Assembly: GCA_020627685.1 (NCBI GenBank) | Contig: JAHDGK010000023.1 | Span: 20,758-73,889 of the forward strand | Source: Granulosicoccus sp. | GTDB lineage: Bacteria > Pseudomonadota > Gammaproteobacteria > Granulosicoccales > Granulosicoccaceae | Reading direction: 5' to 3' | DNA: 53,132 bases | In this document: piece after piece, positions 1 to 53,132 of the stretch | Numbering within the stretch: the first letter of the stretch is position 1 | How the letters are laid out: every line of letters starts with the position of its first letter | Position numbers and translations under genes: made by a program | Notes under the pieces: generated by a model | The model's input: only the letters and a program-made list of their open reading frames with translations | Told to the model about the DNA's origin: nothing | The model's database searches: none

Positions 1-1128
1 TTGGCTAAGTTTCTTGGTCCGACCCGCGGAGAGGTAGGCGGTGGTTTGCATCTCGAAGAGACGGCTGGCGGCGCGTTCAAATTCGAAGGCCAGTTTGGTG
101 CCTGTATAGAGCTGATCGGCCGGCGCTTCAGCTGAGGCGACCACCTTCACGTGACGGTCATAGAACTCATCGATTAAGTTTACGAACCTTCTGGCCGCGT
201 CACTGGACATAGCATCCATGACCGGAATATCGCTGATCAGTACCGTGCTGAAGACACTGGCGATTTCGATGTAGTCTTCAGTCGATCTGGGTGTGTTGCA
301 CAGCGTGTCGAATGAGAACCAGACAAGATCTCCGGATCGACCCAACAACGGAATTAATCGCCCATTAAGTTCGATGGATTCACGCTCGTCCACGGTCTCA
401 AGACTCAGTCGCTCAAAATGCGATTGCATGGCAGCCTGAACGGATTCTTCAGCTTTCCCGTTCTCAAATTTCCCGACACAGTAGATGGGTTCGGTTTGAA
501 GCAATCGAAGCCGATAATCGGTCTCGCCGAGCATTTCCACCACTTTCGTATGCTTGCAAATTTGGGCAATGGCGGGCAGAAATCGCGCACGCTGCAACCC
601 ATCCTTGTACAAGCCATCCGGCGGCACATTTGATGTAGTCACAAGCGTCACTCCACGTTCGAACAGAGCACTAAGCAACCCACCCAGCAACATGGCATCG
701 GTAATGTCATTAACGTGGATTTCGTCCAGCAGCAATAGCCTTGCGCGCTTTGCCCAATCCGTGGCAATAACGTCAATCGGATCTTCCACGCCCTCCAGTT
801 GACGCAAATCAGCATGGATCTGTTGCATAAAGCGATGAAAGTGCAGTCGCGTTTTATCAGCAAACGGCAACTCTTCAAAAAAGAGGTCGCACAGATGGGT
901 CTTACCCCGGCCGACACCACCCCATAAGTACAAGCCTTGCACCCCTTCCACAGGTGCCTCTTGCCGGCGCATCCAGCGGGCAAAAACCGATCGTGAAGGA
1001 GGCTTCCAGGAGCTGCGCTTCCTTAATTCACTGCCAATGAAATCGAGCTTTCGCATGATGTCGCGCTGCTCTTCGTCTGGCGAAAGCAAGCCCTGCGAAA
1101 CTTCTTCATCGTAACGCTTAAGAGACAC
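1..1128 (-). CDS. zapE: Cell division protein ZapE (AFG1-like ATPase), 3' end cut by window
   Basis: P-loop ATPase of the AFG1/ZapE family, which associates with the Z-ring in bacteria. The frame is open from a GTG at 1128 down to base 1 with no stop, 376 codons, about the full usual length of ZapE (roughly 375 residues), so only a few C-terminal residues may be missing. The Walker A motif GGVGRGKT lies at about 899-930 (minus), Walker B LLLLDE near 721-740, and the family stretches LVTTSNVPPDGLYKDGLQR and FLPAI follow. The GTG is the only usable start after an in-frame TAA at 1150-1152; its ribosome site is poor. It follows a PilZ-like gene by 40 bases on the same strand and is probably the last gene of that operon. 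Confidence 0.9.
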   Translation of the reverse strand, partial: MSLKRYDEEVSQGLLSPDEEQRDIMRKLDFIGSELRKRSSWKPPSRSVFARWMRRQEAPVEGVQGLYLWGGVGRGKTHLCDLFFEELPFADKTRLHFHRFMQQIHADLRQLEGVEDPIDVIATDWAKRARLLLLDEIHVNDITDAMLLGGLLSALFERGVTLVTTSNVPPDGLYKDGLQRARFLPAIAQICKHTKVVEMLGETDYRLRLLQTEPIYCVGKFENGKAEESVQAAMQSHFERLSLETVDERESIELNGRLIPLLGRSGDLVWFSFDTLCNTPRSTEDYIEIASVFSTVLISDIPVMDAMSSDAARRFVNLIDEFYDRHVKVVASAEAPADQLYTGTKLAFEFERAASRLFEMQTTAYLSAGRTKKLSQ

Positions 1129-1168
1129 GGAGGAATTAAAGGATCTTGGTTAAACGCACATCAGCGTA

Positions 1169-1531
1169 CTAACGCTGTGTCCGTAATGATCGAATGGCTT
1201 CTTTTTGTCGAATCAGAACATAGCGATGAATCGACTCGACTTCTTCCGACGCCAGATTGACAAACAAACACTGAGCCTGCCCGCTGTCATCTTCGGATAA
1301 GACATCGACGTAACCGGCAATGGGTACTTGGCCGGTGGGCAAGTCGAGGCTGAAAGGATATCGGCGTCCGGGTGCAACCACATCGCCCGGCAGGGTAAAA
1401 CCATTTGCACTGATATCTAGAACCCGGCTCAGCTTACCTTCAATTTGAAGAATGATAGGGTCATCTGGATCAGGCACTACCTGATAGGCAGTCCTACCAC
1501 TATTAGTGGTTTGAATAGTGATGTCATTCAT
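1169..1531 (-). CDS. PilZ-domain-like protein
   Basis: Small 120-residue protein. A PilZ-type core is suggested by D39-x-S41-x-x-G44 (VLDISANGF), by the following beta-rich stretch and by a C-terminal helix ending IHRYVLIRQKEAIRSLR, which resembles the helix that closes PilZ domains. The N-terminal RxxxR element needed by canonical PilZ proteins to grip cyclic di-GMP is not clear: only one Arg (R36) lies before the D-x-S motif. It may therefore be a PilZ fold that binds a protein partner instead of the nucleotide. It starts 17 bases after the MotA-like gene and precedes zapE, so the three are likely co-transcribed. Confidence 0.6.
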   Translation of the reverse strand: MNDITIQTTNSGRTAYQVVPDPDDPIILQIEGKLSRVLDISANGFTLPGDVVAPGRRYPFSLDLPTGQVPIAGYVDVLSEDDSGQAQCLFVNLASEEVESIHRYVLIRQKEAIRSLRTQR

Positions 1532-1548
1532 GGTGTGTAACCACCCGA

Positions 1549-2358
1549 CTACAACCCGGAAGTCACAAGTAAACCCAGACGACTTCTTAAGCGCTGCACA
1601 TTGTTGTCTTCCAGAATTATGGTGGCACCCTGGTAGGCAACTTCTACCATAACCAATTCACGTAAATGCGAGAAACGTAAGCGACCAACAAGGATGCACA
1701 TCAGTATTGCAAGGCTGATACCGCAGACAAACGGTAAAACAACAGTGCCACTGGCGATACCCTGCACAGGTGAGACATACAACAAGAGCGATCCAAGCAT
1801 GCCAATCAACACCGCGTAGATCGCTGTAAAAATAAACACGTCAGTGGACATTTGATGACGCCGCTTTTCACTGGCTATTCGTCGATCGAGTGCGAAGCGG
1901 ATAGCTGATTCGTCCGACGCGTCTCCAATAAGATGACACACCTCTTCTACTTGATCTGAATTAGATCGGATATCGGCGACCCCTAACAAGCCGTCACGAC
2001 GACTCACTTCGCACACCTTCAACATGGCTCTGACCATTGCAGCCGGTGCAGTGCCTCCGCGGATGCCGCGGACCAAGGCCAGCTGAAGAGCCTGACCGAT
2101 GTGTGAGGTTGAGAAAGTCAACAACAAGCCCGCTAACGCGCCGCCGAATACCACGATAACCGGCTGAACCACGTCAACCAGATTTTCGGTTCCGCTCAGG
2201 AACATCGAAAGTCCAATCGTCAGCAACGCCGCCGCCAATATAAGCGGAATAACTTGCCAGATTTCTACGCTCTCTTGTTTGCGCACAAGTAAATCGTCTG
2301 AAGTCGTCAGTGACACAATGAATGAAGGTCGCCAGTTAAAAAAGGGCTTGTCACCCAT
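1549..2358 (-). CDS. MotA/TolQ/ExbB-like membrane protein
   Basis: 269-residue inner-membrane protein with four predicted membrane segments at roughly residues 35-53, 62-83, 170-193 and 203-226, the arrangement of MotA/PomA stator subunits. The stretch VVFGGALAGLLLTFS matches the second MotA segment and SRRDGLLGVAD matches the conserved cytoplasmic loop after it. The third segment (IFTAIYAVLIGMLG) lacks the proline that MotA uses for torque coupling, and no MotB-like partner lies nearby. It could be a divergent proton-channel component or a structural relative. The start is uncertain because no strong ribosome site precedes the ATG; a shorter form beginning near residue 25 is possible. Confidence 0.55.
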   Translation of the reverse strand: MGDKPFFNWRPSFIVSLTTSDDLLVRKQESVEIWQVIPLILAAALLTIGLSMFLSGTENLVDVVQPVIVVFGGALAGLLLTFSTSHIGQALQLALVRGIRGGTAPAAMVRAMLKVCEVSRRDGLLGVADIRSNSDQVEEVCHLIGDASDESAIRFALDRRIASEKRRHQMSTDVFIFTAIYAVLIGMLGSLLLYVSPVQGIASGTVVLPFVCGISLAILMCILVGRLRFSHLRELVMVEVAYQGATIILEDNNVQRLRSRLGLLVTSGL

Positions 2359-2482
2359 GCCAAACTGTGGTGCATCGGTGAAACTTGGTGAAAGAATAGC
2401 AGAATAACCAGAAGGTTAAAGTCGGATTTGTCACGCCTTGCGCGATAGTTCAATCACCGGAAAATGCAATAGAAATCAGTAT

Positions 2483-3301
2483 CTAGAGTGCCCACTCCAA
2501 CCATGGAGGTACGTCTCTGCCGGCTGCAGATAGTCGCTTGTCCAAGGCTTGAGCACCCGGTTGAAACACCTCCAACTGTCGCCAAAATTTCGACGAATGA
2601 TCCAAATACAAAGTGTGGGCTAGCTCATGCAGTAATACGTAGTCGACTAATTCTGGCGGGAGGAACAAGAGCTTATAATTGAGACTTAAAGTACCGCTTG
2701 AAGAGTAACTTCCCCACACTGAACGTTGACCTCTGATCTGCACACGCTTGTATTGAACACCTTTTTCACGTGCGTGATTTTCTAAAGCCGGTGGCAAAAC
2801 CTGTCGCGCAACCACCTTTAAGTAGTGTGCAATCTCCGTGGCCACCGCGATTTTATCCCCACTATCGGCGGATAGATTAAGATTTTCAAACGTGTCAGTT
2901 CGATCATCTTTATGTCCGTCTGGCGCATTTTCTGCCCCAAATGAAATGAGGACCGTTTTAGAGATCGCGTTGAGATGTAACCTCTGCGGCGGCCAGACTC
3001 TATATTCGGGCGGCGTTCTGCGCTCGATGTCATCAAGCGCTTGCTCGATCCAGGCACGGTTCGCTTCAACGAATCCAGGGATATCGCGCCGCGGGTAGCG
3101 CTTCGGCGTGGTAACGACAACTCCCCTTCCGGCCTCCACCCGCAGTGAAAGCCGTTTCGCTCTGGGCGAGACCACAAGCTGATAGTCAAGCGATGATTCT
3201 AATTCGAGCGACAGTTGAGTCACGAATGTTGAAACCTTCCTCGATAGTGATGATTGAGTGTAGCGTTTTATGTAGTATTCAATCCCAGATAACAGGGTCA
3301 C
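2483..3301 (-). CDS. YgjP/SprT-like metallopeptidase-fold protein (DUF45)
   Basis: 272 residues. The C-terminal half carries H225-E226-L-A-H229 followed by H235 in DHSSKFW, the zinc-binding pattern of the YgjP/M48-like DUF45 family, preceded by the family signature WGSYSSSGTLSLNYKL. The N-terminal part from residue 40 (YQLVVSPRAKRLSLRV) is the usual beta-rich start of the family. The annotated GTG at 3301 gives about 35 residues before that; a GTG at codon 27 is an alternative. Members are often annotated as metal-dependent hydrolases, but substrates are generally unknown. It is 124 bases upstream of the MotA-like gene on the same strand. Confidence 0.8.
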   Translation of the reverse strand: MTLLSGIEYYIKRYTQSSLSRKVSTFVTQLSLELESSLDYQLVVSPRAKRLSLRVEAGRGVVVTTPKRYPRRDIPGFVEANRAWIEQALDDIERRTPPEYRVWPPQRLHLNAISKTVLISFGAENAPDGHKDDRTDTFENLNLSADSGDKIAVATEIAHYLKVVARQVLPPALENHAREKGVQYKRVQIRGQRSVWGSYSSSGTLSLNYKLLFLPPELVDYVLLHELAHTLYLDHSSKFWRQLEVFQPGAQALDKRLSAAGRDVPPWLEWAL

Positions 3302-3390
3302 GCTGCCGAATTAATAGTAATCCTTATCGCGCTACTTTGAACAATAATGAGCAAAGTAAACATTCCCCATAGAAAATAAATTCACTGCCA

Positions 3391-4653
3391 ATGACTCTCC
3401 TGAGCATCACCAGCATTTTAATTACAGTTTCCGCACTGTTTGCCTACGTCAACTACCGCACCCTCAAGTTGCCAAACACGATTGGCATCATGGTGTGCTC
3501 ACTGGTGTTTTCCCTTGCTCTGGTTGTACTAGGCAACCTGGGTTATGGCGATGGCGAACGCATAGCCAGTGAAATAATCTCGCAAATCGAATTCGATAAT
3601 ACCTTGCTCAACGGCATGCTCGGATTCTTACTGTTTGCAGGTGCTATGCATATTAATCTTGATCATCTACTTGAGCGTAAGTGGACGATAGGACTGCTGG
3701 CATCAGTCGGTGTAGTCACGAGTATGTTCCTAGTGGCTGGCGGCTCCTACTACTTGTTCCGCTTGTTTGGTTTTGAAGTGCCCTTTATCTTCTGCTTGCT
3801 GTTTGGCTCTCTTATATCACCCACCGACCCAATCGCTGTGATGGGTATCCTGAAAACAGCAGGTGCCAGCAAGTCGCTTGAAATCAAAATCGCAGGCGAA
3901 TCACTCTTTAATGACGGCGTTGCAATCGTCGTCTTTCTGGCCATTTTCGGCATGGCCGTGAATGGCGATACTTTTGATGCACAGCATATTGGTGTGTTGT
4001 TTGTTCAGGAAGCCTTTGGTGGAGCCCTGTTTGGCTTTGTTTGCGGTTGGGTAGTGCTGCAAATGCTAAAGCGTGTTGACAACTATCAAGTAGAAATCTT
4101 GTTAACGCTTGCGCTGGTGTCCGGTGGCGCAACTGCCGCAGCTGGCCTGCATTTATCTGCTCCGATCGCAGTCGTTGTTGCAGGTTTAATGATTGGCAAC
4201 CATGGCCGCAGAGACGCTATGAGCAATACCACCGTTCAGCATTTGGATACTTTTTGGGAACTCATTGACGAAATTCTCAATGCCGTGCTGTTCCTGATTA
4301 TCGGTCTGGAAGTCATGGTTTTAAGCCTGAACATGGAGATGTGGCTCGCAGGCATTGCCATGGCAATCTTAGTGCTGTGCTGCAGAATGATATCGGTTGG
4401 AATGCCCGTCACGGTACTTCGTAAGATGAACCGTGAGTTTCACCCACACGCTATTAAAATACTAACCTGGGGAGGACTGCGCGGCGGTATTTCTGTTGCA
4501 CTCGCTTTATCCATACCGGCAAGTCCGGAGCGCGACCTTATAGTAGCGGTCACTTACGTGATCGTCGTGCTATCAATACTTGTCCAAGGACTAACCATAG
4601 GGAAACTGGTAAAGGCGACGTCTGTTGACGTACCTGAAAAATCCAGCCACTAA
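3391..4653 (+). CDS. Na+/H+ antiporter, CPA1 (NhaP-type) family
   Basis: 420-residue integral membrane protein with about 12-13 hydrophobic segments. It has SPTDPIAVMGIL around D146 and the ion-binding pair N174-D175 in GESLFNDGVAIVV, the ND motif of electroneutral CPA1 exchangers, and a late conserved GGLRGGISVALAL stretch. It should exchange cytoplasmic Na+ (or K+) for protons at the inner membrane and help pH and salt homeostasis. No C-terminal regulatory domain is present. It ends in a 4-base overlap with the convergent histidine kinase gene; there is no room for a terminator between them. Confidence 0.9.
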   Translation: MTLLSITSILITVSALFAYVNYRTLKLPNTIGIMVCSLVFSLALVVLGNLGYGDGERIASEIISQIEFDNTLLNGMLGFLLFAGAMHINLDHLLERKWTIGLLASVGVVTSMFLVAGGSYYLFRLFGFEVPFIFCLLFGSLISPTDPIAVMGILKTAGASKSLEIKIAGESLFNDGVAIVVFLAIFGMAVNGDTFDAQHIGVLFVQEAFGGALFGFVCGWVVLQMLKRVDNYQVEILLTLALVSGGATAAAGLHLSAPIAVVVAGLMIGNHGRRDAMSNTTVQHLDTFWELIDEILNAVLFLIIGLEVMVLSLNMEMWLAGIAMAILVLCCRMISVGMPVTVLRKMNREFHPHAIKILTWGGLRGGISVALALSIPASPERDLIVAVTYVIVVLSILVQGLTIGKLVKATSVDVPEKSSH

Positions 4654-6446
4654 ACGAGTTCGGCTAACTTTTCACTACGTGTACTTTCATCAGTGGGACT
4701 CCATTTCGAGAGTCTCGTTGATGGCTTAAGTAACGCCTGCATATGCTGATGAAGTTCATCAGCTCGTACCGGTTTATGCAAAAACAGCAGCCCGGTTTTC
4801 TTCACCTGTTTTAACCGTTCAGGTGAAGTATCTCCGCTAATTATAATAGCCGGCAATACGGTATCTAACGCTTCCCGTATGGCTTCAACAGCATCCATCC
4901 CATCGCTTTCGTGAAGTCTGAAATCAGAAATAATCAGTTCAGGCTGTTCTTCACTTAGCGCAATTATTTTTAAAGCATCACGCGTGGACTCTGCGAGCAT
5001 AACCTTGCAGCCCCAGCCTTCCAACATATGACGCATCCCTTGAAGCACTTGCACTTCATCATCGATAACCAGTATGCGTCTGTCTTTTGCCTCCATGGTT
5101 TTATCTGATTTAACGCGTGGTTTTATTTGCGCGGGATCACCTCCGGGTACTAACAGCGTGAACTCCGTGCCGACATTTTCTTCAGACTGCATATTCAGCT
5201 CGATATCCATGAGTTCGCACAAACGCTGAACAATAGCCAATCCTAAGCCCAGACCTTTACTTCGGTCCCGGCTCAAATTGTTGAGCTGGTAATACTCTGA
5301 GAAAACATCCTCAGTGCTCTCTGCTGGAATGCCGATGCCGGTGTCTTTCAAACTGACTAATTTCGAGCCATCTTCATGGTCAACACAACTTAAAACAATG
5401 GAACCGCTTTGCGTGTACTGCACAGCATTAGAAACCAGATTCCTAAGCACACGCTCGAGTAAAATGGCATCAGAATAAAAAACATGGCCGTCAGGTTTGA
5501 CATGCAATCGAATATTTTTTTCGGCAGCCTGATGCATGAATTGAACACGCAGTCCGTCAAAAATATCGGCTGCGGTGATGTGTGAAGGATTGAAGTCGAT
5601 AATCTCGGCATCTAGCCTGGACACGTCAAGCAAACTATTAAACAGACCGTTGAGCGCTTCGGACGAATTAGTCATGTCATCAATGATTTCAAGTTTCTTC
5701 TCGTCGAATTCACGTTGTCTTAGAGCACTTAAAAATAGTCCCATAGCGTGCAAGGGTTGCCGCAAATCATGACTAGCTGCCGCTAGAAAACGGCTTTTAG
5801 CAATAACGGCACGCTCTGCAATCCTCTTCTCCTCAGCCAGACGGTTCATGAGTTCATCGTTTTTTATTTGCGATCGCAGCAACTCGCGAAACTGGCTGTT
5901 TCCTCTTACGGATAAAAAGAAGTTGACCGCAAGAAACATAATGAGCAGCAAGCCCGTGAGAATTAAGGAGTCATTTCCCGAACTAATATGAGTGATCGCC
6001 AGCGGTAGTATTAGCGGCACAGAAAACGATAAAAATGACGGTAGATAAATGCTCCCGGAAGCCGCACTCACAGCAACCATGCCCGCGAATATCGTAGAGA
6101 TCAGCAACAGATATTCAGTACTGTAAAGCTGGTAGAAGACTAACGGCCAAGCACCCCATATTAGCCCTGCGGTAAGCGTGCCTAGCCAGAACAATGGTCC
6201 CCAGATGGATAACTCACGGGTCGTCTCTTTGGCTGTTTGATAGATATAAATCATCCACACACGAAGTACGGTGGACACCCCAATAGCAGCAAGCCAAATA
6301 AGCAAAGTGGACTGCGGCAGTTGTCGCCACAAAAATGCAGTGATGATAAATGCGCACAACGTGGCACCCGCGACTAAAACGGGTCCCTGGTTGTATATCA
6401 GCCGGATCTGCTCCTGATAGATTTTTCGGTCGTGTTCTGTCATCAA
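4650..6446 (-). CDS. Hybrid sensor histidine kinase with C-terminal receiver domain
   Basis: 598 residues. Residues 20-180 form about six membrane segments without a large periplasmic loop, so the sensor is membrane-embedded. A short coil (190-215) leads to the H-box with H226 in SHDLRQPLHAMG. The catalytic domain has N340, DTGIGIP (368-374) and GLGLGL (399-404). A receiver domain follows, with acidic pair D462-D463, phospho-acceptor D508 in ISDFRL and K558 in HKP. The design (membrane sensor, SHDLRQPL H-box, single receiver, no output domain) is a class often paired with a separate LuxR or HPt protein, but none is adjacent here. It diverges from the ferredoxin gene across 211 bases. Confidence 0.9.
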   Translation of the reverse strand: MMTEHDRKIYQEQIRLIYNQGPVLVAGATLCAFIITAFLWRQLPQSTLLIWLAAIGVSTVLRVWMIYIYQTAKETTRELSIWGPLFWLGTLTAGLIWGAWPLVFYQLYSTEYLLLISTIFAGMVAVSAASGSIYLPSFLSFSVPLILPLAITHISSGNDSLILTGLLLIMFLAVNFFLSVRGNSQFRELLRSQIKNDELMNRLAEEKRIAERAVIAKSRFLAAASHDLRQPLHAMGLFLSALRQREFDEKKLEIIDDMTNSSEALNGLFNSLLDVSRLDAEIIDFNPSHITAADIFDGLRVQFMHQAAEKNIRLHVKPDGHVFYSDAILLERVLRNLVSNAVQYTQSGSIVLSCVDHEDGSKLVSLKDTGIGIPAESTEDVFSEYYQLNNLSRDRSKGLGLGLAIVQRLCELMDIELNMQSEENVGTEFTLLVPGGDPAQIKPRVKSDKTMEAKDRRILVIDDEVQVLQGMRHMLEGWGCKVMLAESTRDALKIIALSEEQPELIISDFRLHESDGMDAVEAIREALDTVLPAIIISGDTSPERLKQVKKTGLLFLHKPVRADELHQHMQALLKPSTRLSKWSPTDESTRSEKLAELV

Positions 6447-6578
6447 ATGGCACCGCTCAGGACCAAACCAGTATGCCAGTGTATTGACACAGCGTCGTTA
6501 GCCAAACTGTCTAGCGGTACGCATTTACAGCGTCTCACGCGCTACCAAAACAGGGAGGTTCTGCCGGATTACCCGAAC

Positions 6579-6634
6579 TAGCGCCCATTATGATGACTCT
6601 CGGTTCCGACTTGGATACCATTAGCGCCCACTAT
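6579..6634. promoter_or_regulatory. Imperfect 13-bp direct repeat in divergent promoter region
   Basis: TAGCGCCCATTAT at 6579-6591 and TAGCGCCCACTAT at 6622-6634 differ at one base and are 43 bases apart start to start, close to four helical turns. They lie in the 211-base gap between the kinase and ferredoxin genes, with the second copy 24 bases before the ferredoxin ATG. A direct repeat on one face of the helix fits a dimeric activator or repressor site, but which protein binds is unknown. Confidence 0.35.
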
Positions 6635-6657
6635 CACGCTATTTAACGACTAACAAC

Positions 6658-6987
6658 ATGACTCAGGAAATTGTTCTTCACTACAAAACCAGCGACGGCA
6701 CGGTGCATACAGTCGATGCCAGGGTGGGCGACAGCATCATGGACACAGCTATTAAGAACGATATCGACGATGTTGTTGCTGAATGCGGTGGAAGCTTGAT
6801 CTGCGCAACTTGCCATGTCTATCTCAGTGACGAATCAGCCGCACTCTTTGATGAGCCTGATGATTTTGAGCTGGAAATGCTCGAGGGTGTAGCCTCTGAA
6901 AGAAGAGAGAACTCTCGGTTAAGTTGCCAGTTAATTATCAAACCCGAAATGGCGGGCCACACTATCGAAACACCGGAACGTCAATAG
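6658..6987 (+). CDS. [2Fe-2S] ferredoxin, adrenodoxin/putidaredoxin type
   Basis: 109-residue soluble electron carrier. The cluster ligands are C43, C49, C52 (C-x5-C-x2-C in ECGGSLICATC) and C90 (RLSCQL), the spacing of adrenodoxin-type vertebrate-like ferredoxins that serve P450s, Rieske oxygenases or Fe-S assembly. It is rich in Asp and Glu, as expected of an acidic ferredoxin. It is immediately followed by an aminotransferase gene, with 0-6 bases between them depending on the start, so they are translationally linked; no reductase or oxygenase partner lies in the window next to it. Confidence 0.93.
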   Translation: MTQEIVLHYKTSDGTVHTVDARVGDSIMDTAIKNDIDDVVAECGGSLICATCHVYLSDESAALFDEPDDFELEMLEGVASERRENSRLSCQLIIKPEMAGHTIETPERQ

Positions 6988-6993
6988 TTGACC

Positions 6994-8184
6994 ATGATTG
7001 ATTCCCTGAGCCGTGGCCCTTCCCCCATCAGCGCCTTCGACCGAATAGGTGAAGAGAATGCGTTTGCTGTTCTAGCCAGGGCCGGGGAATTAGCCGCGCA
7101 GGGGCGCGACATCATCAATTTAGGGATTGGACAGCCGGATTTTCCAACACCTCCCCATATCGTGGACACGGCTGTTAAAGCTCTCAAAGAGGGCCACCAT
7201 GGCTATACACCGGCAGTCGGGATCCCAGAACTTAGAGAGGCGGTTGCCGCTGATTTATCCAAACGCTACAGCACCGAGGTAGGCAGCGATACCGTCATGA
7301 TTGTCCCGGGCGGTAAGGTCACCATGTTTGCCGCTATCTTAATGTTTGGCGAGCCAGATGCAGAAATCTTGTATCCAGACCCCGGGTTTCCAATCTACCG
7401 ATCCATGATTGAATTCACCGGCGCGACTCCGGTCGCTGTTCCAATTCGTGAATCCAATAATTTTGCATTTTCAGCTAGCGAGACTCTCGCGCTGATAACA
7501 CCCAAGACAAGATTGGTCATTATTAACTCGCCTGCCAACCCTTGCGGTGGAGTCACTCCTAAAAGTGAAATAGATGCGCTGGTTGCTGGGCTCGCTGATC
7601 ATCCACATGTCGCAATCATGTCGGATGAAATTTACGACCACATGACCTACGACGGCGAAAAGCATGTCTCGCTGCTGAACTATCCTGAAATCCGAGACAG
7701 GCTCATATTGTTAAACGGCTGGTCAAAGACGTATGCAATGACTGGTTGGAGGCTTGGTTATTCAGTATGGCCACCGGCCTACTTCGAGGCTGTACGAAAA
7801 CTGGCTGTGAATTGCTGGAGCTGCGTAAATGCACCAGCCCAATTTGCGGCCCTCGCTGCGTTAACCGGACCACAAGACGCAATACAAACGATGATGAGTG
7901 CATTCGATGAACGACGTCGAGTCGTTGTAGATCGTTTGAACAACATTCCCGGCGTCAGTTGCGTCACACCCAAAGGCGCTTTCTATGCATTTCCTAATAT
8001 TGAAAAAACCGGTTGGCAATCAAAACCTCTCGCCACAGCTTTATTAGAAGATGCAGGGGTTGCAACCATTGGCGGCCCGGACTTTGGTATACACGGAGAG
8101 GGATATATCAGAGTGTCATACGCAAACTCTCTTGAAAATATAGAACGAGCATTAGACAGAATCACGTCTTTTCTAGCGAAATAA
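6994..8184 (+). CDS. PLP-dependent class I/II aminotransferase
   Basis: About 396 residues, fold-type I. Visible motifs are the substrate loop [12 protein letters not shown], the Asn-Pro of SPANPCGG, the D-x-x-Y of SDEIYDH that holds the cofactor ring, the lysine of [16 protein letters not shown] (codon 247 counting from the upstream TTG) that forms the Schiff base, and a terminal RVSYAN arginine for substrate carboxylate. It resembles aspartate/alanine-type aminotransferases; the amino donor cannot be fixed. ATG at 6994 is chosen; a TTG at 6988 directly after the ferredoxin stop would add two residues. Neither has a strong ribosome site, so coupling to the ferredoxin gene is likely. Confidence 0.9.
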
Positions 8185-8195
8185 GGAAAACCATC

Positions 8196-9509
8196 ATGGT
8201 TCAAAACCCCATGCCAGACATCGCTACTCGTGTCTATAACCATAACTTTAAATCAGACCCTATCGTCAGAAGCTTGCTAGATACAGATGTATACAAGTTA
8301 CTGATGTTGCAGACCATCTGGAAGGAACGCCCTAATGTCCCTGTCACCTTCTCCTTAATCAATCGCACTAAATCTGTAAAGCTTGCCGAAGAAATCGATG
8401 AGCAAGAACTACGTGCTCAACTTGATCATGCGCGCAGCATAAAAATATCTAAAAAAGAATTGATCTGGCTGACGGGTAATACGTTCTATGGCCGCGAACG
8501 ATTATTCACTAAAGAATTTTTGGAATGGCTAAAACACTATCAATTACCTGAATACGAACTCACCGTTGAAAATGGTCAATATAAAATAGACTTTAAAGGT
8601 GATTGGGCAGATGTGACCCTATGGGAAATTCCGGTCCTGTCTATCATTAGCGAGCTACGTTCCCGTGCGGCATTACACGGAGTCGGCCGATTTGAATTAG
8701 ATGTACTTTATGCCCGCGCTAAAGCCAAGCTTTGGGAGAAAGTGCTTAAGCTTGAAAAACTTCCTGACTTAAAAATCGCAGATTTTGGTACACGCCGACG
8801 CCACAGCTTTCTTTGGCAACGCTGGTGTATTGCTGCGATGAGCGAAGGCTTAGCCGAGAAATTTATCGGTACCAGCAATGTACTAATGGCGATGGATTTA
8901 GACTTAGACGCCATCGGTACCAATGCTCACGAGCTGCCAATGGTCGAAGCCGCGTTAGCAGAGAATGATGAAGAGCTTCTGCGATCTCCTTATCGAGTGC
9001 TTAAGCACTGGAGCCGAACCTATGATGGAAATCTTCTCATCGTGCTTCCCGATACTTATGGAACAACCGCATTTTTGCAAAAAGCACCTGATTGGGTAGC
9101 CGACTGGAGTGGTTTCAGGATTGACTCAAAAGAGCCGATTGCAGGAGGTGAAGAACTTATTAGCTGGTGGGAAGAGCGTGGTCAGGACCCGAAAACTAAG
9201 CTACTTATTTTCTCTGACGGGCTTACCGTAGACAAAATTGAACAGGTGTACGAACGCTTCAATGGCCGCGTAAGACTTAGCTTCGGTTGGGGCACACACT
9301 TGACTAACGACTTCAGTGATTGCGCAACGGTCGAAAACAAACAGCTCAAAGCTATATCGTTAGTGTGCAAGGTGACACATGCGAACGGAAAGCCGACGGT
9401 CAAACTCTCCGATAATTTTGATAAGGCGACCGGACCTGACGATGAAATTGAGCGCTACCGTTCTATATTTGGATTGGACAATATGGAACGGCAGGACGTT
9501 ATTGTTTGA
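8196..9509 (+). CDS. pncB: Nicotinate phosphoribosyltransferase
   Basis: 437 residues. Joins nicotinate and PRPP, with ATP, to form nicotinate mononucleotide in the NAD salvage (Preiss-Handler) route. Family hallmarks are [14 protein letters not shown] near the N-terminus, [11 protein letters not shown] around 195-205, GTSNVLMA and [25 protein letters not shown] and the late GWGTHLTND phosphate-binding stretch. The length fits the bacterial PncB class. A good ribosome site (AAGGAAA, 9 bases before the ATG) supports the start. It follows the aminotransferase by 11 bases and is convergent with the next minus-strand gene. Confidence 0.95.
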
Positions 9510-9537
9510 GGCTAGGGACAATAGATTTCAGGTTGCG

Positions 9538-10386
9538 TCATCGACGGGTTAGCCTGCGAATAATTCCCCAGACAATAAACATAAAGAGCAGCGGAAACAC
9601 GAGTGTTTGCATTAAAAACACAACAACCAACCGAATCGTGTTTTCACTAATGGTTTCGGCGGCTTGCCGATATTCCTGCAACCGTCTGTCTATATCTACA
9701 TTGGCGATGGCTTGATCGTAAATAACACGGGCTCGTTCTAACAGTGTTGGCGTTTCAGTCCTATGCTCTGCAAGCACTTCATCGTTAATTTCCCCAATGG
9801 CCAGCTGTGCTTGTTCGAGTGATGCCGAAGCGGCCAGGTAATCGCCTTCAAGAAACGTTCGATACACCCAGTCGTTAGCGATACTGATAGCCGGCATCAT
9901 AAATCGTAATAACAGGACAAACAAAAATAGTCTTTGTAATACCCAGCGCACGCCAGATAGCCGATTCCATACAATGGAGAGCAGAAACAACAGCCCTGAC
10001 AGGGCTACCACGATTAGCAATCCGTTCCATGCACTCATGGAAAGTAGCACTTTCTGAATGCCCAACGAACTACTGGCAAGCATCATGATCCAGGAAAACC
10101 GTTCAACTAAATCATTGACCGGGTCGAGTATCTGGCCGGGTGTAAAATTCACGCCAACGCCTGCCGGCTGGATGGCCACCTCTGTGCCTTGAGCGACAGA
10201 GATAGCCCCGTTAAGGCCGCGTGCCAGAGCATAACCCACCAAAGCACGTTTGAAGGCAGTATCAACATGCGACTGCCCTACTTCATCTGTGGCCGGAATC
10301 AAGGCTAAAACTACAGACAGTAAAACGGCAACAATCGTCACCACTTGGGATGTACTCAGAACTAACCAGGATTTTTTTATCTTCAC
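9538..10386 (-). CDS. Conserved membrane protein of unknown function
   Basis: 282 residues with membrane segments near 10-28, 95-115, 120-140, 145-165 and 250-275. Between the first and second segments is a periplasmic-like stretch with ALARGLNGAISVAQGTE and VGVNFTPGQILDPVNDL, which look well conserved in character. A charged helical region (190-245) with many Glu, Ala and Arg residues separates the last two segments and could form a coiled coil. No enzyme motif was recognised. It ends 28 bases from pncB in convergent orientation and is the last of a minus-strand set whose other members (DUF2164, nitroreductase) lie 90 bases or more upstream. Confidence 0.7.
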   Translation of the reverse strand: MKIKKSWLVLSTSQVVTIVAVLLSVVLALIPATDEVGQSHVDTAFKRALVGYALARGLNGAISVAQGTEVAIQPAGVGVNFTPGQILDPVNDLVERFSWIMMLASSSLGIQKVLLSMSAWNGLLIVVALSGLLFLLSIVWNRLSGVRWVLQRLFLFVLLLRFMMPAISIANDWVYRTFLEGDYLAASASLEQAQLAIGEINDEVLAEHRTETPTLLERARVIYDQAIANVDIDRRLQEYRQAAETISENTIRLVVVFLMQTLVFPLLFMFIVWGIIRRLTRR

Positions 10387-10476
10387 AGTCTTTCTCTGCC
10401 TACATTATGGCGTCACCAATAGTCTCTTAGCTCTGCACTCAAGGATGTTTGCTGTCGTGCAGTTGCTTCAATTTGA

Positions 10477-10725
10477 TTAACGCGTAAATTCGGTGGGCTT
10501 TTCCAGTTCGTACAGAGCTTCGGTGATGCTTTCCATTCGCGCTTCCAGCACGGCTTGTGCATCTGTTAAGCCCCGGTTATAAAAATACGGACCAACCTCT
10601 TCTGTAAAAAACTCCAAAAGAAACTGCGCCGGAAATTGACCGATTTCCTGATCCAATTCCTCATTGAAATACAACTGAATCTTGCGGGTCAAAATCTCAG
10701 TTTCATCCTTAGAAAATTTAATCAT
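10477..10725 (-). CDS. DUF2164 family protein
   Basis: 82-residue acidic soluble protein, all of it matching the general pattern of the small DUF2164 family (KLQxYFxEELDxEIGxF near the N-terminus, then FFxEEVGPYFYNRGLxDAQ). The function of the family is not known to me. It begins 5 bases after the stop of the nitroreductase gene, so the two are almost certainly one transcript. Confidence 0.75.
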   Translation of the reverse strand: MIKFSKDETEILTRKIQLYFNEELDQEIGQFPAQFLLEFFTEEVGPYFYNRGLTDAQAVLEARMESITEALYELEKPTEFTR

Positions 10726-10730
10726 AGACG

Positions 10731-11429
10731 TTAGCCCAAAAACGTAACGTGATCATCCAGTGCTACTCGTGTAGTCACCAAGCTATTTTCAATGGCGTCA
10801 GGGTCGGCATAACCCAATGCTAATCCACACACTACAATTTCATCATCAGTCAATTGCAAAACGTCTCTAACCGCTTGATGATAATCCGCCCATGCGGCTT
10901 GTGGACACGTGTGAAGACCTTGCTCACGGGCTAACAACATGACGTTTTGCATAAACATTCCGTAATCTAGCCAACTACCCGTTGCCAGGTCTCGATGTAT
11001 CGTGAAAATCATTCCCACAGGTGCATCGAAGAATTGAAAGTTCTTCCGGTGCTGCGCATGAGTTCTGGCTCTGTCTCCTTTTTGGATGCCTAGCAAGTTA
11101 TAAAGCGCCCAACCCACTTCTCGACGCCTTCCCAGATACGGCTCAAACCATTTTTCAGGGTAGTAGCGTACTTCGCTGATGTTGTCACTCGATTGCTCAT
11201 CAAAGGCTTCACAGCAGGTATCGCACAGCCTCTGACGACTCTCTCCGGTGAGGACATAGCTTTTCCACGGTTGCATGTTTGTCCCACTGGGTGCGCGGGC
11301 AGCCGTCGCGAGTATTTGAGCGACGGTCTCCTTAGGCACAACATCGGGTAAGAACGCCCGTAACGAACGACGCGTATTGACCGCATCAGTGACCGTAGCG
11401 GCAGGTTCGTAATTAACATGCTCTGTCAT
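10731..11429 (-). CDS. Nitroreductase family protein
   Basis: About 232 residues. FMN-dependent NAD(P)H nitroreductase fold: the N-terminal TRRSLRAF FMN-phosphate contact, APSGTNMQPW around residues 40-50, and the C-terminal GYADPDAIEN stretch are all present. It should reduce nitro-aromatics, quinones or similar substrates in the cytoplasm. The ATG at 11429 is preferred because AAGGA lies 11 bases before it; a longer reading to 11495 would overlap the divergent HAD gene leader and adds residues with no family likeness. It is divergent from the HAD gene and runs into DUF2164. Confidence 0.9.
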   Translation of the reverse strand: MTEHVNYEPAATVTDAVNTRRSLRAFLPDVVPKETVAQILATAARAPSGTNMQPWKSYVLTGESRQRLCDTCCEAFDEQSSDNISEVRYYPEKWFEPYLGRRREVGWALYNLLGIQKGDRARTHAQHRKNFQFFDAPVGMIFTIHRDLATGSWLDYGMFMQNVMLLAREQGLHTCPQAAWADYHQAVRDVLQLTDDEIVVCGLALGYADPDAIENSLVTTRVALDDHVTFLG

Positions 11430-11542
11430 GATCTCAACTATCCTTGGGGATTCTCTACGATTTTCTACGGCCCCAATGTAGCACTCAAGACGCACACATG
11501 GGACTCTTAGGCTTGCGGTTGCTCTCAGGGGTAAGGACTTAC

Positions 11543-12196
11543 ATGAATATTTCGGCGTGTATATTCGATATGGACGGCCTGTTAATCGATAGCGAAAGTA
11601 TCGCTCTCAGCGTATTTCAACAAACCTGCGATCACTACGGTATCGGGCATCAAAAACCACTGTATCAACAACTGTTGGGCACCAACCACGAAACAACCCG
11701 AACCATACTGAACAAGGAACTTCCTGCACGCATTAATGTTGAGGAATTTACAGAGTACTGGTCAGAGCACTATTCGGCCTTGACTAGCCAAGGCGTCCCT
11801 CTGATGAAGGGAGTCGACAACCTGCTTACGTATCTGGAAACCATGAAGATACCCAAAGCCGTCGCGACATCGACTCAAACGGAACGTGCCATCGGCAAGC
11901 TCGAACACTCAGGTATCGCGCACAGGTTCTCATTCATCATCGGCGGTGACCAAATAGTTCACGGCAAACCGGCTCCCGATATTTACCTTAAAGCCGCTGA
12001 CGCGCTTAGCATCGAACCATCACATTGTCTGGGCTTGGAAGATTCACCTAACGGCGTAAAAGCGGCGCTGAGTGCCGGCCTGAACGTAATACAGATCCCT
12101 GACACACTCCAACCCAATGAAGCGCTACTGTCGCTTGGGCATACGGTTCTGGACGATCTGGACGCGGTCGTTAGCCTACTCCAATCCCATCAGTAA
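11543..12196 (+). CDS. HAD-superfamily phosphatase (beta-PGM/YniC-like)
   Basis: About 217 residues. The nucleophile motif D9-M-D11-G is in IFDMDGLLIDSE, followed by the helical C1 cap typical of subfamily IA, the threonine/serine motif ATSTQ, the lysine in HGKPAPDIY and the acidic motif LGLEDSPNGVKAA. It likely hydrolyses a small phosphorylated sugar or polyol. ATG at 11543 is chosen because AAGGA is 6 bases ahead; a longer frame from 11444 adds 33 unrelated residues. It precedes the sugar-acid genes by about 100 bases. Confidence 0.88.
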   Translation: MNISACIFDMDGLLIDSESIALSVFQQTCDHYGIGHQKPLYQQLLGTNHETTRTILNKELPARINVEEFTEYWSEHYSALTSQGVPLMKGVDNLLTYLETMKIPKAVATSTQTERAIGKLEHSGIAHRFSFIIGGDQIVHGKPAPDIYLKAADALSIEPSHCLGLEDSPNGVKAALSAGLNVIQIPDTLQPNEALLSLGHTVLDDLDAVVSLLQSHQ

Positions 12197-12297
12197 CACC
12201 GCAAATACGCCTCTTAAGTGAATACAAGGATGGCTAGAAATAGTATCTTTGTAGGCAGGATTTTGGATAAGACACTCTACCGAGCAAGTGACACCCT

Positions 12298-13284
12298 ATG
12301 AAAATTCTAATTATCGGTGCCGGGGGCATGATTGGCGCTAAATTAGCCCAAAGACTATCCACACAGACGCGCATAAACAGCCAAGATCTCGACTCCTTAA
12401 AGCTTGTAGATGTTGTTCAACCCAAATCGCCAGCAACACCAAGCGATAGCGGCTTAACAATAGATTGTGAAATTGCCGACCTTACGCGCAAAGGTGTAGC
12501 TGAATCATTAGTATCAGATCAACCGGCCATTATTTTTCACTTGGCGGCAGTCGTATCCGGTGAAGCCGAAGCTGACTTTGATAAGGGCTACCTGATCAAC
12601 CTGGATGGCACTCGCTTTTTACTCGAAGCGATACGTGCTGAGCACGAGAAAAATGGCTACACGCCGAAAGTAATTTTCGCCTCGTCAATCGCCGTCTACG
12701 GTGCTCCTTTTCCGGAGACCATCCCGGATGAATTTCATTTAACGCCACAAACCAGCTACGGCACACAAAAGGCTATTTGTGAATTGCTGATAGCCGATTA
12801 CAACCGTCGGGGAATTCTTCAGGGAATGGGACTCAGACTTCCAACTATCTGTATTCGACCCGGCCTGCCTAACAAAGCAGCCTCAGGATTCTTTTCAAAT
12901 ATTTTAAGAGAGCCGCTGAACGGGAAGCCTGCCACTCTCCCGGTTAGTGACAACGTTAAGCATTGGTTTGCCAGCCCCCGTACCGCAATCAACTTTCTGA
13001 TGCATGCAACCACGCTGTCCAAAGATGCAATCGGACTGCGCTGCAATTTAAACCTTCCCGGACTATGCGCCTCCGTTGCCGAACAAATTACTGCACTGGA
13101 AAAAGCGGCAGGATCCGAGGCACTTAAACTCATTCATCGAGAGGATGACGAAACTATCCAGTCAATCGTATCGGGTTGGCCAGAAGCATTTGATGCGCAA
13201 AGAGCATTGCAACTTGGCTTCCAGAGTGAAACCTCTTTTGATGAAATTATCAAAGTGTATCTTGAAGACGAACTACAGCCGTGA
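12298..13284 (+). CDS. denD: NAD-dependent D-erythronate dehydrogenase-like SDR
   Basis: 328-residue extended short-chain dehydrogenase. The nucleotide loop G7-A-G-G-M-I-G13 and catalytic S130, Y154, K158 (SYGTQKA) are intact. The strings HLAAVVSGEAEADFD, LINLDGTR, SSIAVYG and LRLPTICIRPGLPN are characteristic of the DenD family, which oxidises D-erythronate (or a related four-carbon acid) at C2. Its stop overlaps the GTG start of the enolase-superfamily gene by 4 bases, so they are one unit. The kinase/isomerase genes (denA/denK type) of the full erythronate pathway are not in the window, so the true substrate may differ. Confidence 0.8.
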   Translation: MKILIIGAGGMIGAKLAQRLSTQTRINSQDLDSLKLVDVVQPKSPATPSDSGLTIDCEIADLTRKGVAESLVSDQPAIIFHLAAVVSGEAEADFDKGYLINLDGTRFLLEAIRAEHEKNGYTPKVIFASSIAVYGAPFPETIPDEFHLTPQTSYGTQKAICELLIADYNRRGILQGMGLRLPTICIRPGLPNKAASGFFSNILREPLNGKPATLPVSDNVKHWFASPRTAINFLMHATTLSKDAIGLRCNLNLPGLCASVAEQITALEKAAGSEALKLIHREDDETIQSIVSGWPEAFDAQRALQLGFQSETSFDEIIKVYLEDELQP

Positions 13285-14381
13285 AAATCAGTAGCGTTGA
13301 AACCTTTAGTAATGAGTTTGTTTGTTTCGTTAAAGTCACCACTAATGACGGTGCAATAGGTTGGGGACAGGTTGCCCCGTACCACGCAGATATTACCGCT
13401 CAGATCGTACATAGACAGGTTGCCGTCCATGCGTTAAATCAAAATGCACTCGAAATCACACACGTCATAAATCACGTACTGGAGCGCGAACACAAGTTTC
13501 CAGGTTCTCATCTCTACCGGGCTTTAGGTGGTGTAGAAACAGCCCTGTGGGACCTTCGAGGTAGGCTCGAGGGTAAAGCAGTCTGCGAATTAATCGGCGG
13601 TACTCCGGGCACTATCCGCGCATACGGCTCATCGATGAAACGCGACATCACCCCGCAAGATGAAGCCAACAGACTCGAAAAATTAAAATCATCATTAGGT
13701 TTCGACGCATTTAAATTTCGCGTCGGATCAGAGTGTGGACATGATCAGGACGAATGGCCCGGACGCACCGAAGAAATTGTACCCACCGTTAGAAAAGCAC
13801 TAGGCAGTGAAACAGATCTACTGGTTGATGCCAATTCATGTTACTCACCCACTCGTGCCATAGAGGTCGGGCAACTGCTGCAAAGCGAAGGTGTCATCCA
13901 CTTTGAAGAACCCTGCCCTTACTGGGAATTTGAGCAAACTCGCCAAGTGACTGATGCCTTGGATATTGACGTCACCGGAGGTGAGCAAGATTGCGAACTG
14001 GCCACTTGGCAACGCATGGTCGATGAGAAAATCGTTGACATAATTCAACCGGATATTTGCTACCTGGGTGGCATGACGCGAACGCTCAAGGTTGCAAAAA
14101 TGGGTGAAATTGCCGGCTTGCCATGTACACCACACTGCGCTAATTTATCGATGGTTACGCTTTTCACAATGCACCTGTTGCGAGCCATTCCCAACGCTGG
14201 TAAATACTTAGAATTCTCCATTGAAGGTTCTGATTATTACCCTTGGCAAGAAAACCTATTCGTAGATTTCCCCTTTACGATCGAACATGGCAAAGCCCGT
14301 GTGACGGATAAACCAGGTTGGGGAGCAGAGCCAAACCCTACTTGGTTAGCCCACTCGACATATGCGCGAAGCAGTGTGTAA
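13281..14381 (+). CDS. Mandelate racemase/muconate lactonizing enzyme-family protein
   Basis: 366 residues, enolase superfamily. Metal ligands D183 (VDAN), E209 (FEEP) and E235 (GGEQ), general base K145 of a K-x-R motif (KFRV), and H285 in TPHCAN place it in the mandelate-racemase subgroup, probably a sugar-acid dehydratase or epimerase. The GTG start overlaps the stop of denD (GTGA), indicating translational coupling. Together with DenD and perhaps the upstream HAD phosphatase it suggests catabolism of an aldonate or tetronate. The substrate cannot be read from sequence. Confidence 0.85.
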   Translation: MKISSVETFSNEFVCFVKVTTNDGAIGWGQVAPYHADITAQIVHRQVAVHALNQNALEITHVINHVLEREHKFPGSHLYRALGGVETALWDLRGRLEGKAVCELIGGTPGTIRAYGSSMKRDITPQDEANRLEKLKSSLGFDAFKFRVGSECGHDQDEWPGRTEEIVPTVRKALGSETDLLVDANSCYSPTRAIEVGQLLQSEGVIHFEEPCPYWEFEQTRQVTDALDIDVTGGEQDCELATWQRMVDEKIVDIIQPDICYLGGMTRTLKVAKMGEIAGLPCTPHCANLSMVTLFTMHLLRAIPNAGKYLEFSIEGSDYYPWQENLFVDFPFTIEHGKARVTDKPGWGAEPNPTWLAHSTYARSSV

Positions 14382-14413
14382 CAACACAAGTTGCGGTAAG
14401 CTGTCACACTGAC

Positions 14414-14433
14414 AATGAGAGCTGATTCTCATT
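14414..14433. promoter_or_regulatory. Inverted repeat resembling a Fur-type operator
   Basis: AATGAGA (14414-14420) and TCTCATT (14427-14433) form a 7-bp inverted repeat with a 6-base spacer, followed at once by a second ATTCTCAT. This recalls Fur boxes built from AATGATAAT/ATTCTCATT half-sites, but the spacing is not the standard 7-1-7. It sits 37 bases before the first gene of the 14.5-23.5 kb cluster. Function is inferred only. Confidence 0.35.
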
Positions 14434-14469
14434 CTCATGGATAACTCATAAATCGGCGGGAGGTATCGC

Positions 14470-15645
14470 TTGTGGCGCCGATACGAACCTACAAACCAGC
14501 ACGATTATTGGGTACACCCGACCATGCTCGCCGTCTTTCTTATTTCGGTTCTTTTCATTCTCTATACCTACGCGCTTTTTCCAATCTACTTACACGTAAA
14601 GGCAAAGCGTAAGGACCCTGTCGAGTGTGCTCAACCGGAAGAGTGGCCGACCGTGAGCGTCCTTATCGCCGCTCATAATGAGGCGAATAATCTGCCGGCA
14701 AAACTAAAAACCCTGTCAGAACTAGATTACCCGAAAGAGCTAATCGAATGGATCATCGTCTCTGACGGCTCAACCGATGGAAGCGTCGAGCTTTTAGAAA
14801 AAGAATTTGCTGATCACCCTAACCGCCATGTTCATCATTTAGAAACCGCACTAGGCAAGTGTGGCGCCTTGAATGCAGGTGTATTGAAGGCAAGCGGCGA
14901 TATTATTGTCTTCATGGATACACGCCAAAGGATATCGAGCAACACGATAAAAAAACTTGTGCCATTCCTTGCGAACCCTGAAATAGGAGCGGTCAGTGGT
15001 GAGCTTGTACTTGCAAACGATGACACGCTTGAAGCTGAAAACTTCGGCCTGTACTGGCGTTATGAAAAATGGATACGCGACAATGAAAGTCGACTCTTTT
15101 CAACAACGGGTGCAACCGGTGCTTTGTATGCCATCCGCCGGGAAGATTTTATACCTAACAAACTGGGAACTATACTCGACGACTTTGAAACACCGTTAAG
15201 CCTGCTAAAGCAAGGCAAACGAACGTTATTCGTTCAGGGAGCTTATGCCTATGACAAGGTGTCCAGCGATCTAAAACATGAGTTTGCTCGAAAGGTCAGA
15301 ACAAACTCTGGCAGCTGGCAGACTTTTCACAACAATCCCTGGCTGTTCAGCCCGTCGAAGAATCCCGTATGGTGGCAGTTCCTATCACACCGTTTATTCC
15401 GGCAATTAGTGCCCTTCGCAATGATTTTGGCTTTTTTATCTGCAGCCATAGGTCAAGGGCCGTTTCTTAATACCATGCTGGTGCTACAGATTGTGTTCTA
15501 CGCTGTGGCCGCTGCTAGCTACTTCCAACTTCCCGGCACAGGCAACAAGTTGTTCAATATAATCGTCGTGTTTTTACAATTGAACATGGCCGCTTTTATT
15601 GCGTGCATAAAATTTATTTTTGTTCGCAAAGAGATTAAGTGGTAA
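14470..15645 (+). CDS. Membrane glycosyltransferase family 2
   Basis: 391 residues. An N-terminal membrane segment (20-42) is followed by a GT-A domain: SVLIAAHNEANN, SDGSTDGS (98-105), FMDTRQR (148-154) with the metal-binding aspartate, an ED/DD-type acceptor motif DDFETP and a QxxRW-like RKVRTNSGSW. Three membrane segments close the chain. This matches processive synthases of hyaluronan/chitin type in layout. The start is a TTG preceded by an excellent GGGAGG (6-7 bases upstream), which outweighs a later ATG at 14524. First gene of the unknown cluster. Confidence 0.88.
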   Translation: MWRRYEPTNQHDYWVHPTMLAVFLISVLFILYTYALFPIYLHVKAKRKDPVECAQPEEWPTVSVLIAAHNEANNLPAKLKTLSELDYPKELIEWIIVSDGSTDGSVELLEKEFADHPNRHVHHLETALGKCGALNAGVLKASGDIIVFMDTRQRISSNTIKKLVPFLANPEIGAVSGELVLANDDTLEAENFGLYWRYEKWIRDNESRLFSTTGATGALYAIRREDFIPNKLGTILDDFETPLSLLKQGKRTLFVQGAYAYDKVSSDLKHEFARKVRTNSGSWQTFHNNPWLFSPSKNPVWWQFLSHRLFRQLVPFAMILAFLSAAIGQGPFLNTMLVLQIVFYAVAAASYFQLPGTGNKLFNIIVVFLQLNMAAFIACIKFIFVRKEIKW

Positions 15646-15680
15646 GTACAGCGCCGTCGGCTTAATCGTTCTACAGACTG

Positions 15681-15686
15681 TATACT
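15681..15686 (+). promoter_or_regulatory. Possible -10 element before the dehydrogenase gene
   Basis: TATACT differs from the sigma-70 consensus by one base and lies 34 bases before the TTG of the dehydrogenase gene, in a 75-base gap. No good -35 element is seen at 16-18 bases upstream, so this is a weak proposal; the gene could also be read through from the glycosyltransferase. Confidence 0.25.
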
Positions 15687-15720
15687 GTGAACACGAACCC
15701 AACAATTTTTATGACACATC

Positions 15721-16695
15721 TTGTCGACCACCACTTCAGCATTGTGGATAACAGGTTGTAGACAATCTGAAATCCGCCAATCTCCTCTCGATGACGACGG
15801 CTGTCATGGCTTGCTGGTCAAAACTCTGTACTCAGGAATTAGCAGAGGTACGGAGTCATTGGTTTTTAACGCAAATGTCCCTCCCAGCGAACACGAACGA
15901 ATGCGCGCCCCTTTTCAGGAAGGCTCGTTCCCATACCCGGTAAAATACGGGTACACAAACGTTGGGCTCGTCACCCACGGACCCGATAATTGGATTGGGA
16001 AAACTGTTTTTAGTTTGTTTCCACACCAAACGGTTTTTGCCATTCCCGTCAGTGCCGTAACGGCTGTACCACAGGATGTACCCGCCAGTCGCGCGATACT
16101 AGCCGCCAACATGGAAACAGCTGTTAACACCTTGTGGGATGCTCAACCCTCTATCGGCGACAAAATTTCAGTAATAGGCGCTGGCGTCGTCGGAAGTCTT
16201 ATTGCATGGCTTGCGGCGCAAATACCCGGAACTGACGTAGAACTCGTTGATGTTAACCATCGACGCGAAACCTTAGCCGCACATTTGAACGTCACTTTCA
16301 AAGCACCGGAAGACGCATCACCAGAACGCGATTTAATCATCAACGCATCAGCCAATGAAGCAGGACTTAACACAGCGCTGCGTTGCGCGGGCTTTGAAGC
16401 GACAATCGTGGAAGTAAGTTGGTACGGCAACACCCCGGTAACCATTCCATTGGGAGAAGCGTTTCATTCCCGTCGATTGAACATACGATCTTCGCAGGTA
16501 GGACACATCGCAAACCCACAGCGCTCTCGATGGGACTATAAGCGGCGACTGGAACTCGCCTTAAGCCTTCTCAAGCACAATTGTCTGGATCATCTTGTAA
16601 GCGGTGAAAGTAAGTTTGAGGACCTTCCCAGTACATTACTAACAATCACCGATAAAAACGCAGACGTGCTCTGCCATCGAATCGTTTACGACTAA
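15721..16695 (+). CDS. Zinc-free MDR oxidoreductase, BchC-like
   Basis: 324 residues, medium-chain dehydrogenase fold with NAD(P) loop VIGAGVVGS (151-159) followed by acidic DVNHRR, hinting at NAD preference. The catalytic zinc ligands of alcohol dehydrogenases are replaced: the usual CGICGSD segment reads YSGISRGTE (37-45), and the GHE motif reads KYGYTNVG. The R-G-T-E motif is shared with BchC-type dehydrogenases. A TTG at 15721 is the start used; no clear ribosome site is visible, so the start is provisional. It is followed by the PTPS-like gene after 22 bases. In the absence of photosynthesis genes, a role in bacteriochlorophyll is unlikely. Confidence 0.78.
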   Translation: MSTTTSALWITGCRQSEIRQSPLDDDGCHGLLVKTLYSGISRGTESLVFNANVPPSEHERMRAPFQEGSFPYPVKYGYTNVGLVTHGPDNWIGKTVFSLFPHQTVFAIPVSAVTAVPQDVPASRAILAANMETAVNTLWDAQPSIGDKISVIGAGVVGSLIAWLAAQIPGTDVELVDVNHRRETLAAHLNVTFKAPEDASPERDLIINASANEAGLNTALRCAGFEATIVEVSWYGNTPVTIPLGEAFHSRRLNIRSSQVGHIANPQRSRWDYKRRLELALSLLKHNCLDHLVSGESKFEDLPSTLLTITDKNADVLCHRIVYD

Positions 16696-16717
16696 ACCAT
16701 TATTAGGAGAATTCACC

Positions 16718-17125
16718 GTGTTCAGTTTGAATGTTCGTGAGCATTTCATGATCGCGCATAGTTTCAAAGGCGAAATTTTCGGGCCAGCGCGTTCGCTACA
16801 TGGAGCAACTTATATTGTTGATCTGGAAATGCGCAGACCCTCACTTGACGATGATGGCCTGGTGGTCGATATCGGTTTGGCCAGTCAATCTCTGGCCGCC
16901 GTACTTTCAGAGTTCAACTTTAAAAACCTCGATGACATCCCTGAGTTCTCAGGCAACAACACCACCACAGAATTCATGGCGTCAGTGATCTTTCATCGAA
17001 TTGCGGCGCTTATTGAACGCGGTGAACTCGGCCCCAGCGCACACGGCCTTACTCAAATGAAGGTAACCCTTCATGAGTCTCATGTAGCGTGGGCAGCCTT
17101 TGAGGGAGATCTACCCGCAACATGA
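16718..17125 (+). CDS. 6-pyruvoyl-tetrahydropterin synthase/QueD-fold protein without catalytic Cys
   Basis: 135 residues covering the whole PTPS/QueD fold. H14 (AHSF) and H28 (LHG) match two zinc ligands and E120 (LHES) matches the pterin-anchoring glutamate; NTTTEF matches the usual PTSEN stretch. However the catalytic cysteine position is Ala (A24) and the second His of the HGH zinc motif is Ala (A30, LHGATY). Normal PTPS or 6-carboxytetrahydropterin synthase chemistry is therefore unlikely, though binding of a pterin-like molecule remains plausible. GTG start with AGGAG 8 bases ahead. It overlaps the GT4 gene by 4 bases (ATGA). Confidence 0.82.
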   Translation: MFSLNVREHFMIAHSFKGEIFGPARSLHGATYIVDLEMRRPSLDDDGLVVDIGLASQSLAAVLSEFNFKNLDDIPEFSGNNTTTEFMASVIFHRIAALIERGELGPSAHGLTQMKVTLHESHVAWAAFEGDLPAT

Positions 17126-18174
17126 GTCAAACCAAAGTTTTCTTCGTTTTCCCAGGAGATATCAATACGCGAACGGGTGGTTACCTTTATGACAAGCTCA
17201 TCATAGAGCAGCTAAAAAAAGCAGGATGGGATATCTCTCTCATCTCCCTCGAAGGGGACTACCCGTTCCCGGATGAAGCGATGCGACAATCCGCTGCTCG
17301 TCAGTTAGCTGCAATCCCGAACGACTCCTTGGTAATTGCTGATGGGTTAGCATTTAGTGTCTTACCAGAACTGTTTCAGGAGCATGAGTCAAGACTACGA
17401 ACAATTGCATTGATTCATCACCCGCTTGCTCTAGAAACCGGGTTGTCCGACGAACAAAGCGCAGCACTAAAAATGTCCGAGACTGAAGCTCTTCGATACG
17501 CTGCGCATATTATTACAACCAGCGAGCACACTGCAGAAACACTGGCCGACTTCAATGTATCCAATGACAGAATTACCGTTGTATTTCCGGGAACCGCACA
17601 AGCAGCAGTGGCAGTGGGTAGCCAATCTGATATTTTCAATTTGATCTGTGTCGCGACTATCAACGAGCGCAAGGGTCACGCTGTTTTGGTTAAAGCGCTT
17701 AAACACATCGAGCACCTACCGTGGCAACTGAGCTGTGCAGGAAGTTGCGACCGAGATCCGGACACGTATAAAGACCTTGTCCAACTCACTGAGAAACTCG
17801 GATTAAACGACCGCATTCGGTATTGCGGCGAGCTTAACAACGAGCAGCTTGAAATAGAATATCAGCGCGCTGACCTATTCGTACTCGCGTCATACTACGA
17901 AGGTTACGGCATGGTACTGGACGAAGCCATCGCCCGAGCGCTACCTATTGTTGCCACCAGCGGTGGTGCTATAGCCGATACAGTCCCACGCGATGCGGGC
18001 ATTCTAACAACGCCCGGTGACAGCGAGGAGCTTGCCAACGCTTTACAGCAATTCATGGAAAAAGAACCCATCCGCGAATCATTGAGAGCCGGCGCTGCAA
18101 ATGCGCGAAAAGATCTTCGCTCTTGGAGCGATGCAGCGCTTCAATTCGACTCAGTACTCAAACAGTATGGCTGA
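17122..18174 (+). CDS. Glycosyltransferase family 4 (GT-B)
   Basis: 350 residues. The GT-B fold is shown by an N-terminal acceptor domain with GGYLYD (19-24), K184 in NERKG contacting the donor phosphate, and the E260-x7-E268 pair in EGYGMVLDEA followed by LPIVATSGGAI. It transfers a sugar from a nucleotide donor with retention of configuration; acceptor unknown. No membrane segment, so probably cytoplasmic or peripheral. Start overlaps the stop of the PTPS-like gene and its stop overlaps the methyltransferase start by 8 bases, so the four genes from 15721 form one tightly coupled unit. Confidence 0.9.
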   Translation: MSQTKVFFVFPGDINTRTGGYLYDKLIIEQLKKAGWDISLISLEGDYPFPDEAMRQSAARQLAAIPNDSLVIADGLAFSVLPELFQEHESRLRTIALIHHPLALETGLSDEQSAALKMSETEALRYAAHIITTSEHTAETLADFNVSNDRITVVFPGTAQAAVAVGSQSDIFNLICVATINERKGHAVLVKALKHIEHLPWQLSCAGSCDRDPDTYKDLVQLTEKLGLNDRIRYCGELNNEQLEIEYQRADLFVLASYYEGYGMVLDEAIARALPIVATSGGAIADTVPRDAGILTTPGDSEELANALQQFMEKEPIRESLRAGAANARKDLRSWSDAALQFDSVLKQYG

Positions 18175-19069
18175 AAAAAAACAGAGTACCGAACCAGCGG
18201 AAGGCTTTAGCCCCGATTGGCTTCGCTTACGAGAACCTGCAGATCACCAAGCACGCAGTGCATTGCTGACAGAGAAACTCGTGCTCTGGCGCGAGCGCTT
18301 TTCTGATTTCGGCGTGGTGGATCTCGGTTCTGGAACCGCTTCAAATTTTCGCTACCTGTGCCCCAAGCTGGGTATGAATCAAACATGGACACTCCTGGAC
18401 AATGACATCGGGCTTTTGTCTTGCATTGCAGAGCGTCTAGCGGAATGGGCTGTTGAAACTAATAGTCAGTTTGATCGTATCTCGCCCAACTCAGCAACAA
18501 TAAAGCACGCTAATTTCAGTGCACACCTAACCTGGCAATCATGTGATCTTGCAAAAGAACTCAATACAATTGATGTTGAGAACACGCATTTAATGACAGG
18601 CTCTGCGCTATTGGATCTAACGTCCGCCGCCTGGATGAGTCGACTTGCACACATTATCAATGCACAACAGTGTGCTTCTCTGTTCGTCTTGAGCTATAAC
18701 GGAAAACTACATTGGCAACCCGAGCTTCAATTCGATAAACAGATAACCGAACTACTCAATGCTCATCAGCTCACTGACAAAGGCTTCGGAAATGCACTAG
18801 GACCAAGCGCCTACGAGTATTTGATGAGTGAACTGACGAGTCATGCAATAGAGTCTGATCCAACAGACTGGATTCTCGATCAGGATTCACACGCTATACA
18901 AGAAGTATTGATCAGTGATTGGGCAGCAGCGGCAGCCGAGCAAAACCCCTTGAGGTCTAACGACATAAAGGAATGGTCACAACAACGGACCCACTACTTA
19001 GAGAAAGAACAATCAACGCTACGTGTAGGTCATGTAGATACTTTGAGCCTACCCGCGGATAACCTTTGA
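18167..19069 (+). CDS. Class I SAM-dependent methyltransferase
   Basis: 300 residues from the ATG at 18167, which overlaps the glycosyltransferase stop; an upstream extension to 18101 is unlikely. The SAM-binding motif I is VVDLGSGTASNFRYL, motif II is the acidic TLLDND and a later SALLDLTSAAW corresponds to motif IV. The target is unknown, but the placement after a PTPS-like protein and a glycosyltransferase suggests methylation of the same small molecule. The gene ends 1 base from the stop of the convergent RibD-like gene. Confidence 0.85.
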   Translation: MAEKKQSTEPAEGFSPDWLRLREPADHQARSALLTEKLVLWRERFSDFGVVDLGSGTASNFRYLCPKLGMNQTWTLLDNDIGLLSCIAERLAEWAVETNSQFDRISPNSATIKHANFSAHLTWQSCDLAKELNTIDVENTHLMTGSALLDLTSAAWMSRLAHIINAQQCASLFVLSYNGKLHWQPELQFDKQITELLNAHQLTDKGFGNALGPSAYEYLMSELTSHAIESDPTDWILDQDSHAIQEVLISDWAAAAAEQNPLRSNDIKEWSQQRTHYLEKEQSTLRVGHVDTLSLPADNL

Positions 19070-19070
19070 C

Positions 19071-20081
19071 TTAGAACAGTCTCTCTATAGCAGGTAGATC
19101 GTCCAAAGAGGCATCAAAGGATTTCCTTGACGCTATCCCTGACTCCGATGCATCAACGTCTCTTAAATCAAAGTTCCACAGCACATCCGCCCCCATACGG
19201 TACAAGGAATACGGAGGCCTCAGAGCTTCATTCATGGACATGACCGTAGGAAAGCGCACCGACGACCGTCCGGTACCGACAAATACAGGGGCAGCCGCTA
19301 GTTGAAAATAATCGAGACAGTTTTCTGTCAACATTCCAGACACGGTTAAACCGCCACCTTCCACAAAAATTCTACTGGCGCCCTTCTCTGCCAATGCTGA
19401 TAGAACATCACGCATTTGCATGCGCCCGTTCTTCAAAGGAAGGCAGATACGCGTGATATTTTCGTCAACCGAATCGCCCTGCTCCGCGTCGCTGCCTTGG
19501 ATTACCCACGTAGGTGCAGACTTATCCCGAAGCATTCCCGCATCCTCTGGCATGCGTGAAGAAGGATCCAGCACAACCCTAACCGGGTGTTCGCCGACAA
19601 CATCACGCGTTGTCAACTGAGGGTTATCCGCAACCACCGTTTCTACACCGACGATGACAGCGTGTGCCAATGCCCGCATGCAATGTAAGTGCTTTCGATT
19701 TTCTGGCCCGGTGACAAAAAAAGCATCACCCGTGTGCGTGGCTATCTGCGCATCCAAGCTCTGACCAATATGGCCGATTACCGTCGAATTATTCTTACCC
19801 GGGTTCAAGAACGGCAGGTAGAGATCCAACAGGGCTTGGGCATCGGAAGGCAGAGAAGTGCAGTCGCTCCAAACTCGCTCGTTATCAATTCGCAGCAGAC
19901 AGGCAGAATCGGTAATGTCACAAACCGCGACCTGTCCCTCGACCTCTTGACCGTGGGAGAGCCCGCAAGGAGATACCTTTTGAGTAGAATCGACGATATC
20001 CCGGGCAGCTAATAGTAACGACCAGGCTTCGTTGACCGTTAGTCCTCTTGATTGGGCAGTGGTTTGAGATTCTGATTCCAC
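19071..20081 (-). CDS. RibD C-terminal (DHFR-like) reductase domain protein
   Basis: 336 residues. Residues 100-320 match the RibD reductase domain, which in riboflavin synthesis reduces the ribose of the pyrimidine intermediate with NADPH: VIGHIGQSLDAQIAT, ENRKHLHCMRALAHAVIVGVETVVADNP, RVVLDPSSRMP and IFVEGGGLTVSG are clear. The first 100 residues are not a deaminase (no zinc motif H-A-E/PCxxxC) and are unrecognised. It is thus a stand-alone reductase, not a second ribD. GTG start at 20081. It is convergent with the methyltransferase and divergent from the CDP-alcohol gene across 110 bases, where a shared promoter should lie. Confidence 0.88.
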   Translation of the reverse strand: MESESQTTAQSRGLTVNEAWSLLLAARDIVDSTQKVSPCGLSHGQEVEGQVAVCDITDSACLLRIDNERVWSDCTSLPSDAQALLDLYLPFLNPGKNNSTVIGHIGQSLDAQIATHTGDAFFVTGPENRKHLHCMRALAHAVIVGVETVVADNPQLTTRDVVGEHPVRVVLDPSSRMPEDAGMLRDKSAPTWVIQGSDAEQGDSVDENITRICLPLKNGRMQMRDVLSALAEKGASRIFVEGGGLTVSGMLTENCLDYFQLAAAPVFVGTGRSSVRFPTVMSMNEALRPPYSLYRMGADVLWNFDLRDVDASESGIASRKSFDASLDDLPAIERLF

Positions 20082-20191
20082 AACTCAGGTAATTTAGTTC
20101 CAACAAAGAATGTTTACACAACAACAATAAACGAATTAGCGCCATAAAAGCACTATTCGAATTTCGCGCTGCTTCGGCTCAGGAATAGTCC

Positions 20192-20977
20192 GTGACAAAA
20201 TCCACTGATCTAGTACAAGAACAACTCAGCCCCTCGGATTATTCCCAATTACTCAAGGCGACTTATAAAACTCTGACCATAGTCACGGTCTGTGGCTTCG
20301 CACTTAGCAATATTATTTACGTGTACTTAGGGCTCGGTAGATCTTTTCCACTACTGGTGGGAGGGTGTTGGATAATTGCCGTTCTACTTATTTTACGTGG
20401 ACTGCCGGATCACAGACATTCTAAGTTCGGTACAGCGAACGCTGTGACATCGTTCAGAGCTGCCGGGGCTATTATTCTCACCGGCATACTTCCCATGTCT
20501 CGCACTATCAGCGAAACAAACACAACTCTATGGATTGTTTCCCTGTGCATCGCCGGACTTATTTGCCTTGATGGCGTCGACGGTTTTTTTGCCAGACGGG
20601 AAAAATTGAGCTCGAACTTCGGTGCCCGGTTTGATATGGAGACTGATGCTTTTCTGGCATTGATGATCACCCTACTAATCTGGGAAAGTGAACGAGCTGG
20701 AATCTGGGTGCTTGGCCTAGGGTTAATGCGCTATGCATTCGTATTCTGGAGCTGGTTCTCGCAGCCACTCAAAGCAACGCTCTTTCCATCAATGAGGCGC
20801 AAAGTCGTCTGTGTGATTCAACTGGTTGCTCTATGCCTGATGATCTCCCCACTACTGCACGGGAACGCTATCTTACTGATAGGTGTTAGCGCGCTTGTGT
20901 GCCTGAGCGCATCATTTCTCATTGATATCGTCTGGTTATACCGGCAGGCATCAATCGATTCAGCGGCGCGCAGCTAA
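20192..20977 (+). CDS. CDP-alcohol phosphatidyltransferase family protein
   Basis: 261 residues, six membrane segments. The full family motif D-G-x2-A-R-x8-G-x3-D-x3-D is present with D127, D130, G131, A134-R135, G144, D148 and D152, so the enzyme should be active. It moves a phospho-alcohol or phosphatidyl group between CDP-linked donor and a hydroxyl acceptor to make a phosphodiester lipid. Substrates are unknown; the usual pgsA, pssA and cls contexts are absent. GTG start with AGGA 8 bases upstream. Its stop overlaps the convergent flippase-like gene by 4 bases. Confidence 0.87.
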   Translation: MTKSTDLVQEQLSPSDYSQLLKATYKTLTIVTVCGFALSNIIYVYLGLGRSFPLLVGGCWIIAVLLILRGLPDHRHSKFGTANAVTSFRAAGAIILTGILPMSRTISETNTTLWIVSLCIAGLICLDGVDGFFARREKLSSNFGARFDMETDAFLALMITLLIWESERAGIWVLGLGLMRYAFVFWSWFSQPLKATLFPSMRRKVVCVIQLVALCLMISPLLHGNAILLIGVSALVCLSASFLIDIVWLYRQASIDSAARS

Positions 20978-21894
20978 GCTTGCTTTTTCATTAACAGGTA
21001 GAGAAGCGCACCAGGTATCACCGACACCATAGAGACAAGACCATACACAATACTTGACGCAATGCCTGCTTCTGCCGTTAAGCCGACCACAGGCCAAAGC
21101 GAGGCAGCTGCTAGTTCCCGAATCCCCCACCCTCCGACTGAGAGTGGTATGACCATACTCAACAACACCACCGGGACAACTGTGAACAAGGCAGCCAACG
21201 GTAAAGGTTCAGCAATGGACAGAGCGCAAATGGCAAAAACAACGACGTAACTTGCCACTATGGCAACGCTTAAAACGGACTGTAATAGCCACTGCCTGTC
21301 GACAAGCCAAACACGCTTAAGCGCGGGGCTTAGTTCTAGAATAAATCGCCTAACCGATAAAGAGAGCCGACCGAACAACGCGACTATCGCGGCAAGCATC
21401 ACGCACAACAGGAGGAAAATACCCAGCACTTGCGGCAAATGTTTAGGAACTGCTTGTTCGAACACCAGCGGCCATAGCAGCCAACCCACAAGAGTAACGA
21501 CAAAGAGGACCAATTGACCGGACATACGCTCTATGGTCACACTCATCATTGAAGATTGCCAACTACCACCTACGCGATTTCTATACACGCGAGCGGCATC
21601 ACCACCGACACCTCCGGGCAAGCTGAGATTGGCCAGGGTTGCTAGATAATATTCACTGATGGCACGCTGTAACCCCAATCTTTGATCGAGTCGATTGGCC
21701 GTGATGCACCACCGGATGGCAGATAACAACACCTGAACCTGCACAACTATAAAGGCCAGAGCCAACCAGCGCGGGTCCGTGCCTTTAAGTATCTTCCACG
21801 TTTGCTGGATATCAACTAGCCAAACAATAAGAAATACAATTAGGATGACCAAAGACCACCGTAAGTATCTTGACTGAGTCAGCACATTGTTCAA
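20974..21894 (-). CDS. LPG synthase/AglD-type membrane protein (UPF0104)
   Basis: 306 residues, about eight membrane segments. The family hallmark SLPGGVGGDAARVYR (91-105) and the later PLSVGGWGIRE are present; these occur in MprF transmembrane domains and AglD/YbhN-type proteins that move or modify lipid headgroups. It lacks the soluble synthase domain of MprF, so a flippase-like role is more likely. The start is TTG at 21894 or GTG at 21885; neither has a good ribosome site. Its 5' end overlaps the divergent LtaS-like gene. Confidence 0.85.
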   Translation of the reverse strand: MNNVLTQSRYLRWSLVILIVFLIVWLVDIQQTWKILKGTDPRWLALAFIVVQVQVLLSAIRWCITANRLDQRLGLQRAISEYYLATLANLSLPGGVGGDAARVYRNRVGGSWQSSMMSVTIERMSGQLVLFVVTLVGWLLWPLVFEQAVPKHLPQVLGIFLLLCVMLAAIVALFGRLSLSVRRFILELSPALKRVWLVDRQWLLQSVLSVAIVASYVVVFAICALSIAEPLPLAALFTVVPVVLLSMVIPLSVGGWGIRELAAASLWPVVGLTAEAGIASSIVYGLVSMVSVIPGALLYLLMKKQA

Positions 21895-23479
21895 CAGGGA
21901 CTACCCAATTTCATCGACTCATGTTCTCACAATACTGTGTGTGGTACTGGTGAGTGTTGCGGTTCCAAACCATCCATCCTATCTGAGTATTACGACACCC
22001 TGGCGGCTTCCTATTGAGTTCCCACTCATTGTGGTGACCACACTATTTTGGACAAACACCAAGCAAGCTGCGTTACGGTGGCTGATATCGATTGGAATCA
22101 CAAGCCTTATAGTGCTTCGTCTTCTCGATTTCGGTTTTTACCTCGCATTCGATAGGGCGTTTAACTTCCTACGGGACGGGCACTTAATCGTGTCAGCCAT
22201 AAACCTACTGCAAACAGGCTTTGGTCAATTGACCGCGATGCTCGTCATTATCATCGTCATCGTGCTTACCATAGCTGTCGCATGGATACTTTCCTATTGC
22301 TTGCATGAATTGAGCATGCTTGGGCGCCTCAAACCAAAGGCGCGTTCTACTATCACAGTGGCCATGCTGCTACTGACACTCGCCACAATAGTCGCTGAGC
22401 AATTACTCCCAGAACGGATAGTGCTTCATTCGGCGGTCTTAGAACAACTCAACAGTAAAGTCGAAGCGTCTAAAATTTCACAACAGCGAAGTGCGCGTGT
22501 GCATCAAGCTGTCACACACACGAGTCTTGCTAGCAAAACAGAACCTGAATTTAGCGCCCTCAGGAACCATGATGTTGTGATCATCTTCGTCGAATCCTAC
22601 GGACGAAGCTTCCTATCCAACTCAGCATTCAGCTCCGTTGCATCGGATACCCTGCAAACCTTTGCCGATACGCTTAAAAATTCCCAGGCACACATAAAAA
22701 GTTCCTGGCTCAAAGCACCGGTAAGCGGCGGTCAGAGCTGGTTGTCACATGCAACGTTACACGCAGGGCTAACCATCGAAAAACAAGCGGACTACGAACT
22801 ACTGGTAGCGTCCAAACATTTGTCTCTGGCAACAATTTTCGAACGATCAGGCTGGTCGAGTATGGGCATGGTTCCCGGCATTCAATTTCATTGGCCAGAG
22901 GGTGAATGGTACGGTTTCGACCGACTCTATACTCACGATGATTTTAACTATGGAGGTAAGCGGTTTGGTTACATCACAATGCCAGATCAATTCACCCTTG
23001 CGCATCTCAACGAGCAAGTACAACCTTCTGACGTTTCGGTAATGGCGACTATCGCACTGTTGAGCTCTCACGCACCCTGGAATGTATTACCAAAGAAGCT
23101 ACCGTGGTCGCAAATCGAAGACGGTAGTGTTTACAACGGTACAAATCGCGAAGAGCGAGGCACTTCTATTTTTAACCTCAGCGGCTTGAAACACTACTAC
23201 GCACGATCTATTCAATACACACTGCAGGTGGTTGGTGAATTCATAGATAACTATGAGCGTGATGCCTTGTTTATTGTTTTAGGGGACCATCAACCTGCGG
23301 CTATCATTGGTGGGTTGGGGAATTCTATGGACGTGCCCATACACTTGATATCTAAGAACCCGCAGTTGATAACACCACTACCCGAGACGATATGGTCAGC
23401 AGGTGTAGTACCCGCTGAGAGAATTCCGCCAACGGATATGGCGGAATTTAGCACTATGTTGATATCCCTTTACCGATAG
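21887..23479 (+). CDS. LtaS/EptA-like alkaline-phosphatase-superfamily membrane enzyme
   Basis: 530 residues. Membrane segments lie near 12-28, 43-58, 66-88, 115-138 and 155-172, followed by a periplasmic sulfatase-fold domain. Metal-binding motifs are IIFVESYGR (233-240, E236), a GGQSWLSHATL stretch (281-291) that should carry the nucleophile serine or threonine, SSHAPW (393-398) and GDHQP (466-470). This is the layout of lipoteichoic-acid synthase and phosphoethanolamine transferases, which move phospho-alcohol groups from a phospholipid to an envelope acceptor. The TTG start at 21887 is needed to keep the first membrane segment. Last gene of the cluster; it ends 6 bases from yceI. Confidence 0.85.
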   Translation: MFNRDYPISSTHVLTILCVVLVSVAVPNHPSYLSITTPWRLPIEFPLIVVTTLFWTNTKQAALRWLISIGITSLIVLRLLDFGFYLAFDRAFNFLRDGHLIVSAINLLQTGFGQLTAMLVIIIVIVLTIAVAWILSYCLHELSMLGRLKPKARSTITVAMLLLTLATIVAEQLLPERIVLHSAVLEQLNSKVEASKISQQRSARVHQAVTHTSLASKTEPEFSALRNHDVVIIFVESYGRSFLSNSAFSSVASDTLQTFADTLKNSQAHIKSSWLKAPVSGGQSWLSHATLHAGLTIEKQADYELLVASKHLSLATIFERSGWSSMGMVPGIQFHWPEGEWYGFDRLYTHDDFNYGGKRFGYITMPDQFTLAHLNEQVQPSDVSVMATIALLSSHAPWNVLPKKLPWSQIEDGSVYNGTNREERGTSIFNLSGLKHYYARSIQYTLQVVGEFIDNYERDALFIVLGDHQPAAIIGGLGNSMDVPIHLISKNPQLITPLPETIWSAGVVPAERIPPTDMAEFSTMLISLYR

Positions 23480-23485
23480 TTAAAA

Positions 23486-24070
23486 CTACTTTGCTTTATT
23501 GGCTTCAGTCTCAATAATTAGATCAATCTTATCTCCGACCAATCCATTAGCCACGCCGTAATCCATACCGTAGTCACTTCGTAGCAAAGATCCACGAGCC
23601 GATATGCCTAAGGTCAGCTTTTTATGCCCGAACGGGTAATTATCAGACTTGTTCAAGGTGGCCTGTAAAGTCAAAGGTTGAGTTTCGCCCAACAATGTCA
23701 GTTGCCCGGTTATGTCGACCATACCCTTATCATTCAGCGTTGCACTTGAAGCTGTGAACACCATTTCAGGATATTTTTTTACATCCAGAAAGTCACTTTT
23801 CCTCAGATGTTTATCGCGCGCCTTATTGTCTGACTGTACAGATTTTGTCTCAACCGTTATGGAGACATCACTGACCACACCGGATTCTGCGTCGTAGTTA
23901 AACGATCCAGACACGCTGGAAAAATACCCTAGGGTTTTTGCAAACCCCACGTGATCCACTAAAAAAGCGACGGTGGTATGCGATTTATCAAGTGTGAAAC
24001 GCTCACTGGCGGCATACACGGGCGAGGCCAGCATTAAGACACAAACCAATGCAATTAATTTTTTTAACAT
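23486..24070 (-). CDS. YceI-family periplasmic lipid-binding protein
   Basis: 194 residues with a Sec signal peptide (1-20, cleavage after ASPVYA). The mature domain is a lipocalin-like YceI barrel, with FTLDKSHTTVAFLVDHVGFA, KHLRKSDFLDVKKYPEMVF and LTLLGETQPLTL. Family members bind polyisoprenoids or other amphiphiles in the periplasm. A 126-base gap separates it from pdxJ upstream on the same strand; the gap holds a nested inverted repeat (24130-24170). Confidence 0.93.
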   Translation of the reverse strand: MLKKLIALVCVLMLASPVYAASERFTLDKSHTTVAFLVDHVGFAKTLGYFSSVSGSFNYDAESGVVSDVSITVETKSVQSDNKARDKHLRKSDFLDVKKYPEMVFTASSATLNDKGMVDITGQLTLLGETQPLTLQATLNKSDNYPFGHKKLTLGISARGSLLRSDYGMDYGVANGLVGDKIDLIIETEANKAK

Positions 24071-24129
24071 GACGGCTCCTTAGGTGGACATTGCTAAAAC
24101 CAACACCTTAGAAGGCAATCATAAACCTT

Positions 24130-24170
24130 GGTGCCGCGTTTTCATAATCGCTATGATTACCACGGGCACC
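24130..24170. repeat. Nested inverted repeat between pdxJ and yceI
   Basis: Outer arms GGTGCC (24130-24135) and GGCACC (24165-24170) enclose inner arms TCATA (24142-24146) and TATGA (24152-24156). It begins 27 bases after the pdxJ stop in the direction of transcription. No run of T follows, so it is not a classic terminator; it could stabilise the 3' end of the soe-pdxJ transcript or be an operator for yceI. Confidence 0.4.
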
Positions 24171-24196
24171 ATAGGTTCCCTTTTAGCGTTTGGTGG

Positions 24197-24937
24197 CTAG
24201 GACCCGCAGGCGGCCAGAAAACGCTTCACGGTCGCTGCCATGCCATATTCCACAGCATCTGCAGTCAAGCCATGCCCGATGGAGACCTCTGCTAATTCAG
24301 GTATACGCTCGATCAGTGGAGGCAAATTGGCTACCGTTAGGTCATGACCTGCGTTTACTGCCATACCCATGGCCAAGGCCGCATCAGCAGTGGCACCCAA
24401 TAATTCCACTTCTTCGCGCATGGCGGTCGGGTTGTCGTAGGTACCACCGTATGGACCTGTGTATAGCTCAATACGATCGCAGCCCGTCTCACTCGCCCAT
24501 TTGATTTGTTCAGCATCTGCATCAGCGAACAGGGAAACTCTCATACCGGCTTGTTTCAGGCGATCGACAACCGGAGCCAGCATATTGTGATGAGAACGAA
24601 AATCCCAACCATGATCAGATGTCGCCTGCGCCGGATCGTCCGGTACCAACGTGACCTGCTCAGGTCTGTTTTTTTCGACCAAAGCCAGAAAATCTTCCGT
24701 GGGATAGCCCTCGACATTGAACTCGCAATTCGGGAACTCCTCGTCGATCAAGGCACGCAGCTCGGCAACATCGGTAAAGCGGGTGTGTCGCTGATCAGGA
24801 CGAGGGTGCACGGTTAGACCGTGCGCCCCGTTGCTCAGCGCTATTCGTCCAATTCCTGTCACGCTCGGCCACGGCAGGTCACGCCGGTTTCGCAGCTGAG
24901 CTATTGCATTGAGATTGACAGAAAGTTGGGTGGCCAT
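24197..24937 (-). CDS. pdxJ: Pyridoxine 5'-phosphate synthase
   Basis: 246 residues, TIM barrel that condenses 3-amino-2-oxopropyl phosphate with deoxyxylulose 5-phosphate to pyridoxine 5'-phosphate, the last ring-closing step of DXP-dependent vitamin B6 synthesis. Signature strings are [59 protein letters not shown] and the terminal [11 protein letters not shown]. It starts 5 bases after the end of soeC, so it appears to be read as the fourth gene of the sulfite dehydrogenase operon rather than with recO/acpS as is common in gammaproteobacteria. Confidence 0.96.
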
Positions 24938-24942
24938 TTTTC

Positions 24943-25875
24943 TTAGGTTCGTTGGAATCCGTGATACAGATTAACAACATGTCGCGCTTCCGCAAAGAAC
25001 AACCAGCGCTCAACAAAAACGCCGGCATAAGCACTCAGTGCAGCCAGCAGCAACGTTGAGCTGCCTACTTCACCAAAAACTCCACTGATGAGTAGCAATG
25101 GAAGCAGCGCCATAAGAATCATGCTGATGGTTCGTAGCCAGATCAACTTAACTTTATCTACCTGATATCCGAACTCTTTATTGTGGAATGTATCGCTGCT
25201 GTTCCCCACGTCTAGAAGACGAACCGTGGCGCGTGTAAAACCAAGAGCCGTGTTTATAGTAGGCCCGGCAGGCTGTCCTATCCAATAAAAATAAACAATC
25301 TTTGCCAGAGCAGCCAACACAACCACACCCAGAGCCACACTCATCAGTGTCGCTGTGGATAGCCCCTGAGAAGCCAGCATAAAGCCAAGAATCAATGCAC
25401 CCAACAGTAGGCCCAGTAGAACGAAATTCACCGGAGTTAGTGCTGTGTGCCACTGACGGATGGTTTTCAAAGACGCGTAAATCATGCCCGTACAAATCAA
25501 TATAACGATGCATAAAAACGCGGTGAGTAACCCGAGAAAGTTTGTGGTTGTCGTGTTCCCCATAAAGAAATCACAGGCAAGCCAAATGAGACAAACCGGG
25601 TAGAACAAAACAGCGAATACTGCTTCACGGGACAACCAAGACGTACGGAAACGTACGAATGATCGCCAGGCGTTTTTGGGATTGGCTAGGTGAAAAGTGG
25701 AAGACAATAGACCAGCTGTCACCAATACCAGACCCACAACTCCCATGAGCGTAACCTGATCCGGGCTTGCGTCGGGCGTAAGGCCCGTTAATCGGCTGAT
25801 GCCTAACAGAAACAGCACACCATAGCCTGCTCCCGCAGTGACTGTAAAAAATATAACAGATAGAGCCGGATGCAT
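24943..25875 (-). CDS. soeC: Sulfite dehydrogenase-type membrane anchor (DmsC/SoeC family)
   Basis: 310 residues with about eight membrane segments, DmsC-like anchor that passes electrons between the Fe-S subunit and the quinone pool. Conserved strings include [27 protein letters not shown] near the N-terminal third. Its ATG shares one base with the TAA of soeB, indicating coupled translation. The specific name depends on the identity of the catalytic subunit; a general DmsC label is safe. Confidence 0.75.
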
Positions 25876-26600
25876 TAGCGTGCCCCCTTACCAAAATCAT
25901 TAAAAGCATCTTTCTGACGCTTCATCCACTTACCGATTAACGATTGACCTGATGCAGCTTCTTTCTTCTCAACCGTAGGCGCTTTAGGGCGCTGTCGAGG
26001 AGGTAGGTACTTGTTCACCGGGTTGTAGCCGACTTCCGGCATCATGGAGTATCCACTTCGCTCTCTAACCATCGTACTGACTTCAGAATTTGGATCGTCG
26101 AAATCACCGAAGAAGCGCGCATTTGTCGGGCAGGTCATAACGCAAGCAGGTTGTCTTTCTTCTTTGGGTAAAGCTTCGTCGTAAATTCGATCAACACACA
26201 GCGTGCACTTTTTCATGACACCGGCATCTTCGTCGAGTTCACGCGCACCGTAAGGACAAGCCCACGCACATAAATTACAACCCATGCACTTAGATTGATC
26301 GACCAGAACGATACCGTCCTCCTCTCGCTTATAGGAGGCACCGGTCGGACAAACTGTCACACACGCTGCGTCATCACAATGCATGCAAGACATTGGGGTA
26401 TTTACAGTTTTGTTGTTTGGATACTCATCCACTTCAAAGGAGCGAATACGATTGAACCAAACGCCCGAGGGATTTTCGCCATACGGGTCATAGTCGGTGA
26501 GCGGCCCCGTTGTGCCGGAAGTATTCCACTGCTTACAAGCCACTGCGCATGCATGACATCCAACGCAAGTATCAAGATCTATAACGAGTCCGAGTTTCAT
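25875..26600 (-). CDS. soeB: Four-cluster [4Fe-4S] electron-transfer subunit (DmsB/SoeB family)
   Basis: 241 residues with 16 cysteines in four groups: C12/C15/C18/C22, C72/C75/C80/C84, C105/C108/C111/C115 and C132/C135/C153/C157, which bind four [4Fe-4S] clusters. It wires the molybdenum subunit to the membrane anchor. A basic C-terminal tail of about 60 residues follows the last cluster. The start overlaps the stop of soeA by 4 bases. No signal sequence, so it sits on the cytoplasmic side. Confidence 0.82.
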   Translation of the reverse strand: MKLGLVIDLDTCVGCHACAVACKQWNTSGTTGPLTDYDPYGENPSGVWFNRIRSFEVDEYPNNKTVNTPMSCMHCDDAACVTVCPTGASYKREEDGIVLVDQSKCMGCNLCAWACPYGARELDEDAGVMKKCTLCVDRIYDEALPKEERQPACVMTCPTNARFFGDFDDPNSEVSTMVRERSGYSMMPEVGYNPVNKYLPPRQRPKAPTVEKKEAASGQSLIGKWMKRQKDAFNDFGKGAR

Positions 26601-29551
26601 CGTTTTTCTCCTGTAGGTAGGTGTCCACGGGACAAGGCATCTTCCATTGAACGTTCAAGATTCACCGCTTCATGTGTGTGGTAATGCAACACCGTTGGCG
26701 ATTCTGCCATGTCGGGAAGCCGCTTAATATTTTTAAAACTCGGGTAAACACCCGTCTCGCCTTTTTCCGCTTTGTAGATATTAACCTTCAGGTCGTACCA
26801 CGCTGCTTGGCCAGTCACCGGGTCTGAGTTAGTCAGTCCGCGCTCTCCATCTTTCGATGGCAGTAGCTCAGATATCAAGTGGTTCATCAAAAAGCCTTTT
26901 GTCGATTCCGGCGCTTTGTCAGACAACCCCCAGGCTCCGCTTTGCTTACCGATCGCATTCCAAGTCCAAACGGTATCCGGATTACAACCTTCCATAAGTT
27001 TGACCTGACATCGGATTTTACCGTGATGACTTTCTACCCAGACCCAATCAAGGTCATCAATACCCATACCCAAACCACGTTCGCGGTTCATATAGAGGTA
27101 GTTCTGCGCCATGATCTGTCGAAGCCAGGCATTTTGCGAATCCCAGGAATGGTACATAAACATGGGGCGCTGATTAACGGCGTGAAAACCATACTTATCG
27201 TTGTCTACACGCTGCTCTTCCAAAGGAACGTACCAATCCGGCAACGGATCAAAGTACTCAACCAGTCTTGCGCGATCCGTATCGTTATTCGGTTGCGGCC
27301 CGTCGTATAAACCCTGCCCCGCTAAGCGGAATTTTTGCAGAACTTCTGAGTACAGCTCGATCGTGATGGGTCCTGCATGACCATTAAAGCCAACAGACTT
27401 TGCCCACTCCAAATAGTCTTTGTTAGCGAAACGGTAGTAGCGCTGCTCTGGTGGAAGCTTGTGTTCGAAAAAACAATCATTGTCTTGATAGGCCTGCCAT
27501 TGATCTGGGTTGGGGGCACCGACCATATGCTCATCACCGTCTTTGCCACGCCAACCTGCCAGAAAGCCGATACCCGGAGCTTTTTCCCAGTTGGTAATGA
27601 AGTCTTTGTAATCGGCAAACTTCGCACCACCGTCCGCATCTGTTAGCGCCGGAAATTTCAATCGCGTGCCGATGTCTACCAGCACTTCCTGCCAAGGGCG
27701 CACATCTCGATCTAACTCAATGACCGGTTGCCTAATGGAGTCACAGGCAGAATGCGGCTCAGATATAGGTCTATCCAACATGGAGATAGTGTCGAAGCGT
27801 TCCAGATAAGTGGTATCTGGCAGTACCAGGTCAGAGAAGTTGACCATTTCAGAATGGAAGGCATCGCTGGTAACAATAAACGGAAGTTTGTAGTCACCAT
27901 GCTCATCTTTCTCACGCAGCATGTCCTGAATTTCAGCGGTATTCATACTGGAATTCCAGGACATATTCGCCATAAACAGAATCAGCGTATCGATGGGGTA
28001 CGGATCACCCTTTACGGCATTGTTGATAACCATGTGCATCATGCCGTGGTTCGCAATCGGCGCTTCCCATGAATACGCTTTGTCGATGCGCATCGGCTCA
28101 CCATTAGCGTCAACAACAAGGTCTTCCGGAGACATTGGAAAACCCAATGGCGGTGATGCCAGTGGAGTATTAGGTGCCATCGCCTTCGCAGGTTTAATAG
28201 GCGGTGCTACATGCTTAGGGAAAGGTGGCTTGGCCAAATGAGATCCGGGACAATCGACCGCACCTAACATGACTTGCAGCAGGTGGATGGAACGACACGT
28301 TTGGAATCCATTGGAATGAGCAGAAATGCCACGCATTGCATGCATCGCGACCGGACGCCCGATAAATCGCTCATGTCGGCGCCCTGTCCAATCAGTCCAC
28401 GGAGTTTCAATGGTGATGGTTTCCTTAAACGCGACGTGCGCCATTTCAAGCGCAAGACGCTCAATGGTTTCAGCATCGATGCCGACAGTTGCCGCCACAT
28501 TCTCCGGCGCGTACTCCTCACTGAGGTACTTCTCCGCTAAATGCGTCATTACTGTTTTAACTTGGGTACAGTCGGCTACACCGTTGGTCTTGCCGCCTTT
28601 TGCACCGGGTGTTAAGAACTCCCCGAACAATGCTGCTTGAATAGAATCATCGTGACTGGAATCGTTCCAGGAGGCCACACTGTCGGTAGCCTGATTCCAT
28701 ACTTGCAGTTCACCCTCGTCATTTCGAAGCAACAAGCCGTGATCGGATGTACCCGGAGCATGAATGACTAGCTGTGTAGAATTCGTGTAGCGCGTTAGAA
28801 AGTCCCAGTCGAACTGTTCGTTCTTCAAAAGAACATGTGCAAACGACAACGCTAACAATCCGTCGGTGCCCGGCCGAATTCCGATCCACTCATCAGCGAT
28901 GGCCTGGTAGCCGGTTCGCACAGGATTAATGGCGACAAACTTCGCTCCGCGGCGTTTGAGTTTTTCCAGGCCGATTTTTATCGGGTTGGAGGCGTGATCT
29001 TCTGCCACTCCCCACAACATAAAGTACTTAGCATGGTCCCAGTCAGGATCACCAAATTCCCAGAAAGACTGCCCAGTCATGTACAGGCCGCCCGCAGCCA
29101 TATTTACTGAGCAGAACCCGCCATGAGCTGCCCAGTTGATAGTGCCGAACTGCGAAGCCCAGAATCCCGTCAGCGCCTGCATCTGGTCGCGTCCCGTGAA
29201 AAATGCCAAACGCTTGGGGTCAGTCTCACGGATTTTCCGCAGGCGTTCTGTCAACAGGGTGAGCGCCTTATCCCAGGAAATGGGCTCAAATTCACCCGCA
29301 CCTCGCTCTGTTCCCGCTTTGCGCACCAGTGGCTGGGTCAGCTTCGCAGGTGACTTCTGCTTCATGATGCCGGCATTACCCTTGGCACACAAAACACCCT
29401 TATTGACGGGATGCTTCGGGTTGCCTTGAATAAAGCGGATTTCATTGCCCTCTAGCGTGACTTTGATGCCGCAGCGGCAGGCACACATATAGCAGGTGGT
29501 CGTTTTGACCGTTTGCTCGGCGTGATTTTCGAACTCAGGGAGTGCAGACAT
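26597..29551 (-). CDS. soeA: Molybdopterin oxidoreductase, probable sulfite:quinone dehydrogenase catalytic subunit
   Basis: 984 residues, DMSO-reductase family with bis-MGD. N-terminal [4Fe-4S] ligands are C20, C23, C27 and C55. The molybdenum ligand is most likely C147 in AAHGGFCSVN, as in the PsrA/PhsA/SoeA branch. There is no Tat signal, so the enzyme faces the cytoplasm, which separates SoeA from periplasmic PsrA and DmsA. Gene order A-B-C with 240-residue B and DmsC-type C matches SoeABC, which oxidises sulfite to sulfate and feeds electrons to quinone. Sulfite rather than polysulfide or tetrathionate is inferred from this combination. Three stray antisense frames inside it are not genes. 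Confidence 0.75.
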   Translation of the reverse strand: MSALPEFENHAEQTVKTTTCYMCACRCGIKVTLEGNEIRFIQGNPKHPVNKGVLCAKGNAGIMKQKSPAKLTQPLVRKAGTERGAGEFEPISWDKALTLLTERLRKIRETDPKRLAFFTGRDQMQALTGFWASQFGTINWAAHGGFCSVNMAAGGLYMTGQSFWEFGDPDWDHAKYFMLWGVAEDHASNPIKIGLEKLKRRGAKFVAINPVRTGYQAIADEWIGIRPGTDGLLALSFAHVLLKNEQFDWDFLTRYTNSTQLVIHAPGTSDHGLLLRNDEGELQVWNQATDSVASWNDSSHDDSIQAALFGEFLTPGAKGGKTNGVADCTQVKTVMTHLAEKYLSEEYAPENVAATVGIDAETIERLALEMAHVAFKETITIETPWTDWTGRRHERFIGRPVAMHAMRGISAHSNGFQTCRSIHLLQVMLGAVDCPGSHLAKPPFPKHVAPPIKPAKAMAPNTPLASPPLGFPMSPEDLVVDANGEPMRIDKAYSWEAPIANHGMMHMVINNAVKGDPYPIDTLILFMANMSWNSSMNTAEIQDMLREKDEHGDYKLPFIVTSDAFHSEMVNFSDLVLPDTTYLERFDTISMLDRPISEPHSACDSIRQPVIELDRDVRPWQEVLVDIGTRLKFPALTDADGGAKFADYKDFITNWEKAPGIGFLAGWRGKDGDEHMVGAPNPDQWQAYQDNDCFFEHKLPPEQRYYRFANKDYLEWAKSVGFNGHAGPITIELYSEVLQKFRLAGQGLYDGPQPNNDTDRARLVEYFDPLPDWYVPLEEQRVDNDKYGFHAVNQRPMFMYHSWDSQNAWLRQIMAQNYLYMNRERGLGMGIDDLDWVWVESHHGKIRCQVKLMEGCNPDTVWTWNAIGKQSGAWGLSDKAPESTKGFLMNHLISELLPSKDGERGLTNSDPVTGQAAWYDLKVNIYKAEKGETGVYPSFKNIKRLPDMAESPTVLHYHTHEAVNLERSMEDALSRGHLPTGEKR

Positions 29552-29780
29552 AGGCGGTGACCGTGATTCGCAGGTATATGGCGGGAGCGCACACTATGCC
29601 GATCATTGCGCCGGGACGCCAACCAGTAATATTTGCGGGCCCATAAATTTTTTAGTGACAGAAAGCAGGCGTCCAGACCGCTAATCGGGTGGCTCAATAC
29701 TTGAAACCTGCATCTCAGCAGCGGTTTGGGGCAAAATAGGCCCCCTGTACATCCGGCTTACTAGGAGTTCCCTTCTCGAC

Positions 29781-30728
29781 ATGCCTACCAGACGCGTAAC
29801 AATTTTAGGTGGATCCGGTTTTGTCGGATCACAACTGACCTATCGCCTAGCAGAGACTTTTGACGAGGTCGTGGTTCTGACTCGTCGCGCCCAACGCGTA
29901 CGGACTCTGCGAACCATCATTAATGTGCAGGTTAAAGAGGTCAATGTCCACGATGCAGAAGCGCTTGCGGCCGCATTGGCTGGCTCATCCGTGGTGATAA
30001 ACCTGGTGGGTATTCTCAATGAGGGCTCAAACGCATCGGAAAGCAGCTTCGCCAGTGCACACAGCGAACTGACCGAAAAAGTATTGAATGCCTGCAAAGT
30101 TAATGGCATCACCCGGTATTTGCACATGAGTGCATTGAACGCAGATGCGACTGGCGGCTCCAGTGAATACTTGAAAACCAAGGGTATGGCCGAAGAAAAA
30201 GTCCGACAGGCAGACGCGTCCCTTCAATGGACGATGTTCAGACCCTCGGTCATTTTTGGCAAACACGATGCGTTTTTTAATAAATTTGCCGCACTGCTTC
30301 GCGCCATGCCTGTATTTCCACTTGCCGTGCCCGATGCAAAGCTAGCGCCTGTGTACATTGGCGATGTCTGCGATGCGATGATCAACTCAATTGACGACCC
30401 GGGAGCTGTAGGTGCTGCCATAGAATTGTGCGGACCACAGGACTACACGCTTCGCGAACTTGTCCAATACACCATCGATACAGCGGGCATATCCAGTAAA
30501 ATTATTGGCCTACCGGACTGGGCGGCAAAGCTGCAAGCCCGAGTCATGGAATTCGTACCCGGAAAGCCGTTCTCAAGGGACAACTATCAATCCTTACAAA
30601 CTGATAGCGTCTGCGCCGAAGGCACACAGCGGCAAACAACCTCGTTAGACGCCGTTGTGCCTCGTTACATCGGTGCGGCCGACTGGGCCGGCAGGCTGCA
30701 GAAAAGACGAGCGGCAGCTCGTCGATAA
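29781..30728 (+). CDS. NDUFA9-like NAD(P)H-binding atypical SDR
   Basis: 315 residues. N-terminal Rossmann loop ILGGSGFVGSQL and the strings VVINLVGILNEG, YLHMSALNADATGGSSEYLKTKG and FRPSVIFGKHDAFFNKFA are typical of the complex I NDUFA9/39 kDa-type family. The tyrosine-lysine pair (Y at SSEYLKTKG) is retained. The bacterial members are soluble and their job is unsettled; quinone or complex I assembly links are inferred. An AGGAG lies 13 bases before the ATG. Convergent with the peptidase gene (6 bases). Confidence 0.85.
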   Translation: MPTRRVTILGGSGFVGSQLTYRLAETFDEVVVLTRRAQRVRTLRTIINVQVKEVNVHDAEALAAALAGSSVVINLVGILNEGSNASESSFASAHSELTEKVLNACKVNGITRYLHMSALNADATGGSSEYLKTKGMAEEKVRQADASLQWTMFRPSVIFGKHDAFFNKFAALLRAMPVFPLAVPDAKLAPVYIGDVCDAMINSIDDPGAVGAAIELCGPQDYTLRELVQYTIDTAGISSKIIGLPDWAAKLQARVMEFVPGKPFSRDNYQSLQTDSVCAEGTQRQTTSLDAVVPRYIGAADWAGRLQKRRAAARR

Positions 30729-30734
30729 ACAGCT

Positions 30735-31805
30735 TCAGCTAGCGGCTTCTGTATCAAGGTAGCGCTGCATTTCTTCCTGCCGTCGGTCGGCGGGTAGCTC
30801 ACCAATCTCTTTTGCAAGCTCATAAAAGCGAATGAGATCCTGCCCAGCCTCTTCATACATAGCCGCAAACGCCGGTACGTATTGGCGGTAAGTTGCAACA
30901 GCCACTAGTCGGGCGTTGTTTAAACCACGGCGAAACCAGCCATCATATCCGGCATAGCCACCCCACTGACTGGTTTTCAACGCTTCATAGTCCTCACGCA
31001 TTTGGGCAAAAGCCGCTTCCTTGCCTCGTCGCTTTTCCTCATCAGAAATATCTTGCGAATACACACTAACTAAAGATTCACGACTTATCTTCAGAAGATC
31101 GCCAAAGTCTGCAGCTCTTTGCAAAGAAGTTTCATAGCCACTTATGCGCTCAGCCTGCTGACGATGGTTTAACCAAATACGCACGCCCTCCTGCTCGACG
31201 AAAGAGGCAAAAGCTTCGTTGAAATTGCTGTCGTCTTTTATGTACAAAAGCTGATGCGCAAGCTCATGAAATAGAGTGCCCACATAATGGATATCTTGCC
31301 CGCGTAGCATGGTGTCGTAGACCGGATCATCAAACCATCCTAATGTTGAATAAGCCGCTGCACCGCCAACAGTGACATCATGATTATTCTCGGCTAAAGC
31401 TGCGGCGTAGTGTTCCGCGTCTTCTCTATCGTAGTAGCCCCGATAATTCACACAGCCGGCAATAGGAAAACACCAACTGACCGGCGCCAATGAAAACTCA
31501 GTCGTGGCAACCACGTTCCATGTCACGGCAGCGCGCCCTGTTTCAACATAGGTGCTATAGCTATCATTAGCGGGCAGCGACAGTTCAGTAATAGCAAACT
31601 GACGAGCCGAAATCAGAGTCTCAAGCTTGTAACGCAAGTCCGGATCTGTTGTCTCATCGGCTAGCAGCGTCTCTATAGACTGACGCTTACTCATGAGTTT
31701 TAGGTGGCCACCCACCGCCTGAGAATAATATCCAACAGTGCTGCAGCCACCCAGCGTGACCACACAAAGCAGTAAAACCCAATACCTTAACTTAGTCGCA
31801 GACAT
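30735..31805 (-). CDS. Putative lipoprotein aminopeptidase (PF10023 type)
   Basis: 356 residues. A signal peptide ends in the lipobox LGGC with C21, so the protein is anchored to a membrane, probably the outer one because residue 2 after Cys is Ser. The zinc site H180-E181-L-A-H184 is followed by E197 in NFNEAFASFVE, a gluzincin pattern, and the region GGAAAYSTLGWFDDP is typical of the predicted aminopeptidase family. Substrate unknown. It diverges from cca across 138 bases. Confidence 0.85.
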   Translation of the reverse strand: MSATKLRYWVLLLCVVTLGGCSTVGYYSQAVGGHLKLMSKRQSIETLLADETTDPDLRYKLETLISARQFAITELSLPANDSYSTYVETGRAAVTWNVVATTEFSLAPVSWCFPIAGCVNYRGYYDREDAEHYAAALAENNHDVTVGGAAAYSTLGWFDDPVYDTMLRGQDIHYVGTLFHELAHQLLYIKDDSNFNEAFASFVEQEGVRIWLNHRQQAERISGYETSLQRAADFGDLLKISRESLVSVYSQDISDEEKRRGKEAAFAQMREDYEALKTSQWGGYAGYDGWFRRGLNNARLVAVATYRQYVPAFAAMYEEAGQDLIRFYELAKEIGELPADRRQEEMQRYLDTEAAS

Positions 31806-31943
31806 AATTTTGCCGAGTCGAATGGTCCGTGAATGAGGCGATGAAATTAGATGTAGTTAGCGGTTCGCAAGATTGACTTTACTCCTGCCCGGTATCGCAT
31901 CAGTGTAACATTCGGGTATGCCAACGCTTATTCAGTTTGTCTC

Positions 31944-33176
31944 ATGAAGCACTATCTAGTGGGCGGCGCGGTGCGCGATGAATTACTAGGTCTGCCCGTT
32001 CTCGATCGTGACTGGGTGGTTGTCGGTAGCACACCCGAGGCCATGCTGGCTAAAGGGTTCAAATCAGTGGGAAAGGACTTCCCGGTATTCCTCCACCCCG
32101 ACACTCACGAAGAATACGCCCTAGCACGCGTGGAGCGAAAAACCGGCCCTGGCTACCACGGCTTTGAATTCAACACAGACTCCTCAGTCACGCTTGAAGA
32201 AGACTTGAGCCGGCGTGATCTGACCATCAACGCGATAGCCAAGACAAAAGACGGCGAGTTGATCGACCCGTACAACGGTCGCAACGATTTAGACAAAAAA
32301 GTACTCAGACATGTCTCTGACGCATTCACCGAGGACCCTGTTAGGATACTTCGCGTGGCAAGGTTCATGGCGCGCTTGGTTCATCTTGGATTTTCGGTCG
32401 CTTCCGATACGATGATGCTCATGGAGTCGATGGTGCGCGATGGTGAGGCTGACAATCTGGTTGCAGAACGTGTGTGGCAAGAGATGCAAGCAGCACTAGG
32501 CGCTAAAACCCCTCGAGCATTTTTTACCACTTTAATGGACTGCTCCGCGCAAGCTCGCATTCTGCCTGAACTGGATGCGCTGTTTGGTGTACCGCAAAAA
32601 GCTAAATGGCATCCTGAGATCGATTCAGGTATTCACACCCTAATGGTGCTTGAACAAAGCGCAACAATGAGTAGTTCGGTTGATGTTCGATTCGCTGCTC
32701 TGTGTCATGACTTGGGGAAAGCATCGACTCCAAAAGATATTCTTCCGTCTCATCATGGTCATGAAAAACGAGGCGCTGACATTAGCAAAACGCTATGCAG
32801 CCGCTTGCGAGTGCCAAAGAAGACGACTGAACTGGCTGTCTTAAGCGCTCGCTATCACACGCACTGTCATCGCATCAGGGACCTAAACGCAAGTACGTTG
32901 GTAAAGCTTCTGCAGAGTCTGGACGTTGTCAGGAAACCCGAGCGCTTCGAACACTTTTTATTAGTTTGTGAAGCCGACGCCCGTGGCAGATTAGGTTATG
33001 AAAAAACGATGTACCCTCAGGCCGTTTTATTGCGCGAAGCGGCTGCGGTGTTTCGAGAAATAGATACAGCCACCATAGCTAAAAACACCGAAAACAAAGC
33101 CCATATTGCCGACGAAATTACGCAAGTTCGCGTAGCCACCATGAAAAGATGGCGCAGCGATAAAGGCCTTTCATAG
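31944..33176 (+). CDS. cca: CCA-adding tRNA nucleotidyltransferase with HD domain
   Basis: 410 residues. Class II nucleotidyltransferase with G7-G-A-V-R-D, catalytic D21 and D23 (LDRDWVV), RRDLTINAIA and EDPVRILRVARFMAR, followed by an HD phosphohydrolase domain marked by FAALCHDLGKA and HGHEKRGADI. It adds or repairs the 3'-CCA end of tRNA, and the HD domain carries phosphatase or phosphodiesterase activity in the E. coli-type enzyme. Length equals the E. coli type (412). ATG start. Confidence 0.96.
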   Translation: MKHYLVGGAVRDELLGLPVLDRDWVVVGSTPEAMLAKGFKSVGKDFPVFLHPDTHEEYALARVERKTGPGYHGFEFNTDSSVTLEEDLSRRDLTINAIAKTKDGELIDPYNGRNDLDKKVLRHVSDAFTEDPVRILRVARFMARLVHLGFSVASDTMMLMESMVRDGEADNLVAERVWQEMQAALGAKTPRAFFTTLMDCSAQARILPELDALFGVPQKAKWHPEIDSGIHTLMVLEQSATMSSSVDVRFAALCHDLGKASTPKDILPSHHGHEKRGADISKTLCSRLRVPKKTTELAVLSARYHTHCHRIRDLNASTLVKLLQSLDVVRKPERFEHFLLVCEADARGRLGYEKTMYPQAVLLREAAAVFREIDTATIAKNTENKAHIADEITQVRVATMKRWRSDKGLS

Positions 33177-33200
33177 CAGACTCGACTATGGGCAGATGCG

Positions 33201-34358
33201 TTATTCGCCCAGCTTGATGACGGTTGCCTCAGGATCGAATGCCAACCAAGCAAACGCGAAATGTACACCATCATCAACTTGCTCTAGCTGTGTACCCGCC
33301 AGCTTCCCTTTGATACTCATTCCAAACGCATTCCAATGACTGGCAGTCTGCACATCTTGCACGATGCCATCCTTCAATTCAAAAACTAGCTCTTGCCCGT
33401 CAACCTTCGCAAGAAAGGCTGCCGCTGCAGGTACGTGCCTGGATTGCGCGATATTCTCGGCATCAAGTGCAGAGGTTGCTGTTGTTGACGCAATGACTAC
33501 GGTTTTGTTTCCGCCAGACAGCAGATTTGCCACCGGTTGTTTCTTTAATTCACTCAATGGAACCAACTGCGTTGCTGCGTCGTGTCGAATACTCAGCACT
33601 CGCTCCATTGCCGGTAATCGCGGATCAATGTCACCACGGAATAAAAAGGGATTGTTGTCTATAGAGTCATAACCCCGGTAAGGGTTGTTACCGTAAGGAC
33701 GGAGAAACCCAGTCTCTTTCGATAGAACCTCCGACTCTGGAAAGGCCGCTCGAAACTCTTCAAAACTAATTATCTGTGAAGGCAATCGAACGAGTGAAAC
33801 GTCAGTGTAATCACCAATGATTCCTTTACCAGTAAACTGCTGCCACCACGTTTCGCTTTGCCTGTCGTACATGACAAGATCGCTTTTCCGCAGCCGCCCT
33901 GTTGTACCAAAGTCCAACACAATAGAGTCGCCCTCCAACCTCACTTCACGCTCAAAGACTATCGATGCATTGCACAAGGGACAAAAAGTGACTGACACAG
34001 GTTTCCCGGCAAGCTCGTCATTAACGATCTCGTGATACATCAAAATTTGCAGCGGATACGCCCGCGCTACACCGTCAAGCTGCAGAGCTATAACAGGCTC
34101 CTTCTCACCCAACCATTCGCTGGCAGAGTCGGCACTAACAAAACGTGGTGAGTCGATGGCAGGAATACCATCGCGCATGGGACCACCGGTAAAAATCTCC
34201 TCAATGGGCACAGAAGATTTTTGGTAGTTGGTGAGCGGAAACTCACCTTGCGGGAATTGAACGAATTGAGCTGAAACAAGCCCGCTTACACAACCCAGGA
34301 CTATCGCAGCCGCCACCAAAAGATGCTTCTTAACAGCCCGCCTTCGATCCATTTTCAT
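33201..34358 (-). CDS. DUF3179 domain-containing secreted protein
   Basis: 385 residues with an N-terminal Arg-rich signal sequence (residues 1-30, ending near VSAQ) and a DUF3179 core: YPLQILMYHEIVNDELAGKPVSVTFCPLCNASIVFER with a CPLC motif, LRKSDLVMYDRQSETWWQQF, and the later FLRPYGNNPYRGYDSIDNNPF. The C-P-L-C cysteines could bind a metal or form a disulfide. Function of the family is unknown. It lies 24 bases after cca on the other strand. Confidence 0.85.
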   Translation of the reverse strand: MKMDRRRAVKKHLLVAAAIVLGCVSGLVSAQFVQFPQGEFPLTNYQKSSVPIEEIFTGGPMRDGIPAIDSPRFVSADSASEWLGEKEPVIALQLDGVARAYPLQILMYHEIVNDELAGKPVSVTFCPLCNASIVFEREVRLEGDSIVLDFGTTGRLRKSDLVMYDRQSETWWQQFTGKGIIGDYTDVSLVRLPSQIISFEEFRAAFPESEVLSKETGFLRPYGNNPYRGYDSIDNNPFLFRGDIDPRLPAMERVLSIRHDAATQLVPLSELKKQPVANLLSGGNKTVVIASTTATSALDAENIAQSRHVPAAAAFLAKVDGQELVFELKDGIVQDVQTASHWNAFGMSIKGKLAGTQLEQVDDGVHFAFAWLAFDPEATVIKLGE

Positions 34359-34428
34359 TAGTCTTCATGCCAACACCTAGGGTGAAGGATCAGACTGATA
34401 AATATTGAATTGGTTCGTTACGAGGAAT

Positions 34429-34845
34429 TTAGTCCTCTAGCAAGCTTTCACACCACAAGAGAATGTTTCCCATCCAAGTGTAAGACAGCGCCCAAGCGAT
34501 AATGACCCCTACCGCGTTAGCGAGCATATCAAGCACCTCAAATTGGCGAAAAGCTACCAAACCTTGCATAAACTCGATGCCCACACCCAAAACAATGAGT
34601 GAAATCGCCAGAAGAAATCGTGCAAAGTGTGGTTTATAGATCTGCGAAAACCATCCCATGAGAAACCCATAGGTGAGCACATGCATGAGCTTGTCTTGCA
34701 AAAGCATGTCTTTCACGGGCTTGAGATCGATTAGTGACGCAATAGTCACTACAAGAATGAAAAGCACACCAAGCCCGAGCCAGAACCAGCTGTATCTTAG
34801 CGGTGTTACTTCAAAATTTACAGAAGCATCTGGAGAGCTTTTCAT
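34429..34845 (-). CDS. VanZ-like small membrane protein, copy A
   Basis: 138 residues, four membrane segments (20-42, 58-70, 78-96, 105-128). The core MLQDKLMHVLTYGFLMGW and RQFEVLDMLANAVGV is the VanZ-family pattern (D-K-x2-H and D-x2-D-x2-N). The gene 34900-35355 upstream is a clear paralog: the two share the same strings in the same order. Function unknown; VanZ proteins are linked to teicoplanin resistance in enterococci but the chromosomal family in gammaproteobacteria is broad. Confidence 0.8.
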   Translation of the reverse strand: MKSSPDASVNFEVTPLRYSWFWLGLGVLFILVVTIASLIDLKPVKDMLLQDKLMHVLTYGFLMGWFSQIYKPHFARFLLAISLIVLGVGIEFMQGLVAFRQFEVLDMLANAVGVIIAWALSYTWMGNILLWCESLLED

Positions 34846-34899
34846 AGGGTCGTAGTTAGGCCGTTTTACCCCCCATGTATCGACTAAAAACCTGAAAGG

Positions 34900-35355
34900 C
34901 TAAGTGCTTTGTACCGAGAATAGGTTCACAGAGTTGAGTCGATCATAGAGCTGTTCGGCTTTGACCACTAAATCACCGAACCAGGTGTAAGTTAGGCCCC
35001 AAGCAAGGATGACACCCGCCGTATTGGCCAGCATATCCAGGTAATCAAACTGTCTGGACGGCACCATACCTTGAAGGTATTCCATAGCAAGACCGAACAC
35101 GGTTAAACCGATGACCAGCAACAACCGGGTTAAATCATGCCGGAATATTTGAGCAAACCAAACCATAAGTGAGGCATACGCCGCACTATGTGCCAGCTTA
35201 TCCTGCAACATAATAGTACGGAACACATGCGGCACGCTGTTTAAAGACGCGTAAACCACAGTCGCCAGCATCAAAAATCCCAAGGCTATCCACACACGCT
35301 TGTATGTCAGATGCTGCATACTCAGCATGCCTTTTGTACCAAAATCGAATTTCAT
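34900..35355 (-). CDS. VanZ-like small membrane protein, copy B
   Basis: 151 residues, four membrane segments. Core MLQDKLAHSAAYASLMVWF and RQFDYLDMLANTAGVILAWGL match copy A downstream (MLQDKLMHVLTYG, RQFEVLDMLANAVGV), so the pair arose by tandem duplication. The start is ATG at 35355; an internal ATG at codon 10 or 13 would give a form without the extra Phe-Asp N-terminus. Confidence 0.8.
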   Translation of the reverse strand: MKFDFGTKGMLSMQHLTYKRVWIALGFLMLATVVYASLNSVPHVFRTIMLQDKLAHSAAYASLMVWFAQIFRHDLTRLLLVIGLTVFGLAMEYLQGMVPSRQFDYLDMLANTAGVILAWGLTYTWFGDLVVKAEQLYDRLNSVNLFSVQST

Positions 35356-35440
35356 GGTGAGTCCGTCTTACCTCGATAGCGCTGCTTGGAAAGTCTCAAG
35401 TAACACTAACGGGTAGAAGCCCCGCCGGCTAAAGAGGGAA

Positions 35441-35773
35441 TTACAAACGAACCGTAATGAAGATCGATACTGTGAGCAACACAGCAACGATAATGTGACC
35501 TGCACTGGAAATCATCAGTGGATGCCAACGGTTTCCACCTCGTAAGCGAGTATAGGCAGCCACGAGCGCACAAAAAATCACCATACCCGCAAGCACCCAC
35601 AAGCCGACCGTTTCTGCCTCAAGAGACCAGTTGAGTTTGTCGCGGCCGGAAATTATCCACCCGGTGAGCGAGTAGACCATGTAGAAGCCATTCATGACCA
35701 TCGGCACGATGAGCAATGAGAATTGCATTACCGGACCCACTACTCGGGAATCACCCAGGAGATTTCTTGTCAT
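35441..35773 (-). CDS. Small membrane protein of unknown function
   Basis: 110 residues with three or four hydrophobic segments at about 14-36, 54-74 and 86-106 and short loops. No motif recognised. It begins 33 bases from the divergent secreted-protein gene (TTG frame end at 35806; ATG at 35851) and lies 85 bases upstream of VanZ copy B on the same strand, so it may be co-transcribed with both VanZ genes. Confidence 0.6.
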   Translation of the reverse strand: MTRNLLGDSRVVGPVMQFSLLIVPMVMNGFYMVYSLTGWIISGRDKLNWSLEAETVGLWVLAGMVIFCALVAAYTRLRGGNRWHPLMISSAGHIIVAVLLTVSIFITVRL

Positions 35774-35850
35774 AGTCCCATAATATGTCTAAACAGAAGT
35801 GATTTTTGCGCCAAACCCTGCTACCCGAGCCAATCAACCGAGCGAACACG

Positions 35851-36270
35851 ATGCAATTTGAAAGCAGTCAACAGCCTAACAAACCCAAGCGGACTACCCA
35901 GTTTCTAAGAGTAGTGGCGATAGCCGTCAGCATTATAACTATGAACTACGTTCACGCGGGCAAGGCAGATGTATTGAACGCCACGATTAAACACTTGGGT
36001 GGTGATCGTTACCGTATCGATACCACCGTAAAACATGAGGACGCGGGCTGGGACCACTATGCCGATCGTTGGGATGTGTTGGACACCGACGGCAATGTAT
36101 TAGACAGCCGAGTACTTGCCCACCCTCATGATAACGAACAACCTTTTACACGCTCATTAACGCTGTCAATACCTGCAGGAATGACAACTGTAATCATCAG
36201 GGCCAATGACTCTGTCCATGGCTTAGGAGGCGTTGAATTCGAACTTGCAGTGCCCGACAACGCTAAATAG
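35851..36270 (+). CDS. Secreted protein of unknown function
   Basis: About 139 residues from ATG 35851 (a longer TTG frame from 35806 adds 15 residues before the signal sequence). A signal peptide (roughly residues 14-37, ending NYVHAG) is followed by one beta-rich domain with the strings RYRIDTTVKHEDAGWDHYADRWDVLDTDGNVLDSRVLAHPH and IPAGMTTVIIRANDSVHG. These resemble an immunoglobulin-like or PKD-like beta-sandwich, but no family is assigned. Convergent with uppP. Confidence 0.65.
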   Translation: MQFESSQQPNKPKRTTQFLRVVAIAVSIITMNYVHAGKADVLNATIKHLGGDRYRIDTTVKHEDAGWDHYADRWDVLDTDGNVLDSRVLAHPHDNEQPFTRSLTLSIPAGMTTVIIRANDSVHGLGGVEFELAVPDNAK

Positions 36271-36291
36271 AGAGCAACCGTTAGGCCTATA

Positions 36292-37089
36292 TTAGAGAAA
36301 CACCCAAAGTAGCAAAGCACCCAGCAATAGCCGGTAAATAACAAACGGGGTCATACCCATCTTATTGATAAAAGCCAGAAAATAATGGATGCACACAAAA
36401 GCGCTGGCGGCTGCTATCGCAGTTCCCAGCGTCAGGGTTGTCCAGTCCACCGGCATCGTGCTTTCTACCAGATCTTTGGTTACGCCCAATCCTGAGAGCA
36501 CAATGATTGGAATGGATAACAGGAATGAATAACGCGCAGCAGCTTCGCGTGTCAGGCCCAATAACAAAGCTGCTGTAATGGTGATACCCGAACGCGAGGT
36601 ACCGGGTATCAAGGCCATGGCCTGAGCACCGCCAATAACAAGAAAATCTTGCCAGCTTAATGAATATTCATCGCGCACAAGCTTACTGCGACGATCGGCC
36701 AGCCAAAGCAACAAGCCAAATAAAATGGTGGTTACAGCAATTACCAAAGGTGAGCGTAAATGAACTTCTATGACATCTTTGAAGGCCAGCCCGACTAATC
36801 CTGCCGGAATTGTTCCCAGAATAACGCCCCAGGCTAGCCGGGCTTCAGGCGTCATTGTTCTCTTTGTCATGGATGCAACCCACGCCAGAAACAAACTAAT
36901 AATGTCTCGTCGAAAGTAGGCAACCACCGCCAGCAATGTACCCAGATGAACGGCGACATCAAAGGCGAGTCCCTGATCTGGCCATTCAAGCAGCCGGGGC
37001 ACCAGAATTAAATGAGCAGAACTGGAAACCGGTAAGAATTCAGTCAAGCCCTGTACTAGCGCCAGCCAGATGATATGAGTTAATTCCAT
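36292..37089 (-). CDS. uppP: Undecaprenyl-diphosphatase
   Basis: 265-residue membrane enzyme with eight segments that dephosphorylates undecaprenyl diphosphate for peptidoglycan and O-antigen lipid carrier recycling. The conserved active-site motifs are [10 protein letters not shown] near the N-terminus and [10 protein letters not shown] in the middle, with the invariant serine and arginine. Length and layout equal BacA/UppP. It ends 21 bases from the secreted-protein gene and lies 38 bases downstream of midA. Confidence 0.96.
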
Positions 37090-37127
37090 AATATAGAGCG
37101 TGTTGTCCTAAGTACTAAATTCGGTGA

Positions 37128-38318
37128 CTAAAGCCGGTAAGACAGATCTTGTGTATGAAAGCCCTGTAACGGCTCATCAAAGTTTTTACCCAAGGCCATC
37201 ACCTGAAACCTCTCACCCATCTCACCGGGCAAGGTTAGTGTCTTGACCACCTTTGATAAAGCGATACGGTCGGCTTCACCGGGTAATTCCTGGAGCTGTT
37301 CTTCCATCAGTGCCAAAAGCCCATTGTCCAATAAAAAGGCGGATTGGGATGCATATCCAAGTAGATCCAATCCGTTACCGACCCCTGCCTCAACGACCGC
37401 CGTGAAATCCACATGAGCCGTTATGTCCTGTAAGCCTGGCCACAAAAAGGGATCGGAATGCATCCGATGCCGGTAATAACAGGACAAGGTTCCTTCCTGC
37501 CGCTCCGGAGAATAGTATTCCTGGCGCGGGTAGCCATAGTCAGCTAACAACACCACCCCTGTCTGCAACACATCAGCAAGGCTTGCAACCCAGGGTTCAA
37601 GCAATAAGCAGACCTCGGAAGAATAGTTTTCCGCAAGCTCTCTGCCCAGATCTCGCTCAATGGCCGAAACGGCTGTTTGCAATGCGTTACTTGGCATATC
37701 GAACTGAGACTTCAGTTCGCCCGATACGTACTGCTGCTGAAGCCGCCCGCCGATGACTTTAAACCGCTCCACCGGCAACGCATCCATAACCTCATTAGCA
37801 ATGACGACACCTGTAAAGCTTGCAGGTAATTGATCTATCCAGTGAATCGCAGCAAACTGAGCTGCACTCAACCTTTGTTGTAAAAGACTGCGCTGGCGCT
37901 GCTGAAGCTCGGCACTAGGCTCTAAAATGGTGTAGTCAATGGGTTGCGATAGCGCCTCTAAAAAACCAGCCGCCAGCGCCCCACTGCCTGCACCTAATTC
38001 CAGAACACCGCCACCGGTTACCGCAAGAGCGCTCAATGCCTGATTAGCCAGTGTCGCACCGAACAGTGGCGACAGCTCCGGTGCTGTCACAAAATCGCCT
38101 TGAGCCCCGAATTTCGCTGCCCCTGCCATGTAATAACCCATTCCCGGCTGATATAAGGCCAGATTCATATAGTCCGCGAAGGACATAGACTCTGTCCGGT
38201 CAGCACATTGAGCCCGAATGAAACGTTCTAAAGACCGACTATGGGCTAAAGCATCGTCCGAAGGCGCTGGCAACGCGCTATCAATCCGCTCATTCACCGG
38301 GGCGAGTACCACGCTCAA
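37128..38318 (-). CDS. MidA/NDUFAF7-family SAM methyltransferase
   Basis: 396 residues, homolog of mitochondrial complex I assembly factor NDUFAF7 (MidA), a protein arginine methyltransferase. SAM motif LELGAGSGALAAG, the family strings MNLALYQPGMGYYM and FGAQGDFVTAPELSPLFG, ANEVMDALPVERF and LLADYGYPRQEYY are present. Start choice: TTG 38318, GTG 38312 or GTG 38297; the first gives a 29-base overlap with folB, the last one an 8-base overlap. The overlap implies coupled expression. Confidence 0.9.
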   Translation of the reverse strand: MSVVLAPVNERIDSALPAPSDDALAHSRSLERFIRAQCADRTESMSFADYMNLALYQPGMGYYMAGAAKFGAQGDFVTAPELSPLFGATLANQALSALAVTGGGVLELGAGSGALAAGFLEALSQPIDYTILEPSAELQQRQRSLLQQRLSAAQFAAIHWIDQLPASFTGVVIANEVMDALPVERFKVIGGRLQQQYVSGELKSQFDMPSNALQTAVSAIERDLGRELAENYSSEVCLLLEPWVASLADVLQTGVVLLADYGYPRQEYYSPERQEGTLSCYYRHRMHSDPFLWPGLQDITAHVDFTAVVEAGVGNGLDLLGYASQSAFLLDNGLLALMEEQLQELPGEADRIALSKVVKTLTLPGEMGERFQVMALGKNFDEPLQGFHTQDLSYRL

Positions 38319-38652
38319 TGATCACACCAACATCCGTATTTCCCGCAAGCGCATCCGGTTTATGTAGCGTCAACTTCACCCAGGCGACACCAAAATCTTC
38401 AGTAACTATCTCGCAAATTCGGGAGGCCATGGTCTCGATCAACTGGAACTCACTGTTTTCAATGAAGTTTGTCAGAGTGTCGGATAAGGTCTTGTAGTTG
38501 AGGGTGCTTTCCACATCCTCGGCTTTCGCAGCCTTCGCGATATCGGCAGACATTTCAAGGTCGATGATGACGCGCTGACGGGTGGTTCTCTCCCAATCGT
38601 ATATTCCGATAATGGTTTCGATTGATAATCCCGTGATGAAAATGCGGTCCAT
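38290..38652 (-). CDS. folB: Dihydroneopterin aldolase
   Basis: 120 residues, tunnelling-fold enzyme of folate synthesis that converts 7,8-dihydroneopterin to 6-hydroxymethyldihydropterin and glycolaldehyde. Family strings are DRIFITGLSIETIIGIYDWE, Y-K of NYKTLSD (53-59) and the catalytic lysine region LTLHKPDAL. ATG start with GGAA close upstream. It is the first gene of the folB-midA-uppP run on the minus strand. Confidence 0.93.
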   Translation of the reverse strand: MDRIFITGLSIETIIGIYDWERTTRQRVIIDLEMSADIAKAAKAEDVESTLNYKTLSDTLTNFIENSEFQLIETMASRICEIVTEDFGVAWVKLTLHKPDALAGNTDVGVIIERGTRPGE

Positions 38653-38698
38653 TTTGAGTTCCAGATTGCGGTTAGATGAAAATTGTGCCGATAACGGC

Positions 38699-38727
38699 TT
38701 GAGCCTTGGCTAGGAATTCGCTACACT
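38699..38727 (+). promoter_or_regulatory. Candidate sigma-70 promoter for rpmB-rpmG
   Basis: TTGAGC (38699-38704) and TACACT (38722-38727) with an exact 17-base spacer. Each hexamer matches four of six consensus bases. It is 46 bases upstream of the rpmB ATG in the gap between divergent folB and rpmB. Confidence 0.4.
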
Positions 38728-38772
38728 TCGCAGGCTAAACGTTGTACAAGTCCTAATTCGGAGTAGTTTCGC

Positions 38773-39009
38773 ATGTCCAGAGTGTGCCAGGTCACCGGCA
38801 AAGCCCCAATGTCAGGTAACAATGTGTCGCACGCCAAAAATCGGCGTAGACGTCGCTTTTTGCCCAATCTTCATACCCATCGTTTTTGGGTTGCGGCAGA
38901 GAAGCGTTTTGTATCCTTGCGAGTTTCCTCCAACGGAATGCGCATCATAGACAAGCGCGGCATTGATGTCGTCCTCGGCGAGCTTCGTGCTCGCGGTGAA
39001 AAAGTTTAA
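38773..39009 (+). CDS. rpmB: 50S ribosomal protein L28
   Basis: 78 residues, full length. Starts [28 protein letters not shown], the classic L28 opening with its basic stretch, and ends [16 protein letters not shown]. Ribosome site GGAG 9 bases before the ATG. It heads the conserved rpmB-rpmG pair; the stop is 15 bases before rpmG. Confidence 0.97.
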
Positions 39010-39024
39010 ACGGAAAATTGAATC

Positions 39025-39180
39025 ATGCGAGATAAAATCAAACTCGTGTCTTCAGCAGGCACAGGGCATTTCTACACAACGTCCAAGAACAAGCGCACCA
39101 TGACTGGCAAGCTGGAAATGAAGAAATTCGATCCAGTTGTACGCAAGCACGTCATGTACAAGGAAGCCAAAATTAAATAA
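39025..39180 (+). CDS. rpmG: 50S ribosomal protein L33
   Basis: 51 residues, read directly: [19 protein letters not shown], then [19 protein letters not shown] and [12 protein letters not shown] before the TAA. It is the Cys-free (zinc-independent) form of L33. It follows rpmB as in most gammaproteobacteria and is followed by a strong terminator. Confidence 0.97.
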
Positions 39181-39207
39181 TTTTGTTCTTCATCAATTAG
39201 TGCGAAG

Positions 39208-39232
39208 AAGCCTGGCTAGTCCAGGCTTTTTT
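39208..39232 (+). terminator. Rho-independent terminator after rpmG
   Basis: Stem AAGCCTGG (39208-39215) with CCAGGCTT (39221-39228), loop CTAGT, perfect 8-bp pairing, overlapping a run of six T that ends at 39232. It lies 28 bases after the rpmG stop. Confidence 0.9.
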
Positions 39233-39354
39233 GTGTGTGGCGTAAATGCCCTGCCCGTTCAGGTTGGTCTCACTAGGCCGAACCAGCTAGGTTGATCCCG
39301 GTCAGGCAGGCAGACCAGGCCTTCGCGACCCGGCCCGGTGACTTTTACTCTCAA

Positions 39355-40542
39355 TCAGCCGTTGAAGGGCTTGAGCTCATAACCCCGTAGGCGTGCCGCG
39401 AATTCTTCAAGGCAATCGATTCCTGTGGCTTCCGCATGGTTGCACCAGTCCTGTAGCGATTTCAACAACGCATCCTGACTGGCACCGGCTTTATGCCAGA
39501 TCGCCTGCAACTGGTTCTGCAGCTCGTAGACCGTTTGCAGACTCTCACTGGCGGCCAATGCCGCAGCAACTCTGGCTCGACCCGTCTCATCCAGCAAATG
39601 TTCAACTTTTAGAACATCACGAGCCGCCTCTCTTAGCGTCTGCCGATGTTCAGTAGCAGCTTTAAGCTCGGTGGCATGAATGGGTTTAACCACCTTGCGA
39701 GCGTAGCTTTCCATAACGTGCAGACGGCTGGAAATAATGGCTTTTACCGTGTCGATATCCATCACCGTTTTATTGGCATCAAACTGCGGTCTTGGAGCAA
39801 CCCGCCGAATCCGCGCAAGCTTCAGTGCGCTGAATAAACGCAAATACACCCAGCCCAAGTCAAGTTCCCAGCGGCGCAAGGAAAATCTCGCTGACGATGG
39901 ATAAGCATGATGATTATTGTGCAGCTCCTCACCACAGATAATGGCTGCTATGGGCGTGATGTTAGTGGCAGCATCGTCTGTCTCAAAATTCCGATATCCC
40001 CAGAAGTGCGCCAACCCGTTAATGACGCCAGCAGCGAGAACGGGAATACACAGCATCTGGATAGCAAATACGGCAATGCCGGCCAATCCGAACAGCAAAA
40101 ACTCAACGACCGCCAGAATGGCCACACCCAGCGTGTTATAGCGGGAGTAGAGATTTCTCTCTATCCAATCATCTGGTGTACCTCGGCCAAACTGCTCGAG
40201 TATGTCCTTGTCGGCAGCCGCCTCACGATACAGCTCGGCCCCTTCCAGCAACACTTTGCGGATGCCGTAAACCTGCGGGCTGTGCGGATCTTCCGGGCCT
40301 TCGCACCTGGCATGATGCTTTCGATGAACGGACACCCACTCTTTGGTGATCATACCTGTGGTCAGCCACAACCAGAATCTAAAGAAGTGCTGGAGTATCG
40401 GATGAAGGTCAACCGATCGGTGGGCCTGGCTTCTGTGCAGGAATATAGTGACTGATAGCAACGTAATGTGACAGCTAACGGCAGTCCAGAACACCAGAGT
40501 CCAAACCGAAACATCCCAAAAACCTAGAAGGAACAAACTCAA
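39355..40542 (-). CDS. Acyl-CoA/acyl-lipid delta-9-type desaturase with C-terminal extension
   Basis: 395 residues. Three histidine boxes of the membrane di-iron desaturases: H36-RSQA-H41, H73-RK-HH (76-77), H208-NN-HH (211-212). About four membrane segments surround them. The family core ends near residue 260; a further 130-residue, mostly helical, charged tail (RLHVMESYARKVVKPIHA onward) follows. TTG starts at 40542 or 40536 are possible; the latter sits at a better distance from GAGG. It introduces double bonds into fatty acids, presumably to adjust membrane fluidity. Confidence 0.88.
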   Translation of the reverse strand: MSLFLLGFWDVSVWTLVFWTAVSCHITLLSVTIFLHRSQAHRSVDLHPILQHFFRFWLWLTTGMITKEWVSVHRKHHARCEGPEDPHSPQVYGIRKVLLEGAELYREAAADKDILEQFGRGTPDDWIERNLYSRYNTLGVAILAVVEFLLFGLAGIAVFAIQMLCIPVLAAGVINGLAHFWGYRNFETDDAATNITPIAAIICGEELHNNHHAYPSSARFSLRRWELDLGWVYLRLFSALKLARIRRVAPRPQFDANKTVMDIDTVKAIISSRLHVMESYARKVVKPIHATELKAATEHRQTLREAARDVLKVEHLLDETGRARVAAALAASESLQTVYELQNQLQAIWHKAGASQDALLKSLQDWCNHAEATGIDCLEEFAARLRGYELKPFNG

Positions 40543-40702
40543 TACCTCTTAACCATTGTGTAATGTGAGTACCATACACAATGCGCTGGGCATTGTGGCA
40601 ATCCCGATGGAATCCTCACGCTTTAATCAAGACCTTGGCAAAGCTGCTCTATACTCCCTTGAGTCTTAATTTACGTGCAACAACTCTTAAACCTAGCCCG
40701 CC

Positions 40703-41434
40703 ATGGCCGCTGTGCTCGATAACAACAAAGAATCGACCAACTTTGCGCTGCAAGCGGCATCGTTAAACAAACGACTCAGCGCGAATGCTGCTGTGTCCAA
40801 TATTTCTCTAAACCTTCAGCGCGGTGAGGTGCTGGGGCTGCTGGGTTTAAACGGCGCCGGCAAAACGACAACACTGCGTATGCTCAGCGGCGTTTTGGTT
40901 CCGGACTCAGGCACAGTATCCATCGACGGTTTTTCTCTGTCAGACCAACCACTGCAGGCGCGTTCGCGCTTGGGTTATCTGCCAGATCAGCCCCCGCTCT
41001 ATGACGATTTAAGAGTCAATGAATATTTGATTCTTGCAGGCAAAATTCGCGGATTGCGTGGCAAGCAATTGCAAGAACGCCAATCAACGGTAATTGAGCA
41101 ATGCATGCTCGGGCCGGTCGTTGGCAAACATATCGGCGCCTTGTCAAAAGGATACAAACAGAGAGTGGGGCTGGCGCAGGCATTAATTCATGAACCAGCG
41201 CTGCTGCTTCTTGACGAACCGAGTAATGGATTGGACCCACAACAACTAGAGGGCATGCGCACGCTCATTTCCGACGTAGCAGTCACCTCGGCCGTCATTC
41301 TTTCCACTCATCTACTGAGCGAAGCACAAGCAATATGCAATCGCGTGGCAATCATCCACGAAGGCCATCTCGTAACAGATCAGGCATCAACCGGCGAAGA
41401 CCTTGAACGTATCTTCCAAGGAGCCATTCAATGA
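40703..41434 (+). CDS. ABC transporter ATP-binding protein (GldA/NosF-like)
   Basis: 243 residues. Walker A GLNGAGKTT, signature LSKGYKQR, Walker B LLLLDEPSNGLDP and the H-loop STHLLSE are all present, so it should hydrolyse ATP. Single ATPase subunit of the ABC-2/GldA type. It overlaps the permease gene by 4 bases. The start has a weak ribosome site. First gene of a four-gene operon. Confidence 0.93.
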   Translation: MAAVLDNNKESTNFALQAASLNKRLSANAAVSNISLNLQRGEVLGLLGLNGAGKTTTLRMLSGVLVPDSGTVSIDGFSLSDQPLQARSRLGYLPDQPPLYDDLRVNEYLILAGKIRGLRGKQLQERQSTVIEQCMLGPVVGKHIGALSKGYKQRVGLAQALIHEPALLLLDEPSNGLDPQQLEGMRTLISDVAVTSAVILSTHLLSEAQAICNRVAIIHEGHLVTDQASTGEDLERIFQGAIQ

Positions 41435-42183
41435 TCACCACCATCGCGCACCTTGAGAGCCGGCGGCTTCTTCGAAACATGCAAACCTGGGTAATGGTGG
41501 CAATCATGGCCGCATTATTCGGTTACCTATTTTTAAAACAACTGGAGTCATTCCTGGTTGTTCAGGAAACACTCGCTGCACAGGACCACCCTATTGGTTT
41601 GAGTGGTTTTATGAGCGTGCGGTATCTAGAACCTTTATGTTTGGCATTTACCTTAGTGGCACCGCTTTTTGCCATGCGAAGTTTCAGTGAAGAATATCGA
41701 CAACAGACATTCGCGCTCTGGCAGTCCTCCCCAGTCAGTGCCAGTGCTTTGGTTACCGGAAAATTTCTAGGTGTGTTTACGGTCCTGGCAATGCTTATCG
41801 CGCTTGCTTGCGGCATGCTTTTTATCATGAAGTTTTATGTGGCCATCGACATACCCCTCATGCTAAGCGCAGCTCTGGGGCTCATTTTATGTACGGCAAC
41901 CTGCACAGCATGCGGCATCTATTTTTCCACTCTGACTCATAACAGCCTCATAGCGATAGTCGCAAGCTTGGCGCTGTTGCTGTTCTCGTGGCTCCTCGGC
42001 AGTGCCAATTTCGCATCCCTACCGGTGCAGTTTCTAAAAGACTTATCTATTGCGAATCATCTACACGGCTTTTTCCAGGGCTACATTCAAACGAAGGACA
42101 TTGCTTTCTTCGTACTTTCTATAGCTCTTTTCCTGGGATTAAGCATTATCAAGATTGACGCCCTACGGCATACGGGTCAGTAG
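41431..42183 (+). CDS. ABC-2 permease, GldF-like
   Basis: 250 residues with six membrane segments. Family strings are FALWQSSPVSASALVTGKFLGVF at about residues 88-110, which matches GldF and NosY-type permeases. It should form the membrane pore for the ATPase encoded just before. Its stop is one base before the ATG of the GldG-like gene. Confidence 0.88.
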   Translation: MITTIAHLESRRLLRNMQTWVMVAIMAALFGYLFLKQLESFLVVQETLAAQDHPIGLSGFMSVRYLEPLCLAFTLVAPLFAMRSFSEEYRQQTFALWQSSPVSASALVTGKFLGVFTVLAMLIALACGMLFIMKFYVAIDIPLMLSAALGLILCTATCTACGIYFSTLTHNSLIAIVASLALLLFSWLLGSANFASLPVQFLKDLSIANHLHGFFQGYIQTKDIAFFVLSIALFLGLSIIKIDALRHTGQ

Positions 42184-42184
42184 C

Positions 42185-43519
42185 ATGAGTACAAAGCGCA
42201 CTCATCTGATTTTATCGGCATTGCTCGTCGGCATAACGCTCTGTTTAGGATGGCTGAGCCAGCGCTACAGCTCGGCATTGGATCTGACTGCCAACGGCAG
42301 ACACAGCTTGAGTCAAAGCAGCAAAAGTGTGCTCGCAGCGCTTAAGGATCCAATTGAAATCATTGCAGTCGTTGGACCGGACGCACAACAACGCAGCGCT
42401 ATTACAGAACTTATATCCAGGCTTCAATCTGAAAAACCGGATATTACGCTTGAGTTCATCAACCCGGAAACCAACCCGGCAGCTGTGCGCGAACTGCAAG
42501 CCGAGAACGGCGGTTCACTCATTTTGAAAAGCGGTGGTCGAGAGAGCCGTTTAAAAAGTTTGTCTGAGCGAAGCTTAAGTAACGGGCTGCGCCAACTGAA
42601 TCGTGATCAGGATCAACGCATTGCATTTATCACCGGGCATGAGGAACGAAGCCCAACCAACATCAGCAATTTTGACTGGAGTACGGTGGCAAATAGACTC
42701 GCAGCGATCGGCTTGGTTAGCAACGAGCATAGCCTGGTCAGCGACCCCGTACTAGGCGATGATATTGATTTAGTCGTAATAGCAGCGCCACGTCGTCCCT
42801 ACTTCCCCGGCGAGATAGCGAGCCTGAACAGTTACCTGGCTCAAGGTGGCAACCTATTGTGGTTAAGCGAACTCGATGAAGGTCCGTCAAGCGGTCCGAA
42901 CCTTCAGTTTCTAGGAGATTATCTGGGCGTTGACACACTGCCTGGAAAGGTCATGGATAAAGATAGCAGCCTAGTGCTAGCAGACTCTCCAGGCTTCGTT
43001 CTCTTAACCCGTTTTCCCAACCACCCTGTTAACAGCTTGTTGAATAATCCGGTATTACTGCCACAAGCCTCGGCTCTTGCAGTCACGCCACTTGCAGGCC
43101 AAACCATGTTACCGCTGCTACAAACAACAGAGACCAGCTGGACAGAACTGGGGGAACTTTCAGGTGCTGTATCGTTTAATGAAAACAGCGGAGAAATCGC
43201 TGGACCACTACTCCTGGGTGTGAGCATTGAACGTCAGACTCCTGCTGGCACACAACGCATAGCTGTGATTGGTGATGCTGATTTCGCCTCTTCGCAATTT
43301 GTCGACAACGGTGATAATCAAGTGTTTACTGAAGGCTTGATGCTGTGGTTAACCGGTGAGTCCGACTCCTTGGAGTTCATCACTCAATCAGCCCCTGACA
43401 CGGCACTGACTCTGGACAACCGTTCAATTATTACCCTAAGCGGTGTTTACCTGGCAGGTATACCCTTGCTACTTCTGCTCATAGGCATTGTTGTTCGTTG
43501 GCGCAATCGCAAAGTATGA
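42185..43519 (+). CDS. GldG-like auxiliary ABC-transport protein
   Basis: 444 residues from ATG 42185 (a longer frame from 42155 overlaps the permease). N-terminal signal anchor (residues 7-25), then an extracytoplasmic domain with LDLTANGRHSLSQSSKSVLAALKDPIEI and RIAFITGHEERSP, typical of GldG/DUF4350-type proteins, and a C-terminal membrane segment (about 424-440). In Flavobacterium GldG works with GldA and GldF in gliding, but in proteobacteria the substrate is unknown. Overlaps the next gene by 4 bases (ATGA). Confidence 0.85.
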   Translation: MSTKRTHLILSALLVGITLCLGWLSQRYSSALDLTANGRHSLSQSSKSVLAALKDPIEIIAVVGPDAQQRSAITELISRLQSEKPDITLEFINPETNPAAVRELQAENGGSLILKSGGRESRLKSLSERSLSNGLRQLNRDQDQRIAFITGHEERSPTNISNFDWSTVANRLAAIGLVSNEHSLVSDPVLGDDIDLVVIAAPRRPYFPGEIASLNSYLAQGGNLLWLSELDEGPSSGPNLQFLGDYLGVDTLPGKVMDKDSSLVLADSPGFVLLTRFPNHPVNSLLNNPVLLPQASALAVTPLAGQTMLPLLQTTETSWTELGELSGAVSFNENSGEIAGPLLLGVSIERQTPAGTQRIAVIGDADFASSQFVDNGDNQVFTEGLMLWLTGESDSLEFITQSAPDTALTLDNRSIITLSGVYLAGIPLLLLLIGIVVRWRNRKV

Positions 43520-44292
43520 CTACTCACCAGAGCAAGCTTCAGCGTACTGTTTTTGTAGCCGGATTACTGTTCATCGCCCTACTCGGGATCATCGCCCTAA
43601 TTCTATGGACTGAGAAATCAAACAAACCCATAGTCGTTGAGAAAAAAGCCTTGCGGACCGTTGCCATACAGCGTCCGGGATATGCCGATATTGCGTTGGA
43701 GTATAAGCAATCACAGTGGCAGTTGACCTCACCGTGCCAGGCTGTTGCAAACCCACAACGTATCCAGGCCTTTGAACAGCTTCTAACTCCGGCAACACAC
43801 CATTACGATGCCAGCGAGGTTGACCTGGCAGCGGCAGGCTTATTGGATCCTCTAGCAATCATCACCATCAATGGATCCGCATTAAAAGTCGGCGAAACTG
43901 ATTTATCCGGTGATAGAAGATACATCCAACGCGGCACAGACGTTGAGTTCGCTCCGGAATGGATTTTGTCATTGGTACAAGGCGGGACGTCTGCTTTTGC
44001 AAATCTGAGTGTTTTCCCGGATGCTTTGACATCAATGAGCACAGGAAGTATCAACACAAACGCGTCGACATCTGAGTTACAGCAATGGCAAGCACTAACC
44101 GCCAACCAAGTCATTGCCTGGCCTTTAAAAGACAACGTTCCCGAACTCGTTCAACGCTATTCAATTGACTTTAAAAGCCCAACCGAGAGTGGGCAGATGG
44201 TAGTCCACGAATACGAAGCTTTTAGCGCTGTTGTAAAATCTGATAAGCATTGCGCCTACATCGTCAGTAACGCAGCATTACCCTCTACGTAA
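43516..44292 (+). CDS. DUF4340-like membrane-anchored protein
   Basis: About 258 residues. One N-terminal membrane segment (13-35) followed by an extracytoplasmic region with WQLTSPCQAVANPQRIQAF, LLDPLAIITINGSALKVGETDLSGDRRYIQR, the pattern of DUF4340 proteins that often follow GldG. ATG at 43516 overlaps the GldG-like stop; a reading from 43498 is also open. It completes the ABC operon; a role in capturing or presenting the exported substrate is inferred. Confidence 0.75.
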   Translation: MTTHQSKLQRTVFVAGLLFIALLGIIALILWTEKSNKPIVVEKKALRTVAIQRPGYADIALEYKQSQWQLTSPCQAVANPQRIQAFEQLLTPATHHYDASEVDLAAAGLLDPLAIITINGSALKVGETDLSGDRRYIQRGTDVEFAPEWILSLVQGGTSAFANLSVFPDALTSMSTGSINTNASTSELQQWQALTANQVIAWPLKDNVPELVQRYSIDFKSPTESGQMVVHEYEAFSAVVKSDKHCAYIVSNAALPST

Positions 44293-44331
44293 CGACTAAA
44301 CCAGTGACTTTAATGACTGCATCAATCGTCC

Positions 44332-45144
44332 ATGCCTGAGTTACCGGAAGTTGAAACGACACGACTGGGCATAGAGCCCCACCTGGTCGGATATAAAATA
44401 AAATGCATTCGTATCCACAATGCAAGCTTACGCTGGCCCATACCCGACACTATCAATCAACTCAATGATGCAAACGTCATATCAGTCGGGCGTCGTGGTA
44501 AGTATTTACTGGTGAATGTTGCGGCCGGCACTGCCATCATTCATCTGGGTATGTCCGGAAGCCTGCGACTAAGCCAGCCAAATGAGGTGCTGCGTAAACA
44601 CGATCACGTAGAAATTGTCATAGAAACCGGACAAATATTGCGCTACCACGACCCGAGACGATTCGGCTGCGTGCTTTGGCAGGGAGCAGACGAACCCACC
44701 CACAGCTTGCTGGCTAAGCTCGGTCCCGAACCCTTATCAGATGCGTTCGATTCAGATCATTTATTTAAAGCTACCCGCAACCGCCAGGTGGCTATTAAAA
44801 ATTTAATCATGAACAGCGAGGTGGTGGTTGGTGTGGGAAATATCTACGCTAGTGAATCTCTGTTTATGGCCGGTATCAGACCGGGGCGCGCTGCCAAGCG
44901 TGTTACCAAAAACGAGTCCAGCAGACTAGTGGACACCATAAAACAGGTTCTTCAGCGCTCTATTACCCAGGGTGGTACAACCCTCAGAGACTTCGTCAAT
45001 AGCGACGGCAACCCAGGGTATTTCGCGCAGCAGCTACAAGTGTATGGAAGAACAGACGAACCATGCCGGGTATGCGAAACACCCATCAGCCAAAAGACAA
45101 TTGGCCAGAGATCAACGTTCTATTGCAAGCTTTGCCAGCGCTAA
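44332..45144 (+). CDS. mutM: Formamidopyrimidine-DNA glycosylase (Fpg/MutM)
   Basis: 270 residues. P2-E3 N-terminus ([10 protein letters not shown]) that supplies the proline nucleophile, the H2TH region with [12 protein letters not shown], and a C-terminal four-cysteine zinc finger (CRVC ... CKLC) with the GRTDEPC string. Removes 8-oxoguanine and FapyG from DNA and cleaves the strand by beta-delta elimination. ATG start with no strong ribosome site. It is convergent with the GGCT gene by 11 bases. Confidence 0.97.
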
Positions 45145-45155
45145 TAGCCGTTTAA

Positions 45156-45883
<728 letters not shown>

Positions 45884-45891
45884 TTATTCCT

Positions 45892-46380
45892 TCAAACGTC
45901 TTTTTTATGGTGACGCGCAAAAGCGTCAATAACAAGCGGGTGCACAAACTCTGTGACATCTCCGTGCAACTTAGCGATCTCCCTAACAATGCTGGACGAA
46001 AGAAAGGTGTATTGCTGCGAAGCGGCTATAAACACGGTTTCGATGTCCGGAGACAAGTGGCGATTCACGCCCGCTATTTGAACTTCGTATTCAAAGTCTG
46101 AAATTGCCCGTAAACCTCTGACAATTACTTTACTGTTTGCTTGAGCCGCATATTCCACCAGCAGTCCATCAAACGACTGCACAGTGACGTTGTCCAAATC
46201 AGACAATATTTCCGTCGCCATGCTGACCCGTTCATCAAGCGAGAAAAAAGGGTTTTTAGAGGTGCTTCCTGCCACCGCAACGATGACATCGTCAAACATG
46301 CTGCTTGCACGTTTGGCGACATCCATATGCCCCACTGTCATGGGATCAAATGTTCCTGGATATATGGCAGTAACTCGCAT
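45892..46380 (-). CDS. coaD: Phosphopantetheine adenylyltransferase
   Basis: 162 residues. T-F-D-P-M-T-V-G-H motif near the N-terminus, and the SSSIVREIAKLHG C-terminal motif, typical of CoaD, which joins ATP and 4'-phosphopantetheine to give dephospho-CoA. The ATG at 46380 is preferred: GAGGGGG precedes it by 7 bases, and a TTG one codon earlier is not needed. rsmD lies upstream, as in many bacteria. Confidence 0.96.
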   Translation of the reverse strand: MRVTAIYPGTFDPMTVGHMDVAKRASSMFDDVIVAVAGSTSKNPFFSLDERVSMATEILSDLDNVTVQSFDGLLVEYAAQANSKVIVRGLRAISDFEYEVQIAGVNRHLSPDIETVFIAASQQYTFLSSSIVREIAKLHGDVTEFVHPLVIDAFARHHKKDV

Positions 46381-46479
46381 CAAGGTGCCCCCTCATAGCT
46401 GAAGTCGGAGTTTGGGGGAAAAGCCGCGGCGGTGCAACACAGCTGCACAACGAACATCTGAAGTGTTATCAATATCACT

Positions 46480-47118
46480 TTAGCTATCAGCGTCTTTGCT
46501 GATTTCGAACAATCGGGCAGTGACATCGCCAAATTGCTTCTCGCGCCGCATATTAAAGCCCGGGGGCCAATTTTCTGAAAATACCTGCCGGCTTGGCGCT
46601 TCCATGTAAACCAACGCCCCGTCCGAAGCATGTCGGGGACACAGAAGCTGCAGAATATCCTCCTGACACTGCATGGCAAATGGAGGATCAATAAAAATGA
46701 TGTCAAACGTGGAGTTATTTGAGGCTAAGAATGCTTCCGCGGTGCACTGATGGACGTCGGCCACCTGCCCCAGCTCGGCAAGGCTGGATTTAATTTGGGC
46801 ACTAGCGACACGGTGTGGCTCAACAAAGTCCACGCTTTTGGCATATCGGGACAAGGACTCAAAACCCAGAGCGCCCGTACCTGCAAATAAATCCAGGCAA
46901 CGGCTGCCTGAAATATCACTCTGCAGCCAGTTGAATAAGGTCTCACGCACCCTATCTCCTGTAGGGCGAAGCCCCTCAACCTCCGGCACGGGCAATTTTC
47001 TGCCGCGCCACTGTCCGGCTACGATACGAATTTGTCCCGTAGACTTGCTCTGGCGCGGGTTTCGACTACGGTTTGAAGGTGGCGACACGATGTTAGGATG
47101 CTGTCCAGCGACAATCAT
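46480..47118 (-). CDS. rsmD: 16S rRNA (guanine(966)-N(2))-methyltransferase RsmD
   Basis: 212 residues. SAM motif DLFAGTGALGFE, catalytic FIDPPF, and RIVAGQWRGRKLPVP ... RPTGDRVRETLFNWL, the RsmD start, are intact. It methylates G966 of 16S rRNA in the assembled small subunit. The N-terminus carries about 30 extra basic residues rich in Ser, Asn and Arg before the conserved start, so the true start may be later. It diverges from ftsY across 74 bases. Confidence 0.95.
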   Translation of the reverse strand: MIVAGQHPNIVSPPSNRSRNPRQSKSTGQIRIVAGQWRGRKLPVPEVEGLRPTGDRVRETLFNWLQSDISGSRCLDLFAGTGALGFESLSRYAKSVDFVEPHRVASAQIKSSLAELGQVADVHQCTAEAFLASNNSTFDIIFIDPPFAMQCQEDILQLLCPRHASDGALVYMEAPSRQVFSENWPPGFNMRREKQFGDVTARLFEISKDADS

Positions 47119-47192
47119 TTATGATACCCACGCAGACAGTCTCTGTCGCCACTATCATCAGTCTCAATCTATTGGAAAGTCTCAATTAATCG

Positions 47193-48164
47193 ATGGGAAT
47201 TTTTAGTTTTCTCAAGCGGCAGAAAAAAGAGCGTGACGCGGCCCCCGAGGCTGATGCACCGCTTGAAAAGAAGCTGACTCGGACAAGATCTCGTTTCCGG
47301 GACAACTTGCTGGACTTCATGCTGGGCAACAAGCCCATCGATGCAGACCTGCTCGAAGAACTCGAAAGCCAACTTATCATGGCGGACGTCGGCATCGATG
47401 CGACATCACGGGTCATGAAATCGTTGAATCAACAGGTGAGTCGCTCTGAAGTCGGCGATTCCGATGCGCTTCGCAAAGCGCTTCAGCAGGAGTTGACCGA
47501 ACTACTTCGCCCGGTGGAACAACCGTTGGAAATTCCTGATAGCGATAGCCCTTTCGTCATTCTGGTTGTTGGCGTTAACGGCTCCGGAAAAACCACCACT
47601 ATCGGTAAACTGGCAAAACAGCTACAAGACGGAGGAAAGTCTGTAATGCTGGCCGCAGGTGACACCTTTCGAGCGGCAGCGGTCGAGCAACTTCAGACAT
47701 GGGGAGAGCGCAATGATGTACCGGTTATTGCTCAGGGGACTGGATCGGACTCAGCATCCGTCATTTTTGATGCTGTACAGTCAGCCAAGGCAAGAAATAT
47801 TGATGTCTTGATAGCCGATACTGCCGGCAGGCTCCACACACAAAACAATCTGATGGATGAACTGCAAAAAGTTAAACGCGTGATGGGCAAAGTTGACTCA
47901 TCGGCACCGCATGAAACATTGATCGTACTCGATGGCGGCACCGGGCAAAACGCACTTAACCAAGCTCAGCAATTCCATGAGGCGATGCAGCTCACAGGCA
48001 TGGTCGTCACAAAATTAGACGGCACTGCCAAAGGGGGTGTTATCTTCGCTATTGCAGAAAAGCTTGGCCTACCCATCCGATTCATCGGTGTTGGTGAGCA
48101 GGTTGCAGATCTGGAAGTCTTTGAAGCCGAACGCTACGTGAATGCATTGGTCGCCACGTCATGA
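47193..48164 (+). CDS. ftsY: Signal recognition particle receptor FtsY
   Basis: 323 residues, NG GTPase domain of the SRP receptor. G1 GVNGSGKTTT, the DTFRAAAVEQL string, G3 DTAGR, G4 TKLDGTAKGG are present and the C-terminal GVGEQVADLEVF is typical. The N-terminal acidic A domain of the E. coli protein (about 200 residues) is reduced to about 20 residues ahead of the N domain. It docks the ribosome-SRP complex at the membrane. Overlaps ftsE by 4 bases, so ftsY-ftsE-ftsX form an operon. Confidence 0.97.
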   Translation: MGIFSFLKRQKKERDAAPEADAPLEKKLTRTRSRFRDNLLDFMLGNKPIDADLLEELESQLIMADVGIDATSRVMKSLNQQVSRSEVGDSDALRKALQQELTELLRPVEQPLEIPDSDSPFVILVVGVNGSGKTTTIGKLAKQLQDGGKSVMLAAGDTFRAAAVEQLQTWGERNDVPVIAQGTGSDSASVIFDAVQSAKARNIDVLIADTAGRLHTQNNLMDELQKVKRVMGKVDSSAPHETLIVLDGGTGQNALNQAQQFHEAMQLTGMVVTKLDGTAKGGVIFAIAEKLGLPIRFIGVGEQVADLEVFEAERYVNALVATS

Positions 48165-48895
48165 TTTCATTCGAACGAGTCAGCCTGGAATATCAAGCGG
48201 ATCGTTTTGCATTGCAAGACGTCTCATTTTCGCTCGAACCCGGCTCGTTCACGTACTTAACCGGACACTCAGGTGCCGGAAAAAGCTCGTTGCTAAAGCT
48301 CATTGCACGCTTAGAGAAACCCACTAGCGGTGAAATACACGCCGGTAAAATTCTGTATAGCAAACTGAACAGACGACAGGAACCCGACCTGCGCAAGCAA
48401 ATGGGCATTATTTTCCAGGATAATCAGCTGTTGGCTGATCGCAACGTGTTCGACAATGTGGCGTTCCCGCTCATTATTCACAACTACAAGTTCTCTGACA
48501 TCCAGACACGCGTCAATGCCGCGTTGAAAAAAGTGGGCCTTGCCGATCGGGGAGCTGAAGACCCACGCGGCCTATCAGGTGGCGAACAACAACGAGTCGG
48601 AATTGCGCGCGCGGTTGTGGCCCGTCCCAAAATTTTATTGGCAGACGAACCTACCGGAAACCTTGATGCTGAGATGAGCGCCGAGATTATGCAGTTGCTC
48701 ATGCAATTCAACGCCTCCGGGGTAACTGTATTAATTGCCACTCATGATGAGGGGCTTCTGAATACGTTCAATTACCCGCGGCTGGTTCTCAGGCAAGGAA
48801 GGCTTATTCACCCTGGCGACTCACGACACTCTGTGATTGAAGGCCATACGAACCGACGTCAACCTGCCATAAAGCGCGTCAGAAACCCTGCTTGA
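48161..48895 (+). CDS. ftsE: Cell division ATP-binding protein FtsE
   Basis: 244 residues. Walker A GHSGAGKSS, Q-loop FQDN, signature LSGGEQQRVGIARA, Walker B ILLADEPTGNLD. With FtsX it forms the ABC-type complex that relays cell-division signals to periplasmic murein hydrolase activators. The core ends near residue 222; an extra 20-residue basic tail follows. Its stop is 19 bases before ftsX. Confidence 0.96.
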   Translation: MISFERVSLEYQADRFALQDVSFSLEPGSFTYLTGHSGAGKSSLLKLIARLEKPTSGEIHAGKILYSKLNRRQEPDLRKQMGIIFQDNQLLADRNVFDNVAFPLIIHNYKFSDIQTRVNAALKKVGLADRGAEDPRGLSGGEQQRVGIARAVVARPKILLADEPTGNLDAEMSAEIMQLLMQFNASGVTVLIATHDEGLLNTFNYPRLVLRQGRLIHPGDSRHSVIEGHTNRRQPAIKRVRNPA

Positions 48896-48914
48896 TTCAA
48901 TACCGGTACTCCCT

Positions 48915-49901
48915 ATGAATTCAACGGCTGATTCTGATCAAAAATCTACCCCATCAACTCGGTCAGCAGCCGGATCAAGATGGATGTATACCCAGCGCGG
49001 CTATGCTTTGAAGCAAAGCCTCAAGCAGTTCAAACGGTATAAATTTGCCAGCACAACAACATTACTCGTACTGGGTATTACTCTTGCGCTACCAGTCATA
49101 CTGCTGTTTGCTGGCAACGCGCTTCAGCAGCTGGGCATGCGTAATCTGGAAGGTGAAAGCCTGACGGCCTACTTGCAGACCGATCTCAGCGATTTGCAGG
49201 GCGCTGAGCTTGCAGAAAACTGGCTGGGCAAACCCGGTATTCGTTCCACTCGATATATTTCCAGGGATGAAGCGCTTAGCCTATTCCGTGAGAAAAGCGA
49301 TATCGGCGAGGCCATCAGCATCCTGGGCAATAATCCGCTCCCCGGAGCCATTATGGTGTTCCCTGATAGTAATGCGCTGAGCTCTGGTCGCGTCGATACT
49401 CTACTGGCCGAGCTTCAGGCCGTGCCCGGTGTCAACCGCATTCAAATGGACCTGCGGTGGGTTAAGCGATTGCAAGCCGTTGTCGCGTTAATCCAACTTG
49501 TCGGTGGTCTGCTGGCCGGCTTCCTGACGCTGACAGCCCTTCTGGTCATCGGTAATACCATCCGCCTGGAGCTTTTGCGCCGCAAAAGTGAGATGGAAGT
49601 GGCCAACCTTCTGGGTGCCAGCCGGGGCTTCATGAATCGCCCTATTCTTTATACGGGGGCACTCTATGGCTTTTTAGGTGGGCTAGTCGCTTGCCTCATC
49701 GCATTGTTGTCTTTCTACGCTATCAGAGAGCCAGCGCACGAGCTCTCGTCACTCTACGAAAGCTCATTTCAGCTGCTAATGCCCACTGCAAATCAGATAT
49801 TTATTGTGCTCGGAGTCTCACTTTTATTAGGTATTGTCGGTGCACTTAGCAGTCTTTACCGGCCTTCACAACAATTAACATCTCGTATATCAAATAGCTA
49901 A
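48915..49901 (+). CDS. ftsX: Cell division protein FtsX
   Basis: 328 residues. A 45-residue cytoplasmic N-terminus rich in Ser and Lys, one membrane segment (51-72), a periplasmic domain (about 75-180) and three more membrane segments, with the family string RLELLRRKSEMEVANLLGAS. It recruits amidase activators such as EnvC to the septum. The last gene of the ftsYEX operon; rpoH follows after a 160-base gap. Confidence 0.96.
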   Translation: MNSTADSDQKSTPSTRSAAGSRWMYTQRGYALKQSLKQFKRYKFASTTTLLVLGITLALPVILLFAGNALQQLGMRNLEGESLTAYLQTDLSDLQGAELAENWLGKPGIRSTRYISRDEALSLFREKSDIGEAISILGNNPLPGAIMVFPDSNALSSGRVDTLLAELQAVPGVNRIQMDLRWVKRLQAVVALIQLVGGLLAGFLTLTALLVIGNTIRLELLRRKSEMEVANLLGASRGFMNRPILYTGALYGFLGGLVACLIALLSFYAIREPAHELSSLYESSFQLLMPTANQIFIVLGVSLLLGIVGALSSLYRPSQQLTSRISNS

Positions 49902-49999
49902 AATAATACTAACTATCTGTTTTATATAGTTTTTAACTATTTTCAAGCTACCAGTTACTCATCAAAAATAACTCAATCTGGCCGGAACTTTGCCGCTTA

Positions 50000-50026
50000 T
50001 TAGCACTCTCATGTGGTGAGTGCTAA
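50000..50026. promoter_or_regulatory. CIRCE operator (HrcA-binding site) upstream of rpoH
   Basis: TTAGCACTC (50000-50008), a 9-base spacer and GAGTGCTAA (50018-50026), an exact match to the CIRCE consensus. The dyad extends outward as CTTAT (49996-50000) against ATAAG (50028-50032). A possible -10 hexamer TAAAAT (50024-50029) overlaps the right arm, so HrcA would block the polymerase. It lies 35 bases before the rpoH ATG. The binding protein HrcA is not encoded in this window. Confidence 0.95.
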
Positions 50027-50061
50027 AATAAGGCTGTCCCGACAGTAGTTGGAGAAATATT

Positions 50062-50931
50062 ATGAGTAACGCCCTGACTGTAAACACTAATTCAATGCCT
50101 ATTCCTGTTATCACAGATGACCTGAATAGCTACCTGGCAAAAATTGCCAACATCGACCTACTCTCTGTTGAGCAGGAGCAAGACCTTGCGCGCCGTCTGC
50201 GCGATAAAGAAGATCTTGATGCAGCTCGTCAATTGGTCATGTCTCAACTGAGATTCGTCGTGCATATTGCTCGTACCTATAAAGGCTACGGCTTACCCAT
50301 GGCCGACTTGGTCCAAGAAGGCAATATTGGCCTGATGAAAGCGGTTAAACGATTTGACCCGGACGTCGGCGTGCGCCTCATCTCTTTCGCGGTTCATTGG
50401 ATTCGCGCAGAGATTCATGAGTACGTCATTAAGAACTGGCGCATCGTGAAAGTGGCAACGACAAAGTCTCAGCGTAAGCTTTTCTTCAAGTTGCGTAGTG
50501 CCAAAAAGCAACTTAACTGGTTCAGCCAGGAAGAAGTCGATGCTGTAGCTGCCGATCTGGGAGTCGATGCAAAGGTAGTGGTCGAGATGGAATCTCGTAT
50601 GCATGGCCATGACACGGCATTCGACGCACCGCCGGGTGCCAGCGAAGATCGTGTAAGCCTGTCACCTTCGGAGTCATTGTTCCAAGATCAAGATGATCCA
50701 TCCATCATTCTTGAGCGTGAAGACGGTCGGAACAACTCGCACGACGGGTTGGCTGCCGGTTTCGAAATTCTGGACGACAGAAGTCGTACGATTCTGCAAC
50801 GTCGCTGGTTAGAGGAAGAAAAATCTACCCTGCACGAGCTGGCAGATGAATACGGGGTGTCTGCAGAGCGAATTCGTCAGATCGAAAAAGCGGCGATGAA
50901 GAAGATTAAGACCCACCTAATGGCGGCTTAA
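50062..50931 (+). CDS. rpoH: RNA polymerase sigma-32 factor
   Basis: 289 residues. Sigma-70 family regions 2 (QLRFVVHIARTYKGYGLPMADLVQEGNIGLMKAVKRFDP), the RpoH box QRKLFFKLR (137-145), regions 3 and 4 with a final HTH (ERIRQIEKAAMKKIK). The heat-shock sigma factor. The ATG is preceded by GGAG 8 bases upstream. Regulation: a perfect CIRCE operator sits upstream. A strong terminator follows. Confidence 0.97.
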   Translation: MSNALTVNTNSMPIPVITDDLNSYLAKIANIDLLSVEQEQDLARRLRDKEDLDAARQLVMSQLRFVVHIARTYKGYGLPMADLVQEGNIGLMKAVKRFDPDVGVRLISFAVHWIRAEIHEYVIKNWRIVKVATTKSQRKLFFKLRSAKKQLNWFSQEEVDAVAADLGVDAKVVVEMESRMHGHDTAFDAPPGASEDRVSLSPSESLFQDQDDPSIILEREDGRNNSHDGLAAGFEILDDRSRTILQRRWLEEEKSTLHELADEYGVSAERIRQIEKAAMKKIKTHLMAA

Positions 50932-50958
50932 TCGAGCGGAGAAAACGTTCTCGGCTGC

Positions 50959-51001
50959 AAAGCCATCTTCGGTATCCAATATCGGAGGTGGCTTTTTTTT
51001 T
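50959..51001 (+). terminator. Rho-independent terminator after rpoH
   Basis: AAGCCATCTTCG (50960-50971) pairs with CGGAGGTGGCTT (50983-50994), 12 bp with two G-U pairs, loop of 11 bases, then a run of nine T. It begins 28 bases after the rpoH stop. Confidence 0.88.
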
Positions 51002-51093
51002 GGGCTTTAAAAATGGCCCCTCCGTGGGCACGACTGAATATTGACAAATCATCATCGTGTTGGCGAGGGTAATATTACCGAAAAAAGTTTTGA

Positions 51094-51996
51094 CTACTGC
51101 TTCCAGATAGGTGGAGAGCCGATTTTCTCGAGAAGAAAATCAATCATCACCCTGACCTTCGCGGTCAATACGTTGGATTTTGGATACACCAACCAAACTG
51201 CAGAACCGTCGTCTACTTCATAGTCGGGAAGTACTCGAACTAATGTTCCCGCCTTGAGTTCACGATGGACACTCCAAATGGAATTCATAGAGATACCAAC
51301 ACCTGCCAGTGTGGCTAGACGAGTACTTGCACCGTCATCGCTTTGTACACGGGTCAACGCTCCCGGCGGTGGAAACTGACAGTGTCTGCCTGCCGGCGTA
51401 GTTAAATCTCGCTTCAATTCCCCGAACACTACCAAGCGATGATTAACCAGATCTTCTGGTGTGCCAGGTGTGCCGTACTGCGCAAGGTATGCAGGAGATG
51501 CGCAAAGCACACGTTTATCTTCGGCCAGTCTGCGTCCCATCATCGCGCTATCTTCAATAGCAAAGTTACGCAGTGCGAGATCGTATCCACCCTCTATTAG
51601 CTTGGCTTGCGTGTCGGAGAAGCGCAGGTCGAGACTAATCTCTGGGTAGCGGTCGAGAAATTCAGGCAGTATCGGTGCGATATAGAGTTGAGCGAATGTG
51701 CTCGAACAAGCAAAGCGCAGCGTGCCGGAAACTTCAGGGTTGCCTTTACCCAGGGCAAACAAGCCTGCATCTTCCTGAGCAATAATCTCTTTTGCAAAAG
51801 GAAGAAATTCCTTGCCCTCTAAGGACAGAGATACTTTACGCGTAGAGCGATGCAGAAGATCTGCACCCACTTCTTTTTCCAACTTTGCCAACCGGGCTCC
51901 TGCGACCGCAGGGGCCAAGCCCAGCTGTCGACCCGCCGCACTGATATTAAGAAGGTCAGCCGCAATGACAAACAGGCGAACCGAATCGGTGTCCAT
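51094..51996 (-). CDS. LysR-family transcriptional regulator
   Basis: 300 residues. N-terminal winged helix-turn-helix (1-60: LFVIAADLLNISAAGRQLGLAPAVAGARLAKLE) and a periplasmic-binding-type effector domain with FACSSTFAQLYIAPILPEF and PEDLVNHRLVVF. Divergent from the 2OG oxygenase gene across 153 bases, so it is likely to control that gene and itself. The ligand is not known. Confidence 0.93.
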   Translation of the reverse strand: MDTDSVRLFVIAADLLNISAAGRQLGLAPAVAGARLAKLEKEVGADLLHRSTRKVSLSLEGKEFLPFAKEIIAQEDAGLFALGKGNPEVSGTLRFACSSTFAQLYIAPILPEFLDRYPEISLDLRFSDTQAKLIEGGYDLALRNFAIEDSAMMGRRLAEDKRVLCASPAYLAQYGTPGTPEDLVNHRLVVFGELKRDLTTPAGRHCQFPPPGALTRVQSDDGASTRLATLAGVGISMNSIWSVHRELKAGTLVRVLPDYEVDDGSAVWLVYPKSNVLTAKVRVMIDFLLEKIGSPPIWKQ

Positions 51997-52000
51997 ATTA

Positions 52001-52066
52001 TATCTATTTTCTAAATACAGAATACTAAGATACCTATATTTATATCTTTTAACAAACTAATAGATA
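52001..52066. promoter_or_regulatory. Array of TATCT/AGATA elements in the LysR-oxygenase intergenic region
   Basis: TATCT (52001-52005), AGATA (52028-52032), TATCT (52043-52047) and AGATA (52062-52066) alternate. The middle pair extends to AAGATA and TATCTT around a 10-base AT spacer, an inverted repeat of the size and AT content expected for a LysR operator (T-N11-A type). It lies before the LysR start and 84 bases or more before the oxygenase start. Confidence 0.4.
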
Positions 52067-52149
52067 CTGTGCATCAGAGAGACCGATACCGGTTTTCATG
52101 AGAGCCGCACATCGGTGCATTTTTTTATACAAAGATAGGCATAACCATC

Positions 52150-53064
52150 ATGTCAACAGCATTACTGACCAAAGCACGTACGGTAACTCGCCCAACGCGA
52201 GAAGCCATGTTGCAACGAGACCCGTCTGTTTCCCGTTTTTGGAACGAAAACGAAAAAATGTTTGAAGACGCATGGGCAGAATGGGACAACAGTGAAGGCC
52301 ATGGCGACCTAATTTTGGACCATAGCTTATACGCGCCGGAACTACGCCAGGCGATTGAACGCAGCTGGGAAAACCCAACTGAGGAAACCTCAGTCAAAGA
52401 ACTTTGGACAGAGGTATTTCCCAACGTTTATAAGGCTCAGTTTTTTGATCCGGAAAAACTTCAGGTACTAAGGGATTATTTGGGGCAAGTCACTGAAGCA
52501 GGTATTCCGCTTCGGCCACCGTACGGAATATCCTTGAATCGCGGCGGAGCAATGCTCGACCCTCGCTCTGAAGGGTATCTGGCAGCACCCTCGTTTCAGG
52601 CGTTTTATCAAGATTTGATGAATCTTTATATGCGCCCGATAGCTCGTTTGTTATTTCCAGATGTTTACGGTTATGACGCACAGACCTTTGGCTTCTCTAT
52701 CGCTTGGCAGGCAGGCAAAGATACAGACTTACGACCGCATACCGACGCATCATCGGTAACGCTAAACATCAATTTGAACCTTCCCGGTGAAGAGTTCTCA
52801 GGTTCTGCAGTGCGGTTCATTGACCCTTACAACCGACAAATTGAAAGTCTGACTTTCGAACCGGGGACAGCATTGATTCATCATGGAAACGTTGCACATG
52901 CCTCGGAACCCATCACGGAAGGCGAACGGCATAACTTCGTATTATGGCTTTACGGTGAGCGTGGTCAGGTGCCCCATCAGCATGCTCCAGCAGAAACGAT
53001 TGCAGATGCACGCACACGTTGGACATTACCGCAGACGCCATCTGACAACTTTGCACCGTTTTAA
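52150..53064 (+). CDS. 2-oxoglutarate/Fe(II)-dependent oxygenase
   Basis: 304 residues. A jelly-roll domain with iron ligands H197-x-D199 (RPHTDASS) and H250 (GNVAHAS) and R260 (GERHNFV) for the 2-oxoglutarate carboxylate. The pattern resembles the prolyl-4-hydroxylase-like branch. The N-terminal 100 residues are helical, without recognised motifs. The substrate is not known; divergent transcription from the LysR gene implies substrate-responsive control. ATG with a weak ribosome site. A terminator follows near the window end. Confidence 0.82.
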   Translation: MSTALLTKARTVTRPTREAMLQRDPSVSRFWNENEKMFEDAWAEWDNSEGHGDLILDHSLYAPELRQAIERSWENPTEETSVKELWTEVFPNVYKAQFFDPEKLQVLRDYLGQVTEAGIPLRPPYGISLNRGGAMLDPRSEGYLAAPSFQAFYQDLMNLYMRPIARLLFPDVYGYDAQTFGFSIAWQAGKDTDLRPHTDASSVTLNINLNLPGEEFSGSAVRFIDPYNRQIESLTFEPGTALIHHGNVAHASEPITEGERHNFVLWLYGERGQVPHQHAPAETIADARTRWTLPQTPSDNFAPF

Positions 53065-53104
53065 ACAGTCAATACACTAATGCATATTTAAACCACGTTT
53101 GTAA

Positions 53105-53132
53105 AAAGCTGACGCCCTTTGGTGTCAGCTTT
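53105..53132 (+). terminator. Rho-independent terminator, cut by window
   Basis: AAAGCTGACGCC (53105-53116) pairs with GGTGTCAGCTTT (53121-53132) with one G-U pair and loop CTTT. The window ends at the start of the T-run, so its length is not visible. It lies 41 bases after the oxygenase stop. Confidence 0.75.

Follow-up and report, generated by a model that had tools for sequence, protein, structure and literature searches.

Gene content and layout of the locus

The window analyzed here, a stretch of 53,132 nucleotides from a Granulosicoccus sp. contig, contains nine consecutive genes that an earlier note on this DNA had singled out as a compact cluster, and all nine reading frames are open at the coordinates that follow. 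The first encodes a membrane GT2 glycosyltransferase (14470..15645, plus strand; PF00535, 4.8e-24). It is followed by five genes that we refer to as the core: a zinc-free medium-chain dehydrogenase (ADH; 15721..16695, plus strand), recognized by distant profile matches and an AF2 model; a PTPS-fold protein of the PTPS-IV type bearing the sequence FGPAR (PTPS; 16718..17125, plus strand; PF01242, 5.2e-24); a GT4 glycosyltransferase (17122..18174, plus strand; PF00534, 8e-30); a SAM methyltransferase (MT; 18101..19069, plus strand), assigned through its recurrence and model matches; and a RibD C-terminal reductase devoid of a deaminase domain (RibD_C; 19071..20081, minus strand; PF01872, 7.4e-37). 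The remaining genes encode a CDP-alcohol phosphatidyltransferase (CDPAP; 20192..20977, plus strand; PF01066, 4.8e-12), a flippase-like membrane protein of the LPG_synthase_TM family (20974..21894, minus strand; PF03706, 1.2e-37) and an LtaS/EptA-like membrane protein with a probable alkaline-phosphatase-superfamily domain (21887..23479, plus strand).

The compact spacing attributed to the cluster is confirmed at six of its eight junctions, which are overlaps or gaps of at most 22 nt, and the two wider ones measure 75 nt (GT2/ADH) and 110 nt (RibD_C/CDPAP). Because the RibD_C and flippase-like genes (19071-20081 and 20974-21894) run on the minus strand, the nine genes cannot form one transcript. 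Pfam cut-offs are passed by the GT2, PTPS, GT4, RibD_C, CDP-OH_P_transf and LPG_synthase_TM matches, and the family names first proposed mostly hold, with the exceptions that the likeness of the ADH to BchC is distant and that the LtaS/EptA-like assignment is less secure. Immediately beyond the right edge of the cluster, the natural unit extends to a gene that had been missed, encoding a YceI lipocalin-like protein (23486..24070, minus strand; PF04264, 3.4e-39). An Rfam search of the whole window at gathering scores returned no match, and hence no FMN riboswitch, and a promoter scan of the window was uninformative (8 found against 11.5 expected). Terminator-like sites in the window number 22, compared to 9.6 in shuffled sequences.

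A recurrent gene set in bacteria and archaea

To place this arrangement in a comparative context, we used 95 other loci retrieved via the ADH, a set to which Chromohalobacter contributes eight loci and Marinobacter ten, and in which two loci (L050 and L101) come from the same genome. The families found beside the ADH, in counts that contig ends make lower bounds, are the PTPS (93 loci), GT4 (92), MT (88) and RibD_C (85), followed by the CDPAP (66), the flippase-like protein (42), YceI (30) and the LtaS/EptA-like protein (20), together with two families not found in the window cluster, GTP cyclohydrolase II (GCHII; 34) and a creatininase (25). The order ADH-PTPS-GT4-MT is maintained on one strand in 87 of the 95 loci, and all five core genes occur together in 78. 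GT4 and MT are fused in a single reading frame in 12 loci, and the true start of the window MT may be the ATG at 18167.

Outside these families, neighbors rarely recur: a HAD protein is found in two loci, a nitroreductase in one and a generic epimerase in six, and the mandelate-racemase type and PdxJ neighbors are confined to the window among the 96 loci. Eight more neighbor proteins were scanned, yielding EamA, PAD_porph, LuxR, ABC, GGDEF and cytochrome b561 matches and two proteins without a match; most of the eight recur inside one genus. The GT2 has a homolog next to the ADH in a single locus (L019), which runs against its proposed membership in the pathway and indicates that it is probably a local addition outside the core. 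The nine-gene extent originally claimed therefore stands for most families, with the GT2 removed, YceI added, and GCHII and creatininase joining in relatives.

The ADH was found in 27 of the 398 Pseudomonadota genomes drawn, and the cluster is present in Pseudomonadota, Actinomycetota, haloarchaeal plasmids, and Acidobacteriota and Gemmatimonadota bins. It is also retained in two genomes of approximately 1 Mb. Carriers include Methylosinus trichosporium OB3b, where it lies on plasmid pOB3b1, as well as Marinobacter and Variovorax. Six of the seven haloarchaeal plasmid loci retrieved carry ADH, PTPS and MT, while the seventh (L143) has only GTP cyclohydrolase III and ADH; the CDPAP is found in four of the seven. 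Pairwise distances within each family follow those of the ADH (r 0.64-0.91, four divergent loci excluded), a correlation for which common ancestry alone accounts in part. In a reverse check of plasmids starting from the PTPS, based on the best 40 of 60 ADH records, 16 of the 20 records have an adjoining ADH. The remaining four, all from Streptomyces, comprise one whose ADH-like match lies 39 kb away and three without any match, and all three Streptomyces fall within the ADH records used.

These data establish that the gene set travels together across many bacteria and some archaea. The earlier note had named a chance neighborhood as a possibility and co-occurrence of the families as its check: recurrence is far beyond chance, and its reach across phyla and both domains already refutes an explanation in whose favor only the mixed strands speak, leaving it a negligible probability.

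The dehydrogenase and methyltransferase

The ADH is an MDR protein whose score against the BchC model (TIGR01202) is 58.2 of 291.25 bits, below the equivalog cut-off, with further distant matches to sugar, polyol and threonine dehydrogenase models. Ser41 and Tyr78 are present in 96 of 96 aligned sequences, at positions occupied by Cys and His in an aligned Zn-MDR (one sequence, L146; hhalign probability 91), and the structural Cys loop is missing relative to that same sequence. Of the initial description as a zinc-free BchC-like dehydrogenase, the lack of zinc ligands is thus upheld and the resemblance to BchC is distant. In the AF2 model (pLDDT 92), the top Foldseek match is L-idonate 5-dehydrogenase, a polyol-type enzyme.

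The window MT has no Pfam match; among its relatives, a Streptomyces protein scores 28.1 bits against PF13649 (cut-off 27 bits) and a Methylosinus protein 22.1, below cut-off. Its predicted model matches SAM methyltransferases, and the best 50 matches listed in the fold search are exclusively generic members of this class (top TMq 0.53).

The PTPS-fold protein

On sequence evidence, the window PTPS is assigned to the FGPAQ group designated PTPS-IV. The signature among 94 PTPS proteins is FGPAQ in 86, FGPAR in three, as in the window, and FGPAK in two, with three proteins showing none. Alignment with eight QueD-like paralogs from ADH-bearing genomes reveals that the window protein lacks the catalytic Cys, in agreement with its first description as Cys-less, as well as the third zinc His and the Asp-His pair. 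Identity with QueD (PTPS-I) was rejected, given the loss of the CxxxHGH Cys and of these other residues and a TIGR03367 score of 44.5 of 89.25 bits, below cut-off. The window-type PTPS has accordingly lost residues needed by known PTPS reactions, and its role in the pathway is putative. A close solved relative is SCO6650 of Streptomyces coelicolor (PDB 3d7j; E 1.2e-48), deposited as an uncharacterized protein and matched over residues 1-130 of 135. The crystal paper reportedly describes a protein without zinc, catalytic triad or PTPS activity and with a pterin-like pocket.

The absence of the Cys, of one zinc His and of the Asp-His pair from window-type PTPS proteins, together with the resemblance of the ADH to polyol dehydrogenases, would also fit a product that is not a pterin, with RibD_C, ADH and the PTPS fold acting on a ribityl-pyrimidine or another nucleoside-like sugar, which would receive its methyl and glycosyl groups without any ring being closed. 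We consider this unlikely, since the PTPS proteins of haloarchaeal L115 and gammaproteobacterial L110, L112 and L113 keep the HxH metal site, with Glu replacing Cys, and are thereby nearer to a working PTPS-fold enzyme.

The reductase and GTP cyclohydrolases

The window RibD_C scores 127.5 bits against PF01872 (gathering score 24.1) over residues 100-275, the sole domain found, and its solved relatives are 2b3z and 6p8c. A bifunctional RibD was rejected on the missing deaminase domain and a TIGR00326 score of 107.6 of 156.35 bits. A rescan of the plasmid loci revealed a PTPS reading frame in L116 and yielded no RibD_C in any of the seven haloarchaeal loci or in Streptomyces L114, indicating that in these RibD_C-less loci the reduction is supplied from elsewhere or is not universal.

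The genome of the window holds a single GCHII gene, on another contig, and a search of it returned no creatininase; both are therefore non-obligatory in the cluster. The zinc Cys and active-site Tyr of GCHII are conserved in at least 95% of 34 sequences. Of 37 sequences checked with a text pattern, 34 showed the zinc motif; in six of these the pattern hit a wrong EGR and is uninformative on their Tyr. Directly upstream of the ADH, three haloarchaeal loci (L115, L142 and L143) carry GTP cyclohydrolase III instead, identified by a PF05165 match in Haloarcula L115 and by annotation in L142, L143 and two further records, which is a replacement by an unrelated enzyme with related chemistry.

Archaeal riboflavin synthesis uses an ArfB-type deformylase. 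Such a role for the creatininase is unsupported by NF033501 scores of 25.8 (L021), 37.0 (L114) and 20.4 (L116) against a cut-off of 180 bits, and is also disfavored by its partner GCHII, which keeps the Tyr of an ordinary cyclohydrolase II. Among gammaproteobacterial genomes, creatininase occurs in 7 of the 17 that are ADH-positive and in 33 of the 257 others (Fisher p 0.005, uncorrected for relatedness), an association that is suggestive only.

The RibD_C product is a precursor shared between the riboflavin and coenzyme F420 pathways. This shared step, and a remark on archaea given as unpublished in PMC5041015, would speak for PTPS-IV serving F420 synthesis. For the bacterial clusters this role is largely refuted, as the search for the CofD family was positive in just one of the 16 gammaproteobacterial genomes that carry the ADH (of 17 searched, G145 had no ADH match and was left out) and a radical-SAM FO synthase is absent among the identified recurring neighbor families; overall, we regard it as very improbable.

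Membrane and lipid genes

The motif DxxDGxxAR...G..xD...D, which we take to be the catalytic motif of CDP-alcohol phosphatidyltransferases, is intact in the window CDPAP, with conservation of 93% or more across 67 proteins. YceI lies within 500 nt of the CDPAP in 27 of the 30 YceI-bearing loci. The LtaS/EptA-like window protein has no Pfam match, and a relative (L118) matches PF00884 Sulfatase at 4.6e-5, below cut-off; ESYG, GxSW and GDHQ stretches are conserved over 21 sequences of the family.

Several observations would be compatible with two co-regulated modules, in which a soluble pterin-glycoside pathway (ADH, PTPS, GT4, MT, RibD_C and GCHII) stands beside a separate module for envelope lipids (CDPAP, LPG-type flippase, YceI and LtaS-like protein) and the molecule is not linked to a lipid. 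The CDPAP is encoded on the strand opposite to the ADH in 63 of 66 loci; the CDPAP, flippase and LtaS-like protein were not found near the ADH in 29, 53 and 75 of the 95 loci, respectively, numbers inflated by contig ends; and the 15 kb of L148 hold ADH-PTPS-MT-RibD_C, with no GT4, CDPAP or flippase found. Against this division, the flippase-like gene follows MT and shares the strand of the ADH in 41 of the 42 loci that have it, and the CDPAP recurs near the ADH in Pseudomonadota, Acidobacteriota, Gemmatimonadota, Actinomycetota and haloarchaea, with distances that track those of the ADH (r 0.83). We therefore judge two modules somewhat unlikely, as an explanation of appreciable weight. The loci without a detected CDPAP and the composition of L148 do imply that lipid attachment is perhaps outside the core.

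A proposed pathway

Taken together, we tentatively favor, with confidence just short of even, a cluster dedicated to the biosynthesis from GTP of a pterin-like (2-amino-4-oxo) compound that is methylated, glycosylated and probably handled at the membrane. The families, their recurrence and the lost or kept active-site residues are observed, and from them we infer all substrates and the sequence of reactions. GTP would be opened to a diaminopyrimidine ribotide by a GTP cyclohydrolase, of type II in bacteria and type III in some haloarchaea, and RibD_C would convert the ribose of this ribotide to a ribityl chain, the 2-amino group staying in place. The zinc-free ADH would then oxidize the ribityl polyol chain, the PTPS-IV protein may bind or process the pyrimidine or pterin, and the MT and GT4 would subsequently methylate and glycosylate it. 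The CDPAP, flippase-like, YceI and LtaS-like proteins would most likely mediate lipid attachment or transmembrane transfer of the product.

The product first suggested was a glycosylated, methylated pterin- or flavin-like compound, which the GTP cyclohydrolase, RibD_C and PTPS-fold content fits; since a RibD_C without deaminase would retain the 2-amino group, a pterin-like product appears likelier than a flavin-like one. The core order, GCHII or III, the deaminase-less RibD_C, the polyol-type ADH fold, the SCO6650 relative, the GT4-MT fusion, the CDPAP motif, the haloarchaeal CDPAP and the tracking of distances all point to this GTP-to-pterin pathway, which we believe about as readily as we doubt it.

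A bolder version, which we rate as distinctly improbable, is a redox pterin route independent of FolE. After GTP cyclohydrolase II or III had formed the diaminopyrimidine ribotide, RibD_C would reduce the ribose at C1' and the ADH would oxidize C2' to the ketone that GTP cyclohydrolase I forms internally; the ketone would close to a dihydroneopterin-type pterin, replacing the Amadori rearrangement inside one enzyme. The product, methylated and glycosylated, would in many hosts become a phospholipid headgroup via the CDPAP, giving a pterin-headed lipid in bacteria and haloarchaea.

Relationship to known systems

In archaea and fungi, riboflavin synthesis starts with a GTP cyclohydrolase, followed by a reductase that acts ahead of the deaminase, and the likeness to these loci lies in GTP cyclohydrolase II or III and the RibD_C reductase. 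In contrast, deaminase, DHBP synthase and lumazine synthase are absent among the recurring families identified here, which have dehydrogenase, PTPS, MT and GT4 instead. Cyanopterin and limipterin combine a pterin with a sugar, which in cyanopterin is also methylated, and such glycosides are built from FolE-derived pterins. They resemble the product proposed here, and we know of no pterin glycoside with a RibA/RibD/MDR set or a phosphatidyltransferase. PgsA/PimA-type headgroup pathways use a CDP-alcohol phosphatidyltransferase and then a GT4, a pairing found here as well, although a ribityl- or pterin-type alcohol would here take the place of glycerol or inositol phosphate as the headgroup.

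Searches of an open-access library returned no paper that describes the full gene set, and the earlier note knew of no described pathway with this combination. Part of the association was nonetheless printed in 2017 (PMC5445326), with PF00925 and PF01872 as neighbors of cluster 62 (561 sequences), the PTPS-IV subfamily of COG0720, 'preferentially' FGPAQ; the section on this cluster names no further neighbor and no pathway. The FGPAQ/FGPAR signature is common to that group and these loci, as are both neighbors (85 of the 95 with RibD_C, 34 with GCHII); the window cluster has RibD_C alone. RibD, glycosyltransferase and alcohol dehydrogenase do not occur in the portion of PMC5041015 available to us.

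A pathway so widespread, for which we found no product assignment, marks a specific gap in the chemistry of microbial cofactors or lipids. If correct, the proposed pathway would assign a function to PTPS-IV proteins and would open a novel way of forming pterins, or a lipid that bears a pteridine, to direct testing.

Gene content of the cluster

All nine open reading frames that the earlier note had assigned to the cluster are present in their places at 14470-23479, seven on the plus strand and two (encoding RibD_C, a reductase, and the LPG-type flippase) on the minus strand. The names given to the glycosyltransferases GT2 and GT4, the PTPS-fold protein, RibD_C, the CDP-alcohol phosphatidyltransferase (CDPAP) and the flippase have direct Pfam support, and a domain-model scan found no deaminase domain in RibD_C. 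The methyltransferase (MT) call is upheld by Pfam-threshold-level matches in relatives and by a confident predicted structure (pLDDT 91.5), with SAM methyltransferases among the Foldseek matches listed. The dehydrogenase (ADH), described as BchC-like, is of the medium-chain type and distant from every curated model (best TIGR01202, 58 of 291 bits). The host genome measures 4.9 Mb and is placed in the Gammaproteobacteria by the nearest named relative of its ADH, which comes from an uncultured Granulosicoccus and is 67% identical.

A recurring gene set

A search of genome contigs with ADH returned 390 relatives, the best 80 of which were fetched and combined with 15 stretches from whole genomes into a set of 95 loci, the window not counted. 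At distances of up to 9 kb from ADH, the co-occurrence expected by the earlier note held for PTPS (93 loci), GT4 (92), MT (88) and RibD_C (85), but not for GT2 (1/95). The five core genes (ADH, PTPS, GT4, MT and RibD_C) occur all together in 78 of the 95 loci, and the ADH-PTPS-GT4-MT order and strand are conserved in 87; in 12 loci, of which nine are from Marinobacter, a single ORF encodes both GT4 and MT. At the same distance, CDPAP is found in 66 loci, the flippase in 42 and the LtaS-like gene in 20, together with genes absent from the note: GTP cyclohydrolase II (GCHII, 34), YceI (30) and creatininase (25). In the window the YceI gene, a member of this recurring set, directly follows the nine genes (23486-24070); YceI lies at most 500 nt from CDPAP in 27 of the 30 loci.

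The most frequent layout has YceI and CDPAP leftward, then ADH-PTPS-GT4-MT-(flippase) rightward, followed by RibD_C leftward, GCHII rightward and creatininase leftward. In another common layout RibD_C precedes ADH on the same strand (same strand in 22/85). GCHII stands between RibD_C and CDPAP in L099, from the window's genus, and L022 (Granulosicoccus); this interval is only 110 bases in the window, whose genome carries its single GCHII gene on a different contig and has no creatininase. Cytochrome b561 genes, possible redox partners, flank several clusters (L118:11528-12085, L147:11000-11539, L080:14194-14823).

Genes bordering the unit seldom recur (HAD 2, nitroreductase 1, generic epimerase 6 of 95 loci). 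Immediately upstream (11444-14381) is a possible sugar-acid module made up of a HAD hydrolase gene and two genes that share 4 nt, one for an NAD-dependent epimerase and the other for a mandelate-racemase-type enzyme; the HAD and epimerase genes are also present in L019. The interval 24197-29551 contains pdxJ and, adjoining it, a minus-strand DmsABC-like molybdoenzyme operon.

Distribution

ADH was detected in 17 of 274 gammaproteobacterial genomes (E 1e-8; one weak) and 27 of 398 Pseudomonadota genomes (1e-25), the window's genome counted in both. Two of the carrier genomes measure 1.0 and 1.1 Mb, at 96 and 99% completeness; in loci from genomes of this size, L108 and L109, YceI-CDPAP-ADH-PTPS-GT4-MT-flippase-RibD_C is kept on a long branch, with the L109 RibD_C seen as two pieces. 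Among the named loci are bins from Acidobacteriota and Gemmatimonadota, and ADH is also present in plasmid records from Streptomyces, Methylosinus trichosporium OB3b, rhizobia and haloarchaea and on a mobilizable 59-kb Microbacterium plasmid. A rhizobial plasmid encodes a 1,076-aa annotated glycosyltransferase with a distant ADH-like match (L121:3769-6999), adjoining a UDP-galactopyranose mutase gene and perhaps a paralog acting in polysaccharide synthesis. On a Streptomyces anthocyanicus plasmid, a solitary PTPS-IV gene (L117:8001-8426) adjoins a MEKHLA-domain gene; the retrieved region contains no ADH.

The ADH tree (110 sequences; long branches flagged, L110 above all) separates a large group from a second group of 11 (100% SH-aLRT), comprising seven haloarchaeal and four gammaproteobacterial loci.

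Conserved residues

ADH has Ser41 and Tyr78 in 96/96 sequences, at the positions of Cys and His in an aligned zinc enzyme, whose structural zinc loop is also absent from ADH. In a Foldseek comparison L-idonate 5-dehydrogenase ranks first (TMq 0.79), and the next matches include alcohol, threonine, xylitol and sorbitol dehydrogenases (0.75-0.79). GCHII of related loci retains the zinc Cys and the Tyr, and CDPAP its catalytic motif.

An FGPA[QRK] signature is present in 91 of 94 PTPS proteins of the window's kind, in which, relative to eight QueD-like paralogues from ADH-bearing genomes, HGA replaces HGH and the Cys and Asp-His pair are lost. Second-group proteins keep HSH (L112, L113, Haloarcula L115) or have HAH (L110), all four with Glu at the Cys position; PTPS type thus tracks the ADH split among those examined. 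The closest solved structure to the window's PTPS is Streptomyces coelicolor SCO6650 (3d7j, 1.2e-48), followed by a putative PTPS (0.003).

A putative GTP-derived pathway

The cluster is assembled from known enzyme kinds. PMC5445326 describes a PTPS-IV cluster of 561 sequences, preferentially FGPAQ, with PF00925 and PF01872 neighbours (PF00925, there called FolE2, is GTP cyclohydrolase II in Pfam), and PMC5041015 gives an archaeal F420 role for PTPS-IV as unpublished. Of 16 ADH-bearing genomes searched, 15 lack the CofD family. No paper describing the full set was found in the open-access literature searched; the association is therefore partly in print, and a pathway description was not found.

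With substrates and step order inferred from knowledge of the enzyme families, GTP would be converted to a diaminopyrimidine ribotide and then to a ribityl chain, which the polyol-type dehydrogenase would oxidise; this would be followed by a reaction on the PTPS-IV scaffold, then by methylation, glycosylation and lastly membrane handling of the product. In its boldest version, C1' reduction and C2' oxidation would jointly substitute for the Amadori rearrangement that GTP cyclohydrolase I performs, a putative, chemically simple route; the loci that lack RibD_C argue against its universality. The seven haloarchaeal loci (L115, L116, L142-L145, L149) contain PTPS (6), MT (6), CDPAP (4) and, clearly, GT4 (4); RibD_C was found in none of them and is also missing from L114 (Streptomyces); the ribityl step is therefore not established as general. 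In Haloarcula marismortui, L116:6999-7868 has a sub-threshold Sulfatase match, recalling the window's LtaS-like gene, at the position of the L115 cyclohydrolase described below.

GTP cyclohydrolase III is unrelated to GCHII and likewise opens GTP to a pyrimidine. In Haloarcula L115 its gene (PF05165, 6.6e-81) overlaps the ADH gene start, and it is annotated in L142, L143 and at least two more records among the matches listed. An unrelated GTP-opening enzyme thus lies near ADH, in the place that GCHII takes in many bacterial loci, and this swap provides the best evidence that the pathway starts from GTP.
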